Assembly: GCF_032911445.1 (NCBI RefSeq) | Contig: NZ_JAWJEJ010000001.1 | Span: forward strand, 3,162,001-3,226,000 | Direction of reading: 5' to 3' | Length of the DNA stretch: 64,000 bases | Source: Sphingomonas sp. HF-S4 | Lineage (GTDB): Bacteria > Pseudomonadota > Alphaproteobacteria > Sphingomonadales > Sphingomonadaceae | Part shown: positions 1 through 64,000 of the stretch, piece after piece | How positions within the stretch are numbered: position 1 is the stretch's first letter | Layout: every line of letters begins with the position of its first letter | Position numbers and translations under genes: made by a program | The notes under the pieces: model-generated | Seen by the model: only the letters and a program-made list of their open reading frames with translations | Told to the model about the DNA's origin: nothing | Databases searched by the model: none

Positions 1-1
1 G

Positions 2-175
2 CCGATCGCGGACATGAAGCGCGCCCTGGCAACCCGGCCGAAAGGCGTGAGCGGCCTCGCGGTCCCAGGGATGCCGATGGGTTCGCCGGGGATGGAGATG
101 CCCGGAATGAAGGCCGACCATTTCGAAGTGGTGGCGTTCGGGCCGGGTCGCCGACGCGTCTTCGCGCGTCATTGA
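2..175 (+). CDS. DUF411 metal-binding protein, C-terminal part (5' end outside window)
   Basis: The window opens inside this frame and runs 57 residues to a TGA. The visible part has a Met-rich stretch with PGMPMGSPGMEMPGM in its centre and ends with a FEVVAFGP-type strand. This matches the C-terminal half of DUF411 proteins, which accompany copper/silver resistance genes and are thought to bind or redox-handle metal in the periplasm. The N-terminal signal peptide and Cys pair of the family lie outside the window. The next gene is convergent and Cys-rich, which fits a metal context. Family assignment is by pattern recall. Confidence 0.7.
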   Translation, partial: PIADMKRALATRPKGVSGLAVPGMPMGSPGMEMPGMKADHFEVVAFGPGRRRVFARH

Positions 176-213
176 AACAAGAAGGGGAGCGCCTCGCGCT
201 CCCCTTCCCGTCC

Positions 214-429
214 TTACTTCTTCGGCGCGCCCGACATGTCGTGGCCGGCGTGATCGCCGCCCTTCTTCATATCGTCGCAGCAGCAGGACTTCTTCCCGTC
301 CTTCTCCTTGCAGCAGTCCTTCCCTTCCTTGCAGCATTCCGCGCCGGCCTTGCAGCAGTCGGCCGCAGCGAACGCGGATGTGGAGAGGGTGAGCGCGAAC
401 GCCGCGGCAACGAACTTGAACGTCTTCAT
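214..429 (-). CDS. small Cys-rich periplasmic protein with CC repeats
   Basis: A 71-residue protein with a clear Sec signal peptide (MKTFKF, hydrophobic core, SAFA-A cleavage site near residue 22). The mature part repeats CC-K-x3-(E/D)-CC units (DCCKAGAECCKEGKDCCKE), then a CCC cluster, and ends in a His/Met segment (HAGHDM). The spacing suggests a periplasmic soft-metal (Cu, Zn, Cd) chelator or buffer. Such peptides are often annotated only as hypothetical. It is probably co-transcribed with the upstream gene at 463-819. Function is inferred from composition and context. Confidence 0.7.
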   Translation of the reverse strand: MKTFKFVAAAFALTLSTSAFAAADCCKAGAECCKEGKDCCKEKDGKKSCCCDDMKKGGDHAGHDMSGAPKK

Positions 430-462
430 GTGATTATATCCTCTTGATTGAGCTTGGTCGTT

Positions 463-819
463 TCAGGCGACCGGCTCTCGAGGCGGAGGCGGTGCCGGGC
501 GCCCCTCCCAGCCGACAAGCCGCTTGGCTCCGGCCTCGTGCGTGCTTTCTCGATCAGGCGCGCGGGATGCGCATGGCGTGGCCGCTGACGGCACTACGAC
601 GCAGCCGGTGGCGCAGACGGCCTGGTGATTCTGATGCGGTGCCCTGTCGTCTGCCGGCCTTGCTGGCGGCGCGTCATGGCAGTCCATCGAAGCTGCCGCT
701 TGCACGCCCTGCATCGGGGCGGGGGCTGCGGCAACACCGCATGCCGACATGATCTGAGCCAAGGCGAACAGGCCGGCCAGAAGCGGCACCAATGCTGGCT
801 TGGAACGGAGGAGCGGCAT
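463..819 (-). CDS. small lipoprotein-like protein in the copper-associated cluster
   Basis: An open frame of 118 residues from the ATG at 819; an in-frame TTG at 855 would add 12 residues. The N-terminus is hydrophobic (LVPLLAGLFALAQIMSAC) with a possible lipobox Cys. The rest is rich in Ala, Pro and His and contains a CATGC pair. I do not recognise a named family, though similar small exported proteins occur in copper and czc operons. It lies just upstream of the Cys-rich peptide gene on the same strand. Whether it is expressed and exported is inference. Confidence 0.4.
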   Translation of the reverse strand: MPLLRSKPALVPLLAGLFALAQIMSACGVAAAPAPMQGVQAAASMDCHDAPPARPADDRAPHQNHQAVCATGCVVVPSAATPCASRAPDRESTHEAGAKRLVGWEGRPAPPPPREPVA

Positions 820-901
820 TGCCGCTGCGATACGCCACAGATGGCGGATAAACAATGGAGCCTATCAAGCCCGGGCTATGCTCGCGGCGAGGGCGCGGCG
901 C

Positions 902-1306
902 TCACCAAGGCAGTTCCTCGATAAACCGGATCATCTCCTGGAAGCCGCCGGGCTCGAATATCACCCCGTCATCGCTCTCGCTGAGGGGAAAGCGCGAGGC
1001 CGCCTCGATCACGGCTTCTGCATCGGACTGGCGGTGGGGATCGTGGGCGGCCGTCCACCTGGCGAGCGCCACGATACGGGCATGCAGCGCAGCCGCGGCG
1101 TCATTCTCGGCGGAAGCCTCCTCTGCGGCGAACGCCTGAAGCGCCAGTGCCTGGGCTACCGGCTTGTCATGGAAATCACCGCGGAGCAACGCCAAGCGCT
1201 CCAGCGCGCCTTGAAGCTGCGCAGCACTGATCGTCACGGCGTTGAGGCGCGCCATCGGGCTAGCGATCAGCATGACCGTAGCGATCTGCGCTTGAAACGG
1301 GATCAT
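902..1306 (-). CDS. hypothetical protein downstream of the degenerate SRAP gene
   Basis: 134 residues, no recognised family. It is predicted alpha-helical and Ala-rich, without signal peptide or membrane segment. It ends with an acidic/aromatic segment (GGFQEMIRFIEELPW). The ATG at 1306 has an AAGGA Shine-Dalgarno about 7 nt upstream and lies 10 nt after the stop of the SRAP-like gene, so the two are probably one SOS-controlled transcript. An internal Met at residue 18 is an alternative start. Confidence 0.55.
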   Translation of the reverse strand: MIPFQAQIATVMLIASPMARLNAVTISAAQLQGALERLALLRGDFHDKPVAQALALQAFAAEEASAENDAAAALHARIVALARWTAAHDPHRQSDAEAVIEAASRFPLSESDDGVIFEPGGFQEMIRFIEELPW

Positions 1307-1316
1307 GCCGGATCCT

Positions 1317-1841
1317 TCAGAATGCCAGCTCTGCCTGCCGGAGCTCAGGCTGACGCGGGGGGATCTCCTCGATCGCGAAGCTGCGCGAAGGCAGCGCCAC
1401 GAGCAGCTCTTCCTGGGGTACGGTAAGGTCGAGCCACGCCATGTTCTGGCGACGCAGCAGCACCGCGCCCTGCCGCTCCTGGTAGAAGAACACGTCCGGA
1501 TTGGCCTCGATCGTGACGATCGCGAAGCTCGTCGGCCGGTCGCCTACCGGCGGCTGCCACATGCCGGCGAGATAGAAGAAGTTGCCGTCCTCGAGCGTGA
1601 CGCGGAACCGCCGGTCGCCATTCTTGATCTGGAACTCGCTCGCGGGGACCAGACAACGATGGGTCCGGAACTGCTTGCCCTCGGCGCGGAGGAACTTGAA
1701 CGGCTTGGCTGCGTCGTCGCCCAGCTGCATGCCCCACGCCGCCTCGATCATCTCGACCGCTTGCATGTTATCCGGGTTGCGCCGGATGATGGCGCGACGG
1801 GTGCCGAGAGGCGCTTCCGACTCGAAGGGACTCGCTTTCAT
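1317..1841 (-). CDS. SRAP/YedK-like protein lacking most catalytic residues
   Basis: 174 residues from the ATG at 1841. It resembles SOS response-associated peptidases (HMCES/YedK), which crosslink to abasic sites in single-stranded DNA. The family needs Cys2, Asn and His plus a Glu. Here the N-terminal MCN is absent, the Asn of the N-x-R-A-E motif is Phe50, and the His of Y-H-x-R is Gln121. Only the Glu (ASEF, residue 69) remains. A start at 1898 would still not give Cys2, would bury the LexA box in coding sequence and would overlap the divergent gene, so 1841 is preferred. It is divergent from an intact SRAP gene. It may be a non-crosslinking DNA-binding paralogue or a decaying gene. Confidence 0.75.
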   Translation of the reverse strand: MKASPFESEAPLGTRRAIIRRNPDNMQAVEMIEAAWGMQLGDDAAKPFKFLRAEGKQFRTHRCLVPASEFQIKNGDRRFRVTLEDGNFFYLAGMWQPPVGDRPTSFAIVTIEANPDVFFYQERQGAVLLRRQNMAWLDLTVPQEELLVALPSRSFAIEEIPPRQPELRQAELAF

Positions 1842-1846
1842 GGTGA

Positions 1847-1861
1847 GAACATAATGCGAAC
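1847..1861. promoter_or_regulatory. LexA (SOS) box between divergent SRAP genes
   Basis: GAAC-ATAATGC-GAAC matches the alphaproteobacterial LexA site (GAAC-N7-GAAC, equal to GTTC-N7-GTTC on the other strand). It lies 6 nt from the ATG of the degenerate SRAP gene and 29 nt from the ATG of the intact one, so it can control both directions. It differs from the box before imuA at one spacer base. Confidence 0.8.
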
Positions 1862-1890
1862 AATCGCGCGGTGCAAATCGGAGGACGTGG

Positions 1891-2499
1891 ATGTGCAATG
1901 ACTACCGGCTGGAGGTCGATATCGCCTCGATCATGGAGGACTTCGACGACCTCGAGATCAAGATTGACCTCCCCGAGGGCACACCTAACGTCGCGGCGCG
2001 CGAGGACATCAAGATCACCGACACTGCGCCGATCGTCCGGAGCGGCGGCCGCGGCGGCGAATTGGTGAACCGGCGCTGGAGCTGGCCGGGACCAGGAGGC
2101 AAGCCGGTGTACAATTTCCGCGCCGAGGGCCGCGAGTTCGGCTCGAACCGGTGCCTGATCCTCGCCGACGGGTTCTATGAGTTCACCAAGCCCGAGGACC
2201 CCAAGCAGAAGCGCCAGGACAAATGGCTCTTCACCATGGCTGGGCACCGCTGGTTCTGCATCGCCGGCATCTGGCGGGAGAGCCCGCAAGGGGAAGCCTT
2301 TACGATGCTGACGCTTGAGCCCGGCAAGGACGTCGCCCCCTATCACTCGCGACAGGTCGCGGTGCTGCCGCGCGACCGCTGGGCAGCGTGGCTTGATCCG
2401 CAAGTGCCGGCCCAGGAGGTACTGGGCATTCTGCCGAAGGGCAGCCTCGAGGTAACCCGGGTCTATCCGCCCTTTCCCGCTCAGGCAGCGCTGCTTTGA
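1891..2499 (+). CDS. SOS response-associated peptidase (SRAP/YedK family)
   Basis: 202 residues. SRAP proteins form a covalent thiazolidine link to abasic sites in single-stranded DNA through Cys2 and so shield them. All key positions are present: MCNDYR at the N-terminus (Cys2), the Asn in YNFRAE, the Glu in ADGFYEF, and the His in YHSRQ. The ATG at 1891 has a GGAGG Shine-Dalgarno at 1880-1884, and Cys2 fixes the start. A LexA box lies upstream. The stop overlaps the TTG start of the DUF1810 gene. Function is well supported by family. Confidence 0.92.
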   Translation: MCNDYRLEVDIASIMEDFDDLEIKIDLPEGTPNVAAREDIKITDTAPIVRSGGRGGELVNRRWSWPGPGGKPVYNFRAEGREFGSNRCLILADGFYEFTKPEDPKQKRQDKWLFTMAGHRWFCIAGIWRESPQGEAFTMLTLEPGKDVAPYHSRQVAVLPRDRWAAWLDPQVPAQEVLGILPKGSLEVTRVYPPFPAQAALL

Positions 2500-2924
2500 A
2501 CTTGTCGGGTTCGGAATCGCTCGACCGATTCGTGGAAGCGCAAGCACCGGTCTATGCCACCGCGCTTTCCGAGATCCGGCGTGGTGCCAAGCGCTCTCAC
2601 TGGATGTGGTTCATCTTCCCCCAGCTCGCCGGACTCGGGCGCAGCGAGACAGCCCGCTTCTTCGGCATCCGCTCGCTTGCGGAGGCGCAGGCCTATCTGG
2701 ATCACCCCGTGCTCGGACGCCGGTACATGGAATGTGTCGAAGCACTTCAAGACCTGCGCATCAGCGATCCTGTCGCGGTCTTCGGAGCGGTCGACGCGAT
2801 GAAATTGCGCTCGTCGCTGACATTGTTCGAGACCGCGCGGTCAACGCCGCTGTTCGCGGCCGCGCTCGATCGTTGGTTCGGTGGCGAGCGCGATGCCCAG
2901 ACGCTCAAACAATCGGGAGAGTGA
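2496..2924 (+). CDS. DUF1810 family protein
   Basis: 142 residues. The central signature SHWMWFIFPQLAGLG, followed by an ARFFGI segment and the YLDHPVLG-R block, is typical of DUF1810, small cytosolic proteins of unknown biochemical role. Translation seems to start at a TTG overlapping the stop of the SRAP gene, so the two are coupled and probably share SOS control. No signal peptide or membrane segment is seen. Confidence 0.85.
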   Translation: MNLSGSESLDRFVEAQAPVYATALSEIRRGAKRSHWMWFIFPQLAGLGRSETARFFGIRSLAEAQAYLDHPVLGRRYMECVEALQDLRISDPVAVFGAVDAMKLRSSLTLFETARSTPLFAAALDRWFGGERDAQTLKQSGE

Positions 2925-3025
2925 GCAAATTGCGTTAGTTGGCCATAAGCTCGTATTCGCCAGATAAACATGAGAGTCTGACCCACACAGGGAAGCAGAG
3001 ACTCATCCTCAGAGTTAGGAGAGAT

Positions 3026-4294
3026 ATGGCCAAGCCAAAGGCGAAGGTAAAAAAGCCCGCTAAACCCAGCCCCTCAGGTGTGAAAGCGAAGCAGGTGATC
3101 GATCCCGCCGTTGAGACCTTCGTCGGTATCGTCAACAATCTGACCTACAAGAACGGCGAGAATGCACCGGCCACCCCACTTCGCAACCTTACCTTCTGGG
3201 TCGGTGCGGGCTTTTCGAAGGCGTGGAATCCAAAGTTTCCTACAAGCGCAGAGCTGTTTCGTCTGGGTGGCCGGGAAGCCGACAAGATCGCCGATCCCGG
3301 CGCTCTGTCCCGAACGTTTGGGGTCGATATGTTCGAAGGACTCGATTTCGATCGCGTTCGGGCTCTTGTTTATCAGCTCGACATGCAGGCGCGCTATCCG
3401 GACGTGCGCTCACGGTATGTCGACGACCAGAATATCAAGGCAATCCGTTCAGCCCTTGCAGCGGCGCTCGTCGCCAAGTTCGTCGAGCTCACGGGCATGC
3501 AGCCGTTCGACCGGAACGCCGCCAAGTTTCGAATCAAGGACGCGACGCCTGAACAGCGAGAGATCGTGGCTTTCTTCAATGACCTCGAGCATCGGGATGA
3601 TGGCTCGCAGGACACGGTCGAGGGACTCCGCACCCACTTCATCTCTACCAATTACGACAATGTGATTGAAACCATCCTCGACAACATCATCGGCGAGGAC
3701 GACAGCACATTCATCTATGGATATCGCGGCGTGACCCCCGTTGAAATCGAGGGGATGGCGCCTGCCAAGGTCATGCATGACCATTGGCTCGTTCGGCAGC
3801 TCATCAAGATCAACGGGGGTTTCGAGATCCTGCGCCACGGGGACGGCTTCGTCTTCAATTACGAGAATCGGTCGCCGTCGCAGATCGCAGCCAATCCACC
3901 GGTCGTCATGCTTCCCTCGCGGGAGCAGGATTACAGCGACAGCTACTTCCGTGCGGTGTTTCCCAAGGCGGTCCGGCTGCTACGCGAAACGACGGTCCTG
4001 GTGATCGTAGGCTACAGCTTGCCAGACGATGACGCGCTCATGCGCTTCATTCTAAGGCAGTTCGCCGAAGAACCGGAAGATGGGCGGGAGAAAATCCTGT
4101 TCTACATCGATCCATCTGACTCGGCGACGAAGCGGAAGAGGCTCGATATGGTCTTTCCGCTGCGCGAGGGCCGGTACCCGACGGTTGTTTCATTCAACGG
4201 AAAATTCAATGACTTCGTCAGCCAATACCTCCGTGCGCAGGCGAAGATCGCCAAGGCCAGAAAGCGTCGGCTCAACAGGCACCTGTCAAGCTGA
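3026..4294 (+). CDS. SIR2-like domain protein, probable NAD-consuming defence effector
   Basis: 422 residues from the ATG at 3026 (AGGAG at 3017-3021); an upstream TTG at 2939 is in frame but less likely. After a Lys-rich tail comes FWVGAGFSKAW, the GAGxS nucleotide-binding motif of SIR2-like proteins. It is followed by FISTNYDNVIE (TNYD motif) and a C-terminal VIVGYSLPDDDALMRF block typical of the SIR2_2 family. Bacterial proteins of this kind deplete NAD during phage infection in several systems. Base composition is lower in GC than the flanking SOS genes. It converges on a DUF4062 gene 50 nt away. Which defence system it belongs to is unclear. Confidence 0.8.
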   Translation: MAKPKAKVKKPAKPSPSGVKAKQVIDPAVETFVGIVNNLTYKNGENAPATPLRNLTFWVGAGFSKAWNPKFPTSAELFRLGGREADKIADPGALSRTFGVDMFEGLDFDRVRALVYQLDMQARYPDVRSRYVDDQNIKAIRSALAAALVAKFVELTGMQPFDRNAAKFRIKDATPEQREIVAFFNDLEHRDDGSQDTVEGLRTHFISTNYDNVIETILDNIIGEDDSTFIYGYRGVTPVEIEGMAPAKVMHDHWLVRQLIKINGGFEILRHGDGFVFNYENRSPSQIAANPPVVMLPSREQDYSDSYFRAVFPKAVRLLRETTVLVIVGYSLPDDDALMRFILRQFAEEPEDGREKILFYIDPSDSATKRKRLDMVFPLREGRYPTVVSFNGKFNDFVSQYLRAQAKIAKARKRRLNRHLSS

Positions 4295-4344
4295 GCGGGG
4301 ATATCGTGGAGAGCCCAAAAGGCAGGGTGGATGACCGCCCGAAC

Positions 4345-5607
4345 TCAGATACCCAGCCCCGCGCGCAGATCGGCTACCGAAACGCGTCCCGCTAGTATCG
4401 CTTCCTCATATCCTGCGATGGGAGAGAAGGGCATCAGCGCAGGCATCACGAACGGACGGCCTTCCAGATGGAGAATCAACGCCTCGCACAGGGACACGAT
4501 GTTGATCCATCGCTGTGCGTACGAGTAAAGTAGCGCGACCTTGTCCGCCGGCAGATCGTGTTGACCTGACTTCCGGCCAAGGGTCTTTGGCGAACTCTCG
4601 CCAAGGACAGAAAGATTCGCCGTCGTGCCCAACTCGTTGAATTGGCGGATCTCCGACCAAAGTTTCGACAAGGCTTCGTAAGCTGGACTTTGAACGTAGG
4701 CCCCTTTCGCCGCGTCATAGTCCAGGAAGATTGTCGAAGTCAGCGCGTCATCGATCACCACTGTGTCGAAGCGCGTGCCTAACGCCGCGTAGAAGACCGT
4801 GGCGAACGCGTTCCAGACCGTCAGGTCCACGGTGATCCAGCCTCGATCGCGGACTTCAACAGTGAGGGGATGCGCCTCGAGCCCCCTCTTGAGTGGCGCT
4901 CGAAGGTCAAAGATCCCGGTGGCATCCTTTTCGAGAAGTTGACTCATCACGAGCAGCAGCTCGCCTTGCAGGGCTATTCTATATGCTGCGTCTTCGGATG
5001 TGAGGCCGGTAAAGGCAAGCGGCTGGAGTACATCGTGTATGTCACGAAAGTCGCGAAACTGGTGAATCCAGTTTCCGGTGGGCTTGAAGGAGCCCGTCGA
5101 GACAGCGCGGCCCGTCTCTAGATTACGGCCGACCTCCGCGATGAAGCCGCTCACGAACTCGGCGTCATTGGCGAACTTGCTGGGAGCGGCCGTGATTGCT
5201 TTGCGCTCGCTCTCGATGATCCCGAACTCGGACAGCGAGCGGGCTAGCTCTTTACGGTCCTCCTTAAACTGCCATACTTCGCTGCGGACGAATGTGACCA
5301 GCTTGAGCATGCCCTGTCGGTGGAGCTCATAGGCGGTTCGATATTCCTGCTGAGTGATGCTGATACGGTTGGGCTTGTCGTACCAACCGCCGACGCGCGC
5401 CCCTATCAGCAGAACGAAATAATCTGCCTGCTCAATATTGGTAAGGCATGCCTCGTAGCTGTGCTGATCGAGATCGCCCCCAAAATCGTTGAACTCCGAG
5501 GCAAGTACGCGGCAGCCGCGAGCCTCCAGGCTGAACTTGATCGCGCTTCGCAGGTCGCGAAAGTCGTAGATCGTAGAGGACAGGAAAAATGTTGGGCGAT
5601 GCGCCAT
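4345..5607 (-). CDS. DUF4062 (TIR-like fold) protein
   Basis: 420 residues. The N-terminal 110 residues carry the DUF4062 signature FFLSSTIYDFRDLR, then a DYFVLLIGARVGGW strand, a flavodoxin/TIR-like fold found in signalling and defence proteins. The remaining 300 residues are not recognised. The ATG at 5607 directly precedes the domain; the frame extends to 5718 but would then overlap the upstream gene. It lies 50 nt downstream of the membrane-protein gene on the same strand, suggesting an operon. Context with the SIR2-like gene suggests anti-phage function; this is inference. Confidence 0.75.
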   Translation of the reverse strand: MAHRPTFFLSSTIYDFRDLRSAIKFSLEARGCRVLASEFNDFGGDLDQHSYEACLTNIEQADYFVLLIGARVGGWYDKPNRISITQQEYRTAYELHRQGMLKLVTFVRSEVWQFKEDRKELARSLSEFGIIESERKAITAAPSKFANDAEFVSGFIAEVGRNLETGRAVSTGSFKPTGNWIHQFRDFRDIHDVLQPLAFTGLTSEDAAYRIALQGELLLVMSQLLEKDATGIFDLRAPLKRGLEAHPLTVEVRDRGWITVDLTVWNAFATVFYAALGTRFDTVVIDDALTSTIFLDYDAAKGAYVQSPAYEALSKLWSEIRQFNELGTTANLSVLGESSPKTLGRKSGQHDLPADKVALLYSYAQRWINIVSLCEALILHLEGRPFVMPALMPFSPIAGYEEAILAGRVSVADLRAGLGI

Positions 5608-5657
5608 AAGGAATCCACACGGTTTGATTTCGAGCCGGGATGGCGGTGCGGCAGAAG

Positions 5658-6752
5658 CTAGCCATTCGGCTGAGCAACAATGCGTGCTGCAAGGCCGGCC
5701 TCCAGCTTGATGCAGCATTGATACAGCTTGCGCAGTTGGTCGCGTCTCGCGTCGAACATACCTTCCTGCGTCATATCCAGATCATGGATGAGGCGTTCGA
5801 GGCGGTCGAACCAGCGTGCCGCGCTTGATTGCTTGTTTTTGCGGCCTTTGAGGATGATGTCCTCGAACGTGCCGAAGCCGAGAACTGAAAAATGGCGAGC
5901 GCCGTTCTTGTCGTCCTGAAGCATCAGATCGCCAATTGCGGCCTGCCAGTCGCGGTAGATATAGGCTTCCTTGATGCCGAAGGTGATCGCCGTCTGTTTT
6001 GCGGTTGCCGCAACCAGATCGCTGGGGATTTCGACACCTGCCTGGCGTCGGAGGATCTCGGCGCAACGCTCGGCCAGATCAAGCTGGTCGGCATCGGAAA
6101 GATCACGGGGAGTGAGCGCACCCTTGGTCGCAAGATGGGCCGCCCGCTCGCCGTCGATCAGACTAGCGACATGATTCTTCAGTTGCGGATCGATAGAGTT
6201 AATGCGCCAAAGGGCCGAAAGCTCGTCCATCCGCTGCAACTCTACGTGGGTACCGTCCGCTAACGCGGCCTCGAACTCGCCGATCGCCTGCATCTCGACG
6301 GAAGCGGAAGCCTGTTGCGGGTCGAGATAACTGCGCTCGCGCCGAATGGCTCTAATCCAGCCTAGCACGGCGGCGATCCGGTACACGGTGCTGATCCGTT
6401 TGTACTCCAGAAACGGGATGTTTGGTGCATCAGCAAGCAGGTAGCGCCCCTGCTTTTTCTCCACGATCTCCTGGAGGCGGTACTTCAGGCTTGTCACCGC
6501 GTCCTTGAGCGGATCCGAGTATAGCCGCACCAGGTCCTGATGAACTTTTCCAGCCTCTTCCTTGCGGTCGGCGAGTTCGTCCGCGCGTTTCTTTCTCGCC
6601 AGGTAGATCGCCATGACAATGTCCCTGGCTACAAGCCCGACAATCACTCCGGCGAGAGTCAGGAGCGAGGCAACGACCGGGGGAGATAGCCAGAGTCCGC
6701 CAGCGGCCGCGCTTCCGCTAGCGGCTATCGAATTGCCCATCGCTACGTTCAT
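5658..6752 (-). CDS. single-pass membrane protein, first gene of the DUF4062 operon
   Basis: 364 residues. One strong transmembrane helix near the N-terminus (about residues 22-50, SLLTLAGVIVGLVARDIVMA) is followed by a Lys/Arg/Glu-rich, probably coiled-coil segment and a long soluble helical domain. No enzyme motif is seen and I do not recognise the family. The ATG at 6752 is preceded by a GGGGGA-like ribosome site. As a membrane-anchored partner transcribed with DUF4062, it could be the sensor or effector of a defence unit, but that is inference. Confidence 0.65.
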   Translation of the reverse strand: MNVAMGNSIAASGSAAAGGLWLSPPVVASLLTLAGVIVGLVARDIVMAIYLARKKRADELADRKEEAGKVHQDLVRLYSDPLKDAVTSLKYRLQEIVEKKQGRYLLADAPNIPFLEYKRISTVYRIAAVLGWIRAIRRERSYLDPQQASASVEMQAIGEFEAALADGTHVELQRMDELSALWRINSIDPQLKNHVASLIDGERAAHLATKGALTPRDLSDADQLDLAERCAEILRRQAGVEIPSDLVAATAKQTAITFGIKEAYIYRDWQAAIGDLMLQDDKNGARHFSVLGFGTFEDIILKGRKNKQSSAARWFDRLERLIHDLDMTQEGMFDARRDQLRKLYQCCIKLEAGLAARIVAQPNG

Positions 6753-6902
6753 GGTCTCATCCCCCCGGGGCCACTCTGGAATTCAAGGTGCAGCATGGCG
6801 GCGGCGTTCCGACAAGCGCAGAGCTGCACTTCCTGCGACCCACGGATGCCGGGCAGGATGGTGCTCGTGGTCGAGCGGCTTGACGAAACGCTCGCCAGAG
6901 CG

Positions 6903-6917
6903 GAACATAATGGGAAC
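6903..6917 (+). promoter_or_regulatory. LexA (SOS) box upstream of imuA
   Basis: GAAC-ATAATGG-GAAC fits the alphaproteobacterial LexA consensus. It ends 20 nt before the imuA ATG. It differs from the box at 1847-1861 only in the last spacer base. Confidence 0.85.
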
Positions 6918-6937
6918 GAACGAGTCGTTGTTCCCTT

Positions 6938-7714
6938 ATGCCAACCGAAGCTGCCTTTGCCGAGACCGATCGCGCGCGCCTGCTTGCTGAGCTGAAGGCG
7001 CGCATTGCCGCGCCTGAAGCGAGTGAGGTGCGGCTGCTGCCGTTTGGAATCGAAGCGCTCGATTCGAGGCTTGCTAGTGGTGGGATCGACGGCGGTGGGT
7101 TGCACGAGATCGCCGCGGCCTCACCGACGCTGGGAGACGACGCCGCGGCGACCTTGTTCGTCGGGGGACTTGCAGCGCGCTTCGCCGATACGCCGGCGGC
7201 GTCCATCGCTTGGGCGCTGACCCGGTTCGACCTGTACGCGCCCGGCCTCGAGCAGGCCGGCATCCCGCCTTCAAAGCTTCTCTATCTGGAGGCGCGGGAC
7301 GAGACGATGGCGCTTGCCCTCGCCGAGGACTGTCTGCGCCTTGGCAGCTTCGCTGCGGTCGTCGCCGAAGTGAAAGCCGCCGACCAGACCGCAACGCGCC
7401 GCCTCCAGCTTGCTGCCGCCGACGGCCACACCCCGATGCTACTGCTGCGCCGCTGGGCCATGGCTGCACGCGATCCGCTGGAAAAACTCTCGGCCGCCTG
7501 CACGCGCTGGCGCATCGGCTGCGCGCCCTCGGCCAGGCTTACTTATCCCGGCGTCGGTCGGTCCCGCTGGTCGGTCGAACTCGTCCGGCAGCGCGGCGGC
7601 AATCCCTTCTCTCTTATTCTCGAGGCATGCGATGACACGGGTCGCCTCGCTCTACCTGCCGCAGCTCGCGATCGAGCGGCTGCGCCGGTTGCAGCGACCA
7701 GCCGCGCCGCCTGA
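6938..7714 (+). CDS. imuA: ImuA, SulA/RecA-like component of the translesion mutasome
   Basis: 258 residues with RecA-like features of ImuA: a GGIDGGGLHEI segment after an FGIEALDSRLASG block, then an IAWALTRFDLYAPGLEQAG segment (ImuA usually reads W-x4-DLYAPGL). It works with ImuB and DnaE2 in SOS-induced error-prone lesion bypass; in Caulobacter and Myxococcus it is required for damage mutagenesis. The LexA box lies just upstream. Its 3' end overlaps imuB by 83 nt, so the two are translationally linked. The Ala-rich C-terminus is typical. Confidence 0.93.
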   Translation: MPTEAAFAETDRARLLAELKARIAAPEASEVRLLPFGIEALDSRLASGGIDGGGLHEIAAASPTLGDDAAATLFVGGLAARFADTPAASIAWALTRFDLYAPGLEQAGIPPSKLLYLEARDETMALALAEDCLRLGSFAAVVAEVKAADQTATRRLQLAAADGHTPMLLLRRWAMAARDPLEKLSAACTRWRIGCAPSARLTYPGVGRSRWSVELVRQRGGNPFSLILEACDDTGRLALPAAARDRAAAPVAATSRAA

Positions 7715-9440
7715 GCGCGCCTGGTCCCCGACGCCGATTCTGCCGCCTGTCGACGATGACCCGGGTGCCTGTTCGGTGCCGCGCGGCGGGAGCTGGCGTC
7801 CCGGCGCACGCTGGGCGCGCGACGGCGCCGCGAAAAGTGCCGATATCGAGGAGCAGATCGCTCGCCTTCCCGCGCATCAGCGACCCCCCATGCGCGTGCT
7901 CGGCCGGCGATCGGAGCCCGCCGATCCGCCGTTTCGCGCGATGCGGCCGGACGAAGGCGGCCCGGCCGGTGCTGCACTCACGCCGGTCGCGATGCCTTTA
8001 TCGGGCCGCCCGACGGTGCTGATCGAACGCGTCGGACAGCGCGAGATCGTGACCGCCGCCTGCCCGGTCGCGCTGGGGCTGGGCCTCGCGCCCGGCATGG
8101 CCGCCGCCCACGCTCGTGCATTGGTCGGCGATCTCGATGTCCAGGACGCCGATCCTGCGGCCGACCGCATCTGGCTCGATCGTCTCGCGCTCCACGCCGT
8201 CACGCATTGGACCCCGACCGTCAGCGTGTCCGGCAGTGACGGCATCTGGCTCGACATGACCGGCGCCAGCCATCTGTTCGGCGGGGAGCCACGCTTTTGC
8301 CGTCACGTGCTGCGCTTTCTCGCGCGGCTCGGCTTCTCGGGCGCGATCGCCATCGCCGGCACGCCGGGCGCTGCCCATGCCCTCGCCCGCTATGGCGGCG
8401 CGTCGATAACGATCCTGCCGCCATCCACCGAAGCTTCGGCCTTGGCGGGCCTTCCGATGGCCGCGCTGCGCCTCCAGCCCGATGCGCTGGTTGCCGCAGC
8501 GCGGTTCGGGCTCGAACGTGTCGGCGACCTCTATCCGATGCCACGCGGTCCGCTGGCGCGCCGCCTCGGCCTTGCCGCCGTCGAGCGGCTCGACCAGGCG
8601 CTCGGGCGCGCGGCCGAGCCAATCGTCGCGGTGATTCCGTTCGAGGCGCCCGAAGTCACGCGCCGGCTGCTCGAGCCGATCGGAACCGCCGAATCGATCG
8701 CGCAGGTGATCGCCGATCTGGTCGACGATCTGGTGCTGGTCCTCCAGCAGCGGGGACTGGGGGTTCGCAGCGTCGTGCTGACCGCCGTCCGCGTCGACGG
8801 CGCCGATCAGCGGATCGCGATCGGCGCATCTCGCGCGACCCGCGACGCCCGGCATCTCGTGCGCATGTTCGGCCTGAAGATCGAGATGATCGATCCGGGG
8901 CTCGGCATCGAGGCGATGCACCTGGCCGTTCCGCACAGCGAACCGCTCGGTTCGCGTCTTGGCGACACGCTGCTGCCGGAAAGCGGCGATGCGCCGGACC
9001 TGGCACCGGCGATCGACCAGCTTGCCGGGCGCGCCGGGGAGCAGGCGGTGTTCCGGCAGACTCTCGAGCAAAGCGATGTGCCCGAGCGCGCCGTGCGGCG
9101 CGCCGGCCCGCTCGCGACCGTCGCGGGCTGGCCAGCCTGGAAGCGGCCGGTCCGCATGCTCCGGCGCCCCGAAATGCTCAGCCATGTCGTCGCCTTGCTT
9201 CCGGACCATCCGCCGCGGCGCTTCACCTGGCGGGGCAAGCCCTATGCCGTCACGGCCGGCGACGGGCCCGAACGCATCCATGGCGAATGGTGGCGGACCG
9301 ACCGCGAGCTTTGGGCGGTGCGCGACTATTTCCGCGTTGAAGTCGAGGGCGGACAGCGTTTCTGGGTGTTTCGGCGCGGCGACGGCGTCGTGCCCGAGAC
9401 CGGCGACCTCAGCTGGTATCTACACGGCTTCTTCGGCTGA
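7632..9440 (+). CDS. imuB: ImuB, inactive Y-family polymerase hub
   Basis: 602 residues from the ATG at 7632 ([19 protein letters not shown]), the conserved ImuB beginning; the open frame upstream belongs to overlapping imuA. ImuB has a Y-family fold but lacks the catalytic acidic residues and instead links DnaE2 to the beta clamp. The central [17 protein letters not shown] segment (usually D-x-TG-(A/C)-x-HLFGGE) and the C-terminal [12 protein letters not shown] and [19 protein letters not shown] blocks are characteristic. The N-terminus carries a long Pro-rich insert (about residues 25-100). Its stop overlaps the dnaE2 start (TGATG). Confidence 0.94.
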
Positions 9441-12400
9441 TGACGACCTATGTCGAGCTGCAGGTGACCAGCCATTTCTCCTTTCTTCGGGGCGCCTCCT
9501 CCCCCGAGGAATTGTTCGCCGCCGCGCAGCTACAGGGCCATCGCGCGCTCGGGCTGTGCGATCGGGGCAGCGTCGCCGGCGTAGTGCGCGGCTGGGACGG
9601 GCAGAAGGCGACCGGCGTGCGGATGATCCCCGGCGCGCGCGTCGACCTGACCGATGGGCGCGCAATGTTGCTCTATCCGACCGACCGTCAGGCCTGGTCG
9701 CGACTCACCCGATTGCTGTCGCGCGGCAAGGCGCGCGGCGGCAAGGGCTCTTGCATCCTCGACTGGCAGGACGTCGCGCATCATGCCGGGGGACTGGTCG
9801 CGATCCTGCTGCCGGACCTCGCCGACGCCGTCACCCGCGACCATTTGCTGGAACTGGCCGCATTGTTCGGCACGCGTGCTCATTGCGCGCTGTCGCTGCG
9901 CCGCCGCCCCGACGAGTTCGAGCGGCTCCACGCCCTCGATGCGCTCGCCCGCGAGACGGTCGTGCGCGCGGTCGCGACCGGCGACATTCTCTATCACACC
10001 CCCGAGGCGCGTCCGCTGCAGGACGTGGTGACAGCCATTCGCGAACGGACCACGGTCGATGCGCTCGGCTTCCGGCGCGAGCGCTTCATGGACCGGCATC
10101 TCAAATCGCCGGCAGAGGTGGAGCGCCGCTTTGCCGCCTTCCCCGATGCGATCCAGGCGAGCGCGGACATCGCGGCGATGTGCACCTTCGATCTCGGCGA
10201 GATCCGCTACCAATATCCCTATGAGCAGGTGATGGCCGGCAAGTCCGCGCAGGAGGCGCTGACCCTCCTGACGCAGGAGGCGGCGGCGGCGAAGTTCCCC
10301 GATGGCGTGCCTTCGGCCTATGCCGATCAGATCGCCCATGAGCTCAAACTGATCGGGGAGCTCGGCTACGCGCCCTATTTCCTCACCGTCCGCGCGATCG
10401 TCGACGAGAGTCGTCGCCGCGGCATCCTCTGTCAGGGGCGCGGCTCGGCCGCGAACAGCTGCGTCTGCTTCCTGCTCGGCATCACCTCGATCGATCCGAT
10501 CCAGCATGAGCTGCTGTTCGAGCGGTTCGTCTCTGGCGAGCGCAAGGAGCCGCCCGACATCGACGTCGATTTCGAGCATGAGCGCCGCGAAGAGATCATC
10601 CAGTGGATCTACGAAACCTATGGCCGGCACCGTTCCGCGCTGACCGCGGTGGTGACGCGCTACCGCACCCGTGGCGCCGTCGCGGAGGTGGGCAAGGCAT
10701 TGGGGCTGCCGCGCGACCTGACCAAGATGCTGACCGGGCTGGTCTGGGGCTGGTCGATGGACGGCATCTCCGACGAGCAGATCGCGAGCCTCAACCTCAA
10801 TTCCAGTGATCATCGCCTCAAGCTGACCTTGCGCCTCGCGCGCCAGCTGATCGGCACCCCGCGCCACCTCTCCCAGCATCCCGGCGGCTTCGTGCTGACC
10901 CAAGACCGCTTGGACGATCTGGTGCCGATCGAGCCCGCGCGGATGGAGGACCGCCAGATCATCGAATGGGACAAGGACGATATCGACGCGCTCCGCTTCA
11001 TGAAGGTCGACGTGCTGGGGCTCGGCATGCTCGGCTGCATGAACCGCGCCTTCAACCTGCTCGAGGCCCACAAGGGCGTGAAGGTCGGGATGGCCGACCT
11101 CCAGGACGACGATCCCGACGTCTACAAGATGATCCAGAAGGCCGACACGCTCGGCGTCTTCCAGATCGAATCGCGCGCGCAGATGTCGATGCTGCCGCGG
11201 ATGAAGCCGACTCGATTCTACGATCTCGTCATCGAAGTCGCGATCGTCCGGCCCGGCCCCATCCAGGGCGACATGGTCCATCCCTATCTGCGCCGGCGTG
11301 AGGGCAAGGAGAAGCCCGAATATCCCAAGCCCGAGCTGCGCGCCGTGCTCGAGAAAACGCTGGGCGTGCCGCTGTTCCAGGAGCAGGCGATGAAGGTCGC
11401 GATCGTCGGCGCCGGGTTCACCGCGGCCGAGGCGGATCAGCTCCGGCGCGCCATGGCGACCTTCAAGCTGACCGGCGGCGTCAGCCATTTCTACGACAAG
11501 CTGGTCGGGGGCATGGTCGCGCGCGGCTATCCGCAGGATTTCGCCGAGCGGACGTTCAAGCAGATCGAGGGATTCGGCTCCTACGGCTTTCCCGAGAGCC
11601 ATGCGGCCTCCTTCGCCAAGATCGCTTATGCCTCGTGCTGGATGAAGCATCATCATCCCGATGTCTTCTGTGCGGCATTGCTCAACGCCCAGCCGATGGG
11701 CTTCTACGCGCCCGCCCAGATCGTCCGCGACGCTCAGCTGCACAGTGTCGAGGTGCGGCCGGTCTCGATCAACCACAGCCATTGGGACTGCACGCTCGAG
11801 CCGCCGAAGCCGGGCGGCCGCCACCTCGCGGTGCGGCTCGGCTTCCGTCAGGTGCGCGGGCTCGCCAATGTCCATGGCGCGGCGATCGCGGTGGCGCGGG
11901 GCAATGCGGCTTATGAAAGCGTCGAGGAGGTCTGGCGCCGCGCCGGCGTGCCGCGCGCCGCGATCGAGCGGCTCGCCGAGGCCGATGCCTTTCATTGCAT
12001 AGCCGAAGATCGCCGGCAGGGTCTGTGGAAGGTCAAGGGCCTCGGCGAAGCACCGCTGCCGCTGTTCGCCGCCGCCGACGCCCGCGAAGGCGGCTTCTCG
12101 CCCGAGGGGCTCGAGCCGCGCGTCACGCTCCAGCCGCTTACCGACGGGCGCGAGGTGGTCGAGGACTATCGCTCGCTTCAGCTGTCGCTGCGCGCGCATC
12201 CTTTGTCCTTCCTGCGCGAGCAGCTCGCCGCCGAAAAGGTCGTGCGCTGCGGCGATCTCGCGGGCATCCGCGACGGGCGCCATGTCGAGGTCGCGGGCGT
12301 GATCCTCGTCCGCCAGCGGCCGGGGTCAGCACGCGGCGTGCTGTTCATCACCATCGAGGACGAGACCGGCGTCGCTAACGGCATCCTCTGGCCCGACCGG

Positions 12401-12703
12401 TTTGAGAAGCAGCGCCGCGCCGTGATGTCGGCATCCATGGTGTCACTGCGCGGGCGGCTCCAGAAGGAAGGCCAGGTCATCCATGTCATCGTCGATCGCG
12501 TGGTGCCGCGCGACGAGATGCTGCGCTCGATCGGAAGGATGGATATGCCCGTGCCCTTCGGCCGCGGCGATGGCGCGACCCATGCCGGCAGTCCCGACCG
12601 CGGCGATCCGGGCTGGAAGCCGCGCGACCTATACTCGCCGCCCTTTCCGAACGGGGTTGATCCCGAGGATTTGATCAAAGTGCGCAGCCATGATTTCCAC
12701 TAG
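9440..12703 (+). CDS. dnaE2: DnaE2, error-prone DNA polymerase III alpha subunit
   Basis: 1087 residues, full length for DnaE2. The N-terminal PHP domain ([22 protein letters not shown]) is followed by the C-family polymerase core with the QGRGSAANS block and the catalytic [15 protein letters not shown] acidic cluster. A helix-hairpin-helix region and a C-terminal OB-fold ([18 protein letters not shown]) follow. It carries out translesion synthesis with ImuA/ImuB under SOS control. The ATG overlaps the imuB stop by one base, so the three genes are one operon. Confidence 0.96.
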
Positions 12704-12733
12704 GCGCGGCCCACATCGACAGCCTAGGTCGCG

Positions 12734-12747
12734 ATGATCACGATCAT
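12734..12747. repeat. short inverted repeat upstream of the SH3-domain gene
   Basis: ATGATC-AC-GATCAT, a perfect 6-bp dyad with 2-nt spacer between dnaE2 and the SH3-domain gene, 14 nt before the next ATG. It could be an operator or a weak terminator hairpin for dnaE2; no T-tract follows. Confidence 0.35.
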
Positions 12748-12761
12748 GCTAGACCGTTCCG

Positions 12762-14255
12762 ATGTCCGATGATGTGTCGCCGAAGAAAAGCTTCGATATC
12801 TCGCAGGCCCTGAAGCCGGCCAAGGCGGTGCTGCCCGGGATCGGGGAAGTCTCCGTTCGCATTCGAACCGTCTCGTTCCTCAAATGGTTCGGGGAGGGCG
12901 AACGGCGCCGTCGGTGGGCCGATGGCGCTGACTTCTTGCGGGTGTTGCTGCGCGAGCGCGTGGCGCCGCCGGAAGATGTCGAGGAAGCGGACAAGCCGGG
13001 GCTGGATGCCGCCTTCGTCGAAGAACTCGATTCCGGTCAGCTCGAAACGATCGCCGAGCAGCTACTCGTCGCGGCGACTCCCATCTTCCGGTCGCTCGGC
13101 GCCAGCAGGAAAAAAGGTGCCAACACCGAGGGAAGTGCAGACACCGTCGGATCGGACGGAGAAGGAAGGCCGACCGACAGGCTGTTGGTGGGCGCTCGCC
13201 GCTACCTCCTCGATTTCGAGACCGGCCAGAAAGAGGCGGCAAGCCGCATCACGCAATCGTTAGGTGTTGGCTCCGTGATGCGCGAGCTCCATCGCTACAA
13301 CAGATTGGCGGAACTGGGCAGAACCGTCGATCGGCTGAGCCTGGGAATGATCGAGCAAACCCGGCTCGAACAGCTCGCGCGCGGCGACGCTTTCGGCCGG
13401 GCCTTTGGCGAACACGATACGATCAGCAAGCTATTCGCCGCCACCGCGCAGATCGGCACAATCGGCAACCTCTCGAAACTCCTGGGGCTCACCCAGATGG
13501 ATCGCGATCGCTGGATCTCCGCCAGTCGGCTTCTGGGCCTCGGCATCTCCAGTTCCGTCCTGGCGGCGGCGCAGGGGCTTACGGCATCGTCGATGATGTC
13601 GCAGTTCGAGCGGGAAGCCGCGGCGATGTACCGGCCCGGCTATCAGTCCCTCGCTTCGCTTGCTCTGGAAGGCGAGATCGCGCGAGGCGCGGCGTCCGAC
13701 CTTCTTCACGAGTATGACACGGAACGCCGCGAGGCTCCCTTGTTCGATGCTGTCCTCGATGCGATCGAGACCTTGGACGATGACGAAGCGTCGCCTGCGG
13801 AGCGCCTGGCGCTGCTCGAAACAGTTATCGGGCTGATCCGGGGTGCAGCGGGCTGGGCCAGATCCGAAGTGCAGAAGGCGGGTGTCGTTTCCCTGATCGC
13901 GGCCGTTGCCGCCATCCTGGCGCTTTATCCCGACCTTATCCCGTGGCGCGGGGAGGCCGAGCCCAACAAGGAGATGGTCGAAGCCGTTGCGGAGATCAAA
14001 GGCCTTCGCGCCGATTTCGAAGCAGCGCGCGATGTGGGCGACCGCAAGCATATCCGCTATGTTCACGGCCGGGCCAATTTGCGGGCGGCGCCCGAACGGC
14101 AGGGTCTGGTGATCAGAATTGTCTACCCGGATCAATGGGTAGAGGTGCGTGACGCCCGCGGCGATTGGGCGCGCGTGGCGGTGTACGACTACAGTTCGGA
14201 CGCCCCGGCTGAGGGGTGGATACATCGCGGCAATCTTCGCGTAGCGCCTGAGTGA
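12762..14255 (+). CDS. hypothetical protein with membrane helix and C-terminal bacterial SH3 domain
   Basis: 497 residues. The first 370 residues are helical and not recognised. A hydrophobic segment (VVSLIAAVAAILALYPDLIP, about residue 377) looks like one transmembrane helix. The last 65 residues form a bacterial SH3 domain (HGRANLRAAPERQG, then VEVRDARGDWARVAV and GWIHRGNLRV), a module that usually binds peptidoglycan. It begins 58 nt after dnaE2 on the same strand. The topology suggests a cytoplasmic helical domain tethered to a periplasmic wall-binding domain. Function unknown. Confidence 0.7.
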   Translation: MSDDVSPKKSFDISQALKPAKAVLPGIGEVSVRIRTVSFLKWFGEGERRRRWADGADFLRVLLRERVAPPEDVEEADKPGLDAAFVEELDSGQLETIAEQLLVAATPIFRSLGASRKKGANTEGSADTVGSDGEGRPTDRLLVGARRYLLDFETGQKEAASRITQSLGVGSVMRELHRYNRLAELGRTVDRLSLGMIEQTRLEQLARGDAFGRAFGEHDTISKLFAATAQIGTIGNLSKLLGLTQMDRDRWISASRLLGLGISSSVLAAAQGLTASSMMSQFEREAAAMYRPGYQSLASLALEGEIARGAASDLLHEYDTERREAPLFDAVLDAIETLDDDEASPAERLALLETVIGLIRGAAGWARSEVQKAGVVSLIAAVAAILALYPDLIPWRGEAEPNKEMVEAVAEIKGLRADFEAARDVGDRKHIRYVHGRANLRAAPERQGLVIRIVYPDQWVEVRDARGDWARVAVYDYSSDAPAEGWIHRGNLRVAPE

Positions 14256-14365
14256 GATATAAGGGGAAGGCCTTCCCCTGACGCCGAGCCGCGTCTGGTC
14301 GTACCCCTTCTGCGGGGCGCCGCCCCGCAACGCCCCCCGGAGAGGGAGAGTGCGGCCGGTTCGGC

Positions 14366-14410
14366 CGTGACGGGTCAGGGCCGAGAGAGAGTCTCTCGGC
14401 GCCCGTCGCG
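14366..14410 (+). promoter_or_regulatory. nested stem-loop leader before the DUF932 gene
   Basis: An outer stem pairs 14366-14374 with 14402-14410 (core GACGGG/CCCGTC). It encloses a perfect 9-bp hairpin, GCCGAGAGA (14380-14388) with TCTCTCGGC (14392-14400). The Shine-Dalgarno GGAG follows at once and the ATG is at 14421. It is closely related to the leader at 15686-15732. It could act as a translational control RNA or a protein-binding DNA site. Confidence 0.55.
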
Positions 14411-14420
14411 GAGAATCTCC

Positions 14421-15620
14421 ATGGCAACTGTCCTCAACCACACATCCGCGCCGCCACCGCGTTCCGGCTCGTACAAGGTCGACATCTCGCGCGGGCAACG
14501 CATTGGCCGCGTCTCGTCCGAATGGTTCTCGCGGCCCGACGACGAGCGCTTCCTGTCGCTCACCGAGCTTCACGCGGCGGTCGAGGCGCGGGCCCGGCGC
14601 GCCTCGACCCGGACCGTGGAGACCCGCCAGGTTCGGGTGGAGGCGAGCCGCGACGATCCCGAGCGGCTGGCGCTTCTGCTCCCCGGCCGTGACGCTCCGG
14701 TCGCGCCAACCCATTGGTCGTTCGGCCAGCTCTGCGGCTTGGTCGGCGCGCCGTCCGGCTATCTGCGGCAGCTGCCCGCACCGCTCTCCGGCATCAACTT
14801 GCAGCACGGCCTGCTGACCCATCGCGGCGAGCTCATCAAGACGCTCGAGACCGAGGACGGGCGCACCGAGCTGCGCGCCGTGACCGGTCCCGATTATGGC
14901 AGGATCTGGGATCACGAGCTGGTCGCGGCCGTGATGCGGATCGCTGGCAACGGCACCGGCGACACGCGCTGGAAGGTACCGGGCATGCTCGATTGGGCGA
15001 CCATGACCCATAACCCGTTCGTCGAAGTGACGAAGGACACGACCACGCTCTATGCGAGCGACCGCGACGTCTTCCTGTTCCTCGTCGACGACATGCATCC
15101 GATCGAAGCCGGCAAGCTGCCCAACGGCGATCCCGACCTCTATTTCCGCGGCTTCTACTGCTGGAACAGCGAGGTCGGCTCGAAGACGCTCGGCATGGCG
15201 AGCTTCTATCTGCGCGCGGTCTGCATGAACCGCAACATCTGGGGCGCCGAGGGCTTCGAGGAGATCAGCATCCGCCACTCGAAGTTTGCCGCCAACCGCT
15301 TCGCGCATGAGGCGGCACCTGCGCTCGAGACTTTCGCCGACTCCTCGCCTGCGCCCTTCATGTCGGGCATCATGGCCGCGCGCCAGCGGGTGGTCGCGCG
15401 CAGCGACGAGGACCGGCAGGACTTCCTGCGCAAGCGCGGCTTCTCCAAAGCGGAGACCGGCAGGATCATCGCCACGGTGCTCGACGAGGAGGGCCATCCG
15501 CCCGCGTCCATCTTCGACTTCGTCCAGGGCATCACCGCGGTCGCACGCGACAAGCCCCATCAGGACGCCCGGCTCGAGCTCGAGGGCAAGGCGGCGAAGC
15601 TGCTCGCGGGTGCCGCCTGA
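14421..15620 (+). CDS. DUF932 domain-containing plasmid/ICE protein
   Basis: 399 residues from the ATG at 14421. The DUF932 core is recognisable: TELHAAVEARARRAS near the N-terminus, then LCGLVGAPSGYLRQLPAPL, RAVTGPDYGRIWDHELV, and FLVDDMHPIEAGKLPNGDPD. The family is common on plasmids, phages and integrative elements of alphaproteobacteria. Its role is unproven, but it is usually next to ParB-like and Toprim genes, as here. A structured leader precedes it. Confidence 0.87.
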   Translation: MATVLNHTSAPPPRSGSYKVDISRGQRIGRVSSEWFSRPDDERFLSLTELHAAVEARARRASTRTVETRQVRVEASRDDPERLALLLPGRDAPVAPTHWSFGQLCGLVGAPSGYLRQLPAPLSGINLQHGLLTHRGELIKTLETEDGRTELRAVTGPDYGRIWDHELVAAVMRIAGNGTGDTRWKVPGMLDWATMTHNPFVEVTKDTTTLYASDRDVFLFLVDDMHPIEAGKLPNGDPDLYFRGFYCWNSEVGSKTLGMASFYLRAVCMNRNIWGAEGFEEISIRHSKFAANRFAHEAAPALETFADSSPAPFMSGIMAARQRVVARSDEDRQDFLRKRGFSKAETGRIIATVLDEEGHPPASIFDFVQGITAVARDKPHQDARLELEGKAAKLLAGAA

Positions 15621-15685
15621 CATCCGCAACCCCTGCCCGCGGGTCCGGCGCGGTCCTCCCCAAAGGGAGAGGGCTGCGCCGTCGC

Positions 15686-15732
15686 CATGACGGGTTGAGG
15701 GTCGAGAGAGAGGCTCCCGGCCGCCCGTCATG
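15686..15732 (+). promoter_or_regulatory. nested stem-loop leader before the parB-like gene
   Basis: CATGACGGG (15686-15694) pairs perfectly with CCCGTCATG (15724-15732), enclosing a second hairpin (15701-15708 with 15714-15721, one mismatch and one wobble). GGAG overlaps the base of the stem and the ATG is at 15743. Compared with 14366-14410, base changes in the outer stem are paired (G-C to A-T, T-G to T-A), which supports conservation of structure. Confidence 0.55.
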
Positions 15733-15742
15733 GAGAAGACCC

Positions 15743-17857
15743 ATGACCAAGCCGACCAAAATCGCGCTCAGTGCCTCGCGCGACATTCCCTTCAACCAGC
15801 TGGTGCTCAGCCAGTCCAATGTCCGGCGCGTGAAGGCGGGCGTCTCGATCGACGCGCTCGCCACCGACATCGCCCGGCGCGGGCTACTCCAGAGTCTGAC
15901 GGTACGCGCGCAGCGCGACGAGTCCGGCGCCGAGACCGGCAAGTTCGAGGTGCCGGCGGGCGGCCGCCGCTTCCGGGCGCTGCAGCAACTCGTCAAGGCC
16001 AAGCGCCTGTCGCGCACGGCGCCGGTGCCGTGCATCGTGCGCGAGGATGACGAGATCTCGGCCGAGGAGGATTCGCTCGCCGAGAACACCCACCGCGAAG
16101 CGCTCCACCCGCTCGACCAGTTTCGCGCGATGCAGCAGCTCGCCGGCCAGGGCAGCGATGTCGAGACGATCGCCGCGACCTTCATGACCACGCCCGCGGT
16201 GGTGAAGCAGCGCCTCCGTCTCGCCTCGGTCTCGCCGCGGCTCCACGACATCTATGCCGAGGATTGGATGACGCTCGAGCAACTCATGGCCTTCTCGGTG
16301 TCCGAGGACCATGCGCGCCAGGAGCAGGTCTGGGAGTTGCTCCAGTCGAGCCACAACAAGCAGCCCTGGATGATCCGCCACAAACTCACCGAGGAAACGG
16401 TGCGCGCATCGGACAAGCGCGTCCGCTTCGTCGGTCTAGACGCCTATCAGGCGGCCGGCGGCTATGTGCTGCGGGACCTATTCGAGGCCGATGACGGCGG
16501 CTGGGTCCAGGACGTCGCCCTGCTCGACGCCCTTGTTGACGAAAAGCTAAAGGCCGAGGCGGACCGCATCGCCGGTGAGGGGTGGAAGTGGATCGCCGTC
16601 GCGGTCGAATTTCCCTACGACGCCGATGCCGGCATGCGCATGCTCGAAGGCGAGCAGCCGCCGCTCACCGACGAACAGGAAGCCCGGCTCGAGGCGCTGC
16701 GCCGCGAAGCCGAGCAGCTCGAGAACGACTGGTCAGGCAAGCCCGAGATCTCCGACGAGATCGACGCCCGCGTGACCGCGATTGACGAGGAGATCGCCGC
16801 GATCCTGGAGCGGCCGCTCGCCTATGATCCTGAGGAGGTGGCGCGCGCGGGTGTGTTCATCAGCATCGACCGGCTGGGCGGCCTCGACATCGACCGCGGC
16901 TATGTCCGGCCCGAGGACGAGCCCGGGCTCGAGATCGTCGATGACGAGGTGCCGGACCCGGATGCCTTGGCCGAGCGCGCCGACGCCGATCAGGCAGCGA
17001 TGGGATGTGGCGAGCTGACGGCTCCGGACCCGAGCGAGGACGAGGAAGAACAGGAGGACCCAGGCAAGCCGCTGCCCGACCGGCTGGTGACCGAGCTCAC
17101 CACCTGGCGCACGCTGGCGCTGCGCAATGCCGTCGCGCTCAGCCCGGGGGTGGCGTTCGCGGCCGTGCTCCACGCGCTCGTGCTCGATGGCTTCTACCGC
17201 TATGCCGGCACCGAGAGCTGCGTCGAGATCTCGGTCCGCGGCGGGAGCCTCGGCACCCATGCGCCCGGGCTCGGCGATAGCCTGTCGGCGCAGGCGATCG
17301 CGAAGCGCCACGAGGCTTGGGGCCAGCGGCTGCCCGACGATCCCGAACAGCTCTGGGACACGCTCGCAGGCTTCAGCGCCGATGAGCAGGCCGCCTTGTT
17401 CGCGCATTGCGCCTCGTTCGGCATCAATGCGGTGTGGGAGCCGACCAGCCGCTACAATGAGAATCGGGTATCGGCGCGCACGGTCGCTGGCCGCATCGCC
17501 CATTCGCATGTCCTGGCGCGGGCATCCGGGCTCGATCTTGTGGCGGCCGGCTGGACGGCAAGGGTCGACAATTATCTCGGCCGCGTGACCAAGGCGCGCA
17601 TCCTCGCGGCGGTCGAGGAGGCGAAGGGTGCCGAGGTCTCGGCGCGGCTCGGCGGCCTCAAAAAGCCGGACATGGCGCGCGAGGCCGAGACCGTGCTCGA
17701 CGGCAGCGGCTGGCTCGCCGAGCCACTGCGGACGCCGGGACCGCTCGAACCCGACGCGCCGGATGCACCGGCCATGGCGAATGAGGATGCGACCTTGCTC
17801 GCTGCCGATCCGGCGGAACCGGACGCGGATGCGCCGTTCGCCATCGCCGCCGAATGA
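15743..17857 (+). CDS. parB: ParB/RepB/Spo0J-type DNA-binding protein
   Basis: 704 residues from the ATG at 15743. The N-terminal ParB/Sulfiredoxin-like domain has SQSNVR at about residue 26, RGLLQSLTVR, the PAGGRRFRALQQL box, and the AENTHREALHPLDQFRAM motif. An HTH follows (DVETIAATFMTTPAVVKQRLRLA). The C-terminal 450 residues are acidic and specific to the long ParB-like proteins of alphaproteobacterial plasmids and ICEs. It probably acts in partition or regulation. No parA is adjacent. A terminator follows the gene. Confidence 0.88.
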   Translation: MTKPTKIALSASRDIPFNQLVLSQSNVRRVKAGVSIDALATDIARRGLLQSLTVRAQRDESGAETGKFEVPAGGRRFRALQQLVKAKRLSRTAPVPCIVREDDEISAEEDSLAENTHREALHPLDQFRAMQQLAGQGSDVETIAATFMTTPAVVKQRLRLASVSPRLHDIYAEDWMTLEQLMAFSVSEDHARQEQVWELLQSSHNKQPWMIRHKLTEETVRASDKRVRFVGLDAYQAAGGYVLRDLFEADDGGWVQDVALLDALVDEKLKAEADRIAGEGWKWIAVAVEFPYDADAGMRMLEGEQPPLTDEQEARLEALRREAEQLENDWSGKPEISDEIDARVTAIDEEIAAILERPLAYDPEEVARAGVFISIDRLGGLDIDRGYVRPEDEPGLEIVDDEVPDPDALAERADADQAAMGCGELTAPDPSEDEEEQEDPGKPLPDRLVTELTTWRTLALRNAVALSPGVAFAAVLHALVLDGFYRYAGTESCVEISVRGGSLGTHAPGLGDSLSAQAIAKRHEAWGQRLPDDPEQLWDTLAGFSADEQAALFAHCASFGINAVWEPTSRYNENRVSARTVAGRIAHSHVLARASGLDLVAAGWTARVDNYLGRVTKARILAAVEEAKGAEVSARLGGLKKPDMAREAETVLDGSGWLAEPLRTPGPLEPDAPDAPAMANEDATLLAADPAEPDADAPFAIAAE

Positions 17858-17871
17858 AGCACTGCCACCTC

Positions 17872-17905
17872 GGGGCCCGCCACCGCGCGGGCCCCATTTT
17901 CTTTT
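17872..17905 (+). terminator. intrinsic terminator after the parB-like gene
   Basis: GGGGCCCGC (17872-17880) pairs perfectly with GCGGGCCCC (17887-17895) over a 6-nt loop, followed by ATTTTCTTTT. It lies 14 nt after the parB stop and before the Toprim gene. Confidence 0.85.
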
Positions 17906-17919
17906 CCGGGAGGCCAGTG

Positions 17920-18948
17920 ATGTCGGCAGCGTCGGATCTCTCGCGCCGGCTCGCGCGCAATGCCGAAGCCGTGTGCCGCCACTACCTCCCTGCCGGTCGT
18001 CGCGAGGGCCGCTACTGGATCGTGGGCGACGCGCTGGGCTCGGCCGGGCGCAGCCTTTATGTGCGCCTGAAGGGTCCAGATCATGGCCGCGGCGCCGCCG
18101 GCAAATGGACCGACGCCGCGACCGGTGCGCATGGCGACCTGCTCGACCTGCTGGCGCTCAACTGCGGCTATTGCCGGCTCGCCGACACGCTCGACGAGGC
18201 GCGGCGCTTTCTCGCAATGCCCGTGACTGAGGTTCCCGAAATTGTCGATGACGCGCCCGCGCCCATCGGTTCGCCCCGAGCGGCCCGGCGGCTGTTCGCG
18301 GCATCGCACCCGATCGGAGCGACGCTTGCCGAACGCTACCTGTTCTCCCGAAGTATCACCGGCGTTCGAACCGAGCGGTGGCTGCGCTTTCATGCCGCGT
18401 GCTGGTACCGCCCCGACCGCGACGATGTCGCATCCACGCCTGCCGCCATGCCCGCGCTCATCGCTGCCGTCACCGACGTCGACGGCGTGATCATAGGCGT
18501 CCATCGCACCTGGCTCGACAGCAGCGGCAGCGGCAAGGCGCGGGTGGCGGTCCCGCGCCGCGCCATGGGCAAGTTACTCGGGCATGGTGTCCGCTTTGGT
18601 GCCGCGGGCCCGGTCATGGTCGCCGGCGAAGGCATCGAGACCGTCCTGTCGCTGCGCATGGCGATGCCGCGCTTGCCTATGATCGCCGCCCTGTCGGCCG
18701 CGCACCTCGCCGCGATCCGCTTTCCCCCGCCTTTGCGCCGTCTCTATGTCGCACGCGAGGAGGATGGCGCCGGCCGCGCTGCCTTTGGCACGCTCGTGAC
18801 GCGGGCCACTGCGGCAGGCATCGAGCTCCTGCCGCTGGAGTCAGTGCTCGACGACTTCAACGCCGACCTGTGCGCATCCGGAACCGGGAAGCTCGCAGAA
18901 CGGCTGCGTCCCCAGTTGCGGACCGAGGATTATGCCGCGTTCCTTTGA
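17920..18948 (+). CDS. Toprim domain-containing primase-like protein
   Basis: 342 residues from the ATG at 17920, with GGGAGG about 7 nt upstream. The N-terminal part (CRHYLPAGRREGRYWIVGD, then KGPDHGRGAAGKWTDAATGAHG) is the DUF7146-type primase-helicase N-domain without Cys ligands. The C-terminal Toprim fold has the GEGIET glutamate motif and a VAREEDGAGRAAF motif. The usual D-x-D is E-x-D here. Such proteins are frequent next to ParB and DUF2493 genes in alphaproteobacterial ICEs and probably act in element replication or DNA processing. Confidence 0.85.
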   Translation: MSAASDLSRRLARNAEAVCRHYLPAGRREGRYWIVGDALGSAGRSLYVRLKGPDHGRGAAGKWTDAATGAHGDLLDLLALNCGYCRLADTLDEARRFLAMPVTEVPEIVDDAPAPIGSPRAARRLFAASHPIGATLAERYLFSRSITGVRTERWLRFHAACWYRPDRDDVASTPAAMPALIAAVTDVDGVIIGVHRTWLDSSGSGKARVAVPRRAMGKLLGHGVRFGAAGPVMVAGEGIETVLSLRMAMPRLPMIAALSAAHLAAIRFPPPLRRLYVAREEDGAGRAAFGTLVTRATAAGIELLPLESVLDDFNADLCASGTGKLAERLRPQLRTEDYAAFL

Positions 18949-19214
18949 CGGCGCAGTCGTCTCGACCTCACCGCCAAGGCCAGCCTTCGCAGCCGGAGTC
19001 CGCGCATTGGCCTTCCGAGAGGGCGACGGGTCGGCAAGCGGCGCGGGCGCGCAACGGCTGCGCTCGGCTATTTTCCGCCGCGGGCTTGAGCGCCCGCTTT
19101 GCATCGTGAGCCAAAATAGCCGGGCTTCGCCGTCCTCCGCTACGCTCCGGCCCCCCGGCGCTGCGGCGCCGGACGCTTCGCTGGAGGTGCGCGCCCGCGC
19201 CGCCCGCCGCCTCG
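18949..19214. other. intergenic region between Toprim and DUF2493 genes
   Basis: GC-rich sequence with several short inverted repeats (for example around GGCGCTGCGGCGCC at 19157-19170). No convincing gene on either strand; the open frames here lack any recognisable protein pattern. It ends in the nested stem-loop before the DUF2493 gene. Confidence 0.5.
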
Positions 19215-19248
19215 TGTCGCCGTGAAGGCCGCGAGTGCGCGGTCGACA
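19215..19248 (+). promoter_or_regulatory. nested stem-loop leader before the DUF2493 gene
   Basis: Outer stem TGTCG (19215-19219) with CGACA (19244-19248). Inner hairpin CCGCG (19229-19233), loop AGTG, CGCGG (19238-19242). The Shine-Dalgarno CGGAG follows 2 nt later and the ATG is at 19263. Same layout as the leaders at 14366 and 15686, with different sequence. Confidence 0.4.
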
Positions 19249-19262
19249 AGCGGAGACGACCC

Positions 19263-20186
19263 ATGACCCTCGATCGAACCAACGACGCGCCCGAGCAATC
19301 GCCGCTGGCAGACATGCTCCAGGAGCTCGAACTCTATGGACGCAGGCCCTTTGACGACGAGCTCGATCCGCGGCCTTTGCCCGAAGGACGCCTCGTCGAG
19401 GCCGCCGCTGCCGACAGCTTCGACGCGATGGTTGCCTGCCTCGCCGACACCAGGCTCGAGCCCGACATGGAAGACCTGCTCTGGGGGTTCACCAACGTCT
19501 TCCACCGCGCGGGCGAGCGGATCGAGCGCGAGCTCGACGCCAACGAGCACGCGCAGCGCCGCCTCCAGCGCGAGCAAGACGGCAGCGAGGTCAAGTCGGT
19601 CGAGCTCGAGACGTTGATCGCCGAAGGGCGCACCATGATCGAACGACGCGATGCCATGGAAGCATTCCGCGAAGCCTTTGCCGAGCAGTTCCGCCACTAT
19701 CTCCGCAAGGCCTGGCTGCCGCGCTCGGGCTCGATGCTCAACCGCCGTGCGATGACCGCCGCAGTGATCGAGAGCCGCGAATTCGTGAACGGCCGCCGCT
19801 GGACCGACAGTCAGTTGCTCCTTCCGCCGGGCGAGCGGATCTATGTCAGCGGCGGTGCCGACTACAACGACCATCACGAGATCTGGCGTATCCTCGACGA
19901 GGTCCACGCCCGCAATCCGCAGATGGTGCTGCTGCACGGCGCGTCGCGTACCGGTGCCGAACGCATCGCGGCCCTCTGGGCGGCGCAGCGCGATGTCCCG
20001 CAAGTCCCCTTCGCTCCGGACTTCACCAAGCACAGCCGGGCTGCCGCGCCGTTCAAGCGCAACGACAAGGTGCTGTCGATCATGCCGCGCGGCATCATCA
20101 TCTTCCCCGGTGGCGGCATCCAGGACAATCTGTTCGACAAGGCGCGCGCAGCGGGCATCGCCGTCATCGACCGGCGACGGCGCTGA
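19263..20186 (+). CDS. DUF2493 domain-containing protein
   Basis: 307 residues. The C-terminal half matches DUF2493: RIYVSGGADYNDHHEIWRIL, then VLLHGASRTGAERIAALWA. This is the Rossmann/SLOG-like fold of the YspA family, with a GxxxG-type nucleotide-binding region. The N-terminal half is helical and acidic (LADMLQELELYGRRPFDDE) and typical of the long ICE/plasmid version. The fold suggests binding of a nucleotide ligand; a biochemical role is not established. It is part of the conserved DUF932-ParB-Toprim-DUF2493 block. Confidence 0.85.
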   Translation: MTLDRTNDAPEQSPLADMLQELELYGRRPFDDELDPRPLPEGRLVEAAAADSFDAMVACLADTRLEPDMEDLLWGFTNVFHRAGERIERELDANEHAQRRLQREQDGSEVKSVELETLIAEGRTMIERRDAMEAFREAFAEQFRHYLRKAWLPRSGSMLNRRAMTAAVIESREFVNGRRWTDSQLLLPPGERIYVSGGADYNDHHEIWRILDEVHARNPQMVLLHGASRTGAERIAALWAAQRDVPQVPFAPDFTKHSRAAAPFKRNDKVLSIMPRGIIIFPGGGIQDNLFDKARAAGIAVIDRRRR

Positions 20187-20372
20187 TCGCTGCCGCCGAT
20201 CCCGGCGCGTGAGCGGGCGGGCCAGCCTTTGGACCCGCGCCGCCGGACCGCAACGCGGCATGCTGCCGCGTCCTTCACTTCGTTCCGGCCCGCCGGTGCG
20301 GTCCGCCTCGTGGCGCGGGTCCGGCTTGGTCCCTGCCGCCCGCTTCCGGCCGGCAAGAGACGGAGATCGATC

Positions 20373-20570
20373 ATGACATCTGAGCTGATCCGCCTGCGCC
20401 GCGCCCTCGACTGCATGCCCGAGGCGGACCGCCGCGTGTTCGAACTCGCCAGGTTCGACGCACTCGATTACCTCGAGATCGCCGACAGGCTCTGCCTGAC
20501 CGTGCAACAGGTCGAGGACCGCATGGCAAGCGCGATCCGGCATTTGGCCGATTATGATCAGGCGCGTTGA
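20373..20570 (+). CDS. small sigma-70 region 4-like DNA-binding protein
   Basis: 65 residues from the ATG at 20373, with CGGAG upstream. The whole protein is a sigma-factor region-4-like helix-turn-helix: MPEADRRVFELARFDALDYLEIADRL resembles the acidic-residue helix and first HTH helix (contiguous residues 14-39), and LTVQQVEDRMASAIRHLA the recognition helix. It lacks region 2, so it is likely a regulator derived from an ECF sigma factor. Small proteins like this are common in this position of alphaproteobacterial ICEs. Confidence 0.75.
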   Translation: MTSELIRLRRALDCMPEADRRVFELARFDALDYLEIADRLCLTVQQVEDRMASAIRHLADYDQAR

Positions 20571-20601
20571 GCATGGCCGCGCCGCCCGCTAGGCTTTGAC
20601 C

Positions 20602-21522
20602 ATGCGTGTCGACCTCGACCATCTCCCCGAAGCCCAGCAGGCCGAACTGGCGCGCGTGCGCCAGACGCTGATGGACGAGTTCGCCAACGCGATCTCGACC
20701 TCCACGCAGCCGTGGAAGAAGAACGGCAAGATCCTCAAGATCATTCTGTTCGGCAGCTATGCGCGCGACGACTGGGTCGACGAGCCCGAGAACGGCTATC
20801 AGTCGGACTTCGACCTGCTCGTGATCGTCAGCCACGAGGACCTGACTGACGTCGCTGGCTATTGGTACATCGCCGAGGACAAGATCCAGCACGACCCCGC
20901 CGTGCAGAGGCCCGTCAATATCATCGTCCACACGCTCGACGAGGTGAACAAAGCGCTCCAGCGGGGTGAGTATTTCTGGGTCGATATCGTGCGGGATGGG
21001 GTGGTGCTGTACGAGCTCCCCAACCACGCGCTTGCAACGCCTAAGCCTCTTACCGCCTTGGACGCCTATTCAATGGCGTCTCGATACTACAACGAACAAC
21101 TTACGTCGGTCGATGAGTGGATCGAATTGGCTTCCGTCGCGATCGCTAAAGGCGATGTGGGTAGTTGGCGTAAGAAGGCAGCCTTCAATCTTCATCAAGC
21201 AACTGAAACCAGCTACGCGTGCTTTCTATTGGTTTGGACGCTGTACTTCCCGCGTTCTCATAATATCAAATTTCTTCGATCCCTCGCCGAGGACAAGGAA
21301 TCGAGACTTATCGATCCGTGGCCGCGGGAGACCCGCGCTGATCGTCGGCGATTTGAGCTCCTCAAGCGCGCCTATGTCGAAGCCCGCTACTCGCCAAGCT
21401 ACGAAATTGGTGTGGACGACTTGGATGCGCTTTCATCAGCAGTGACGCGGCTTCGAAATGTCGTTGAGCACCTTTGTATTGAGCGGCTCGAAGGGCTGAA
21501 GTTCGATGTGCATCCTCACTGA
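20602..21522 (+). CDS. fused nucleotidyltransferase (MNT) - HEPN protein
   Basis: 306 residues from the ATG at 20602 (a TTG 6 nt upstream is in frame). N-terminal minimal nucleotidyltransferase: LFGSYARDD (residues 49-57) and the SDFDLL metal-binding acidic pair (Asp69, Asp71). C-terminal HEPN domain with R-x4-H (RNVVEH, residues 285-290), the RNase motif. In paired MNT/HEPN toxin-antitoxin systems MNT AMPylates HEPN; here both lie in one chain. GC content falls sharply after about 21030, near the domain boundary. Role in RNA-targeting defence is inferred. Confidence 0.85.
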   Translation: MRVDLDHLPEAQQAELARVRQTLMDEFANAISTSTQPWKKNGKILKIILFGSYARDDWVDEPENGYQSDFDLLVIVSHEDLTDVAGYWYIAEDKIQHDPAVQRPVNIIVHTLDEVNKALQRGEYFWVDIVRDGVVLYELPNHALATPKPLTALDAYSMASRYYNEQLTSVDEWIELASVAIAKGDVGSWRKKAAFNLHQATETSYACFLLVWTLYFPRSHNIKFLRSLAEDKESRLIDPWPRETRADRRRFELLKRAYVEARYSPSYEIGVDDLDALSSAVTRLRNVVEHLCIERLEGLKFDVHPH

Positions 21523-21766
21523 CGTTGCCTCTACCAGTGCGAACCGTGGCAGCTATGCGCCTTAAACCCAGTCATTCCGCAGCCAAATGAGGATGGCCAG
21601 AACCTGCCATTTTTCCGGTCACAACAGAATGGCTTCCACAAAAGGGAATGCGGTACTTGAGCTCCGGCCAGCGCGGTGAGAGCGGGAAGTCGTCAGTCTC
21701 GCGATTGAGCGGGAAACGCCCGGCGTGGCATCAAGAGCCAAGTACGCTCCGGCAATCCTGCTGGAT

Positions 21767-22837
21767 TTAGTGGACGAGGCCCGCCGTCTTCAGAGCATCG
21801 ATGGCGATCACGATGATGCGGTCGTCGAACAGCTTCAGCTTCCGCTCGGCCGATGCTTGGCCCCCTGGCCAGCTCGCCAGCGCAGCCCGGATCGGTTCGA
21901 CATTCGCCTCGACACCCATCTGGCAGAGCCAGTCGACAGTCGCGAGCAACTCCATACCTAGTGGAGACTCGAACCCGTCGATAAGGTCGGAGGTCGCTTG
22001 CACAGCCGACCAATGGGTTTTCCCCTCCGTCTTCATGTACAAGGTGACAGCCTCACGGCGCGCTTCGTCGAACCGGATCGCTTCAAACGGACCCGCATCC
22101 GCCAGCCGCTTGTCGCTGTGCAGGTAACTTCCGTCCAGCCCGTTCAACATATGACGCATCTTCTCGGAGTAGGGGCCGTAGCGATTGGCCCCAAACTCGA
22201 ATTCGAAGGGTGGCAGACCAAGCTTGCCGCTGAACCGCTCAAGGAAATATCCGAGCTTCTGTACTTCGAGCAGCGAGCATTCGATGCCCAAGATGGCGTA
22301 TCGCCGCACCAGCTCCGCGATCGCCGCGCGCGCCGGCGTCAATTTCTCGACGCCGCTTCGCTTTGCGACATTTTGATATTGCCGGGTCGGCTCGTAGATC
22401 AGCACCGACACGGCATCGAGCTTGCCGAGCTTCTCGGCCATCAACGCGCGTACCTCATTCCAGTCGAGCCCACCATTGCCGGCACCGAGCGGCGGCAGTG
22501 CGATCGAGCGGACCTTATTCTCGGAAATGAACTGGAGAAGGTCTTCCAGCCCTTGCTCAATCCATTCGATCCGTGACGGATATCGCCAATGAGCCTTGGT
22601 GGGGAAGTTCACGATCCACTTCGGGCCGATAAAAGCGTCGCGGCGAGTTACGAACATTTTGCCGACATGCAGGCTCTTGGCGCGCGCGGCAGCCTCATAC
22701 TCCTTGAAGTTCTCCGGGTATGCCTCTTTGAACATAAGCGCGACGCCCTTGCCCATCACGCCAACTGTGTTGACGGTGTTGACCAGCGCCTCAGCCTCGG
22801 CATCGAGGAGGTTTCCTTGCGTGAAGGTGATTGTCAT
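21767..22837 (-). CDS. darG: DarG, DNA ADP-ribosylglycohydrolase antitoxin
   Basis: 356 residues. The N-terminal macrodomain has GNLLDAEAEALVNTVNTVG, GVMGKGVALMFKEAYP, the catalytic-lysine segment NFPTKAHWR (Lys81), and PPLGAGNGGLDW. It removes ADP-ribose from thymidines. The C-terminal half (RYAILGIECSLLEVQKLGYF, then FGANRYGPYSEKMRHML) is the DarG C-domain that binds DarT directly. The ATG at 22837 overlaps the darT stop (ATGA); the toxin gene comes first. Lower GC than the backbone. Confidence 0.94.
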   Translation of the reverse strand: MTITFTQGNLLDAEAEALVNTVNTVGVMGKGVALMFKEAYPENFKEYEAAARAKSLHVGKMFVTRRDAFIGPKWIVNFPTKAHWRYPSRIEWIEQGLEDLLQFISENKVRSIALPPLGAGNGGLDWNEVRALMAEKLGKLDAVSVLIYEPTRQYQNVAKRSGVEKLTPARAAIAELVRRYAILGIECSLLEVQKLGYFLERFSGKLGLPPFEFEFGANRYGPYSEKMRHMLNGLDGSYLHSDKRLADAGPFEAIRFDEARREAVTLYMKTEGKTHWSAVQATSDLIDGFESPLGMELLATVDWLCQMGVEANVEPIRAALASWPGGQASAERKLKLFDDRIIVIAIDALKTAGLVH

Positions 22838-23466
22838 AGGTACCAACTGTTCCGAGCGCGGACTTTGACATCGGCATGACGAGCGGCTGCGAGTTCCTCG
22901 ACCCAGTCGCGCATGGCGGCATCATAGCAGACTATGCCAACAAGGGCATGCACGGGCACGTGCTTGTAGACCAGTGCCTCGGCCTGATATTTCTCGAATT
23001 TGTCGATGTCGTCTTTCCTGAAATCTCGTGCCTGCAACACAGGCCAGATAATCCAGTCCAGATCACCGAGGTCGTCGGAAAATTGCGCCGTCTTCAGATA
23101 TGCGTGTCGATCGCTGAACACGAAATCGACGCTCTGCTTCCGCAGCGTCCTCAGAGATGAAACGAGGATGACGATGTCTCGCAGCGGCTTTTGAGGGACA
23201 CCGTATCCCGTCTTGATGTTGTACAACATCGGCGAATAAGGCGTGAAGTAGAACGGTACGTAGTCGGCGAGCGTGCCGCCCGGGCCGCAAGGGACCTTCC
23301 GCGTCGTTCGCTTGTGAATTAGTTCCTGATTGCCGATTTCAACGTAGCGGGCTCCATCGGTCGTGCTTCGGCAATGACAGCCGTCGCTCAGCACCTTGCC
23401 GATATTATCTTTGTGAACGATCCGGAAGATGAGTGCCTTTTCGGGATTGAGTAGGTCGCTTGACAT
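22834..23466 (-). CDS. darT: DarT, DNA ADP-ribosyltransferase toxin
   Basis: 210 residues from the ATG at 23466; upstream frame sequence has no family similarity. DarT modifies thymidine bases in single-stranded DNA using NAD, stalling replication; it also acts in phage defence. Seen here: HIVHKDNIGKVL-like N-terminus (FRIVHKDNIGKVLSDG), HKRTTRK with Arg53, FYFTPYSPMLYNI, FSDRHAY with His121, and YQAEALVYKHV with the catalytic Glu163. All the family's NAD-binding and catalytic positions are present, so it should be active. Confidence 0.94.
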   Translation of the reverse strand: MSSDLLNPEKALIFRIVHKDNIGKVLSDGCHCRSTTDGARYVEIGNQELIHKRTTRKVPCGPGGTLADYVPFYFTPYSPMLYNIKTGYGVPQKPLRDIVILVSSLRTLRKQSVDFVFSDRHAYLKTAQFSDDLGDLDWIIWPVLQARDFRKDDIDKFEKYQAEALVYKHVPVHALVGIVCYDAAMRDWVEELAAARHADVKVRARNSWYL

Positions 23467-23570
23467 GCAGCACCGCTTAGCGCTGGCCCACCCGCGCCGC
23501 AACTGACGTGGCCGCCGCCACGCTGCGGCGGCATGAAGCGGCGCGTGTAGAGAAGAAGTCGGCATTGTGG

Positions 23571-24272
23571 TCATGACAGCCAGAGATGCCAGATCGCGAT
23601 TGGGCCGGGGCCAGTGGTGCTACCGAGATAGGCGAAGTTCCGGGTGTGACGAGATCTGGCAAGGTCCGCACCATTTGAGCCGATCGGCTGCGGCATGTCT
23701 TCGATCGCGTATTTCGGCTTTTTCAGGCTCTTCGCCTTGGTCAGGAACGGGCTCAACACTCCGGTTGTCGTCGCTCCATCCCGAACGTACGCAAGCATGA
23801 ACGCTTCGCCACAGCCCCAAGCGTATTCGCCGTCAATGAAGCGTTGGAGGCCCTTGGAACAATAGAGACCAATGGTCTTTTTGGCCGGTGCATCAATGAT
23901 CTTTGCTTCTACGACTAGCGGGAAATTACGGTTCCGGTTCGTAAGCCAGAGCGAGAGATCGGGACGCTTTTCGATTCTCCCTCCCGAATAGCTCGGTGTC
24001 TCGGCTCCACGCGCCGCGCACAGCACCAGCTGCCCCCATAGAGGGTCGTCATCGATCATCGCGTTGAGTCTCGCTTGAAGGAGCGCCGTGACCTCCCCCT
24101 CGCTGCCGGACGTCAGTGTCTTCGGCGCCTGAGTCGCCACCGCCGCGAAGGCAATACGCAGGCGTTCGGCGATAATCTCGAGATGTACGCTTTGCAGCGC
24201 GGCGAGCGGCAAGGTGACGCCTCTCGTCAGCGCGTCAATCTGATCGGGCCGTGCGTGCAACGCCTGGCTCAT
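23571..24272 (-). CDS. PD-(D/E)XK nuclease-like protein paired with the DNA methylase
   Basis: 233 residues from the ATG at 24272, which overlaps the methylase stop (ATGA). A PD-(D/E)XK-type pattern is visible: SEGE (Glu58/Glu60), RPDLSLWL (Asp105), and VVEAK (Glu122, Lys124), with an YCSKGLQRFIDGEYAW helix after. No known restriction-enzyme name can be given. Its strict coupling to the N6-methylase argues that it is the cleavage subunit of a restriction system, a conclusion drawn from context and motif. Confidence 0.7.
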   Translation of the reverse strand: MSQALHARPDQIDALTRGVTLPLAALQSVHLEIIAERLRIAFAAVATQAPKTLTSGSEGEVTALLQARLNAMIDDDPLWGQLVLCAARGAETPSYSGGRIEKRPDLSLWLTNRNRNFPLVVEAKIIDAPAKKTIGLYCSKGLQRFIDGEYAWGCGEAFMLAYVRDGATTTGVLSPFLTKAKSLKKPKYAIEDMPQPIGSNGADLARSRHTRNFAYLGSTTGPGPIAIWHLWLS

Positions 24273-27200
24273 CCCTCGACTCTGCCCTGCAGCAGGTCGA
24301 GATGGGACCAACCGATCCGCTGGGCGAGCAGTCTGGCCTGGGTTACGCTCCAATAGCGGCGCTGCGCAAGGCGCCCGATGCGCAGCCCCGAGGTTTGCCT
24401 CAAGAGTATCTCCGTCGCCGCTGCGTGATCGGCGACCTGCAACAGACCCTCCCAGCCGATGCTGGACTCTTCGTGATCATCGCCGACACTGATTTCCAAT
24501 GCCTGCCATGGGGATGTCGCCGGCTGCGACACGGCGCGGACTTGGACCGACGTACCGAACCGGTCGGTCCAAGGACGTAATTCGCCGAGCAGGATGTCGC
24601 AAAAGAGTGACTGTTCATCGGTCGATGGCGGCCGCTCGGCCTCGCGCCGGTTCGTCGAAAATGGTAAGTTGAACTCGAGCGTGTCGGAGATCACCTGGAG
24701 GTCACGCTCGCTCAGCCCGTAAAGCTCGGCGACCCAGTCATCGACCGCGTCCCAGCTGCACAGCCCCGCGCTCAGGTCCGTGTAGAGAGCGCGGACTTCT
24801 TCTCGCTGCGTGGACGTAAGGTCACGATATTCAGGCAGTGGCACGTGATCGACGATGACCTTCTCGACGACCTCTCGCTCAAAGCCGAATTCGCCGCTCG
24901 TCACTAGCGCGAACCAGGTCACCAACCGGCTACCGAGCACTAGCGCCAGATAGTGGGTGAGCTCCGTCGCATCGGCGCAATCAGGCGGGCTATAGCCGTA
25001 GAAGGTCTCGTTGAAGATCGCGTCAGTCGTCGAGATGGCAACGCCTATCCTCCCCGAGCTGACCGGCGGAGACTTGTGGACGACAACCAGTGGGCCGTTG
25101 AACAGCTCGCGCGCGCGCAGCCGGTGGACCCGCTGATGCGAGAACGGCTTGAGCTGCTGCGCGTCGATCATAATCGGCGTGAACGTGCCCGCTGTTATTT
25201 CCGGCAGCCCGTGAAGCGATGAGGCGTCGTAACCAGGCAGTCCGTCGCCGCCGCGGACCGGCCTACTGCTCGGGCGTAGCCGCTGGTATCCATTGCCACT
25301 TCCTCGCAGATTTCGACCATCTACGAGGCCGAAAGTCTCGCGCCAGAATGTCTCCAGCGTCCTGTGACCCTGGCTGCGGATGCGCCGCAGAATACCGAGG
25401 TCGGCCTTGCTGCCGCGGAACAGGATTTTCAGCACCTCGGGTGTCTCGGCGAGCTCGTGGACGGAGACGATTTCCGCATTAATGGCGTCGACCCTCATCA
25501 CGCCGCTGGCGTTAAGCGACCGTTCCACCCTCGGGCTGATGAGGCGGAAGCCCCCGCTCGACGATGGTAGGCGGTTGGTCGCGATCAGGAGGCAGAAAGG
25601 CGCCGCGATCTCTGGCCAGACCTTCGTCTGGCGCAAATCGGTACCATTAATGATCGAAGTGACATCAAGTGCTTGAAACAGCGCCAGCCGCGCCTCATCC
25701 ATCCCATCACCCTGCTGAAAGAGCAGGCGGGCGTGAAGCGCGAAAGAAATCTGCCCACCGGGCTTCGCCCATTCCATCGCCCGCCAGACGAACGGGAGAT
25801 CGAGGACTTCGTTGGGGACAGGGGCCGACCCGATGACCTCTCGCGATTTTGCGATCTGCGAGACGGTCGTGGTAACGAGGTTCCAATCGCGGAGGCCGGT
25901 GCCGCTCGACCAAGGGGGGTTACCCACGACGAGATCGTAGGCGCTGTTATGTTCGTTGCCGACGAGGGGGCCTAAACTGCCCAAGTCTCCGCCGATCCCC
26001 TCATGCGTGTTGAGCAGCCGCAGCACGGTTCCGCGCAACTCCTTAAACCGGAGTTTCTCTGCAGGGCGGGGATCGGGATCGAGTTCAATCGAGATCAGAT
26101 ACAGTCCGAGTTCCGCGAACCGCAGCGCGGCCTCGTCAATGTCGAACCCGCATACTTGATGATAAAGGATATTGCGCAGCGTCGCGGTATCCGGGCGCAC
26201 GCCGGTCATTCGCCAATGCGCTGCGACCAGCTCTCGGAAAGCCGTCAGCAGGAAGACTCCAGCACCGGCCGCCGGGTCGAGGATTCGGGACGCACGCACC
26301 GGCTCCTGCCGGTTCAGCGCGCGAAACGAGGCGCGCACGAGCAGGTCGGCGATTGGACGCGGCGTATAGAAGCCGCCTTGACGGCGCTGCCGTGCCGGAG
26401 CGTGATTGCGCAGATAAAGCTCATAAGCTTGGCTGAGCACGCCGACGGGAATGTGCGCGAAATCAAGATTGTCCCAGCGCTCTTCCCAGCCGAGGAACAA
26501 CTGATCGCCATTTGCTCGCCGCAGCACGTTACCAAGCACATGGCAGCTTGCCCTGTCCAAGCGTGCGAATAGACCTTCGCTGAGCGGAAGTAGGTCGCCG
26601 TTGAACGTGTCGTCGAGCCAAGTCGATGTAGCTTTGGCGCGGTCGGCATCATCGAAAAGGGAGGCGGCTGCGCTTGCCATCCTCGAGGGCAACAGACCTC
26701 GATCCGCCATGAAGCGCGTGAACAGGGCCCGTCCCACCAACGAAATCGCATCTTCATCCGCGATGCGGTGCTTCGAAATCAGGGTGTCTATCGAGCCCGT
26801 CAGAAGATTAAGGACGACGTCAGAGATCCAATCGGTCTTCTTCCGCTCGGCGTCGGGACGCTTATTGGCCAATTGCGCGAAGGTGGTGCCGCGGGCCTGC
26901 GTGGACGGGTCGAGTTCGACACGCGCTTGTTCCGGCGCCTTGCTGTCGAGTGCCAGATGATACACGAGCAGTTGGCCCGGTCCGACGAGGCCCACATAGG
27001 GCGCATCGCCGCGCATGGCGAGGAGGCGCCGGATGCGATGCAATTGCTCGTCATTTGCCACGTCGTCGGCATCGATGAGGAAGATCAGTGGGGCGTCCTG
27101 CCACTCGTAAACAGCCGCGATATTCGCCAGCACGTCATCACCTGCCGCGCGCGCCGAGAGCAACGTCGCATAAGGTAGCAAGCCAGGTCCATCGGCGTCG

Positions 27201-27280
27201 AACAAGCGCAGATCGTCGGCCTGCGCGCCGAACGGCAGGAGATTGTCGACAAGCGCGGGCCGGCCACCGGGGGAGCTCAC
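24269..27280 (-). CDS. large N6-adenine DNA methyltransferase
   Basis: 1003 residues. A helical N-terminal region (1-300) precedes the methylase core: QGGFYTPRPIADLLVR, the AdoMet motif ILDPAAGAGVFLLTAF (residues 333-348) and the catalytic NPPW at 454-457. The C-terminal 400 residues look like a target-recognition region (LVVVHKSPPVSSGRIGVAIS, then FYGYSP). It has the layout of Type IIG/Type I-like methylases but no nuclease motif inside; the PD-(D/E)XK protein is a separate downstream gene. The start overlaps the HTH gene (ATGA), so the three form one operon. Confidence 0.88.
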   Translation of the reverse strand: MSSPGGRPALVDNLLPFGAQADDLRLFDADGPGLLPYATLLSARAAGDDVLANIAAVYEWQDAPLIFLIDADDVANDEQLHRIRRLLAMRGDAPYVGLVGPGQLLVYHLALDSKAPEQARVELDPSTQARGTTFAQLANKRPDAERKKTDWISDVVLNLLTGSIDTLISKHRIADEDAISLVGRALFTRFMADRGLLPSRMASAAASLFDDADRAKATSTWLDDTFNGDLLPLSEGLFARLDRASCHVLGNVLRRANGDQLFLGWEERWDNLDFAHIPVGVLSQAYELYLRNHAPARQRRQGGFYTPRPIADLLVRASFRALNRQEPVRASRILDPAAGAGVFLLTAFRELVAAHWRMTGVRPDTATLRNILYHQVCGFDIDEAALRFAELGLYLISIELDPDPRPAEKLRFKELRGTVLRLLNTHEGIGGDLGSLGPLVGNEHNSAYDLVVGNPPWSSGTGLRDWNLVTTTVSQIAKSREVIGSAPVPNEVLDLPFVWRAMEWAKPGGQISFALHARLLFQQGDGMDEARLALFQALDVTSIINGTDLRQTKVWPEIAAPFCLLIATNRLPSSSGGFRLISPRVERSLNASGVMRVDAINAEIVSVHELAETPEVLKILFRGSKADLGILRRIRSQGHRTLETFWRETFGLVDGRNLRGSGNGYQRLRPSSRPVRGGDGLPGYDASSLHGLPEITAGTFTPIMIDAQQLKPFSHQRVHRLRARELFNGPLVVVHKSPPVSSGRIGVAISTTDAIFNETFYGYSPPDCADATELTHYLALVLGSRLVTWFALVTSGEFGFEREVVEKVIVDHVPLPEYRDLTSTQREEVRALYTDLSAGLCSWDAVDDWVAELYGLSERDLQVISDTLEFNLPFSTNRREAERPPSTDEQSLFCDILLGELRPWTDRFGTSVQVRAVSQPATSPWQALEISVGDDHEESSIGWEGLLQVADHAAATEILLRQTSGLRIGRLAQRRYWSVTQARLLAQRIGWSHLDLLQGRVEG

Positions 27281-27567
27281 TGGCGCAAGTCCATGCTGGT
27301 CTGGCGATCGCCCCCGAAATGCCCCCGGCGCGCACCGCCCCGTGGCTTCTTCATCGTCAGCGCCACCTTCGAAAGCACCTGCCGAAAGTCTCCGCCGAGC
27401 TCGCTCACACCGACCATCAGCACAACGATAAGTGCCAGATGCGAGGGCAGTTCGCCCGTGCGCGCATAGTTGGAGATCGAATTGGGATTCATCCCGATCA
27501 GCTCGGCGAACGCTCGCACGCTCAAGCCGATTTTCGACAGCTCTGCCATAAATTCTGCGTACGGCAT
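27277..27567 (-). CDS. XRE-type HTH regulator of the methylase-nuclease operon
   Basis: 96 residues from the ATG at 27567; a GTG at 27603 would put the operator palindrome inside the gene. The HTH is FMAELSKIGLSVRAFAELIGMNPNSISNYAR (contiguous 5-35, core SVRAFAELIGMNPNSISNY), typical of Cro/C1-like folds. The C-terminus is basic (KKPRGGARRGH). It is the first gene of the operon and overlaps the methylase start, as expected of a controller protein that delays nuclease expression. Confidence 0.75.
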   Translation of the reverse strand: MPYAEFMAELSKIGLSVRAFAELIGMNPNSISNYARTGELPSHLALIVVLMVGVSELGGDFRQVLSKVALTMKKPRGGARRGHFGGDRQTSMDLRQ

Positions 27568-27588
27568 GCTCGTCTGCTCACAGGATTT

Positions 27589-27606
27589 TATGTGCCATAT
27601 CACATA
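27589..27606. promoter_or_regulatory. palindromic operator before the HTH-methylase-nuclease operon
   Basis: TATGTG-CCATAT-CACATA is a perfect 6-bp inverted repeat with a 6-nt AT-rich spacer, 21 nt upstream of the HTH ATG. A further TATGT half-site follows at 27611-27615. It is the likely binding site of the HTH controller. Confidence 0.6.
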
Positions 27607-27615
27607 GATTTATGT

Positions 27616-27977
27616 AGGTAAATGATAACGCGTAGGTCGCCTTCAACGCGAAGGCGCTGGTCCTGTGTCGCGCGGCATTGGTTAAGCGCTTCATCGGGCA
27701 CACCAGCGTTCGGCTTCGACGGAGCCTCTCAATTCGAGCGGCTGCGTCGACGAACCTCCGATGTCGCTAATAGCGGCCAGTCCGAAAGTAGCCCATCGGC
27801 CCTAGCTGATCCTTCGGGCCGTCCTGCGCGAGATCCACCCACGCTCTTTGAGGCACTTCCTTGGTCCGGCCCGCGGCCTGACGCCATCAACCCGTAAAGG
27901 GTCCGCTTACGCTTCGCGTGCGGCCGCTTGGCTGCACCTGCGCGGTGATTGCGGCCGTGCGCCGAACACTTCGGGCG
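27616..27977. other. intergenic region at the right edge of the defence island
   Basis: From about 27620 the sequence returns stepwise to the GC-rich composition of the backbone. Open frames on both strands have no recognisable protein pattern. It probably contains the junction where the defence cargo was inserted. No repeats of tRNA or IS type seen. Confidence 0.4.
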
Positions 27978-28013
27978 CCTGTCGAGCGGGGGCGGTCCCC
28001 GCTCCCGGACAGG
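27978..28013 (+). promoter_or_regulatory. nested stem-loop leader before a 55-residue gene
   Basis: Outer stem CCTGTC (27978-27983) with GACAGG (28008-28013). Inner perfect 8-bp hairpin GAGCGGGG (27984-27991) with CCCCGCTC (27997-28004). The AGGAG Shine-Dalgarno overlaps the 3' arm of the outer stem, and the ATG is at 28023. The structure can occlude the ribosome site. Confidence 0.5.
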
Positions 28014-28022
28014 AGCATCGAA

Positions 28023-28190
28023 ATGCCGCTCATCCTCGCTCAGAAGAACGCCTGGAACCTCGCGCATACGCTCATGAAGATCGTCGTGGTATTCCGCACC
28101 GAAGGTCGCGATTTCGGCGTCGCCGAGGCAGAGGAATATGATGGCGATCCTGCATCGATCGTCCGCGAATATGATCCGTTCGCGCGCTGA
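28023..28190 (+). CDS. small hypothetical protein of the ICE backbone
   Basis: 55 residues, MPLILAQKNAWNLAHTLMKI at the N-terminus, then VVVFRTEGRDFGVAEAEEYDG and an acidic end. AGGAG lies 6 nt upstream. Not a recognised family. A structured leader precedes it and the reading frame uses ordinary codons, which makes it a likely real gene. Confidence 0.5.
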   Translation: MPLILAQKNAWNLAHTLMKIVVVFRTEGRDFGVAEAEEYDGDPASIVREYDPFAR

Positions 28191-29182
28191 TCGCGCGCGG
28201 AGCAGCTTCGCCGCCGTGCGCCTCCGCGAGGGTCCGCCTTCTTGGATGATGAAGTGACCGGGCGGCGCGGATGTGACCAATATAGGCCCGGGTAGCACGG
28301 GTTCTCAGCTCAGATCGGGCATCACGCGGCGCAGCGCACTTGGCAATCTCACAGGCGACCTCGGCTAAACGTTGATGATGAAGCGGAACGCGGGGATCAT
28401 TGGAGCGCACACTGGCGGCGCCTGCGGAGCCGCCAGAGGTCGCGCGCCTTGGTTTGCCGCGTCGCACACTCGCACGGCCGGGGGTCAGGTCGGCGGCTGG
28501 CCCACAGGCCCGCGCGCACGCCGCCCTGCCGGCCGGCCGTCGGCGAGAGTGCCTATTTGTTGGGCGCTGCACGGCGGCTGCCCGCCTGCGACGGTGAACA
28601 TCGCCGATCGGACGCGCCCGGCGCTCCGCGATCGGCGGCGCACCGGGTTCGGGTCGGGATTCTGCCGGATGCATGCGCGTTCAAGCTGCGGCCGGTTCCC
28701 GCTTCCCGTTAGGGCGGCGGTGCCGGGAAGCGGATGCTGAGGGATCGGCAGACGCGAAGTTGACGCTGCTTTCGGCGGTTGTAGCCCGCGTCCCGGGTCC
28801 GGTGCCGGGATCGATGAGGCAGCGCATCTCCCATGGCGATATCCGGATGCGGCGTGCCCGGCATGGCGCTGATCGGTCAGGTCGCCTGAGCACCTCTTTG
28901 CCTTCATGCTGATCCTTTCGCCGGTCCGTCCTTTGATCCGAGCCGCGCGGGGTCTCGGTACATGGCGGTCTGGCCGGATGACGGCTGCGCCTCGAATGCC
29001 TTGCCGCAACTGCTGCCTTCGAACTTTCTTCCCCTGGGCTGGCGCCCATTCCTCGCGAGGCAAGAAACTCCGCTTCGCAGTCCTCCGCTTTGCTGCGGGC
29101 TGACGCTGCGGCGGCATCGCAACCGGCCGTTCGACGCCATCGAGACCGCATCGGGCGGCTCGAGAAATCGAAGGATAGGAAC
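28191..29182. other. 992-nt stretch without a convincing gene
   Basis: Very GC-rich sequence between the 55-residue gene and the first DUF736 gene. Open frames exist on both strands but none has a plausible protein pattern, start site or family match. Several long imperfect repeats of Pro/Arg-type coding look are only composition effects. It could hold an origin of transfer or replication, or decayed genes; no nick-site consensus was identified with confidence. Confidence 0.4.
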
Positions 29183-29506
29183 ATGGCGAACATCGGCAGC
29201 TTCAAGAAGGTCGGCGAGGAATTCCAGGGCTCGATCGTGACTCTCAGCGTCCAGGCCAAGGGCGTCCGGATCGTTCCGGAAGACAATCGCCCGAACGAGA
29301 ATGCGCCCACCCACCGGGTCTATGTCGGCCGCGCGGAGATCGGCGCCGCCTGGGCCAAGACCTCCGCCGAGCAGCGCGACTATCTCGCGGTCAAGCTCGA
29401 CGATCCCAGCTTCACCGCTCCCATTTACGCCAACCTCTTCGCCGACGAAGGCGGCGACACCCACAGCCTGATCTGGTCGCGCCCGCGCCGCGCCAGCAAC
29501 GACTGA
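29183..29506 (+). CDS. DUF736 protein (first copy)
   Basis: 107 residues from the ATG at 29183 with AAGGA upstream. MANIGSFKKVGEEFQGSIVTL, then NAPTHRVYVGRAEIGAAW and YLAVKLDDPSFTAPIYANL are the DUF736 signature. The family is a small beta-rich single-domain protein near-universal in alphaproteobacterial ICEs and plasmids, of unknown function. A second copy lies at 31923-32267. A strong hairpin terminator follows. Confidence 0.9.
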   Translation: MANIGSFKKVGEEFQGSIVTLSVQAKGVRIVPEDNRPNENAPTHRVYVGRAEIGAAWAKTSAEQRDYLAVKLDDPSFTAPIYANLFADEGGDTHSLIWSRPRRASND

Positions 29507-29514
29507 TCCGAACC

Positions 29515-29545
29515 AAGGCGCCCCGCCGACCGGCGGGGCGCCTTT
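29515..29545 (+). terminator. strong hairpin terminator after the first DUF736 gene
   Basis: A 14-bp perfect stem (AAGGCGCCCCGCCG at 29515-29528 with CGGCGGGGCGCCTT at 29531-29544), minimal loop, then TTT. It lies 8 nt after the stop codon. The T-tract is short. Confidence 0.75.
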
Positions 29546-29548
29546 CGC

Positions 29549-30421
29549 ATGCTCTGTCCGATCGGCTCCGCTGTCCCCTCGCGCGCGCAAGGGTGCGGCG
29601 AGTTCGGGTCTTCGAGGCTGCCCCGCGGTTGGCGAGCCTCGCGCCGGGAATTGTCCCGGTCCGGAGCGCTTACCGTCGCCATCTGCCCGCCTTTACCGGC
29701 GCAATCCGCCGGCGTCGCGAAGCACGATCGCGCCGATTTCGCGCAGGAGTTCCTGCGGCGGAATGCGGCCTATCGCGCCGGCTGGGCACGGCTGGGCGCG
29801 GCGGGGGCGAATGCGGGAGTGCGCGACGACGCGCGCCGCTGGGGCCTCTGCACGTTGTTCGATCCCGCGCGTTCGGCGCGCGCGGCCCCTGCGATCTGGC
29901 GCGCGGAGGCGGCCTCGCAAATCGTCTCGCTCGCGCCGGCGCCGCACCTTTCAGATGCCGCGCCGCTTCCTGATATGCGGCCCTGCGCGGAATTCGGCGA
30001 CGACCATGCGCGCAACATTGTCGTCGATCGCGACGGCGTGCGTCATCGTTTGCGCCTGTTGGCGCCCGAGCCGGACGCGCGCTTGGCGATCCTCCTGCCG
30101 CCGCTCGGCGATGCGCTTCGCGCCGCTGCGTGCGATGCGGCACGGCGGATGATCGCAGGCCTGGCGGTTGCCGAGCCCGCCTCGGCGCTTCGCCCAAGCG
30201 TGCTTCAGCGCCAGCGATTGGCGCTGCTCCTGCGCGTCCTCGACGCATCGCTCGCGGGTGCCGGCAATCGCGAGATCGGCACTGGGATCGTCTATCCTTG
30301 GCTGGCGGGAACCGACGCGACCGCATGGAAGTCGACAGGCGAGCGGCGGCGCGTCCAGCGCCTGCTCGCCGAGGCCCGGCATCTCGCCGCCGGCGGCTAT
30401 CGCGGCCTGCTCAAACCCTGA
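29549..30421 (+). CDS. DUF2285 protein with N-terminal DUF6499-like segment
   Basis: The frame is 290 residues from an ATG inside the preceding terminator, so the true start is probably further in, such as the TTG at 29651. The segment FAQEFLRRNAAYRAGW is the DUF6499 (ICE regulator-like) motif. The C-terminal 110 residues, with RQRLALLLRVLDASLAGAGNRE and the WKSTGERRRVQRLLAEAR helix, are DUF2285, a winged-helix-like domain. Such proteins are thought to regulate ICE transfer or excision. Confidence 0.75.
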   Translation: MLCPIGSAVPSRAQGCGEFGSSRLPRGWRASRRELSRSGALTVAICPPLPAQSAGVAKHDRADFAQEFLRRNAAYRAGWARLGAAGANAGVRDDARRWGLCTLFDPARSARAAPAIWRAEAASQIVSLAPAPHLSDAAPLPDMRPCAEFGDDHARNIVVDRDGVRHRLRLLAPEPDARLAILLPPLGDALRAAACDAARRMIAGLAVAEPASALRPSVLQRQRLALLLRVLDASLAGAGNREIGTGIVYPWLAGTDATAWKSTGERRRVQRLLAEARHLAAGGYRGLLKP

Positions 30422-30542
30422 GGGCGACATAATCGGGGGACCGGGTTCGGCCGCTCCCTTGGCCCCGCCTGCGACCGCCATTGCAGGCCCGTGATTGGAA
30501 CGGGCCCGCCGCGCTTGCCGGGCCATCGCCCGGAGAGCCTCG

Positions 30543-30818
30543 ATGACCGCCGAACCCGCCCAGCGACTGCTGCGCACACCCGATGCCGCACTGCTGCTCG
30601 GCCTCTCCGCGCGCACGCTCGAGAAGCATCGCTGCTATGGCACCGGCCCCGTCTACCGCAAGCTCGGCGCGCGGGTCGTCTATGCCGTCGAGGATCTGGT
30701 CAGCTGGGCCGAGCAGGGCGTTCGCCGCTCGACTTCGGATCGCGGTGTGGGAACCGTCCATCCGGCCAAGCCAATCGATCCCGCCTTGCTCGAGCGCAAA
30801 GGCGCGGTGCGGCGATGA
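30543..30818 (+). CDS. helix-turn-helix (MerR/AlpA-like) DNA-binding protein
   Basis: 91 residues from the ATG at 30543. LLRTPDAALLLGLSARTLEKHR followed by GPVYRKLGARVVYAVEDLVSW is an HTH_17-type domain, related to phage/ICE excisionase and AlpA regulators. Its stop overlaps the start of the DUF2840 gene (ATGA). It is the first gene of the DUF2840-traF-DUF736-slt operon. A small hairpin (CCGGGC-catc-GCCCGG, 30518-30533) lies just before its ribosome site. Confidence 0.8.
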   Translation: MTAEPAQRLLRTPDAALLLGLSARTLEKHRCYGTGPVYRKLGARVVYAVEDLVSWAEQGVRRSTSDRGVGTVHPAKPIDPALLERKGAVRR

Positions 30819-31345
30819 GCGGCGGTTCCGGCCTTGCTGCTGCGCGCGGCGTTGTCCCCGCACCGGTACAACGCTCTCCCGCGACGGGGACAACCACGGT
30901 CGAGCTGACCTGGATCGAGCAGGCGACCGAGCGCTGGATTCGCTTCGGAACGCCGATCCTCGACCAGGTTCTGGATCGTCGGCGCCGCCTGCTCACCTTC
31001 GCGCCGAACAGCGTGTTCGCCTTCGTGCGCTGGGCTTCGAACGATTACGGCACGACGCTGTCGCGGCTCGACATCGTGCGCGCCGTCGGTCCCGACGAGG
31101 GCTATTCGACGCTGCCCTGCGTCACCCCCGGCGGCGAGTTGCTGCTGCATCTTGGCGGCTGGCCGCGCGTGCGCGCCGGCCTCGCGACGATCGATGCCGT
31201 CGAGGATCTCGGCATCGATCCAGCCGCTGTGTCGCACGATTATTGGCGCCATGCGCACAACCGCCTGATCGCCGGCCATCGCCCCCGCGCCTATTCGCGC
31301 GACCGGCATCGCGCCTGGCTGCTGCGCCGGGAACTCGGCGCATGA
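30815..31345 (+). CDS. DUF2840 protein
   Basis: 176 residues. After an Ala-rich tail, VELTWIEQATERWIRFG, FAFVRWASNDYGTTLSRLDI and LLHLGGWPRVRAGLATIDAVE define the DUF2840 family, found only beside ICE/plasmid transfer genes such as traF. Function unknown. It overlaps both neighbours (ATGA at each end), so translation is coupled across HTH-DUF2840-TraF. Confidence 0.87.
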   Translation: MSGGSGLAAARGVVPAPVQRSPATGTTTVELTWIEQATERWIRFGTPILDQVLDRRRRLLTFAPNSVFAFVRWASNDYGTTLSRLDIVRAVGPDEGYSTLPCVTPGGELLLHLGGWPRVRAGLATIDAVEDLGIDPAAVSHDYWRHAHNRLIAGHRPRAYSRDRHRAWLLRRELGA

Positions 31346-31926
31346 AACGCTTCACGATCCTCGTCGCCGGCTATTGCGCCATTGGCGCCGTCGTCGCGCC
31401 GGCCCTGGTCCGTCCCGCGCCGCGACTCGTCTGGAATGCGAGCGCCAGCGTGCCGATTGGGCTCTACGCGGCGCGCTCGCCGGACGGCATGCGCCGGGGC
31501 GACCTTGTCGCCGCGCATGCGCCCGCGGCGGTCGCACGGCTGATGGCGGAACGGGGCTATTTGCCGCTCCGCGTGCCCATGCTGAAGCACGTCGCGGCGA
31601 CGGCGGGACAGACGGTCTGCCGATCCGGCGCGCGCGTCTCGATCGACGGGACGCCGGTCGCGGAGGCGCGCTCGCAGGACCGGATCGGCCGCCCTTTGCC
31701 CGTCTGGTCCGGCTGCTGGACGCTGCTGGGCGGCGAGGTACTGCTCCTTAATTCTGCATCCGCCGACAGCTTCGACGGGCGCTATTTCGGGCCGGTTCCC
31801 GCCCGCTCGATCACCGCGATCCTGACGCCTTTGTGGCTCCCCGGCACCGCCGGCGAAGCGCCCGAAGCTGCGCGGACCAGCGGGCAACCCGCTCCCAATC
31901 CGGAGACGAAAGGACCTTCGAGATGA
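31342..31926 (+). CDS. traF: TraF, S26-family conjugative transfer signal peptidase
   Basis: 194 residues. N-terminal membrane anchor (FTILVAGYCAIGAVVAPALV), then NASASVPIGLYAARSPDGM with the Ser of the S26 peptidase motif (S-x-P-x-G), RGYLPLRVPMLKHVAAT with the Lys of the Ser-Lys dyad, and a C-terminal SASADSFDGRYFGPVP block. TraF processes the pilin TrbC into its cyclic form in P-type systems. The trbC product is encoded 10 kb downstream in this element. Confidence 0.93.
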   Translation: MKRFTILVAGYCAIGAVVAPALVRPAPRLVWNASASVPIGLYAARSPDGMRRGDLVAAHAPAAVARLMAERGYLPLRVPMLKHVAATAGQTVCRSGARVSIDGTPVAEARSQDRIGRPLPVWSGCWTLLGGEVLLLNSASADSFDGRYFGPVPARSITAILTPLWLPGTAGEAPEAARTSGQPAPNPETKGPSR

Positions 31927-32267
31927 TCAAGATCGGTGAATTTCATGTGCGCGGCGACGGCTTTTCCGGGCGGCTGGTGACGCTTGGAATCGATGTGGCA
32001 TTGACCCTCGTTCCCGCGGCGCCGAGCGAGAGCAGGAACGCGCCCGACTACCGGGTGCATGCCGACGAGGATGCCGACGGACCAGAGGTCGGCGCGGCAT
32101 GGAAGCGCACCGGCGAACGCGCCGGCGCCTATGTTGCGGTCGTCATCGACGACCCGCAATTCCCGCGTCCGATCCGTGCCAATCTCTTCCGCCCGGGCAC
32201 CGAGGGACAGCCGCATCTGCTCTTCTGGCAACGCCCCCAGCGCCGCCGCGACAGCAGCGAAGCGTGA
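31923..32267 (+). CDS. DUF736 protein (second copy)
   Basis: 114 residues, MIKIGEFHVRGDGFSGRLVTL, then NAPDYRVHADEDADGPEVGA and YVAVVIDDPQFPRPIRANL. Clearly the same family as 29183-29506 but diverged. It overlaps traF and the lytic transglycosylase gene, so it is transcribed with the transfer genes. A role in conjugation is inferred from context. Confidence 0.88.
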   Translation: MIKIGEFHVRGDGFSGRLVTLGIDVALTLVPAAPSESRNAPDYRVHADEDADGPEVGAAWKRTGERAGAYVAVVIDDPQFPRPIRANLFRPGTEGQPHLLFWQRPQRRRDSSEA

Positions 32268-32974
32268 TGCGGCGCACGCTGGCCTGCGGATTCGCGCTCG
32301 CCTGCGCGGTCGCCGCGGGCGGATTCGCACGCGACGCGTCTGCGCAGTCCCGGCCGCTCGCTGCGCACTGCGGGCCGGCCATTACGCTCGCCGATGCGAT
32401 CGCGCGCGCCTCCGCCCGCTTCGCGATTTCCCAAGGCCTGATCCACTCGGTGATCGCCGCCGAAAGCAACTTCATGGTGCGCGCGGTGTCGCCCAAAGGC
32501 GCGATGGGGCTGATGCAATTGATGCCGGGCACCTGGGCGGAACTGCGCCTTCGCTATGCGCTGGGCGCCGACCCTTTCGATCCTTGCGACAACATCACCG
32601 CCGGCACCGCTTATCTCCGCGAACTGCTCGATCGCTACGGCGATCCGGGCTTCCTTGCCGCCTATAATGCAGGTCCCGGCCGCTACGAAGCGTATCTCCG
32701 GGGCGCGCGGCGGCTGCCGGCAGAGACGCTCGCCTATGTCGCCAGACTGTCCTCGGCGCCGCTCGGCGACGTGGCCGTTCAATCGCCGGTTGCACCCGAT
32801 CCCGATGCGTGGATGCGCGGCGACTTGTTCGTGGGGCGTGTCGAGTCGGCGTCCGAGCCCGTGGGCCACGCGCCATCAGCACCGCCAGCCGCGCCGAATG
32901 AAAAGAGCGAAGCGCGACCATCGCGATCGCCGGCGGACGCGATCTTCGTGGCCCGGACCGGCGCTCGGCAATGA
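32267..32974 (+). CDS. lytic transglycosylase (SLT family) of the conjugation system
   Basis: 235 residues with a signal peptide (cleavage near ASAQ). SLT domain: IHSVIAAESNFMVRAVSPKGAMGLMQLMPG includes the catalytic Glu in AAESNF and the GLMQLMPGT motif, followed by NITAGTAYLRELL and FLAAYNAGPGRYEAY. It opens the peptidoglycan for the type IV secretion channel. Pro-rich C-terminal tail. Start overlaps the DUF736 stop. Confidence 0.93.
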   Translation: MRRTLACGFALACAVAAGGFARDASAQSRPLAAHCGPAITLADAIARASARFAISQGLIHSVIAAESNFMVRAVSPKGAMGLMQLMPGTWAELRLRYALGADPFDPCDNITAGTAYLRELLDRYGDPGFLAAYNAGPGRYEAYLRGARRLPAETLAYVARLSSAPLGDVAVQSPVAPDPDAWMRGDLFVGRVESASEPVGHAPSAPPAAPNEKSEARPSRSPADAIFVARTGARQ

Positions 32975-33209
32975 CCTGGCTTCGCGCGTCATTGCCCTGG
33001 CGCCTGGGTCCTCCGATCGGGGCGGATCGGCAGGCTTGGGAAGGAAAGAGGCGATGGCGAGATAAAAGCGCCGCCGTCGGTCGGCGGGCAAATGGTTGTG
33101 GCGATTGGCGAATTTGCGCCGTCGCCGTAGGTGCCCTGCCGTCGCTCTCCCGAATTTCCCCAACGATTTCAACACATCCGGCGCTGGCTCCCACCTGCGG
33201 AGCGGGTTG

Positions 33210-34949
33210 GTGACCCGGGACGATGACTCGTTCCGCGTCCGGCCTGGCAAGCCCCGGAGCCGCGGCTCGGGCAAGCTCCGGGCGCAGAGCCTTGCGGCCC
33301 AGGTCCGGCGCGCCGCAGCACGTGCCGGCTTCGCACGGCGCAGTCCGAGAGGCGGCTGCGGCACTGGGTGGCTTGGCCGCGGTCGTGCGGCGGCGCTGAC
33401 CGGGCGGCGCCCGTCCGCTTCGCGGCGCGTCGTGATCAAGGCCCGGATCGTGCGCCATCACGGCGCCCGCTTCCGCGCCGCGCCGCTCGCCCGCCACATC
33501 GCCTATCTCGAGCGCGACGGCGTCACCCGCGACGGGCGCGACGCCTCGCTGTTCGATGCGCGTTCGGATCAGGCTGACGGCAATGCGTTTGCGACACGCT
33601 GCGGCGATGACCGCCATCACTTCCGCTTCATCGTCTCGCCCGAAGATGGCGCCGAGCTCGCCGATCTTCGGGCGTTCACGCGCGAGCTGATGGACGACGC
33701 CGCGCGTGACCTCGGCACGCGTCTTGACTGGCTCGCGGCCGATCATTGGAATACCGACAATCCGCATGTCCATGTCCTGGTCCGCGGCGTCGCGGCCGAC
33801 GGGGCCGATCTGGTGATCGATCGCGGCTACATAGCGCACGGGCTCCGCGATCGCGCCGAGGCTCGTGCCACCCTCGAACTGGGTCCGCGCTCGGCGCGCG
33901 AGATCGACCAGTCGCTTGCGCGCGAGGTCGAGGCCGAGCGATGGACCAGTCTCGACCGCGGTCTCGTCGCACGCGCCGACCACGATGGCGCGGTCGACCT
34001 GCGGCACCAGGGAGTTGCCGCGCCCGGCCGGCGCGACCTGCTGCTGACCGGCCGCGCGCAGACGCTCGAGCGGCTCGGGCTGGCGACGCCCGCCGGTCCG
34101 GCGCGCTGGATCCTCAGGCCCGCGCTGGAACAGACCCTCCGCGAGCTCGGTGATCGTGGCGACATCATCAGGACGATCCACCGCGCGATGCGCGACGCCG
34201 GCCACGCCATCCAGGAAAGCGGGCTGGCGATCCACGGTTCGCACGCATCCGAGCCGGTCGTCGGCCGCCTTGTCGCGCGCGGGCTGCACGACGAACTCGC
34301 CGGCACTGCTTATGCCATCGTCGACGGGATCGATGGCCGCCACCATCATCTCCGCTTCGCCGACCTCGAACTGACCGGCGACGCGAGCCCTGGCGCGATC
34401 GTCGAGCTGCGGCGATGGCGGGACGCGCGCGGCGCCGACCGATCGGTGCTTGCGGTGCGGAGCGATCTGCCGCTGGATCGACAGGTTCGGGCACGCGGCG
34501 CCACCTGGCTCGACCGGCAAATGCTCGGCGGGCCGTCCGGCCTCGCCGATCAGGGATTCGGCGGCGAGGTTCGCGACGCAATCGCCGCCCGCAAGGAGCA
34601 TCTGATCGGTCAGGGGCTCGCCACCCGCCGGGCCGGGCGCATCGTCCTCGCGCCCAACCTCATCGAGACCCTCCGCTCGGCAGACCTGCGCGAAGCGGCG
34701 GCGCGCATCGCCGAGCGGACCGGGCTCGTCGCCCATGAGGCGCAGCCGGGATCGCGGATCGCCGGCACCTATCGCGAGCGGGTGACACTCGCCTCCGGCC
34801 GGTTCGCGATGATCGACGACGGGCTCGGCTTCCAGCTCGTGCCCTGGCGGCCGGCACTCGATCGCCAGCTCGGGAGCACGGTCGCCGGCACGCTGACCCC
34901 CGGCGGCATGGACTGGACCATCGGCCGCAGCCGCGGCCTGGGCATTTAG
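33210..34949 (+). CDS. relaxase/mobilisation protein, DUF3363 family
   Basis: 579 residues from the GTG at 33210 (VTRDDDSFRVRPGKPRSRG, the usual start of this family). The relaxase signature includes HHFRFIVSPEDGAELADL and NPHVHVLVRG with its HxH metal site; the rest is DUF3363. It should nick the origin of transfer and pilot the strand into the channel. It is followed by traG 10 nt downstream. The upstream 234 nt (32975-33209) hold no recognised gene. Confidence 0.9.
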   Translation: MTRDDDSFRVRPGKPRSRGSGKLRAQSLAAQVRRAAARAGFARRSPRGGCGTGWLGRGRAAALTGRRPSASRRVVIKARIVRHHGARFRAAPLARHIAYLERDGVTRDGRDASLFDARSDQADGNAFATRCGDDRHHFRFIVSPEDGAELADLRAFTRELMDDAARDLGTRLDWLAADHWNTDNPHVHVLVRGVAADGADLVIDRGYIAHGLRDRAEARATLELGPRSAREIDQSLAREVEAERWTSLDRGLVARADHDGAVDLRHQGVAAPGRRDLLLTGRAQTLERLGLATPAGPARWILRPALEQTLRELGDRGDIIRTIHRAMRDAGHAIQESGLAIHGSHASEPVVGRLVARGLHDELAGTAYAIVDGIDGRHHHLRFADLELTGDASPGAIVELRRWRDARGADRSVLAVRSDLPLDRQVRARGATWLDRQMLGGPSGLADQGFGGEVRDAIAARKEHLIGQGLATRRAGRIVLAPNLIETLRSADLREAAARIAERTGLVAHEAQPGSRIAGTYRERVTLASGRFAMIDDGLGFQLVPWRPALDRQLGSTVAGTLTPGGMDWTIGRSRGLGI

Positions 34950-34959
34950 GAGAGCCCCC

Positions 34960-36933
34960 ATGCAATCCTCCCGGATCCTCTGGGGCCAGGTGACGATCGT
35001 GCTGCTCATCGTGCTCGGCACGGTCTGGGGCGCGACCCAGTGGACGGCCCATGCGCTCGGCTATCAGGCAGCGCTCGGGCCACCCTGGTTCTTCGTGCGC
35101 GACTATCCCCTCTATCCGCCGCCGGCCTTTTTCTGGTGGTGGTTCAGCTACGATGCCTATGCGCCCGAGATCTTCACCCGCGGCGCGTTCATCGCCGCTT
35201 CGGGCGGGATCGCCGCAGTGGTGGTCGCGATCGCCATGTCGGTCTGGCGCGCCCGCGAGTTGAAAGTGGCCGAGACCTATGGATCGGCGCGCTGGGCAAG
35301 CCCGAGTGAAGTCGCTGCCGCGGGGCTGCTCGGGCAGGACGGCGTCGTGCTCGGCGAGTTGCGGGGCGACTATCTCCGCCACGATGGTCCCGAGCACATC
35401 CTCTGCTTCGCGCCGACCCGCTCGGGTAAGGGCGTCGGCCTGGTCATCCCGTCGCTGCTGACCTGGGCGGGCTCGGCGATTGTCCATGACATCAAAGGCG
35501 AGAACTGGACGCTGACTGCCGGCTTCCGCGCGCGGGTCGGCAAGGTCTTGCTGTTCGACCCGACCAACGCCGCCTCGGCGGCCTACAATCCGCTGCTCGA
35601 GGTGCGCCGCGGCGAATGGGAGGTCCGCGACGTGCAGAATGTCGCCGATGTGCTGGTCGATCCGGAAGGGTCGCTCGAGCGGCGCAACCACTGGGAAAAG
35701 ACCAGCCACGCGCTGCTCGTCGGCGCGATCCTCCACGTCCTCTATGCCGAGCCCGACAAGACGCTCGCGGGAGTCGCCGCCTTCCTCTCCGATCCGCGGC
35801 GCCCGATCGAGGCAACCCTGGCGGCGATGATGTCGACCCGGCATCTCGGCGAAGCCGGCGTCCATCCGGTCGTCGCCTCGGCCGCGCGCGAGCTGCTCAA
35901 CAAATCGGAGAATGAGCGCTCCGGCGTGCTGTCGACCGCCATGTCCTTTCTGGGGCTCTACCGCGATCCGGTAGTGGCCAAGGTGACGAGCGCGTCGAGC
36001 TGGGGGATCGCCGACCTGGTCGATGCCGAGGAACCGGTCACCTTGTACCTCGTCGTGCCGCCGTCGGACATCAGCCGGACCAAGCCGCTAATCCGGTTGC
36101 TACTCAATCAGATCGGCCGGCGGCTGACCGAGGAACTGCGTCCCGCTGCCAGGCGGCACCGGGTGCTGCTGATGCTCGACGAATTTCCTGCGCTTGGCCG
36201 TCTCGACTTCTTCGAGTCCGCGCTGGCCTTCATGGCCGGCTACGGTCTCAAGGCCTTCCTCATCGCCCAATCGCTCAACCAGATCGAGAAGGCCTACGGC
36301 GCCAACAATGCGATCCTCGACAATTGCCATGTGCGCGTGAGCTTCGCGACCAATGACGAGCGCACCGCCAAGCGTATCTCCGACGCGCTCGGCACCGCGA
36401 CCGAGATGCGCGCGATGAAGAACTATGCCGGACATCGCCTCTCGCCATGGCTCGGGCACCTGATGGTATCGCGCACCGAAACCGCTCGCGCGCTGCTCAC
36501 GCCGGGCGAGATCATGCAGTTGCCGCCCGACGACGAGATCGTGATGATCGCCGGCGTGCATCCGATCCGCGCACGAAAGGTCCGCTATTATCGCGATCGG
36601 CGCCTTGCCTCGCGCATCCAGGATCCGCCGAAGGACATGCCCGCATCGGAGCCGCGCGCGAATGACTGGACGAACCTGCCGATACCAGCCCGGTCCCACG
36701 CGCCAGTTGGTGGCGTCGACGAAGACGGCGATCCGGCAAATGGCGGCATCCGCCGCGAACCCGAACTGCCGGAAGAGCAGGAGATCGTCGCGCGCCCCCC
36801 GCCGCCGGCTGGGGAGTTCGAGTTTGACGATGGCTCAAGCGACGATGCCGCCGCTGCCCGGCGTCTGCAGGATCGGATGCGGGGCAACGCGCGACAGGCG
36901 TCGCTCGACCCCGGCGACGGGATCGTGCTGTGA
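34960..36933 (+). CDS. traG: TraG/VirD4 type IV coupling protein
   Basis: 657 residues. Two N-terminal membrane helices (ILWGQVTIVLLIVLGTVWG and GAFIAASGGIAAVVVAIAMS), the Walker A motif APTRSGKGVGLVIPS, Walker B LLMLDEFPALGRL, and the RIADEL-like ERTAKRISDALGTATEM block. It is the ATPase that recruits the relaxase-DNA complex to the channel. AGGAG precedes the ATG. A 100-residue acidic/Pro-rich tail completes it. It overlaps the next gene. Confidence 0.96.
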   Translation: MQSSRILWGQVTIVLLIVLGTVWGATQWTAHALGYQAALGPPWFFVRDYPLYPPPAFFWWWFSYDAYAPEIFTRGAFIAASGGIAAVVVAIAMSVWRARELKVAETYGSARWASPSEVAAAGLLGQDGVVLGELRGDYLRHDGPEHILCFAPTRSGKGVGLVIPSLLTWAGSAIVHDIKGENWTLTAGFRARVGKVLLFDPTNAASAAYNPLLEVRRGEWEVRDVQNVADVLVDPEGSLERRNHWEKTSHALLVGAILHVLYAEPDKTLAGVAAFLSDPRRPIEATLAAMMSTRHLGEAGVHPVVASAARELLNKSENERSGVLSTAMSFLGLYRDPVVAKVTSASSWGIADLVDAEEPVTLYLVVPPSDISRTKPLIRLLLNQIGRRLTEELRPAARRHRVLLMLDEFPALGRLDFFESALAFMAGYGLKAFLIAQSLNQIEKAYGANNAILDNCHVRVSFATNDERTAKRISDALGTATEMRAMKNYAGHRLSPWLGHLMVSRTETARALLTPGEIMQLPPDDEIVMIAGVHPIRARKVRYYRDRRLASRIQDPPKDMPASEPRANDWTNLPIPARSHAPVGGVDEDGDPANGGIRREPELPEEQEIVARPPPPAGEFEFDDGSSDDAAAARRLQDRMRGNARQASLDPGDGIVL

Positions 36934-37364
36934 CCGGCCTGCGCATCAAGCACACCTTTCGGCTGCCCCCGGCGCTGTCTTCCGAGTTGGCCGACTATGC
37001 CGCGCGCAAACGTGTCACGCAGGCACTGGTGGTCGAGACCGCACTTGCCTCCTTCCTGTCGGGCGACAGCGCCGAGCATCTCGAGGCCGTGCTGAGCCGG
37101 CGGCTGGACCGGCTCTCGCGCCAGGCGGAAAAGCTCGCCTGGCATGTCGAGCTGACCAACGAGACGCTGGCGCTCTTCATACGCTTCTGGCTGGTCAACA
37201 ATCCGCCGCTACCGGACACCGCGCTTCCGGCGGCACAGGCGATGGGCAAGGAGCGCTGGGAGCGCTTCGTCGAGACGCTCAATCGCCGCATGGAGTTCGG
37301 GCCGAGGCTGAAGAACGAGATCGTAGAAGATGTCGAACCCCCTCCGGGTGAAGGCCGCGACTGA
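36930..37364 (+). CDS. ribbon-helix-helix (CopG-like) transfer protein
   Basis: 144 residues from a GTG that overlaps the traG stop. The N-terminus RIKHTFRLPPALSSELADYAAR is a CopG-like ribbon-helix-helix, followed by a helical region (LSRRLDRLSRQAEKLAWHVE). In Tn4371-like elements a gene of this type lies between traG and trbB and probably helps in relaxosome assembly or regulation. Here trbB is displaced 2.7 kb downstream by cargo. Confidence 0.8.
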   Translation: MTGLRIKHTFRLPPALSSELADYAARKRVTQALVVETALASFLSGDSAEHLEAVLSRRLDRLSRQAEKLAWHVELTNETLALFIRFWLVNNPPLPDTALPAAQAMGKERWERFVETLNRRMEFGPRLKNEIVEDVEPPPGEGRD

Positions 37365-37369
37365 AAAAC

Positions 37370-38740
37370 CTACCGGCGCTTGCTGGCGCCGAGGTCCGTC
37401 ACCGACGCGAGAACAGTGTTCTCCCAGATCGTGTTGCATTGGATCTCGCCGTCCTGCTCGAACCAATGGGTCGCGCCGGGGATGAGGTCGAACGGTATGG
37501 GATTGCTCGCGAGCGGATTGTGAAAGAATTCGAGTTCCTGACACCATGCTTCGCCAAACGGCCAGAGCGCTTCATAGTCTGGGCTGGAGATCGACAAAGC
37601 GAACGGGATCGCGTCGACCGCACCGGGCGTTCGATCGAACAGGATCCCCTGCCGAACCATGTCGAGGCCGGGCGGTTGCCAGCCGGCGAGAAACCCCATC
37701 CGGTTGAACTTGGACAGGGTGGCGGCATTGCTGAACAACACACCCGACAGATGGGCGTTGGCCGGATCGCGAAAGAGGCCTGCCGGAATTCGGTTCTTTC
37801 CTGTCAGATGCGAAATCGACGCGCCTGCGGCACGGCGATCGGCACCTTCGCCTTCCACGTAGGCCTTGAAGCCATACAGATAGGTTGGCAGCGCTTCGCG
37901 GCTCCAGACCATTGAGCCGGACTCGTGGAAGTCCGCGATGGCAATCGCGAATGGCTGGCCCCGTACGTGCGCCATGTGCTCATAGTTGCGCTGGAGCTTC
38001 CCCCTGAGCGTCTTGGCGAAGCGCTCGGCGGTATCGCCCGTCAATCGCTCGTCCCGATCCTCCGGCGCGTGCACCCATGGACCGATGCCACCGGATCGCG
38101 GCTCGGCGGAATTGGCGGTCACGGCCTCGATCCAGCAATTGGCCCCGCCCAGTTCGATCTCGAAGTCCGGGGACACATGGTCCTGCCGCACCCGAATACC
38201 CTGCTCCCGGAAGCACGCCAGCAGGTAGAGCTCGAACAGTCGTGAGGCGAAGTTGTTCGTCTGGAAGTCGCTGACGAAATTCGGGTCCGGGTTTGGCAAC
38301 GCCAGATAGCATTCGCCCACCGCCATCAATGCGGGGAGATGATCCAGCGTGGATGACAGAAGCTCAAATTCAGGCGAGGCGCCGGCCGAACCGATCTCGC
38401 ATAGCGGGCGCCGCCTCCGCTCGCCGGAAGGAAGCGGCTCGGGTGGTTTCCCGATCCGAAAGCTTGTCCGCAGATGGGCCAAGGCCAGGTCCGGGTTTGC
38501 GAAGCCGCCGCGCTCATCGGTCCGCACCCATCGGTGGTCCACACGCCGCCTCAGGGTCAAGGTCGAAAAGGTCCAGGTCGCAGGGTCGATCAGAATCGCG
38601 CCTGCCGCCTCGGATTTCGCCGTCTTGTAGGCATCGTAGATTTCCCGGTCGCCGAAGTTCGGACCGCGCTCGAGCGAGAGCGCGAAGAGATCAAACTGCC
38701 GCGCGTTGATCTGCTTGAGGTCTGCATTCTCGCCAGTCAC
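37370..38740 (-). CDS. hypothetical nuclease-like protein in cargo between traG cluster and trbB
   Basis: 456 residues, no signal peptide. The region FASRLFELYLLACFREQGIRV, then SPDFEIELGGANCWIEAVTAN resembles a PD-(D/E)XK core (Glu170, Asp192, Glu205), but the final Lys is Val207. I do not recognise a named family. It is oppositely oriented to the transfer genes and divergent from a DUF3800 gene. Gene content and lower GC mark it as inserted cargo; defence or regulation is possible. Confidence 0.6.
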   Translation of the reverse strand: MTGENADLKQINARQFDLFALSLERGPNFGDREIYDAYKTAKSEAAGAILIDPATWTFSTLTLRRRVDHRWVRTDERGGFANPDLALAHLRTSFRIGKPPEPLPSGERRRRPLCEIGSAGASPEFELLSSTLDHLPALMAVGECYLALPNPDPNFVSDFQTNNFASRLFELYLLACFREQGIRVRQDHVSPDFEIELGGANCWIEAVTANSAEPRSGGIGPWVHAPEDRDERLTGDTAERFAKTLRGKLQRNYEHMAHVRGQPFAIAIADFHESGSMVWSREALPTYLYGFKAYVEGEGADRRAAGASISHLTGKNRIPAGLFRDPANAHLSGVLFSNAATLSKFNRMGFLAGWQPPGLDMVRQGILFDRTPGAVDAIPFALSISSPDYEALWPFGEAWCQELEFFHNPLASNPIPFDLIPGATHWFEQDGEIQCNTIWENTVLASVTDLGASKRR

Positions 38741-38836
38741 GTCAGATCAGCCTCGCGGCATTCATTCGCATCGTGCCATCTATGGCGGTTCACGGTGGGT
38801 TCTGGCAGTCTATTCGCGCGATTCTCGCGAGGGTTC

Positions 38837-39928
38837 ATGAAGCACTATTTCCTCGACGAGAGCGGCCATGGGGGAGATCTTGCCTCGGCCAACTTGCTCG
38901 ATTTCTCTGGGCAGCCGGTTTTCGCGCTTGGCTGTGTCGGAATCGACGACGAATCCGCCCTCGCTGCCGAACTCGAACGCCTTCGCGAAAAGCACCAGTG
39001 CGGGGCCGGTGAACTCAAATCGAGTTCGCTTGGCGCCAAGCTCCCGGCCTTCGCCTGTGATCTAATGGAATGGCTCGTGGTCCATGAGGCCGCCATCTTT
39101 GTGGAGATTGTTGAGAAGCGCTTCTTCATCGCGATTCACGTCGTCAATAACCTGCTCTGCGGGCGCTACAGTCTGGATGATGTTGACCAGGAGAGCAGGA
39201 GCCTGTTCGCCGAGTTCCTGAGCAGATCCGAGTTCGAACCGATCCTGCTCGGCTATATCGGAGCCTGCCGCTCCGAGGCCCTCGGCGACGTGACGAATCT
39301 CCTGACTCTGCTGTGGGATGCCCTGGATGAGTCGGATGAGGATGTCGCCCGCACTCTGCAGGTGCTCACGATGTATGCACGCGACCATGCCCGGCTCGGG
39401 GACGCCAAAGTCGGCAAATTTCTTCCGATCCCCGACCTGAGCGTCACGGGGAAGAAGGTCTGGATGCTGCCGAACCTCTCGTCCCTGACCAATATCTATG
39501 GCCGCATCAACCAGTCGCGCCGGCAAGGTTTGGACGGGGTCACGCTCGTTCACGACATCCAGCTCCAGTATGACAAGGTGCTGAGCGACGGAAAGGCGAT
39601 GCTGGAGAAGCTTGCGGCTGAGAACGCGATGCCGGTCGTGCCGTTTGCCGACTATCAGCTGCGCGGTAACGTCACGATGAGGTTCGCCTCCTCTGCCGAT
39701 GATAGCTGCCTTCAGGCCGCCGACCTCCTCGCTGGCAGCGCCATGCGGTTTGTCCGCTCAGGCTTTCCGCGACAAAGACGCAGTGATCCGGCGCTGCGCC
39801 AGGCTTTTTTCAAGATATACGAAACCGGCAATCCATTCACCGCGACCGGCATCAATCTCGTCGTCACTGACGCGATCCTCGACCGCCTCCAAATCCCGAA
39901 CATCCCCTCCGCGCCGTTCGTATTCTAA
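38837..39928 (+). CDS. DUF3800 family protein (RNase H-like fold)
   Basis: 363 residues from the ATG at 38837. MKHYFLDESGHGGDL supplies the early acidic residues and SCLQAADLLAGSAMRFV the C-terminal Q-x-ADLLAG motif typical of DUF3800, predicted to have an RNase H-like nuclease fold. DUF3800 genes are common cargo of mobile elements and defence islands. It is divergent from the nuclease-like gene, with a 96-nt shared promoter region. Cargo status is well supported by interruption of the usual order. Confidence 0.8.
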   Translation: MKHYFLDESGHGGDLASANLLDFSGQPVFALGCVGIDDESALAAELERLREKHQCGAGELKSSSLGAKLPAFACDLMEWLVVHEAAIFVEIVEKRFFIAIHVVNNLLCGRYSLDDVDQESRSLFAEFLSRSEFEPILLGYIGACRSEALGDVTNLLTLLWDALDESDEDVARTLQVLTMYARDHARLGDAKVGKFLPIPDLSVTGKKVWMLPNLSSLTNIYGRINQSRRQGLDGVTLVHDIQLQYDKVLSDGKAMLEKLAAENAMPVVPFADYQLRGNVTMRFASSADDSCLQAADLLAGSAMRFVRSGFPRQRRSDPALRQAFFKIYETGNPFTATGINLVVTDAILDRLQIPNIPSAPFVF

Positions 39929-40122
39929 TGCCGCGTGGCCGGGAGTGGTCCGAGTCGCCGGTCAGACGGAACCAATCGGGCTTCCAAGGCCGTTCGGGAA
40001 AGCCTCCGCGAACACGCGATCTACGCTCGGGCTTCTTCTTCTACGCCATGGCTCTACGACGATAAGTATCTGTTGCGCATCCTGATTTTCGCGCCTCCTT
40101 AGTCACCCCTGTCGCCGGTGCA

Positions 40123-41130
40123 GTGCCGCATCGGCCGTCAAACAGGGTGATCCGCGTGGTCGTAACGCCGTCCCGTTCAGAGGCCTCCCGCCGTGGCGCG
40201 AAGATGCTGCGGACCGCGCTCGGGTCCTCGATCGCGGCCTGGCTGGACGATCCCGGAATCGTTGAGATCATGCTCAATCCGGACGGGCGGCTCTGGATCG
40301 ATCGCTTGGGCAGCGGCCTGGCCGACACGGGTATTGGCGTCGCGGCAGCCGACGGCGAACGCATCATCCGCCTCGTCGCGCATCATGTCGGCAGCGAGGT
40401 CCATGCCCGCGCACCGCGCGTCTCTGCCGAACTGCCGGAGACCGGCGAGCGCTTCGAGGGCCTGTTGCCGCCGGTCGTCACCGCCCCCACCTTTGCGATC
40501 CGCAAACCTGCCGTCGCGGTGTTCACGCTGGACGATTACGTCGCAGCGGGCATCATCACGCGCCTGCAGCGCGCGGCGTTGCGCAAGGCGATAGCCGGCC
40601 GCGAGAATATCCTCGTCGCCGGCGGCACCGGCACGGGCAAGACCACCCTCACCAATGCGCTGCTCGCCGAGATCGCCGGGACCAGCGACCGCATCGTGCT
40701 CATCGAGGACACGCGCGAGCTCCAGTGCACCGCGCCCAATCTCGTCGCGATGCGGACCAAGGATGGCGTGGCCACCCTCTCCGACCTCGTCCGCTCCTCG
40801 CTGCGGCTCCGGCCCGACCGCATTCCAATCGGCGAGGTTCGCGGTGCCGAGGCGCTCGATCTGCTCAAGGCCTGGGGCACCGGCCATCCCGGCGGCTTCG
40901 GGACGATCCACGCCGGCACTGCTCTCGGCGCGCTCCGCCGCCTCGAGCAACTGATCCAGGAAGCCGTAACCACCGTGCCCCGGCCGCTGATCGCCGAGAC
41001 CATCGGCCTGATCGCGGTGCTGGTCCGCGACGGCACCGGCCGCCGGCTCGCCGAACTCGCCCGCGTCGAAGGTCTCGATGCCTCCGGCGAATACCGACTC
41101 CACTCCCTCAGCAACGGAGAAATCCAATGA
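40123..41130 (+). CDS. trbB: TrbB, VirB11-type secretion ATPase
   Basis: 335 residues from a GTG at 40123 (a GTG at 40147 is an alternative). Walker A in [19 protein letters not shown], an Asp box ([12 protein letters not shown]), and the His box [16 protein letters not shown] are all present. It is a hexameric cytoplasmic ATPase of the conjugative channel. It begins the trbB-C-D-E-J-K-L-F-G-I operon; its start is followed immediately by trbC with an ATGA overlap. Confidence 0.95.
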
Positions 41131-41456
41131 ACGGCTCGCTTGTCCCCCTCCGCGTCCGCGCGGCAGCCTTCGCAACCTGCGCGATCCTCGCGCTCGCCGC
41201 CGGTCCGGCGCACGCCTCGGGCTCGTCCATGCCCTGGGAGAGCCCGCTCCAGTCGATCCTCGAAAGCATCGAGGGCCCCGTCGCCAAGATCATCGCGGTG
41301 ATCATCATCATCGTCACCGGCCTGACGCTTGCCTTTGGTGAGACCTCGGGCGGCTTCCGCCGGCTCATCCAGATCGTGTTCGGGCTGAGCATCGCCTTTG
41401 CCGCCAGCTCCTTCTTCCTCAGCTTCTTCAGCTTCGGCGGCGGGGCGCTGGTCTGA
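41127..41456 (+). CDS. trbC: TrbC, pilin precursor
   Basis: 109 residues. Signal peptide (cleavage near AHA-S), two hydrophobic segments (IIAVIIIIVTGLTLAF and IVFGLSIAFAASSFFLSFF) separated by a short hydrophilic loop with TSGGFRR. This is the TrbC/VirB2 layout. It is expected to be cut and cyclised by TraF to form the conjugative pilus. Overlaps trbB and trbD. Confidence 0.93.
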   Translation: MNGSLVPLRVRAAAFATCAILALAAGPAHASGSSMPWESPLQSILESIEGPVAKIIAVIIIIVTGLTLAFGETSGGFRRLIQIVFGLSIAFAASSFFLSFFSFGGGALV

Positions 41457-41734
41457 TGGAGACCCTCGATCCCGGTGCGGCCCTTCCGGGCTATTTCGCG
41501 CCCGTCCATCGCGCGCTGACCGAGCAGATCCTGCTCGGCGGCGCTCCCCGTTCGGTCGCGATCGTCAACGGCACGCTCGCCGGAGCGGTCGGGCTCGGCT
41601 TACGGCTCTGGGTGGTCGGGCTGCTCCTCTGGGCGGTCGGCCATGCCGCCGCGGTCTGGGCGGCACGGCGCGACGCACAGTTCCTCGAGGTCGGACGGCG
41701 CCACATGCGCTACCCCGCCTGGCTGCGCGCGTGA
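41456..41734 (+). CDS. trbD: TrbD, VirB3-like inner membrane protein
   Basis: 92 residues. YFAPVHRALTEQILLGGAPRS is the conserved N-terminal block, followed by one or two hydrophobic segments (IVNGTLAGAVGLGLRLWVV, then GLLLWAVGHAAAVW). TrbD works with TrbE in the channel base. The TGATG overlap couples it to trbC. Confidence 0.92.
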   Translation: METLDPGAALPGYFAPVHRALTEQILLGGAPRSVAIVNGTLAGAVGLGLRLWVVGLLLWAVGHAAAVWAARRDAQFLEVGRRHMRYPAWLRA

Positions 41735-41741
41735 GGCCGCG

Positions 41742-44168
41742 ATGATGTCGCTCCGCGAATATCGCCAGCGCGGCGCCGCGCTCGCCGACTTCCTGCCCTA
41801 GGCGGCACTGGTCGCGCCCGGCATCGTCCTCAACAAAGACGGCTCGTTCCAGCGGACCGCCGCAATCCGGGGTCCCGACCTCGATTCGGCGACCCCCGCT
41901 GAACTCGTCGCGACCGCGGGGCGGCTCAACAGCGCACTGCGCCGCCTCGGCTCGGGCTGGGCGATCTTCGTTGAGGCGCAGCGCGTGCCGGCGCACGATT
42001 ATCCCGCGAGCACGTTCCCCGACCCGGCCTCGGCGCTGGTCGACCGCGAGCGCAGCGCGCAGTTCGCCGAGGAAGGCGTGCATTACGAAAGTGCCTATTT
42101 CCTCACGCTGCAATGGATGCCGCCGGCCGAAGACGCCGCGCGCGCCGAAGGCTGGCTCTACGAGGGGCGGTCCCGCTCGGGTGTCGACACGCGCGAGCTG
42201 CTCGCGGGCTTCGCCGACCGCAGCGCGCGCCTCCTCCAGCTGCTCGAAGGGTTCGTGCCCGAGGCACGCTGGCTCGATGATGCCGAGACGCTCACCTATC
42301 TCCATTCGACCGTCTCGACCCGGCGCCAGCGGGTGCGCGTGCCCGAGACGCCGATGCACCTCGACGTGCTTCTGGCGGATCAGCCGCTGGTCGGCGGCCT
42401 CGAGCCGCGCCTTGGAAGCCAGCATTTGCGGACGCTGACGGTGATCGGCTTTCCGAGCGCGACCTTTCCCGGGCTGCTCGACGACCTCAACCGGCTCGCC
42501 TTTCCCTATCGCTGGGTCACCCGCGCGATCATGCTCGACAAGACCGACGCGACAAGGTTGCTCGCGCGCATCCGCCGCCAATGGTTCGCCAAGCGCAAGT
42601 CGATCGCCGCGATCCTCAAGGAGGTGATGACCAACGAGGCCTCGGTGCTCGTCGACAGCGACGCGGCCAACAAGGCCGCCGACGCCGATCTAGCCCTGCA
42701 GGAGCTCGGCAGCGATCTCGTCGGGCAGGCTTATGTGACCGCCACGGTCAGCGTCTGGGACGCCGACCCGGGGATCGCGGCCGAAAAGCTTCGGCTGGTC
42801 GAGAAGGTCATCCAGGGCCGCGACTTCACCGTCATCGCCGAGGGCATGAACGCGGTCGAGGCATGGCTCGGGAGCCTGCCGGGGCATGTCTACGCCAATG
42901 TCCGCCAGCCGCCCATCTCGACGCTTAACCTCGCGCACATGGTGCCGCTATCCGCCGTCTGGGCAGGGCCGGCGCGCGACGAGCATTTCGATGCGCCGCC
43001 GCTCTTCTTCGCGCGCACCGAAGGCTCGACGCCTTTCCGCTTCGCGCTCCATGTCGGCGATGTCGGTCATACGCTAATCGTCGGGCCGACCGGGACCGGC
43101 AAGTCGGTGCTGCTCGCGCTGATGGCGATGCAGTTCCGCCGCTACGAGCATGCGCAGATCTTCGCCTTCGACTTTGGCGGCTCGATCCGCGCCGCTGCGC
43201 TCGCCATGGGCGGCGACTGGCAGGACCTTGGCGCTTCGCGGGAGGACGATGCAGCCGAGGGGGTGCGGCTGCAGCCGCTCGCCCGGATCCACGACCTCGC
43301 CGAGCGAAGCTGGGCGGCCGAATGGCTGGCAGCGATCCTCGCCGCCGAAGGTGTCGTCGTCGATCCCCAGGCCAAGGAGCATCTCTGGGCGGCGCTCGGC
43401 TCGCTGGCGTCGGCACCGGTCGCCGAACGCACCCTGACCGGCCTGTCGGTGCTGCTCCAGTCGCAGCCGCTCAAGCAGGCGCTCGGGCCCTATTGCGTCG
43501 GCGGGCCGCACGGCCAGCTGCTCGACGCCGAGACCGAGCAGCTCGGGCAAGCCCGAGTCCAGGCGTTCGAGACCGAGGGCCTTGTCGGCAGCGCCGCCGC
43601 GCCCGCCGTGCTTTCCTATCTGTTCCACCGCATCGAGGCGCATCTCGACGGCGCGCCGACCCTGATCATCATCGACGAAGGCTGGCTGGTGCTCGATAGT
43701 CCGGCATTCGCCGCCCAGTTGCGCGAATGGCTCAAGACGCTGCGCAAGAAGAATGCGAGCGTGGTGTTCGCCACCCAGAGCCTTGCCGATATCGAGAGCT
43801 CCGCCATTGCCCCGGCAATCGTCGAGAGCTGCCCGACGCGGATCTTCCTCCCCAATGAGCGCGCCTTCGAGCCGCAGATCGCCGCGATCTACCGGCGCTT
43901 CGGGTTGAACGAGCGCCAGATCGAGATCCTCGCGCGGGCGACGCCTAAGCGCGACTATTATTGTCAGTCGCGCCGCGGCAACCGCCTGTTCGATCTGGGA
44001 CTAGGCGAAGTCGCGCTCGCCTTCACGGCGGCCTCGTCGCGCACCGACCAGCGCCGCATCGCAGAACTTGTCGAGGCCCATGGCCGCGCCGGCTTCGCGC
44101 CTGCGTGGCTGCGCGCCCGCGGCCTCGACTGGGCCGCGGATCTTCTCTTCCTCATCAACCAGGAGTGA
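41742..44168 (+). pseudogene. trbE: TrbE/VirB4 secretion ATPase with in-frame amber codon 20
   Basis: The expected start (MMSLREYRQRGAALADFLP, ATG at 41742) is followed by TAG at 41799-41801 where the family usually has Trp; the reading frame continues intact to 44168 (808 codons in total). Downstream motifs are normal: VGPTGTGKSVLLALM (Walker A) and TLIIIDEGWLVLD (Walker B). Translation could restart at the GTG at 41985, giving a 727-residue protein without the N-terminal 81 residues. VirB4 proteins are essential for conjugation, so the element may be transfer-defective unless the stop is read through or is a sequencing error. Gene identity is firm, coding status is not. Confidence 0.8.
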
Positions 44169-44173
44169 CTGTC

Positions 44174-44923
44174 ATGCGTTTATCTCTCCTCCGCCGCCTT
44201 ACGCTTTCCGGCGCTTCGGCCCTGCTGATTGCCTTTGCCGCCGCCCCGGCGCACGCCCAGCTCGGCGGCATCGTCTACGATCCCAGCAACTATTCGCAGA
44301 ATGTGCTGACGGCGGCGCGGACGCTCCAGCAGATCAACAATCAGATCCGCTCGCTGCAGAATGAGGCGGAAGGGCTGATCAACGACGCGAAGAATCTCGC
44401 GGCGCTGCCCTTCTCGTCGCTCGCCGAACTCCAGTCCCAGGTCCGGCAGACCCAGCAGTTGCTGAGCAACGCCCAGCGCATCGCCTATTCGGTCCAGTCG
44501 ATCGACCAGGCGTTCGCTGGCCGCTACCGGGCGGACAATCTGTCGGCGAGTGACAAGGCGCTGATCGCCAATGCCCGCGCCCGCTGGGAAGACACCGTCG
44601 CCGCCTTCGAGGACGCGCTCAAGGTCCAGGCTGGCGTCGTTGGCAATATCGAAGGCTCGCGCAGCGTCATGGACCGGCTGGTCGGCTCGAGCCAGTCGGC
44701 CTCGGGCGCGCTGCAGGCCGCGCAGGCCGGCAATCAGCTGCTCGCGCTCCAGGCGCGCCAGCTGGCCGACCTGACCGCGCTCGTCGCCGCGCAGGGCCGG
44801 GCCCAGTCCTTAGAGGCGGCGCAGCGCGCGGCCGCGCAGGACCAGGCGCGCGAGCAATTGCGCCGATTTCTCGCGCCCGGGGCTGGCTACCGGTCGGCCC
44901 CGGCCAAGATGTTCCACGACTGA
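44174..44923 (+). CDS. trbJ: TrbJ, VirB5-like pilus/channel protein
   Basis: 249 residues with a signal peptide (AHAQ). The mature protein begins LGGIVYDPSNYSQNVLTAAR, then QINNQIRSLQNEAEGLINDA, a helical protein typical of TrbJ. It is periplasmic and probably part of pilus assembly or recipient contact. GTGACTGTC and ATG follow the trbE stop closely. Confidence 0.92.
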   Translation: MRLSLLRRLTLSGASALLIAFAAAPAHAQLGGIVYDPSNYSQNVLTAARTLQQINNQIRSLQNEAEGLINDAKNLAALPFSSLAELQSQVRQTQQLLSNAQRIAYSVQSIDQAFAGRYRADNLSASDKALIANARARWEDTVAAFEDALKVQAGVVGNIEGSRSVMDRLVGSSQSASGALQAAQAGNQLLALQARQLADLTALVAAQGRAQSLEAAQRAAAQDQAREQLRRFLAPGAGYRSAPAKMFHD

Positions 44924-44935
44924 GGCGCGCGGGCG

Positions 44936-45298
44936 ATGAACATCCGGCTCCCGGCGCGCATCGGCGCATTCGCCTGTCTCGGCCTGGCGGTCGCCATGGC
45001 CGCGCTGGCGCTACGCGGATCGCCGCAGCCGACCGAGACCGCACGGTCCCGGCCAGAGACTGTGGCGCCGGCCGATCCGCTCGAAGCCCGTCTGCGGCAA
45101 TGCCAGCAGGCAGGCGAGGCCGCGGGTAACGACCGCGACTGCCTCGCCGCCTGGGCGGAGAACCGCCGGCGCTTCCTCGGGCTCGACCGCGCGCGGCCGG
45201 CCGAGCCCGCCTCATCGCCGCTCGCGAACCAGATCGTCCCATCTTCAATCCCGGCTCCCGACACGGGCCCGGCAGCTGCGCAGCTACAGGAGCATTGA
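44936..45298 (+). CDS. trbK: putative entry exclusion protein TrbK-alt
   Basis: 120 residues, one N-terminal membrane segment (GAFACLGLAVAMAALALRG), then DPLEARLRQCQQAGEAAGND with the Cys/Ala block LAAWAENRRRFLG. This matches TrbK-alt, the small protein between trbJ and trbL in many ICEs; it is proposed to act in entry exclusion. It has no lipobox, unlike RP4 TrbK. Confidence 0.85.
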   Translation: MNIRLPARIGAFACLGLAVAMAALALRGSPQPTETARSRPETVAPADPLEARLRQCQQAGEAAGNDRDCLAAWAENRRRFLGLDRARPAEPASSPLANQIVPSSIPAPDTGPAAAQLQEH

Positions 45299-45300
45299 GC

Positions 45301-46752
45301 ATGGGCGGCACCGGGGTCATCGACCGCTTCCTCGAGGTCTTCACCCGCTACATCGATTCCGGGTTCGGGCTGCTCCATGGCGAGGTCGCGTTCATCGCGA
45401 CGACCTTGATCGTCATCGACGTCACGCTCGCCGCTCTGTTCTGGACGCTCGGCGAGGGCGACGACATCATCGCCCGGCTGATCAAGAAGACGCTCTTCGT
45501 CGGCATCTTCGCCTATATCATCGGCAACTGGAACGCGCTGGCGCGGATCGTCTTCGAGAGCTTCGCCGGCCTCGGGCTGAAGGCCTCGGGCACCGGCTTC
45601 ACGGCCGCCGAGCTGCTCCAGCCCGGGCGCGTCGCACAAGTTGGGCTCGATGCCGGCCGGCCCATACTCGAATCCATCTCGGGCCTGATGGGCTACATCA
45701 GCTTCTTCGAAAACTTCATCCAGATCGTCGTCCTGCTGTTCGCCTGGGTCGTCGTGCTGCTCGCCTTCTTCGTGCTGGCCGTGCAGCTCTTCGTCACGCT
45801 GGTCGAATTCAAGCTGACGGTCCTGTGCGGCTTCGTGCTCATCCCCTTCGGGCTCTTCGGTAAGACCGCCTTCATGGCCGAGCGCGTGCTCGGCCATGTG
45901 GTGTCGTCGGGCATCAAGGTGCTGGTGCTCGCCGTCATCGTCGGCATCGGCTCGACCCTCTTCTCCGAGTTCACCGACGCGGTTGGCAATGCCCAGCCGA
46001 CAATCGAGGATGCCATGGCGATCGTGCTCGGCGCACTGTGCCTGCTGGGTCTCGGAATCTTTGGGCCGGGCATCGCCAGCGGCATCGTATCGGGCGGCCC
46101 GCAGCTGGGAGCCGGCGCCGCGGCCGGCACCGCGCTCGCAGCGGGCAGCGTGGTCGCAGCGGGCGCCGCCGCCGGTGGCGCGGCGCTGAGCGCTGCCGGT
46201 GGCGCTCTCGCCGGCACCGCGCGCACCGTTGGCTCCGCCGCCAGTGCCTATCGCGTCGGTGCCGAGGGCAAATCGGGGCTCGGCGGTGTTGCCGCCGGAC
46301 TCGGCAGCGTCGGGCGCGCCGCGGCAGAGCGTGCCCCATCCCCGCTCCGCGGCAGCTCGAACCAGGCCTCGCCCGGATCCGCAGGCTCGGGTGCCGGTCG
46401 TTCCTCGAGCGGAGCGGCACCTGACCAGACCGCCTCTGCTCCGATTGCGGTCGGCAGCACGGCAGCCGCTGAGCCGCACGCGGATTCAACTCCGGCCGGA
46501 TCCGACATGGGCGACGCTCCCGTCGCGCATCCGAGCCCACAGCACGGCGAGACGTCATCCGCTCAGCCCGACACGTCGCCGGAGCCGGTCGCCGATCCTG
46601 CCAGTGCTGCCGCTGGCGGTCCGCCTGCCTGGGCACGCGCGATGCGCCGCAACCAGGCCATCGTCCACGGCGCCAGCGTCGCAACCCATACGCTGCGCGG
46701 GGGCGACAGCCGCGGACCCGGCGCCTCCGTCAGCATCACCGACAAGGAGTGA
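45301..46752 (+). CDS. trbL: TrbL, VirB6-like polytopic inner membrane protein
   Basis: 483 residues from the ATG at 45301 (AGGAG 8 nt upstream). FLEVFTRYIDSGFGLLHGEV and LIVIDVTLAALFWTLGEGDD, several membrane helices, then a long Ala/Gly/Ser/Pro-rich C-terminal tail (from about residue 280). P-type TrbL forms the channel core. A TTG 6 nt upstream overlapping the trbK stop is the other possible start. Confidence 0.93.
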   Translation: MGGTGVIDRFLEVFTRYIDSGFGLLHGEVAFIATTLIVIDVTLAALFWTLGEGDDIIARLIKKTLFVGIFAYIIGNWNALARIVFESFAGLGLKASGTGFTAAELLQPGRVAQVGLDAGRPILESISGLMGYISFFENFIQIVVLLFAWVVVLLAFFVLAVQLFVTLVEFKLTVLCGFVLIPFGLFGKTAFMAERVLGHVVSSGIKVLVLAVIVGIGSTLFSEFTDAVGNAQPTIEDAMAIVLGALCLLGLGIFGPGIASGIVSGGPQLGAGAAAGTALAAGSVVAAGAAAGGAALSAAGGALAGTARTVGSAASAYRVGAEGKSGLGGVAAGLGSVGRAAAERAPSPLRGSSNQASPGSAGSGAGRSSSGAAPDQTASAPIAVGSTAAAEPHADSTPAGSDMGDAPVAHPSPQHGETSSAQPDTSPEPVADPASAAAGGPPAWARAMRRNQAIVHGASVATHTLRGGDSRGPGASVSITDKE

Positions 46753-46757
46753 CACGC

Positions 46758-47441
46758 ATGTTTCGACGATCGACCGTGCGCTACGGCGCGACCCCCGAGC
46801 CGCAGACGCCCTATCAGCGCGCCGGTCAGGCATGGGACGAGCGCATCGGGTCGGCGCGGGTGCAGGCGCGCAACTGGCGCTTTGCCTGCTTCGGCGCGCT
46901 CGGGCTTTCGACCCTGCTGGCTTCCGGCATCATCTGGCAGGCTTCGCGCGGCACGATCACCCCCTGGGTCGTGCAGGTTGACAAGCTCGGCGAAGCCCAG
47001 GCGGTCGCGCCGGCGGATGCGGCATATCGCCCGAGCGACCCGCAGATCGCGTTCCACCTCGCGCGCTTCATCGAGAATGTCCGCGGCATTCCTGCCGATC
47101 CTGTCGTGCTCCGCCAGAACTGGCTGCGCGGATATGACTTCACGACCGCACGCGGAGCGCTCGCGCTCAACGATTATGCGCGTAACAACGACCCGTTCGC
47201 GCAGGTCGGCAAGCTGCAGGTGGCGATCGACGTGTCGAGCGTGATCCGTGCCTCCGACGACAGCTTCCGCATCGCCTGGACCGAGCGGCGCTACCAGGAC
47301 GGCAGCCTCGCCGCCACCGAGCGCTGGTCCGCGATCGTCACCGTCGCGATCCAGAGCCCGCGCACCCCCGACGCCCTGCGCAAGAACCCGCTCGGCGTGT
47401 TCGTCACCGCTCTCAACTGGTCGAAGGAGCTTTCGCAATGA
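46758..47441 (+). CDS. trbF: TrbF, VirB8-like inner membrane protein
   Basis: 227 residues from the ATG at 46758 (AGGAG 9 nt upstream). N-terminal TPYQRAGQAWDERIGSARVQA, a single membrane helix (ACFGALGLSTLLASGIIWQ), then the NTF2-like periplasmic domain with WVVQVDKLGEAQAV and FRIAWTERRYQDGSLAATER. TrbF scaffolds the channel. It overlaps trbG. Confidence 0.94.
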   Translation: MFRRSTVRYGATPEPQTPYQRAGQAWDERIGSARVQARNWRFACFGALGLSTLLASGIIWQASRGTITPWVVQVDKLGEAQAVAPADAAYRPSDPQIAFHLARFIENVRGIPADPVVLRQNWLRGYDFTTARGALALNDYARNNDPFAQVGKLQVAIDVSSVIRASDDSFRIAWTERRYQDGSLAATERWSAIVTVAIQSPRTPDALRKNPLGVFVTALNWSKELSQ

Positions 47442-48436
47442 CCCGCAAAAGTATGGCGGTCGTGCCGCCCCTCTTCATGCTCGGCCTGCTGCCGCTCGCC
47501 GGCTGTGCGGCCTCGCGCGCGCAGACGCCTCCGCAGGCAGCCGAGGCGTTGGTGCCTGCAATTCCGGAGTCCGAGCAGCCGCGCAAGGTCGAGATCGTCC
47601 GCATCCCCGAACCGCTGCCGCTGCCCGGCCAGCTTAAGCCGATCAGGACCGCCGGCGTGTCAGAGACTGCCGATCCCAAGGCCCGGATCGGCAGCGCCAA
47701 TGACGCCGCCCGCATGCAACCTGCGCGCGACGGCTTCCTCAATGCGATCCAGCAATATCCATGGGCCGAAGGCGCGCTTTACCAGCTCTACACCGCGCCG
47801 GGTCAGGTCACCGACATTGCGCTGCAGGAAGGCGAACAGCTTGTCGGCCCCGTTGCCGCCGGCGACACCGTGCGCTGGATCATGGGTGACACGCTGAGCG
47901 GCTCAGGTCCGGCGCAGCGCGTGCATATCCTGGTTAAGCCGACCCGGCCGGGTCTCTCCACCAACCTGGTCATCAACACCGACCGGCGCACCTATCACCT
48001 CGAACTGCGCTCGACCCCGGACACCTATATGGCCTCGGTCTCCTGGACCTATCCGCAGGATGCGCTGATCGCGCTTGCCGCGCGGAACCGTGAGGCCGCG
48101 GCGCCGCCGCCGGTGCCTGGTGTCAACCTTGAGTCGCTCAACTTTAGCTACCGGATCGATGGCGACCGCACGGCGTGGCGCCCGGTTCGTGCCTTCGACG
48201 ATGGCCGCCAGGTCTTCATCGAGCTCCCGACAAGCATCGGCCAAAGCGAGCTCCCGCCGCTGTTCGTCGCAGGCGCGAAGGGCGCCGGCGAGCTGGTCAA
48301 CTACCGGATGCGCGGCCGTTACCTCATCGTCGATCGGTTGTTCGGAGCGGCCGAGCTGCGGCTGGGTGGCGGCAAGTCGCAGAAGCGTGTGCGCGTGCTG
48401 CGCGAAGGTGCCCTTCCGGGCGAGAGGGCGAAATGA
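47438..48436 (+). CDS. trbG: TrbG, VirB9-like outer-membrane-associated protein
   Basis: 332 residues. Lipoprotein-like signal (LLPLAGCAA) and the CagX/VirB9 domain with GQVTDIALQEGEQLVGPVAAGD, then TYMASVSWTYPQ and a C-terminal GRYLIVDRLFGAAELRLGG. It forms the outer membrane pore with TrbI and a VirB7-like partner. ATGA overlap to trbF and trbI. Confidence 0.94.
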   Translation: MTRKSMAVVPPLFMLGLLPLAGCAASRAQTPPQAAEALVPAIPESEQPRKVEIVRIPEPLPLPGQLKPIRTAGVSETADPKARIGSANDAARMQPARDGFLNAIQQYPWAEGALYQLYTAPGQVTDIALQEGEQLVGPVAAGDTVRWIMGDTLSGSGPAQRVHILVKPTRPGLSTNLVINTDRRTYHLELRSTPDTYMASVSWTYPQDALIALAARNREAAAPPPVPGVNLESLNFSYRIDGDRTAWRPVRAFDDGRQVFIELPTSIGQSELPPLFVAGAKGAGELVNYRMRGRYLIVDRLFGAAELRLGGGKSQKRVRVLREGALPGERAK

Positions 48437-49644
48437 GCGAGCTTCCCCAGGCGCAGCCGATCGGTGCTGCCGCGCTGCGGCTGCGCGGAGACCCGCCCCG
48501 CGTGATGCGGCTCTCGCGCAAGACGCTGGCGGTCGCGGGTTTGGTGGTCACCGCCGGCATTGGCGGGGCGCTGATCTACGCGCTGCAACCAACCGCGCCC
48601 AAGGCACCGAACGAGCTCTACGAGACCGACAACCGGGCGGCCAGCGATGCGCTTGCCGGCGCGCCCAAGGACTATTCGCAGGTGCCCAGGCTCGGGCCAC
48701 CACTTCCGGGCGACCTCGGCAAACCGATCCTCTCGGCCCAGCAGCGCGGCGTCGATGTGCCGCCCCCACCGAACGGCCAGCAAACCCAGCCGGGCGGACC
48801 GCCCGATGAGGCGCAGGCCGCGCGCGATCGCATCCGCCAGGAGCGAGACGCGGCCCGGACCAGCAAAATGTTCATCGGAAGCGAGAGCGCGGCGCCACAG
48901 ACTCCTCCCGGGTCGCCCGCGGCGCTGCCGGCGCAGGGAACGGGCAGCGCGGCCGCGCCGTCGCAAGTGGTCGAGCGCCAAGGGCCGGCGAGCGGTCAGC
49001 CCGCGAAGCGCGATTTCGTGACGGCACGCAACGAGCATCCGGCCGAGAGCAGCCATCGGCTCGTTCCTGCCGCTTCGCCTTACATCGTCCAGGCAGGCAG
49101 CGTGATCCCGGCCGCGCTCATCACCGGCATCCGCTCCGACCTGCCGGGGATTATTACCGCCCAGGTGACGCAGAATGTCTATGACAGCGTGGCCGGCCGG
49201 CATTTGCTGATCCCGCAGGGCAGCCGCCTGATCGGCGAATATGACTCGCAGATCTCATTCGGGCAGAACCGCGTCCTGCTCGCCTGGGATCGGCTCATCC
49301 TGCCCGACGGTCGATCGGTCCAGCTCGACCGGCTGCCCGGCACCGATGCCTCGGGCTATTCGGGTCTGCAGGACCGCGTCGACCAGCATTGGGGCGGACT
49401 GTTCCGCGCCGCCTTGATCTCGACATTGCTCAGCGTCGGAACCGAGGTTGGCAGCGATGACGAGGACTCGCTGGTGCGCGCGCTGCGCGAAGGCACGTCT
49501 GACTCGATCGGCCGCACTGGCCAGGATCTCGTCCGTCGACAGATGAACGTGCAGCCGACATTGACGGTGCGGGCTGGCTTCCAGCTACGCGTGATCGTCA
49601 CCCGCGATCTTGTGCTGGCACCGGGCGAAGGAGGTGCGAAATGA
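48433..49644 (+). CDS. trbI: TrbI, VirB10-like channel protein
   Basis: 403 residues from the ATG at 48433. Cytoplasmic N-terminus, one membrane helix (LAVAGLVVTAGIGGALIYAL), a Pro-rich spacer, and the C-terminal VirB10 domain with YIVQAGSVIPAALITGIRSD, LIPQGSRLIGEYDSQI and LDRLPGTDASGYSGLQDRVD. It spans both membranes and links energy to channel opening. It is the last Trb channel gene. Confidence 0.95.
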   Translation: MSELPQAQPIGAAALRLRGDPPRVMRLSRKTLAVAGLVVTAGIGGALIYALQPTAPKAPNELYETDNRAASDALAGAPKDYSQVPRLGPPLPGDLGKPILSAQQRGVDVPPPPNGQQTQPGGPPDEAQAARDRIRQERDAARTSKMFIGSESAAPQTPPGSPAALPAQGTGSAAAPSQVVERQGPASGQPAKRDFVTARNEHPAESSHRLVPAASPYIVQAGSVIPAALITGIRSDLPGIITAQVTQNVYDSVAGRHLLIPQGSRLIGEYDSQISFGQNRVLLAWDRLILPDGRSVQLDRLPGTDASGYSGLQDRVDQHWGGLFRAALISTLLSVGTEVGSDDEDSLVRALREGTSDSIGRTGQDLVRRQMNVQPTLTVRAGFQLRVIVTRDLVLAPGEGGAK

Positions 49645-49868
49645 CGCTGAAGCTCGGACCGATCGCCGACGACAAGCCGGTGAAGGTCACGCTCGACATA
49701 CCCGCCGATGTCTATCGCGATCTCAGCGCCTATGCTGAAGCCCACGCCCAGGCCACTGGTCAAGCGTCCAGCGGCCCCGCCAAGCTGATCGTGCCGATGC
49801 TTGTCCAGTTCATGGCCACCGACCGCGGCTTCGCCAAAGCAAGAAGACAGCTGGGGGCCGGAGGATGA
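49641..49868 (+). CDS. DUF2274 protein at the end of the trb operon
   Basis: 75 residues. LKLGPIADDKPVKVTLDIPADVYRDL then KLIVPMLVQFMATDRGF is the DUF2274 signature. The N-terminus resembles a ribbon-helix-helix strand-helix. The family occurs almost only directly after trbI in alphaproteobacterial ICEs; role unknown. ATG overlaps the trbI stop. Confidence 0.87.
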   Translation: MTLKLGPIADDKPVKVTLDIPADVYRDLSAYAEAHAQATGQASSGPAKLIVPMLVQFMATDRGFAKARRQLGAGG

Positions 49869-49886
49869 ACTCGGCCCGCTGCCGTT

Positions 49887-50795
49887 CTAGTGCCGAACAG
49901 GGCGCTCGGGCGGTGCCCGGCCATATCGTCTCGCCGCCAGCGCCAGGAAGCGCGCGAGCGCGGGGTTCTCGTTCTCCTCGCGCCAATGGAGGGTCTGGCT
50001 GAGCCGCGTCGGACCGAACGCATCATGGACCTCGCGAAATGCCACGCCCTCGTCTGTCATCGACCCGGCGCCGGCCGTTACCGAGACCCGGTCCCGGGTG
50101 ATGAGGCTGTGCAGATTGTCGCGGCTCACCGCCTGGGCGACGATTCGCGGCGCGTGGCAAGGCCCCGCGAGACGTGCCGCGATCATCGCTGCGATCAGAT
50201 CGCCGGGATCGGCCCGGGTCACGAGGAAGGTCATCTCCCGGAGATCGGTCCAGTATAGTCGGTCGCGCTCGAGCAGCCGGTGCTGGAGGCTCAGGCCCAC
50301 CGCCAGCGGCTCGCTCCACAGGCACAGCGCTTGCCCTCCAGCCCCTTCGCCGGCCACCACCGCCAGATCGAGACGACCCCGGTCCAGGCCATCGAGGAGT
50401 TGATCGCGGCCCGCCTCAATTGCCTCAAGCTCGACATCCGGGGCCTCGCGCCGGAAGTCCTCGATCGTCGCTCGCAGATCGCCGGCCGCCAGGGTGCCGT
50501 GGAAGCCGATGCGCAGCCTGCCACGCTCGCCGCTGGCGAGCGCCATGACATCGGTCGAAAGCATGTCGAGTTCGCCAACGATCGAGCGGGCCCGGGCGAG
50601 GAACTGGATCCCGCTCGGCGTAGGCGCGACACCCTGGGTCGAGCGCGTAAACAGCGGGACCCCGATACGAAGCTCGAGATGGCGGACGCGCTTGCTCAGC
50701 GTCGACTGCTTCACGCGAAACTGCTCGGCCGCACGGCTGAAGCTGCCGCTATCGGCCGCCGCCAGCGCATAGCGCAGGAGGTGGACCTCGATCAT
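49887..50795 (-). CDS. LysR-family transcriptional regulator at the trb end
   Basis: 302 residues from the ATG at 50795; the frame extends upstream without family similarity. HTH at the N-terminus (YALAAADSGSFSRAAEQF, then KQSTLSKRVRHLELRIGVPLF), and an effector domain with LRIGFHGTLAAGDLR and TFLVTRADPGDLIAAMI. It converges on the trb operon. In Tn4371-like elements a LysR gene sits here and may regulate transfer; the ligand is unknown. Confidence 0.92.
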   Translation of the reverse strand: MIEVHLLRYALAAADSGSFSRAAEQFRVKQSTLSKRVRHLELRIGVPLFTRSTQGVAPTPSGIQFLARARSIVGELDMLSTDVMALASGERGRLRIGFHGTLAAGDLRATIEDFRREAPDVELEAIEAGRDQLLDGLDRGRLDLAVVAGEGAGGQALCLWSEPLAVGLSLQHRLLERDRLYWTDLREMTFLVTRADPGDLIAAMIAARLAGPCHAPRIVAQAVSRDNLHSLITRDRVSVTAGAGSMTDEGVAFREVHDAFGPTRLSQTLHWREENENPALARFLALAARRYGRAPPERPVRH

Positions 50796-50888
50796 GGCGC
50801 ATCCCTGTTCCGTCTTGCCCCGGCATCGGGGGGTGCTGTCGGTCAAGCGTGACGGCGAGTCGAAGCGCTGACAATTCCAAGAAATGGT

Positions 50889-50935
50889 GGAGTCGCAGGG
50901 TCTTCGGAGGCGTGAGGGTCCCGTGGCGACTCCAG
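50889..50935. repeat. 9-bp inverted repeat upstream of the LysR gene
   Basis: TGGAGTCGC (50889-50897) is the exact inverse of GCGACTCCA (50927-50935), with a 29-nt spacer. It lies between the ICE-type LysR gene and the metal-resistance genes. It may be an operator, an rho-independent hairpin without T-tract, or a mark of the element's boundary. Confidence 0.4.
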
Positions 50936-50944
50936 TCGCTTCGC

Positions 50945-51169
50945 TCAGTCGCTCCCTGGGTACACGCGCCACGGCCGAAGGCGCGAGGTTAGCCTAAGCC
51001 CCAACACCTGGGCGCGCCCCCGCACCGCATCGACCGTCCGCCCCAAGGCCCGGGCGATATCGGGCGTCTGCTGTTTCGCCGCTATCCCAGCCCGCAGCGA
51101 AGCATCGTCCTCGGCAGACCACGCCCGGGACGGCCTGCGTTGCGTTGGCTTGCCCTGCTCATCCGGCAT
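50945..51169 (-). CDS. small SANT/Myb-like protein
   Basis: 74 residues from the ATG at 51169 (an upstream start at 51190 overlaps the CDF gene more). WSAEDDASLRAGIAAKQQTP, then DIARALGRTVDAVRGRAQVLGL is a Myb/SANT-like HTH of the type found in small proteins of sphingomonads. Role unknown; it overlaps the end of the czcD-like gene and could be in the same transcript. Confidence 0.6.
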   Translation of the reverse strand: MPDEQGKPTQRRPSRAWSAEDDASLRAGIAAKQQTPDIARALGRTVDAVRGRAQVLGLRLTSRLRPWRVYPGSD

Positions 51170-51758
51170 CGCGCGCCTCATCGGCGGCATCCCTCAGGAT
51201 TTCGATTCCACCCTTGATCGCAATCGCCGCCACCGCCACGCCGACAACGAGATCGGGCCAGTTCTGCCCGGTCCAGAGCACGACGCCGCCAGCCACTACG
51301 ATTCCGCCATTGGAGACGAAGTCGTTGAAGCTGAAGGTCGTCGCCGCGCGCAGGTTTACGTCCGGCTCCTCCAGCCGCTTCAGCAGCCACAGGCAGATGC
51401 CGTTCACCACAGCGCCGATCAGCGCCATCGTGATCATCGCCGGGCCCAGCGGCTCGCTCCCCGTCAGGAAGCGCCGCACCGCGTCGACCAGCACGCCTGC
51501 CGCGAAGACCAGCAGCAGCACGCCGGAGACGCGCGCCGCGGCGCGCTTCCAATGGTCCGGGCGCGTGAGCGCGAGGAGGCTAATGACATAGACCAGCGCA
51601 TCGGACGCATTGTCGAGGCCATTGGCAATGAGGGCGCTAGAATCGCCCAGCGCTCCCGTGATGCCGAATCCCGCCGCCAGCGCGACGTTCAGCGCCAGCA
51701 CGATCCACAGCGTGCGACGCTTGTCCGCGGTGTCGAGCGACAGCCGTTCCTCGCTCAT
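51159..51758 (-). CDS. short cation diffusion facilitator (CDF-type) transporter, czcD-like
   Basis: 199 residues, six predicted helices and no C-terminal cytoplasmic metal-binding domain, which full CDF proteins (about 300 residues) have. Helix 2 has SALIANGLDNASDALVYVISL and helix 5 FNDFVSNGGIVVAG; the canonical HxxxD pairs are N-x3-D and N-D-x3-N here. It follows the RND gene with an overlap. It may exchange Zn/Cd/Co across the inner membrane, but the altered ligands leave specificity open. Confidence 0.8.
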   Translation of the reverse strand: MSEERLSLDTADKRRTLWIVLALNVALAAGFGITGALGDSSALIANGLDNASDALVYVISLLALTRPDHWKRAAARVSGVLLLVFAAGVLVDAVRRFLTGSEPLGPAMITMALIGAVVNGICLWLLKRLEEPDVNLRAATTFSFNDFVSNGGIVVAGGVVLWTGQNWPDLVVGVAVAAIAIKGGIEILRDAADEARDAG

Positions 51759-54700
51759 GCCACGACCTCCGCGCCCTCGCTCGGAGCCGGCATCTCGCGC
51801 CTGCCGAAGCGCGCGTAGAGCGTCGGCAACACGAACAGCGTCAGCAGCGTGGCCGAGATCAGCCCGCCGATCACCACCGTCGCCAACGGCTTCTGGACCT
51901 CGGCGCCCGCGCCATGGCCGAGCGCCATCGGCACGAAACCGAGCGATGCCACCAGCGCGGTCATCGCGACCGGGCGAAGGCGCGCCAGCGCACCCTCCCG
52001 CGCCGCGACCGCTCGATCGCGGCCGCGCGCGATCAGGTCCTGGATCGCCGAGACCATGACGAGGCCGTTGAGCACCGCGACGCCGGACAGTGCGATGAAG
52101 CCCACGGCCGCCGAGATGGAGAAGGGCATGCCCCGCAGCCACAGCGCCAGCACGCCGCCCACCAACGCCAGCGGCACGCCGGTGAACACGATCAGCGCGT
52201 CGCGCACCGAACCGAGCGCACCGTAGAGCAGAAGCATGATCACCACGAAGCAGATCGGCACGACGATCATCAGGCGGTCGCGGGCCGATGCCAGATTCTC
52301 GAACTGGCCGCCCCATTCGAGATAGGTGCCCGGCGGCATCTTCACCTGTGTGCCGATCGCCGTCTGCGCGTCGGCGACGACACCGGCGACGTCCCGGCCG
52401 CGCACATTGGCCTGCACCACCACGCGGCGCTTGCCGTTCTCGCGGCTGATCTGATTGGGACCATCGACGATGTTAATGTCGGCCACGGTCGAAAGCGGCA
52501 CAAACCCCCCCTCGGCGGTCGGTACCGGCACCTGCGCAATCGCCGTGAGGTCCGATCGAGCGGCTTCCGGCAGGCGAATGACGACGGGGAAGCGCCGGTC
52601 GCCCTCGAAGATCATGCCGGCCTCGCGGCCGCCGATCGCCGCCGCGACCGTGTCCTGTACATCGCCCGCCGTCACGCCGACGCGCGACATGGCGGTGCGG
52701 TTTGGGCGGATGTCCAGCATCGGCAGGCCTTCGGTCTGCTCGACGCGCACGTCCGTCGCCCCTGCGGTTTTGCGTAAGGCGCTCGCGATCGCTTCGGCAG
52801 TCGCATTCATTTGGGCGAAGTCGTCGCCGAAAACCTTCACGGCGACATCGCCCCGCACGCCCGCGATGAGCTCGTTGAAGCGCATCTGGATCGGCTGGGT
52901 GATCTCGTAATTGTTGCCCGGCAGCCTCGCGAGCCGCTTCTCCAGGCGCTCGACGAATTCTGCCTTCTCCAGGTTCGGGTCCGGCCACTGCTCCCTCGGC
53001 TTCAGGATCACGAAGGTGTCGCTGATGCTGGGTGGCATCGGATCCGAAGCGATTTCCGAGGTGCCGGTGCGCGAGAAAGCGAACTGCACTTCGGGTTCTT
53101 TGGTGATCGCCCGCTCGACATGCGACTGCATCGCCTGGCTCTGGTCGACCGAGGTGCCGGGCACGCGGATCGCCTGAACCAGCACATTGCCTTCATCCAG
53201 CTGCGGCAGGAACTCCTGGCCGAGCGTGGTGAAGGCGACGCCGGCCAGCGCCAGCGCGCCGACCGCGACGCCCAGGGTGGCGCTCGGGCGACGCATCGCC
53301 GTGTCGAGGCCGGGCTCGTAGCGACGGCGCAGCCAGCTGACGATGCGCCCCTCCTTCTCCTCCACCCGCTTGCTCAACCAGATCGCGATCGCGGCGGGCA
53401 CGAAGGTCAGGGACAGGATGAAGGCGAAGATCAGCGCGATGATCACCGTCAGCGCCATCGGCTCGAACATCTTGCCCTCGACGCCGGTGAAGGTGAGCAG
53501 CGGCGCATAGACGAGGATGATGATCGCCTGGCCATAGACCGAGGGACGGATCATCTCGCGCGACGAAGCAGCCACGATGGCCAGCCGCTCCTTGAGCGGC
53601 AGCGCATCCTCCCGGCCATGCTGCGCCTCGGAAATGCGTCGCAGGGAATTCTCGACAATGATCACCGCGCCATCCACGATGAGGCCGAAGTCGAGTGCGC
53701 CGAGACTCATCAGGTTCGCAGAGACGCCCGCCTGGAGCATGCCGATGCTGGTGAGCAGCATGGTGATGGGGATGACCATCGCCGCGATCAGCGCGGCGCG
53801 GAAGTTGCCGAGCAGCGCGAACAGCACGACGATCACCAGCAGCGCGCCCTCGGCGAGGTTGCGGGCGACGGTCGCGATAGTCGAGTTGACCAGGTCGGTG
53901 CGGTTGAGCACCGGCTTCACCACCACGTCCACCGGCAGCGACGGTCCGATCTCATCCAATCGCTTCGACACGCCGGTCGAGACGGTGCGGCTGTTCTCGC
54001 CGATCCGCATGACCGCGGTACCGACCACCACCTCGCGCCCGTTCTCCGATGCCGAGCCCATGCGCAGGCCTTGGCCGGTGCGCACACCCGCCACCTGGCT
54101 CAGCACGATCGCCACGCCCTCGCGCGTGGCGATCACGGTGCGGGCGAGTTCGTCCGCGGTGCGGATTCGGCCGTCCGCACGCACAGACAGCCCCTCGCCG
54201 TTGCGATTGACGATGCCGGCGCCCGTGCTCGTGTTGTTGCGCTCGAGCGCGGTGGCGAGGTCCTGCAGCGTGATCTTCATCGCCGCCATACGCTGGACAT
54301 CGGGAACGACGAGATATTCCTTGGTGTAGCCGCCGAGCGAGTCGATCCCGGCAAGGCCGTCGGCGCCCTTGAGCTGCGGCGCGACGATCCAGTCCTGGAC
54401 CGTGCGCAGATAGGTCGCCTTGTCGGCTTCGCTGACCAGATGGTCACCCTCGGGCGTGATATAGCTGCCGTCCGGCTGCAGGCCGGGCTCGCCGCTCTTG
54501 TGATTTACTTTGTCGAGCTCGCGATACTCGACCGTCCACATGAAGATGTCGCCGAGGCCCGTAGCGATCGGCCCCATTTCAGGGTTCACGCCTTCGGGGA
54601 GATCCTCCTCCGCGGTGCGCAGCCGTTCCGAGACCTGCTGGCGGGCGAAATAGATATCGGTGCCCTCGTCGAACACGGCGGTCACCTGGGCGAAGCCGTT

Positions 54701-54961
54701 GCGACTGAGCGAACGCGTATATTCGAGGCCGGGAATACCGGCGAGCGCGGTCTCGATCGTAAAGGCGACCTGCTTCTCGACCTGATCGGGCGAGAGCGCG
54801 GGCGCGACGATGTTGATCTGGACCTGATTGTTGGTGATGTCGGGGACGGCATCGATCGGCAGTCGCTGGAGCGCGAACATGCCGGCGATGGCGAGGGCGG
54901 CGGTGAGAAGCAGGACGAACCAGCGCCGCTCCACCGAGAAGGTGACGATGCGGGCGATCAT
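51755..54961 (-). CDS. czcA: CzcA-type heavy-metal RND efflux pump
   Basis: 1068 residues, RND inner-membrane pump. Two large periplasmic loops and 12 helices. The proton-relay segment SLGALDFGLIVDGAVIIVEN carries the DFG-x3-DGA-x3-VEN form typical of divalent-metal pumps (Co, Zn, Cd or Ni) rather than the Cu/Ag type. Periplasmic DEGTDIYFARQQVSERL is also standard. It works with CzcB and CzcC. The ATG at 54961 is 3 nt from the czcB stop; a CDF gene overlaps its end. Confidence 0.95.
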   Translation of the reverse strand: MIARIVTFSVERRWFVLLLTAALAIAGMFALQRLPIDAVPDITNNQVQINIVAPALSPDQVEKQVAFTIETALAGIPGLEYTRSLSRNGFAQVTAVFDEGTDIYFARQQVSERLRTAEEDLPEGVNPEMGPIATGLGDIFMWTVEYRELDKVNHKSGEPGLQPDGSYITPEGDHLVSEADKATYLRTVQDWIVAPQLKGADGLAGIDSLGGYTKEYLVVPDVQRMAAMKITLQDLATALERNNTSTGAGIVNRNGEGLSVRADGRIRTADELARTVIATREGVAIVLSQVAGVRTGQGLRMGSASENGREVVVGTAVMRIGENSRTVSTGVSKRLDEIGPSLPVDVVVKPVLNRTDLVNSTIATVARNLAEGALLVIVVLFALLGNFRAALIAAMVIPITMLLTSIGMLQAGVSANLMSLGALDFGLIVDGAVIIVENSLRRISEAQHGREDALPLKERLAIVAASSREMIRPSVYGQAIIILVYAPLLTFTGVEGKMFEPMALTVIIALIFAFILSLTFVPAAIAIWLSKRVEEKEGRIVSWLRRRYEPGLDTAMRRPSATLGVAVGALALAGVAFTTLGQEFLPQLDEGNVLVQAIRVPGTSVDQSQAMQSHVERAITKEPEVQFAFSRTGTSEIASDPMPPSISDTFVILKPREQWPDPNLEKAEFVERLEKRLARLPGNNYEITQPIQMRFNELIAGVRGDVAVKVFGDDFAQMNATAEAIASALRKTAGATDVRVEQTEGLPMLDIRPNRTAMSRVGVTAGDVQDTVAAAIGGREAGMIFEGDRRFPVVIRLPEAARSDLTAIAQVPVPTAEGGFVPLSTVADINIVDGPNQISRENGKRRVVVQANVRGRDVAGVVADAQTAIGTQVKMPPGTYLEWGGQFENLASARDRLMIVVPICFVVIMLLLYGALGSVRDALIVFTGVPLALVGGVLALWLRGMPFSISAAVGFIALSGVAVLNGLVMVSAIQDLIARGRDRAVAAREGALARLRPVAMTALVASLGFVPMALGHGAGAEVQKPLATVVIGGLISATLLTLFVLPTLYARFGRREMPAPSEGAEVVA

Positions 54962-54964
54962 GGA

Positions 54965-56113
54965 TCAGTCCTCATGCTCGGCTTCGCCCTTGCCGAGCTC
55001 TGCCTTGAGGGTGAAGGAATTGGTCGAGGCGATCTGCTCGGTACCGTTTAACCCCGCGGTGACGACCACCTGGCCGCCGTTGCGCCGTCCGAGCGTGACC
55101 GGCACCGCCTTGAAGCCGGTGGGCGTCCGCACGAACACATGCGGCTTGTCCTCGATCATCTGGACTGCGGCCGAAGGCACCGCGACCGTGGTGTCGCCGC
55201 CCGCCGGCACGATGATCGAAGCGCTCACCGTCTCGCCGACCCGCCAGTCGTTCGCACCATTGTCGAGCGTGGCGATCACCGACACGAGGCGGGTGGTCTC
55301 GTCGAGGATTGGCGAGACGAACGTGACGCGCCCTTCCTGCCGCCGACCGGGAGCCGTCACCTCGACGCGCGAGCCGGGCCGCACGCGCCCGGCGTCCGCC
55401 GGAAGCAGCGACATCGCAATGCTCACCGTCGAGAGGTTGGCGATGCGGAACAGCTCCGCGTCCGCCGTGACGGTTTGCCCAAGCGTTGCCGACCGGGCGA
55501 CCACTTGCCCGGAGATCGGCGCTCGCACCGTGATCCGGTTGAGGGCGCCGCCGCCGCCGCCCGTGGCGGCAAGTTGCTGCTGGGCCTGGCGCAGCGCGAT
55601 GTTGGCCTCGGTTGCAGCCGTACGCGCGGCGATCAGGTCCTGCTCGGGCGAAACGCGCTCGGCGAACAGGCGCTGCTCGCGGCGCAGGTTCGATTGTGCC
55701 AGCGCAAGCCGCGCCCGAGCCGCCTCGATGTCGCCTCGCAGCGTCGCCGCCTCGCGGCTCTCGATCACCGCGAGCACGTCGCCCCTGGACACCGACTGTC
55801 CGAGATTCCTCGTCAGCGAGACCAGGCGGCCACCGATCGCTGCGGATGCTACCTGCACGCCCTGGGGATCGCCCTCGATGGTCGCGCTGACTTCGATCGC
55901 GCCGGCGACGCCACCGACGGTCGGCCGAACGACCTCAATACCCGCCTCCGCGATTTGCTGCTGGCTGAGCGTGACGACGCCTTCTTCTGCATGCCCTTCT
56001 TCCTCGGCATGCTCGGCTGCTTCATTCCCCGCAGGCGCGCTCCCGCCACCGCAAGCGACAAGCGTGAAAGCAAGGGTGGCGGGCGCGATCGCCCGCAGCA
56101 TGGACATCTTCAT
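54965..56113 (-). CDS. czcB: CzcB-type membrane fusion protein
   Basis: 382 residues. Lipoprotein-like signal (LAFTLVACGGG), then a His/Glu-rich segment EAAEHAEEEGHAEEG, and the HlyD/MFP barrel, coiled coil and lipoyl domain (ITVRAPISGQVVARSATLG). The acidic-His N-terminus is a probable metal-binding site. It bridges CzcA and CzcC. ATGA overlap with czcC. Confidence 0.94.
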   Translation of the reverse strand: MKMSMLRAIAPATLAFTLVACGGGSAPAGNEAAEHAEEEGHAEEGVVTLSQQQIAEAGIEVVRPTVGGVAGAIEVSATIEGDPQGVQVASAAIGGRLVSLTRNLGQSVSRGDVLAVIESREAATLRGDIEAARARLALAQSNLRREQRLFAERVSPEQDLIAARTAATEANIALRQAQQQLAATGGGGGALNRITVRAPISGQVVARSATLGQTVTADAELFRIANLSTVSIAMSLLPADAGRVRPGSRVEVTAPGRRQEGRVTFVSPILDETTRLVSVIATLDNGANDWRVGETVSASIIVPAGGDTTVAVPSAAVQMIEDKPHVFVRTPTGFKAVPVTLGRRNGGQVVVTAGLNGTEQIASTNSFTLKAELGKGEAEHED

Positions 56114-57381
56114 GGGCGATCTTCCGTGATTGAGGGCACGCGGGCGGTGAGCCGCTCCAGGCGGGCCTGTGCATCGTGATAGGCAGCGAGCGCGTCGATT
56201 GCCGCGGCGCGGGTCTGGGCAAGCGTGCGCTCAGCCTCAAGCAGGTCGAGCTGGCCGAACTTGCCTTCGCGATAGCCGATCCGGGCGATGCGTGCCGCCT
56301 CCTGCGCGGCGGCGAGCGCCGGCCCCGCAGCGGTTCGCGCGTTGGCTTCGGCGTTGGCGACTTCGGTCTCGGCGGACGCGATCGCCTGCTGGGCATCAAG
56401 AACCGCGCCGCGTCGCAGCGCCTCTGCCTGATCGCGCTGCGCGCGCGCCGCATCGAGATTTGCGCGGCCGTTGTTGAACAGGGGCAGCGGTACGCTCACC
56501 CCGAACACTGCCGCGACATCATTGGTCGCCTCGAGCCGCCGCGCGCCCGCACTGAGCGTCAGGTCCGGGACGCGCTGACTGCGCGCGAGGCGCACCTGCG
56601 CGTCCGCCGTGGCGATATCGGCCTGGGCAAGCGCGAGCGCGAGGGTGCCGTCGGCGCTCTTCGGCATTCTCGGCCCGACCCCATCGGTTCGCTCGAACCA
56701 TGGCAGGCCCAGCTGGCCAGGTTCCCGGCCGATCAAGCGTGCAAGGTTCCCGCGGGCGAGCGTGGTGGCGCGCTCTGCCTGTTCGAGCGCGGTTTCGGCG
56801 TTGATGCGCTGGACGTCGGCGCGCTGCTCCTCGAGCGGAGAAGCGCGCCCGGCCCGCACCCGCACCCGGGCACCGCGCAGGCCCTCGTTCGCGATGTCGC
56901 GCTGATCGCGGGCAACCCCGAGCCGCCGCTCGGCCGCTGCCGCCTCGACGAACGCCTGCGTGACCTTCAACCGAAGGTCGGCCTGGGCGGTAATCACTTC
57001 CAGCCGGGCACGGGCGGTCTGGGCGTCCGCCACACCGATCCGCGCCGAGCGCTTGCCGCCGAGCTCAAGCGGCAAGGACATGCCGACCGTCGTTTCGGCC
57101 GAGCTGAGGCCGCTATAGGGCCCGGTGCCGATGACGTTCTCGGCTTCCACGTTGATTGACGGGTTCGGGCGCAGTCCGGCCGCCCGGCGCTGGGCCTCGG
57201 CGGCGCGCACGCCGGCGGTTGCTGCCTCGACCCCGGGCGCCGTGGCACCGGCGAGCTCGAGCGCCCGGTCGAGCGTGAGGGTCTCGCCCGTCGGCTCGGC
57301 AGCGGGTGGCGGACTGGTCTGCGCCTGCACGGGTTGCGTGCAGGCCGCTGCGGCCAGGACGGCCGCGATGACACGATACAT
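56110..57381 (-). CDS. czcC: CzcC-type outer membrane efflux protein
   Basis: 423 residues from the ATG at 57381 (MYRVIAAVLAAAACTQPVQAQ, signal peptide). TolC-like repeats: LTLDRALELAGATAPGVEAA and a second half with ADIATADAQVRLARSQRVPDL. It is the outer-membrane exit duct of the RND pump. The in-frame start at 57408 would break the signal peptide. First gene of czcC-B-A. Confidence 0.93.
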   Translation of the reverse strand: MYRVIAAVLAAAACTQPVQAQTSPPPAAEPTGETLTLDRALELAGATAPGVEAATAGVRAAEAQRRAAGLRPNPSINVEAENVIGTGPYSGLSSAETTVGMSLPLELGGKRSARIGVADAQTARARLEVITAQADLRLKVTQAFVEAAAAERRLGVARDQRDIANEGLRGARVRVRAGRASPLEEQRADVQRINAETALEQAERATTLARGNLARLIGREPGQLGLPWFERTDGVGPRMPKSADGTLALALAQADIATADAQVRLARSQRVPDLTLSAGARRLEATNDVAAVFGVSVPLPLFNNGRANLDAARAQRDQAEALRRGAVLDAQQAIASAETEVANAEANARTAAGPALAAAQEAARIARIGYREGKFGQLDLLEAERTLAQTRAAAIDALAAYHDAQARLERLTARVPSITEDRP

Positions 57382-57442
57382 TGGATTGCTCCTGACGATG
57401 ACGAACAAGCCGCGCGCTGTGTCGCGCGGGCGATGATCGGCG

Positions 57443-57832
57443 TCAGGCGATCGGCGGCCTCAGCGACCGATCCAGGGGTGCAGCAGTCAGGAGCGTCGAC
57501 CGAATCGCGAAGAAGCGTGCCGGCAGAACCGAAGGAGCCTCGGCCTCGGAGCTGCCAACGGGGTCGGCGAAGTGGTGACCATGGCAGCCGCCATGGTGGT
57601 GCGGAACGCCCCTCTCCGTGTCCGGTGCCTGGTCCGCGTCGCCGTCGACATGACCGGCAAGCGCCGCGGCTGCCACGTTGCCCGGCAGACAGAGCTGCTC
57701 GCTCGCATGCGCGAGCGGCGCCATCCCCACCGAGAGAAGAAGCGCCATTCCGACGAGAAGGCTCAGGAGCCGATGCACGGTCCGCGCGATAGCAGCACCA
57801 GCACCGCCTGTCAGCTTCCGAACCTCGCTCAT
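57443..57832 (-). CDS. small His-rich exported protein of the czc operon
   Basis: 129 residues. An N-terminal hydrophobic segment (LLSLLVGMALLLSVGMAPLAHA) suggests export; the mature part has a CLPGNVAAAA loop and GVPHHHGGCHGHHFADP, a His/Cys metal-binding cluster. No family name recognised. It overlaps the DUF3703 stop by 4 nt and precedes czcC. Periplasmic metal sensing or buffering is inferred. Confidence 0.65.
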   Translation of the reverse strand: MSEVRKLTGGAGAAIARTVHRLLSLLVGMALLLSVGMAPLAHASEQLCLPGNVAAAALAGHVDGDADQAPDTERGVPHHHGGCHGHHFADPVGSSEAEAPSVLPARFFAIRSTLLTAAPLDRSLRPPIA

Positions 57833-58197
57833 CCGCCAGCCTCCTCGAGCGCGCGCCGCAAATCGCCGGGAATCGGCATCGGCGCGAACGGATCTACGCG
57901 CGCACGGCCGCTATTGCCGATAGGGGTTCGGCCGCTGAGCGTGCCCAGCGGTGCGAGAGCCAGCCGCAGCAGCTGACCGCCGGCCTCGCGCAGGTCCGCC
58001 GTGCGGAGCGCATAAACCAGCATGATCACATGGACCCTCAGATGCAGGAGCAGGTCGGACTGGGAGACGATATGCGCCCGCTCCAGTGCCCACCAGGCGC
58101 TGCCGACATCGCCGACCGAGGCGGCCCAGCGATGACGCTCGAGTTCGGCGTCGGCGAGGCCGTGAAGGTTCGAATCGGCGGCAGACTTGCGCATCAT
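57829..58197 (-). CDS. DUF3703 protein
   Basis: 122 residues from the double ATG at 58194/58197. The HRWAASVGDVGSAWWALERAHI segment and HVIMLVYALRTADLREAGGQL helix are typical of DUF3703, a small helical protein common in czc/cad operons of Proteobacteria. Its molecular role is unknown. It overlaps both the upstream CDF gene and the downstream His-rich gene by ATGA, giving a coupled unit. Confidence 0.8.
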   Translation of the reverse strand: MMRKSAADSNLHGLADAELERHRWAASVGDVGSAWWALERAHIVSQSDLLLHLRVHVIMLVYALRTADLREAGGQLLRLALAPLGTLSGRTPIGNSGRARVDPFAPMPIPGDLRRALEEAGG

Positions 58198-58844
58198 GCC
58201 GCTCCGGCCAGCCGGTTGTCGCGGGCGCCGCGCTCGCCGGCGAGTTCGCGTCTGGCCTGGCGGATGATCTGAACGCCGCCCGAGATGCCGAGAAGCGCCA
58301 TGATGGCTGCGACGATCAGGTCGGGCCAGGCGGTGCCGGTCCCGAACACGCCTGCCGCGGCGAGCACGACCGCGACATTGCCGATCGCGTCGTTGCGCGA
58401 GCAGATCCAGACCGACCGCATGTTCGCGTCGCCTGAGCGGAAGCGGTAGAGCATCAGGGCGACGCCGGCGTTCGCGACCAGCGCAGCCACGCCGACTAGG
58501 CCCATCATCTCGGCGTCGGGGGTGCGCCCGTGCCAGACCGCCCACAGGCTGCTCGCCAGCACATAGATACCGAGGATCGCCAGCGTCGCGCCCTTGAGCA
58601 GCGCCGCGCGCGCGCGCCACGCGAGCACCATTCCGGCGACACCGAGGCTGATCGCATAGTTCGCGGCATCGCCAAGAAAGTCGAGCGCGTCCGCCTGGAG
58701 CGCCTTGGAGCCGCCCGCCACGCCAGCGGCCATCTCTGCCACGAACATCGCGGCATTGACGGCAAGCGCGATCCACAGCGCACGCCGCCAGCTCGGACTA
58801 TTGTTAGCGTCGGGCTTTGCCGACGCACAGCTGTTGCAGGCCAT
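58194..58844 (-). CDS. CDF-family cation transporter (short form), first gene of the czc operon
   Basis: 216 residues from the ATG at 58844. A Cys-rich start (MACNSCASAK) precedes six predicted helices. LQADALDFLGDAANYAISLG in helix 2 has D-x3-D in place of H-x3-D; SRNDAIGNVAVV in helix 5 has N-D-x3-N. As with the gene at 51159, the C-terminal cytoplasmic domain is missing. It probably moves Cd/Zn/Co out of the cytoplasm. A CadR-type operator lies directly upstream. Confidence 0.82.
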   Translation of the reverse strand: MACNSCASAKPDANNSPSWRRALWIALAVNAAMFVAEMAAGVAGGSKALQADALDFLGDAANYAISLGVAGMVLAWRARAALLKGATLAILGIYVLASSLWAVWHGRTPDAEMMGLVGVAALVANAGVALMLYRFRSGDANMRSVWICSRNDAIGNVAVVLAAAGVFGTGTAWPDLIVAAIMALLGISGGVQIIRQARRELAGERGARDNRLAGAA

Positions 58845-58873
58845 TTCCACCTCGAACGACTCGATGTGGAAGG

Positions 58874-58905
58874 CTATATGCACCCTGTAGCAACTCTAGG
58901 GTCAA
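58874..58905 (-). promoter_or_regulatory. CadR/MerR-type promoter-operator for the CDF-czc operon
   Basis: On the minus strand: -35 TTGACC (plus 58900-58905), 20-nt spacer, -10 ATATAG (plus 58874-58879). The spacer contains the dyad ACCCT-N11-AGGGT (58882-58902). The long spacer and dyad are those of MerR-family promoters, and the dyad matches the known CadR operator pattern. It lies in the 70-nt gap between cadR and the CDF gene. Confidence 0.85.
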
Positions 58906-58914
58906 GGGCTGGCA

Positions 58915-59313
58915 ATGCAGATTGGCGAACTCGCACGATCGACCGCGACCAAGGTCGAGACGATCCGCTTCTATGAGAAGATCGGATTGCTTGCGGCACC
59001 GGCGAGGACCGAAGGCAATTATCGCGACTATGGCCAACCACATTTGGCGCGGCTTTCGTTCGTCCGCCGGGCGCGCGACCTCGGTTTCACGCTCGACCAG
59101 GTGCGCGCGCTCCTGGCACTCTCGGACGAGCGCGACCGATCCTGCGGCGCGGTCGATGCCGTGGCGCGCGAGCATCTCGCCGAGATCGACCGCAAGATCG
59201 CCGACCTGCGCGCGCTGCGCCGCGAACTCGACGACCTGATCGGCCAGTGCTCGCAGGGGTCAATCTCGACCTGCCGAATCATCGAAGCGCTCGGTCCGGC
59301 CGAGGCGACTTGA
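58915..59313 (+). CDS. cadR: CadR-like MerR-family metal-responsive regulator
   Basis: 132 residues. MerR HTH (MQIGELARSTATKVETIRFY, then YRDYGQPHLARLSFVRRARD), a dimerisation helix, and Cys77, Cys112 and Cys120 at the positions of the CadR/PbrR metal site. It lacks the His-rich C-terminal tail of Pseudomonas CadR. Expected ligands are Cd, Pb or Zn. It is divergent from the CDF-czc operon and followed by a second matching operator. Its stop lies inside the -35 of the methyltransferase promoter. Confidence 0.9.
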   Translation: MQIGELARSTATKVETIRFYEKIGLLAAPARTEGNYRDYGQPHLARLSFVRRARDLGFTLDQVRALLALSDERDRSCGAVDAVAREHLAEIDRKIADLRALRRELDDLIGQCSQGSISTCRIIEALGPAEAT

Positions 59314-59340
59314 CCCTCTAGTCACTGCAGGGTGCACAAT
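59310..59340 (+). promoter_or_regulatory. second CadR/MerR-type promoter-operator, before the methyltransferase gene
   Basis: -35 TTGACC (59310-59315), 19-nt spacer, -10 CACAAT (59335-59340). The spacer has ACCCT-N11-AGGGT (59313-59333), the same dyad and spacing as at 58882-58902, with AGGGTGCA shared. The -35 overlaps the cadR stop codon. Confidence 0.8.
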
Positions 59341-59367
59341 CCGGCCGACTCGCACGAGGAGGATAAG

Positions 59368-60012
59368 GTGGGCGAACAGAACTATACGCCGCCGCTCGGA
59401 ACCGGTGACACCCAGGACTATGATCGCGCAATCCGCATCTGGACGCGCGAGCGGCGGTGGCGAAGCGCGCTTCTGCAGGCGACCACACCCGTGGCGGGCG
59501 AGACGATCGTCGATTTCGGCTGCGGCACCGGCACCTTCGCCGTGATGCTGAAAGCGGCCCAGCCCGAGGTGCGCATCATCGGCATCGATCCGGACGAGGA
59601 AGCGCTGGCGATCGCCCGCGCCAAGGCCGAAGCGGCGCGCGTCGGGGTGGAATGGCGCCAAGGCTTCGCCGCCGACCTCGAAGCCGGCACTGCCGACGCG
59701 GCCGTGTCCAGCCTCGTTTTCCACCAGATGCCGGTCGTGGAGAAGGCGCGCGCCTTTGCTGCGCTCTTCCAGGTCCTGCGGCCTGGCGGGCGGCTCCTCA
59801 TCGCAGATTATGGACGCCAGCGCGGCTTGATGCGGCTGCTATTCCGAGCAACCATCCAGCGGCTCGACGGCGTCGCCGACACCCAGCCGAATGCCGACGG
59901 CATCTTGCCGGACCTTATCCGTGACGCGGGCTTTGTCGACGTTTGCGAGATCGACCGCGTGCACACGGTGACGGGCACGATCATGCTATTGGGAGCCAAG
60001 CGGCCCGCCTGA
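59368..60012 (+). CDS. class I SAM-dependent methyltransferase under CadR-type control
   Basis: 214 residues from the GTG at 59368 (AGGAGG at 59357-59362); a GTG at 59332 would start inside the promoter. AdoMet fold: IVDFGCGTGTFAVMLKAAQ (motif I), IIGIDPDEEALAIARAKAEA, then SSLVFHQMPVVEKARAFAAL and LRPGGRLLIADYGRQ. The substrate is not evident; metal- or metalloid-related methylation is possible given the operator. It heads a two-gene unit with the MAPEG gene. Confidence 0.85.
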   Translation: MGEQNYTPPLGTGDTQDYDRAIRIWTRERRWRSALLQATTPVAGETIVDFGCGTGTFAVMLKAAQPEVRIIGIDPDEEALAIARAKAEAARVGVEWRQGFAADLEAGTADAAVSSLVFHQMPVVEKARAFAALFQVLRPGGRLLIADYGRQRGLMRLLFRATIQRLDGVADTQPNADGILPDLIRDAGFVDVCEIDRVHTVTGTIMLLGAKRPA

Positions 60013-60025
60013 CACAGGAGCAGGA

Positions 60026-60568
60026 ATGGACGTAGAGGTGGAGCAACGGCTGGTGCGGCGGGAAGCCGTGCTGGCGTTCGGCCTGACGATGGCGGTCTGC
60101 GGGGTATCGCTGCTGCTGTTGCCGCGCCTGATCGAACTGCCCGTCGAGATCGCGCCTAGGCTGGCGCTCGCCATTCAGACCAGCGTCCCCCATCTGCTGT
60201 GCGTTCTCGTCGCTATCCAGCTCGTGTCCAGCGGCAGGTATCACTCGGCGGCCGACATCGCAGGCGCGGCGGCAGGTCCGCCAAGCCCGCAGCTCGCGGT
60301 CAAGGTGGCGTTTCTGCAGAACACCCTCGAGCAGGCATTTGTCGGCATATGTGCGCAGCTCGTGCTGGCCTCTGTTGCGGGCGGAGCCGTCCTCGCGCTG
60401 TTGATCGCCTCTGCGATTCTATTTCCGGTCGGCCGCGTGCTTTTCTACCGCGGATATGCAGGTGGCGCGGGATCGCGCGCGCTGGGCATGGCGCTGACCG
60501 CGCTCCCCTCGCTCGTTTGCCTTGGTGCCGCAGGCGTCGTGACCATGGGCGAGTTATTCAGCGGGTGA
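60026..60568 (+). CDS. MAPEG family membrane protein
   Basis: 180 residues with four hydrophobic helices. [20 protein letters not shown] contains the N-T-x-E-Q motif of the MAPEG superfamily, membrane glutathione-using or related enzymes. It starts 13 nt after the methyltransferase stop. Its 3' end overlaps the convergent arsH by 15 nt. Substrate unknown. Confidence 0.8.
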
Positions 60569-61345
60569 GGCGACATTCCGGCCGGCGGATTGCAGCCGCG
60601 CGTCGGGACGGATGGCGATTGCCGAGTGATCCTCAACGTCATGCGTCGGCTTGTTCCCAGCCTTTCGCTCCGAATAACGGTCGACCAGCTGTTCGCGATG
60701 CGGACGCATCAGGATGGTGAAGCGAACCAGCTCCTCCATCACGTCGACGATGCGATCGTAATAGCTGGAGGGCTTCATCCGGCCCGCTTCATCGAACTCC
60801 TTGTAGGCCATCGCGACCGACGACTGGTTCGGGATCGTGAACATCCGCATCCAGCGGCCGAGCAGGCGCAGCGTGTTGACGGCGTTGAACGATTGCGATC
60901 CGCCCGACACCTGCATCACCGCGAGCGTGCGACCCTGGGTCGGGCGCATGCCCTTCATCTCGAGCGGCAGGTGATCGACCTGCGCCTTCATAATGCCCGT
61001 GATCTGGCCGTGCCGCTCCGGGCTGCACCAGACCTGGCCTTCGGACCACAATGCATGCTCGCGCAGTTCGTGGACGGCGGGATGGTCGTCACCCTGCACC
61101 TGGTCCGGGAGCGGCAGGTCGCCTGGATCGAAGATGCGCGTCTCGGCACCGAAAAGCTGGAGCAATCGCGCCGCCTCTTCGACCGCAAGTCGCGAGAAGG
61201 AGCGCTGCCGAAGCGATCCGTAGAGCAGCAGGATCCGCGGCGGCGGCTGATCGTCGCCAAGTCCGAGGCCCAGGCGCTTGTGCACGAACGCCGGATCGAG
61301 CGCCGGCATATGGTCTGGATCGACCAGTGAGCGGAGGCGCCTCAT
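60554..61345 (-). CDS. arsH: ArsH, FMN-dependent organoarsenical oxidase
   Basis: 263 residues. Flavodoxin-like [21 protein letters not shown] with the GSLR FMN motif, then [20 protein letters not shown] and [17 protein letters not shown]. ArsH oxidises methylated trivalent arsenicals. Last gene of the ars operon; the ATG at 61345 overlaps the ynfA-like stop. The upstream open frame is in the ynfA-like and acr3 genes. Confidence 0.95.
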
Positions 61346-61665
61346 GCCGCTCTCGGCCCGAACAGGATGATGCCGGCCCCAAGGAGGCAAATTGCGGCAC
61401 CGGCCACGTCCCAGCGGTCGGGCCGCAGGCCTTCGATCGCCCATAACCATCCCAGCGAGGCGCAAATATAGACGCCGCCATAGGCCGCATAGGCGCGGCC
61501 GGCTGCCTCGCTGTCCACCAGCGTCAGCATCCAGGCGAATAGTGCAAGCGACATTATGCCGGGCACGACCCACCATGGCGAATGTCCCAGCCGCAGCCAT
61601 GCCCAGAAGGCGAAGCAGCCGGCGATCTCGGCGAGCGCAGCGCCAATATAGGCCAGCGGAGTCAT
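61342..61665 (-). CDS. YnfA/UPF0060 family membrane protein in the ars operon
   Basis: 107 residues, four hydrophobic helices: [20 protein letters not shown], then [19 protein letters not shown] and [40 protein letters not shown]. This is UPF0060/YnfA, an SMR-like small membrane protein. It sits between acr3 and arsH with ATGA overlaps at both ends. Whether it exports an arsenical or another compound is unknown. Confidence 0.88.
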
Positions 61666-62684
61666 GCGGCTTCGTACCACGGGCGCGTACGCTTCACGAT
61701 CGCGACGACCGAGAGCATGACCGGCACTTCGACGAGGACGCCGACCACGGTCGCGAGCGCGGCGCCCGAGTGGAGGCCGAACAGCGAGATCGCCGCAGCG
61801 ACTGCCAGTTCGAAGAAGTTCGACGCGCCGATCAGCGCGGCGGGGGCGGCGACGCACCAGGCGACGCCGAAACGCCGCGACAGCCAATAGGCGATGCCCG
61901 CGTTGAAATAGACCTGGATCAGGATCGGCACCGCCAGCAATGCGATGACCAGCGGCTGGCGGACGATCTGCTCGCCCTGGAAGCCGAACAGCAGGATGAG
62001 CGTGGCGAGGAGCGCGACCAGCGAGGCGGGACCCAGCCTGCCGAGCAGCCGATCGAGCGCCAGCTGACCGCCCGAGGCGAGCACCGCCGCCCGGACGAGC
62101 TGGGCGACGATCACGGGAACGACGATGTAGAGCACGACGGACAGGAGCAGCGTGTCCCAGGGGACGGTCACCGATGCGACGCCGAGCAACAGGGCGACGA
62201 GCGGCGCGAACAGGAAGATCATGAGCAGATCGTTCAGCGCGACCTGGCTGAGCGTGTAGGTCGGCTCGCCGTCGCAAAGGTTCGACCACACGAACACCAT
62301 GGCGGTGCACGGGGCGGCGGCGAGCAGGATCAGGCCGGCGATGTAGCTGGACGCCTGTCCTTCGGGCAGCAGCGGCGCGAAGAGCCAGCCGATGAACACC
62401 GTGCCGAGAAGCGCCATCGAGAACGGCTTCACTGCCCAGTTCACGAAGAGGGTAACGCCCACTCCTTTCCAGTGCTGCCGCACCGAACCGAGCGCGCCGA
62501 AGTCGATCTTCAGGAGCATCGGGATGATCATCAGCCAGATAAGCGCCGCCACGACGAGGTTGACGCGAGCGACCTCCGCCGCCGCGATCGCCGCGAACGC
62601 GCCGGGCAGGACGTGACCGAGCGCGATGCCGATCACGATGCACAGCGCGACAAACAGGCTGAGATAGCGCTCGAACAGGCTCAT
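61662..62684 (-). CDS. acr3: Acr3-type arsenite efflux permease
   Basis: 340 residues, ten membrane helices. [55 protein letters not shown] with the conserved Cys, and [14 protein letters not shown]. Acr3 exports As(III). A GTG at 62720, next to the arsC stop, is an alternative start giving a longer N-terminus. Confidence 0.94.
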
Positions 62685-62721
62685 GGCCGGGCGCGGCGTA
62701 GCGGTTGCGAGAGTCGCCACC

Positions 62722-63150
62722 TCAGACCAGCCGCTCGCCGCTGGCGTCGACGACCTGCTCGCCATCTTCCTTGGAGAACGCGCCCTGCTGCGGTTGCGGC
62801 AGGATGTCGAGGACCGCTTCGGAGGGGCGGCAAAGCTTCACGCCTAGCGGGGTCACGACGAGCGGCCGGTTGATCAGGATCGGATGCGCCATCATCGCGT
62901 CGATCAGACCGTCGTCGCTCAGGGTCTCGTCGGCCAGGCCGAGCTCGCCATAGGGCGTGCCCTTCTCGCGAAGCAGCGCGCGCGGCGTGATCCCGGCGCG
63001 CTCGATCAGCTGCACGAGCTGCGCGCGGGCCGGCGGCGTCTTCAGATACTCGACGACGTGCGGCTCGATGCCGGCGTTGCGGATCATCGCCAGCGTGTTG
63101 CGCGACGTCCCGCACTCGGGATTGTGATAGATGATGATGTCAGCGGTCAT
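62722..63150 (-). CDS. arsC: ArsC, glutaredoxin-type arsenate reductase
   Basis: 142 residues from the ATG at 63150. IIIYHNPECGTSRNTLAMIR holds the catalytic Cys12-like residue (ECGTSRN); GIEPHVVEYLKTPPAR, LINRPLVVTPLGVKLCRPSE complete the family pattern. It reduces As(V) to As(III) with glutathione/glutaredoxin for Acr3 export. It lies 7 nt after arsR. Confidence 0.95.
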   Translation of the reverse strand: MTADIIIYHNPECGTSRNTLAMIRNAGIEPHVVEYLKTPPARAQLVQLIERAGITPRALLREKGTPYGELGLADETLSDDGLIDAMMAHPILINRPLVVTPLGVKLCRPSEAVLDILPQPQQGAFSKEDGEQVVDASGERLV

Positions 63151-63157
63151 TTGAGCC

Positions 63158-63490
63158 TCAGCAGCAGGTGGTGAGTTCGGCGACAAGCGGCTCGCAAAGC
63201 TCCGCGCGGCCCTGGCAGCAGTCCTTGGCCAGAAAGGTCATCAGGTCCCGCAGCGCGTCGATGCGCACCCGCTGGATGAAGTGGCGACCCTGCTTGTCGG
63301 ACTGAACGAGGCCCGCCTTGGCAAGCACGGCGAGATGGGTGGAAAAGGTGCTCTGCGACAGCGCCAGCGCGTCGGCGAGCTCCCCCGTCGAAAGGCCGTT
63401 GGGCTCGTGCCGTACCAGCAGGCGGAAAGTCGACAGCCGCGTGGGATGCGCAAGAGCGGCGAGGATTTCGATGGCGCTGTCCTGGTCCAT
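63158..63490 (-). CDS. arsR: ArsR-family arsenic-responsive repressor
   Basis: 110 residues. Winged HTH with LAALAHPTRLSTFRLLVRHE, LSQSTFSTHLAVLAKAGLV and the C-terminal Cys cluster (KDCCQGRAELCEP and TTCC), where As(III) would bind, as in proteobacterial ArsR with C-terminal Cys. It is the first gene of arsR-arsC-acr3-ynfA-arsH. A palindrome lies directly before its ATG. Confidence 0.93.
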   Translation of the reverse strand: MDQDSAIEILAALAHPTRLSTFRLLVRHEPNGLSTGELADALALSQSTFSTHLAVLAKAGLVQSDKQGRHFIQRVRIDALRDLMTFLAKDCCQGRAELCEPLVAELTTCC

Positions 63491-63491
63491 G

Positions 63492-63509
63492 CATCGGGAT
63501 TAGCCGATG
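63492..63509. promoter_or_regulatory. palindrome directly before arsR
   Basis: CATCGG-GATTAG-CCGATG, a perfect 6-bp dyad with 6-nt spacer, one base from the arsR ATG. A further CCGATG half-site lies at 63542-63547. It fits an autoregulatory ArsR operator, by position only. Confidence 0.5.
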
Positions 63510-63886
63510 TGATTTGGGGCCGCAAGACGTATCGCGTTTTACCGATGCGTTTGGTTTACCTCGTTGGCCGCGTCGACCTGTCAGGGCGTCTGGATTGCAC
63601 CGCAGTGGTTTGACTTCGAAGGTAGCTGCTTGCCAGGCAAGGTGTTGCCAGCCTAACCTTTGTCCGTGCCGTGACATCGGCACCGAGGCGTGAGAACCTC
63701 GTAGGGTATTCTGTTCACTGGCCGACCGCCGGGTGGCCGACGCGCATGTCCAGGCTTCGCAGCTAAAGGCGTCGGCGCATGTAAACCCTACGTGTTCTCA
63801 ACACCCGGCTTCGCCGGAGCCGTCTCGATCGGGAGACGGATCATGGCACGCGCGGCGCGGGCGGACGATATTGGCAGAGGCCAAGG
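63510..63886. other. intergenic region between arsR and the sigma-like gene
   Basis: No convincing gene. It holds three hairpins: GTGCCG-TGACAT-CGGCAC at 63666-63683, CGAGG with CCTCG at 63684-63701, and CTTGCC-A-GGCAAG near 63630. The first two are adjacent, so a terminator or structured RNA is possible. A short frame from 63843 overlaps the next gene's start. Confidence 0.45.
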
Positions 63887-64000
63887 GTGAAGGGGCCGGC
63901 GACGTTTCCGTTGGCCGCGCTTCGTGCCGCCGAGCCGGACGCGGTCGATATCGACCGGCTGTACCGCAGCGAGCGTTCGTCGCTGATCCGCTTCTTCGCG
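63887..64000 (+). CDS. sigma-70 family factor, N-terminal fragment (cut by window end)
   Basis: 38 residues from the GTG at 63887. AEPDAVDIDRLYRSERSSLI ends in the LYRSERSSLIRFFA pattern typical of ECF sigma region 2 starts (often beside FecR in sphingomonads). Only the beginning is in the window, so identity is tentative. Confidence 0.5.
   Translation, partial: MKGPATFPLAALRAAEPDAVDIDRLYRSERSSLIRFFA

What the first reader, a model, noticed from the sequence alone, without database searches (positions are those of the whole stretch)
41742..44168. trbE carries an in-frame amber stop at codon 20
The frame reads MMSLREYRQRGAALADFLP, then TAG at 41799-41801, then continues intact to 44168 with both Walker motifs. 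The family usually has Trp here, so a single TGG to TAG change explains it. All other trb genes look intact. If real, the element should be transfer-defective unless a suppressor tRNA, readthrough or restart at the GTG at 41985 rescues it. If it is a sequencing error, the element may be active.
Basis: partly seen in the sequence, partly recalled or inferred. Interest (0 to 1): 0.7.

Follow-up and report, generated by a model that had tools for sequence, protein, structure and literature searches.

The report
Fresh stop codon silencing conjugation ATPase
A mobile metal-resistance element in a Sphingomonas-type bacterium carries a very recent stop codon near the start of its only copy of a DNA-transfer motor gene, so this copy is probably stranded in its host; this is an ordinary kind of decay, though a near-identical intact copy in another species dates it unusually well.

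Summary
trbE starts at ATG 41742 behind a ribosome site and meets TAG at 41799-41801 (codon 20); the rest is open to 44168 and matches TrbE. The stop is specific to this copy: 109 of 109 fetched relatives have a tryptophan codon there and none has a stop in codons 1-81. Genome G016, another species of the same genus, carries the same element with trbE open; over 2,770 bases the two differ at one base, the one making the stop. A 37-kb tract shows 17 substitutions, no indels and no motif that I could see, which argues against a systematic sequencing error but cannot exclude one. Rescue looks unlikely: no UAG-reading tRNA among 47 found, no second VirB4/TrbE match in the genome, and the GTG 41985 restart would drop 81 residues, 35 of them invariant in 35 relatives. 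Best reading: a real, young nonsense mutation leaving an ICE that is probably transfer-defective. TrbE truncation is already described in IncP plasmids, including as resistance to pilus-dependent phage (PMC13222520). Among the 150 TrbE places listed for this genus, only ours has an internal stop (list cut).

The parts
41742..44168 (+). trbE (VirB4-type conjugation ATPase), interrupted at codon 20
41799..41801 (+). in-frame TAG, codon 20 of trbE; Trp codon in 109 of 109 relatives
41733..41736 (+). GAGG, likely ribosome-binding site of trbE (5 nt before ATG 41742)
41985..44168 (+). possible restart ORF (GTG, 727 aa), lacking TrbE residues 1-81
33096..34949 (+). relaxase gene (RlxS-like)
   Evidence: 566.6 bits, below that model's cut-off of 850
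34960..36933 (+). traG, coupling protein
40123..41130 (+). trbB
40725..41456 (+). ORF whose second part is trbC (pilin)
41465..41734 (+). trbD (VirB3-like); start codon not fixed
43961..44923 (+). ORF holding trbJ (family match from residue 84)
44936..45298 (+). trbK
45295..46752 (+). trbL
46749..47441 (+). trbF
47438..48436 (+). trbG
48175..49644 (+). ORF holding trbI (match under the models' cut-offs)
51755..57408 (-). czcA, czcB, czcC-type heavy-metal efflux genes (cargo)
18950..56200 (.). tract almost identical to the copy in genome G016: 17 substitutions, no indels

Best explanation
The stop is a real, recent nonsense mutation in the single trbE of an integrated conjugative element (ICE) of about 90 kb that carries metal-efflux and arsenic genes. 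Translation starts at the normal ATG and stops after 19 residues, and no other VirB4-type ATPase was found in the genome to replace the product. Without TrbE the transfer channel and pilus should not be assembled or powered, so this copy should be unable to transfer itself, or do so very poorly; it can still be inherited with the chromosome and keep its cargo. Shown: the stop, its absence in all relatives fetched, the otherwise identical intact copy in another species, the single gene copy, no UAG-reading tRNA among those found. Inferred: that the stop exists in the living cell, and that transfer is lost.
For: One base differs from G016 over 2,770 bases, and it is the stop. At that base 10 of 10 nearer relatives side with G016. 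109 of 109 fetched loci carry a Trp codon and have no stop in codons 1-81 (the loci include G016's and some pairs from the same or near-identical genes, so they are not all independent). The only VirB4/TrbE match in G000 is this gene. 47 tRNA genes, one tRNA-Trp (CCA), none reading UAG. 17 substitutions and no indels in 37 kb; by my gene model 10 missense, 1 nonsense, 4 synonymous, 2 outside assigned genes, close to the neutral expectation, as for very young changes. Residues 1-81 are about as conserved as the rest: 35 of 81 invariant (43%) against 126 of 319 and 189 of 408. Residues 6-127 of a relative align weakly with TrwK residues 8-129 (9.0 bits, E 3.2 alone); the R388 paper builds the VirB4 N-terminal domain from residues 15-400 and has VirB3 wrapping round it (PMC9259494, passages). 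In RP4, trbE mutations, mostly predicted to truncate the protein, go with impaired transfer, and the trbE mutants imaged lacked pilus remnants (PMC13222520, abstract and passages).
Against: No reads could be inspected, so an error at this base is not excluded; the near-neutral mix of differences would also fit scattered base errors. About half of the RP4 clones with trbE mutations kept some transfer (PMC13222520), and an RP4 deletion that took trbB-D and 514 bp of trbE still transferred, less well (PMC10286713). GTG 41985 has a ribosome-site energy (-5.6) equal to that of the true start (-5.7). PF03135 found no match in either genome, so that model was not informative. The tRNA set lacks Ile-GAT and Ala-TGC.
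Confidence: 0.72

Rival explanations
1. Sequencing or assembly error: the organism has an intact trbE.
For: One base in one assembly, reads not seen. The set of differences is small (17 in 37 kb) and not visibly under selection, as random base errors would be. In G016's copy the site lies in a CCWGG string (read off); that methylated sites of this kind can mislead some base callers is recalled, not from a call.
Against: No indels in 37 kb, whereas long-read errors are mostly indels (recalled). The 17 differences show no common context to the eye. At the two other differences tested, relatives side with our window (9 of 10 and 10 of 10) and not with G016, so these two are not errors here. Of 63 G016 ORFs compared, 10 are not full-length in our copy; besides trbE, five have no Pfam domain and four (ParB_N, YAcAr, ArsR-type HTH, DUF6088) keep that domain in an open frame here.
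Confidence: 0.17
2. The stop is real but tolerated: read-through, or restart at GTG 41985, gives enough TrbE for transfer.
For: GTG 41985 is preceded by GAGG at good spacing; energy -5.6 against -5.7 for the true start. The Walker motifs (label recalled) lie far downstream, about residue 450 and 645 in a relative. TrwK has Tyr at the residue that aligns with Trp 20 (weak alignment), so another aromatic residue might be tolerated.
Against: 17% of the 788 in-frame positions in trbE have an equally good upstream site. The column is start-capable in only 18 of 109 relatives, so it is no conserved internal start. 35 of the 81 lost residues are invariant. No suppressor tRNA was found. The stop is specific to this copy.
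Confidence: 0.1
3. Deliberate recoding: TAG read as a sense codon, as programmed regulation of trbE.
For: Only that the downstream frame is intact.
Against: No fetched relative has TAG there (109 of 109 Trp); no tRNA reading UAG found. TAG ends trbE in 4 of 109 relatives.
Confidence: 0.01

Closest known systems
Truncated TrbE/VirB4 of IncP plasmids (PMC13222520; abstract and passages seen)
   Same: Loss of TrbE by truncation in a trb-type transfer system; the paper counts 24 of 182 truncated natural IncP TrbE proteins.
   Different: Here it is an ICE in a chromosome-sized contig of a Sphingomonas-type host and a nonsense change at codon 20, with a near-identical intact copy known in another species. 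No phage pressure is shown here.
Tn4371 itself, an ICE reported to lack trbD (PMC2789088, passages seen)
   Same: A trb-type ICE with one mating-pair gene lost, which the authors suggest may explain why its transfer was not shown.
   Different: There a gene is absent; here trbE is present but interrupted.
IncP-type TrbE (NCBIfam NF010447)
   Same: The downstream 727 residues pass the curated cut-off.
   Different: Translation from the conserved start ends after 19 codons.

Membership tests
TrbE (NF010447, IncP-type VirB4 ATPase) | match above the curated score cut-off | tested here: met
   1310.3 bits against 1020 for the part after GTG 41985
TrbE (NF010447, IncP-type VirB4 ATPase) | uninterrupted reading frame from the conserved start | tested here: not met
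   TAG at codon 20
Conjugative element with a trb-type T4SS | relaxase, coupling protein and a trb set | tested here: met
   RlxS-like (under its cut-off), TraG, TrbB, C, D, E (broken), J, K, L, F, G, I (I under its cut-offs)
Integrative and conjugative element (ICE) | integrase at one end and defined att repeats | tested here: inconclusive
   Tyrosine integrase at L117:958-2169 next to a Methyltransf_4 gene, about 10 kb left of the window; similarity to G016 ends near window coordinate 78.1 kb; no att repeat was resolved
Tn4371 ICE family | integrase over 70% similar to intTn4371 plus similar maintenance and transfer genes (definition in PMC2789088) | not tested
   the reference integrase was not compared; gene content is similar (ParB-like, RlxS-like, TraF-like, TraG, trb)
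Suppressed amber gene | tRNA reading UAG in the host | tested here: not met
   none among 47 tRNA genes found; the set lacks Ile-GAT and Ala-TGC, so not exhaustive

The most novel reading that the evidence does not exclude
The nonsense allele was selected, not merely drifted: loss of TrbE removed the pilus and protected the host from a pilus-dependent phage or from the cost of the pilus, trading horizontal for vertical inheritance of a metal-resistance ICE. It would extend to chromosomal ICEs of sphingomonads what has been shown for RP4 and PRD1.
Probability: 0.1. Interest if true: 0.55.

Novelty: new member of a known kind. Interest (0 to 1): 0.3.

Why it matters
It is a caught-in-the-act case: an ICE shared almost identically, over 37 kb, by two distant species of one genus, intact in one and stopped in the other by one base. 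If confirmed by reads, the pair is a natural near-matched set for asking what TrbE loss does to an ICE's spread, cost and phage sensitivity, and it cautions against counting this copy as mobile on gene content alone. In this genus it looks rare (1 of 150 listed TrbE places, which may understate broken genes), against 24 of 182 truncated in IncP plasmids (PMC13222520).

Tried and rejected
Programmed recoding, suppressor tRNA and a conserved internal start were considered and found unsupported. A shared motif among the 17 differences was looked for by eye only and not seen. att repeats were sought with exact words of 11 or more at both ends and not resolved. PF03135 gave no match in either genome and was dropped as uninformative; TIGR00929 replaced it. 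An AlphaFold model of the relative L003's TrbE came out at mean pLDDT 59 (residues 1-20 under 50) and was not used for any fold search or claim. An exact 30-base pattern round codon 20, either base allowed, had no match in viral contigs. Plasmid records hold only 60-80% identical trbE DNA (42 records); a longer query, traG to trbE, matched 79 records, 78 at 60-80% and one at 80-90%. The literature searches were seen as listings of at most 10 papers each; searches had more hits than were listed. None listed was recognised as a broken-trb sphingomonad ICE. Passages were read of four papers: PMC9259494, PMC2789088, PMC13222520, PMC10286713.

Limits. The survey of internal stops lists the 150 best places; the tail is omitted, at most three candidates a genome were scored, and badly shortened genes would fall in the tail, so 1 of 150 may understate them. 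In the TraG control (list also cut) one listed place has an internal stop (TGA, G111). The gene model behind the 10/1/4 count is mine: three of the 15 coding differences fall in a minus-strand ORF, 19140-20543, that overlaps a plus-strand YAcAr gene at 19263-20186 and may not be a gene; without them it is 8 missense, 1 nonsense, 3 synonymous.

Full report
What is there. The window lies at G000:C1:3162001-3226000 of a 4.44-Mb, three-contig genome. Between traG (34960-36933) and a czc metal-efflux cluster (51755-57408, minus strand) sits a trb operon: trbB, C, D, E, J, K, L, F, G, I (trbI under its models' cut-offs). trbE starts at ATG 41742, seven bases after the trbD stop and five after GAGG. 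Codon 20, at 41799-41801, is TAG; the frame then runs open to TGA at 44168. A profile search of the whole genome reports this place as the only VirB4-type match, with '1 TAG'; a protein search agrees that there is one copy. PF03135 found nothing in either genome, not even the intact copy, and says nothing.

Is it peculiar to this copy? Yes, as far as searched. I had 80 loci from named genomes (the best 80 of 596 relatives) and 29 loci from genomes of the same genus. All 109 have a Trp codon at this column and none has a stop in codons 1-81 (12 on the other strand included). They are not all independent: G016 is among them and some of the 29 repeat genes of the 80. A full-length TrbE search of 295 genomes of the genus found matches in 123; of the 150 places listed, one has an internal stop, ours (list cut). 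The TraG control has one TGA-bearing place among its listed rows.

How old is it? Genome G016, one of the 295, carries the same element. The 2,770 bases from 41399 to 44168 differ at one position, 41800. Over window 18,950-56,200 there are 17 substitutions and no indel, while the parts of the element on both sides differ by several percent. The hosts themselves are far apart: DNA around tRNA genes is 71-82% identical, leaving aside short matches of 95-100% that cover little but the tRNA. So the tract moved between species recently, or was exchanged between two related elements. By my gene model 15 of the 17 differences are coding: 10 missense, 4 synonymous and the nonsense change; three of these lie in a doubtful minus-strand ORF that overlaps a YAcAr gene, and without them it is 8, 3 and 1. 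Random substitution in 16 genes of the tract would give about 26% synonymous (34% for transitions) and 2.6% nonsense; at least one nonsense in 15 has a probability near 0.31. Ten nearer relatives all side with G016 at 41800, so the stop arose in our lineage; at 45060 (9 of 10) and 45471 (10 of 10) they side with our window instead.

Error or mutation? Reads are not available. Against a systematic error: no indels in 37 kb and no common context seen. Of the 63 G016 ORFs compared with our copy, 53 are full without a stop. Of the ten others one is trbE; five have no Pfam domain; four have one (ParB_N, YAcAr, ArsR-type HTH, DUF6088), and each of these domains is present in an open frame of our copy. 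In the other direction 55 of 64 of our ORFs are full in G016. I put the chance of an error at about 0.17.

Can it be rescued? The tRNA search gave 47 genes in G000; ARAGORN on these places names no anticodon reading UAG, and the only tRNA-Trp has CCA. Ile-GAT and Ala-TGC are absent from the set; such tRNAs usually lie in rRNA operons (recalled), so the set is incomplete. The first possible restart is GTG 41985, with a ribosome-site energy of -5.6, as good as the true start, but 17% of in-frame positions do as well. It would delete residues 1-81, of which 35 are invariant among 35 relatives, a share like that of the rest. These residues correspond, by an alignment too weak to stand alone (9.0 bits), to the beginning of the TrwK N-terminal domain, which in the R388 structure makes the VirB4 dimer and is wrapped by VirB3 (PMC9259494, passages). 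My own structure prediction was too poor to use.

What it means. The best-supported reading is a young loss-of-function allele in an integrated conjugative element. The element has an integrase beside a Methyltransf_4 gene about 10 kb left of the window, a ParB-like protein, relaxase, traG and trb genes, czc and arsH metal genes, DarTG, and, right of the window, AbiE-type genes. Its extent, about 90 kb, is that of the similarity to G016. No antibiotic-resistance gene was recognised among the proteins scanned, which are not all ORFs, and no dedicated resistance library was used: the czcA-like protein has multidrug-efflux models far below their cut-offs, and a generic methyltransferase at 59332-60012 has an NpmA match at 23 bits against a cut-off of 60. 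TrbE loss in trb systems is known: in RP4 evolved with phage PRD1, complete resistance went with mutations in trbE, trbI and trbJ, trbE mutations impaired transfer, and 24 of 182 natural IncP TrbE proteins are truncated (PMC13222520). The same paper says about half of its trbE clones kept some transfer, and another reports transfer of an RP4 with part of trbE deleted (PMC10286713), so 'transfer-defective' is likely, not proven.

Verdict. The kind of event is ordinary; the value lies in the nearly isogenic intact copy.

Noticed in passing
window 18950-56200: A 37-kb tract is almost identical (17 substitutions, no indels) to an element in a distant species of the genus while the flanking parts of the element differ by several percent, which suggests recent transfer or recombination between elements.
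   Followed up: partly
window 7410-12703: An ImuB-like gene (IMS and DUF6504 domains) followed by an error-prone DNA polymerase gene (DnaE2-type, name recalled), present in G016's element too at about 93%: a mutagenesis cassette apparently on a mobile element.
   Followed up: no
window 21767-27280: DarT/DarG toxin-antitoxin genes beside a 1003-residue N6-methyltransferase protein with weak type IIG restriction similarity: a small defence cluster inside the identical tract.
   Followed up: partly
L117:148-2169 (about 10-12 kb left of the window): Tyrosine integrase just after a Methyltransf_4 gene (TrmB-like, name recalled), probably the insertion site; att repeats were not resolved.
   Followed up: partly
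L118:12331-14048 (right of the window): AbiEi/AbiEii-type pair near the right end of the element.
   Followed up: no
window 38474-39928: A DUF3800 protein lies between traG and trbB, inside the transfer region.
   Followed up: no
L117:6828-8006 and G016:C2:1832533-1833708: An ECF-sigma-type gene (392 aa here) has one stop in G016's copy: a possible break in the other element.
   Followed up: no
G111:C7:21640-23622: A traG with one internal TGA in another genome of the genus, another possible broken transfer gene.
   Followed up: no
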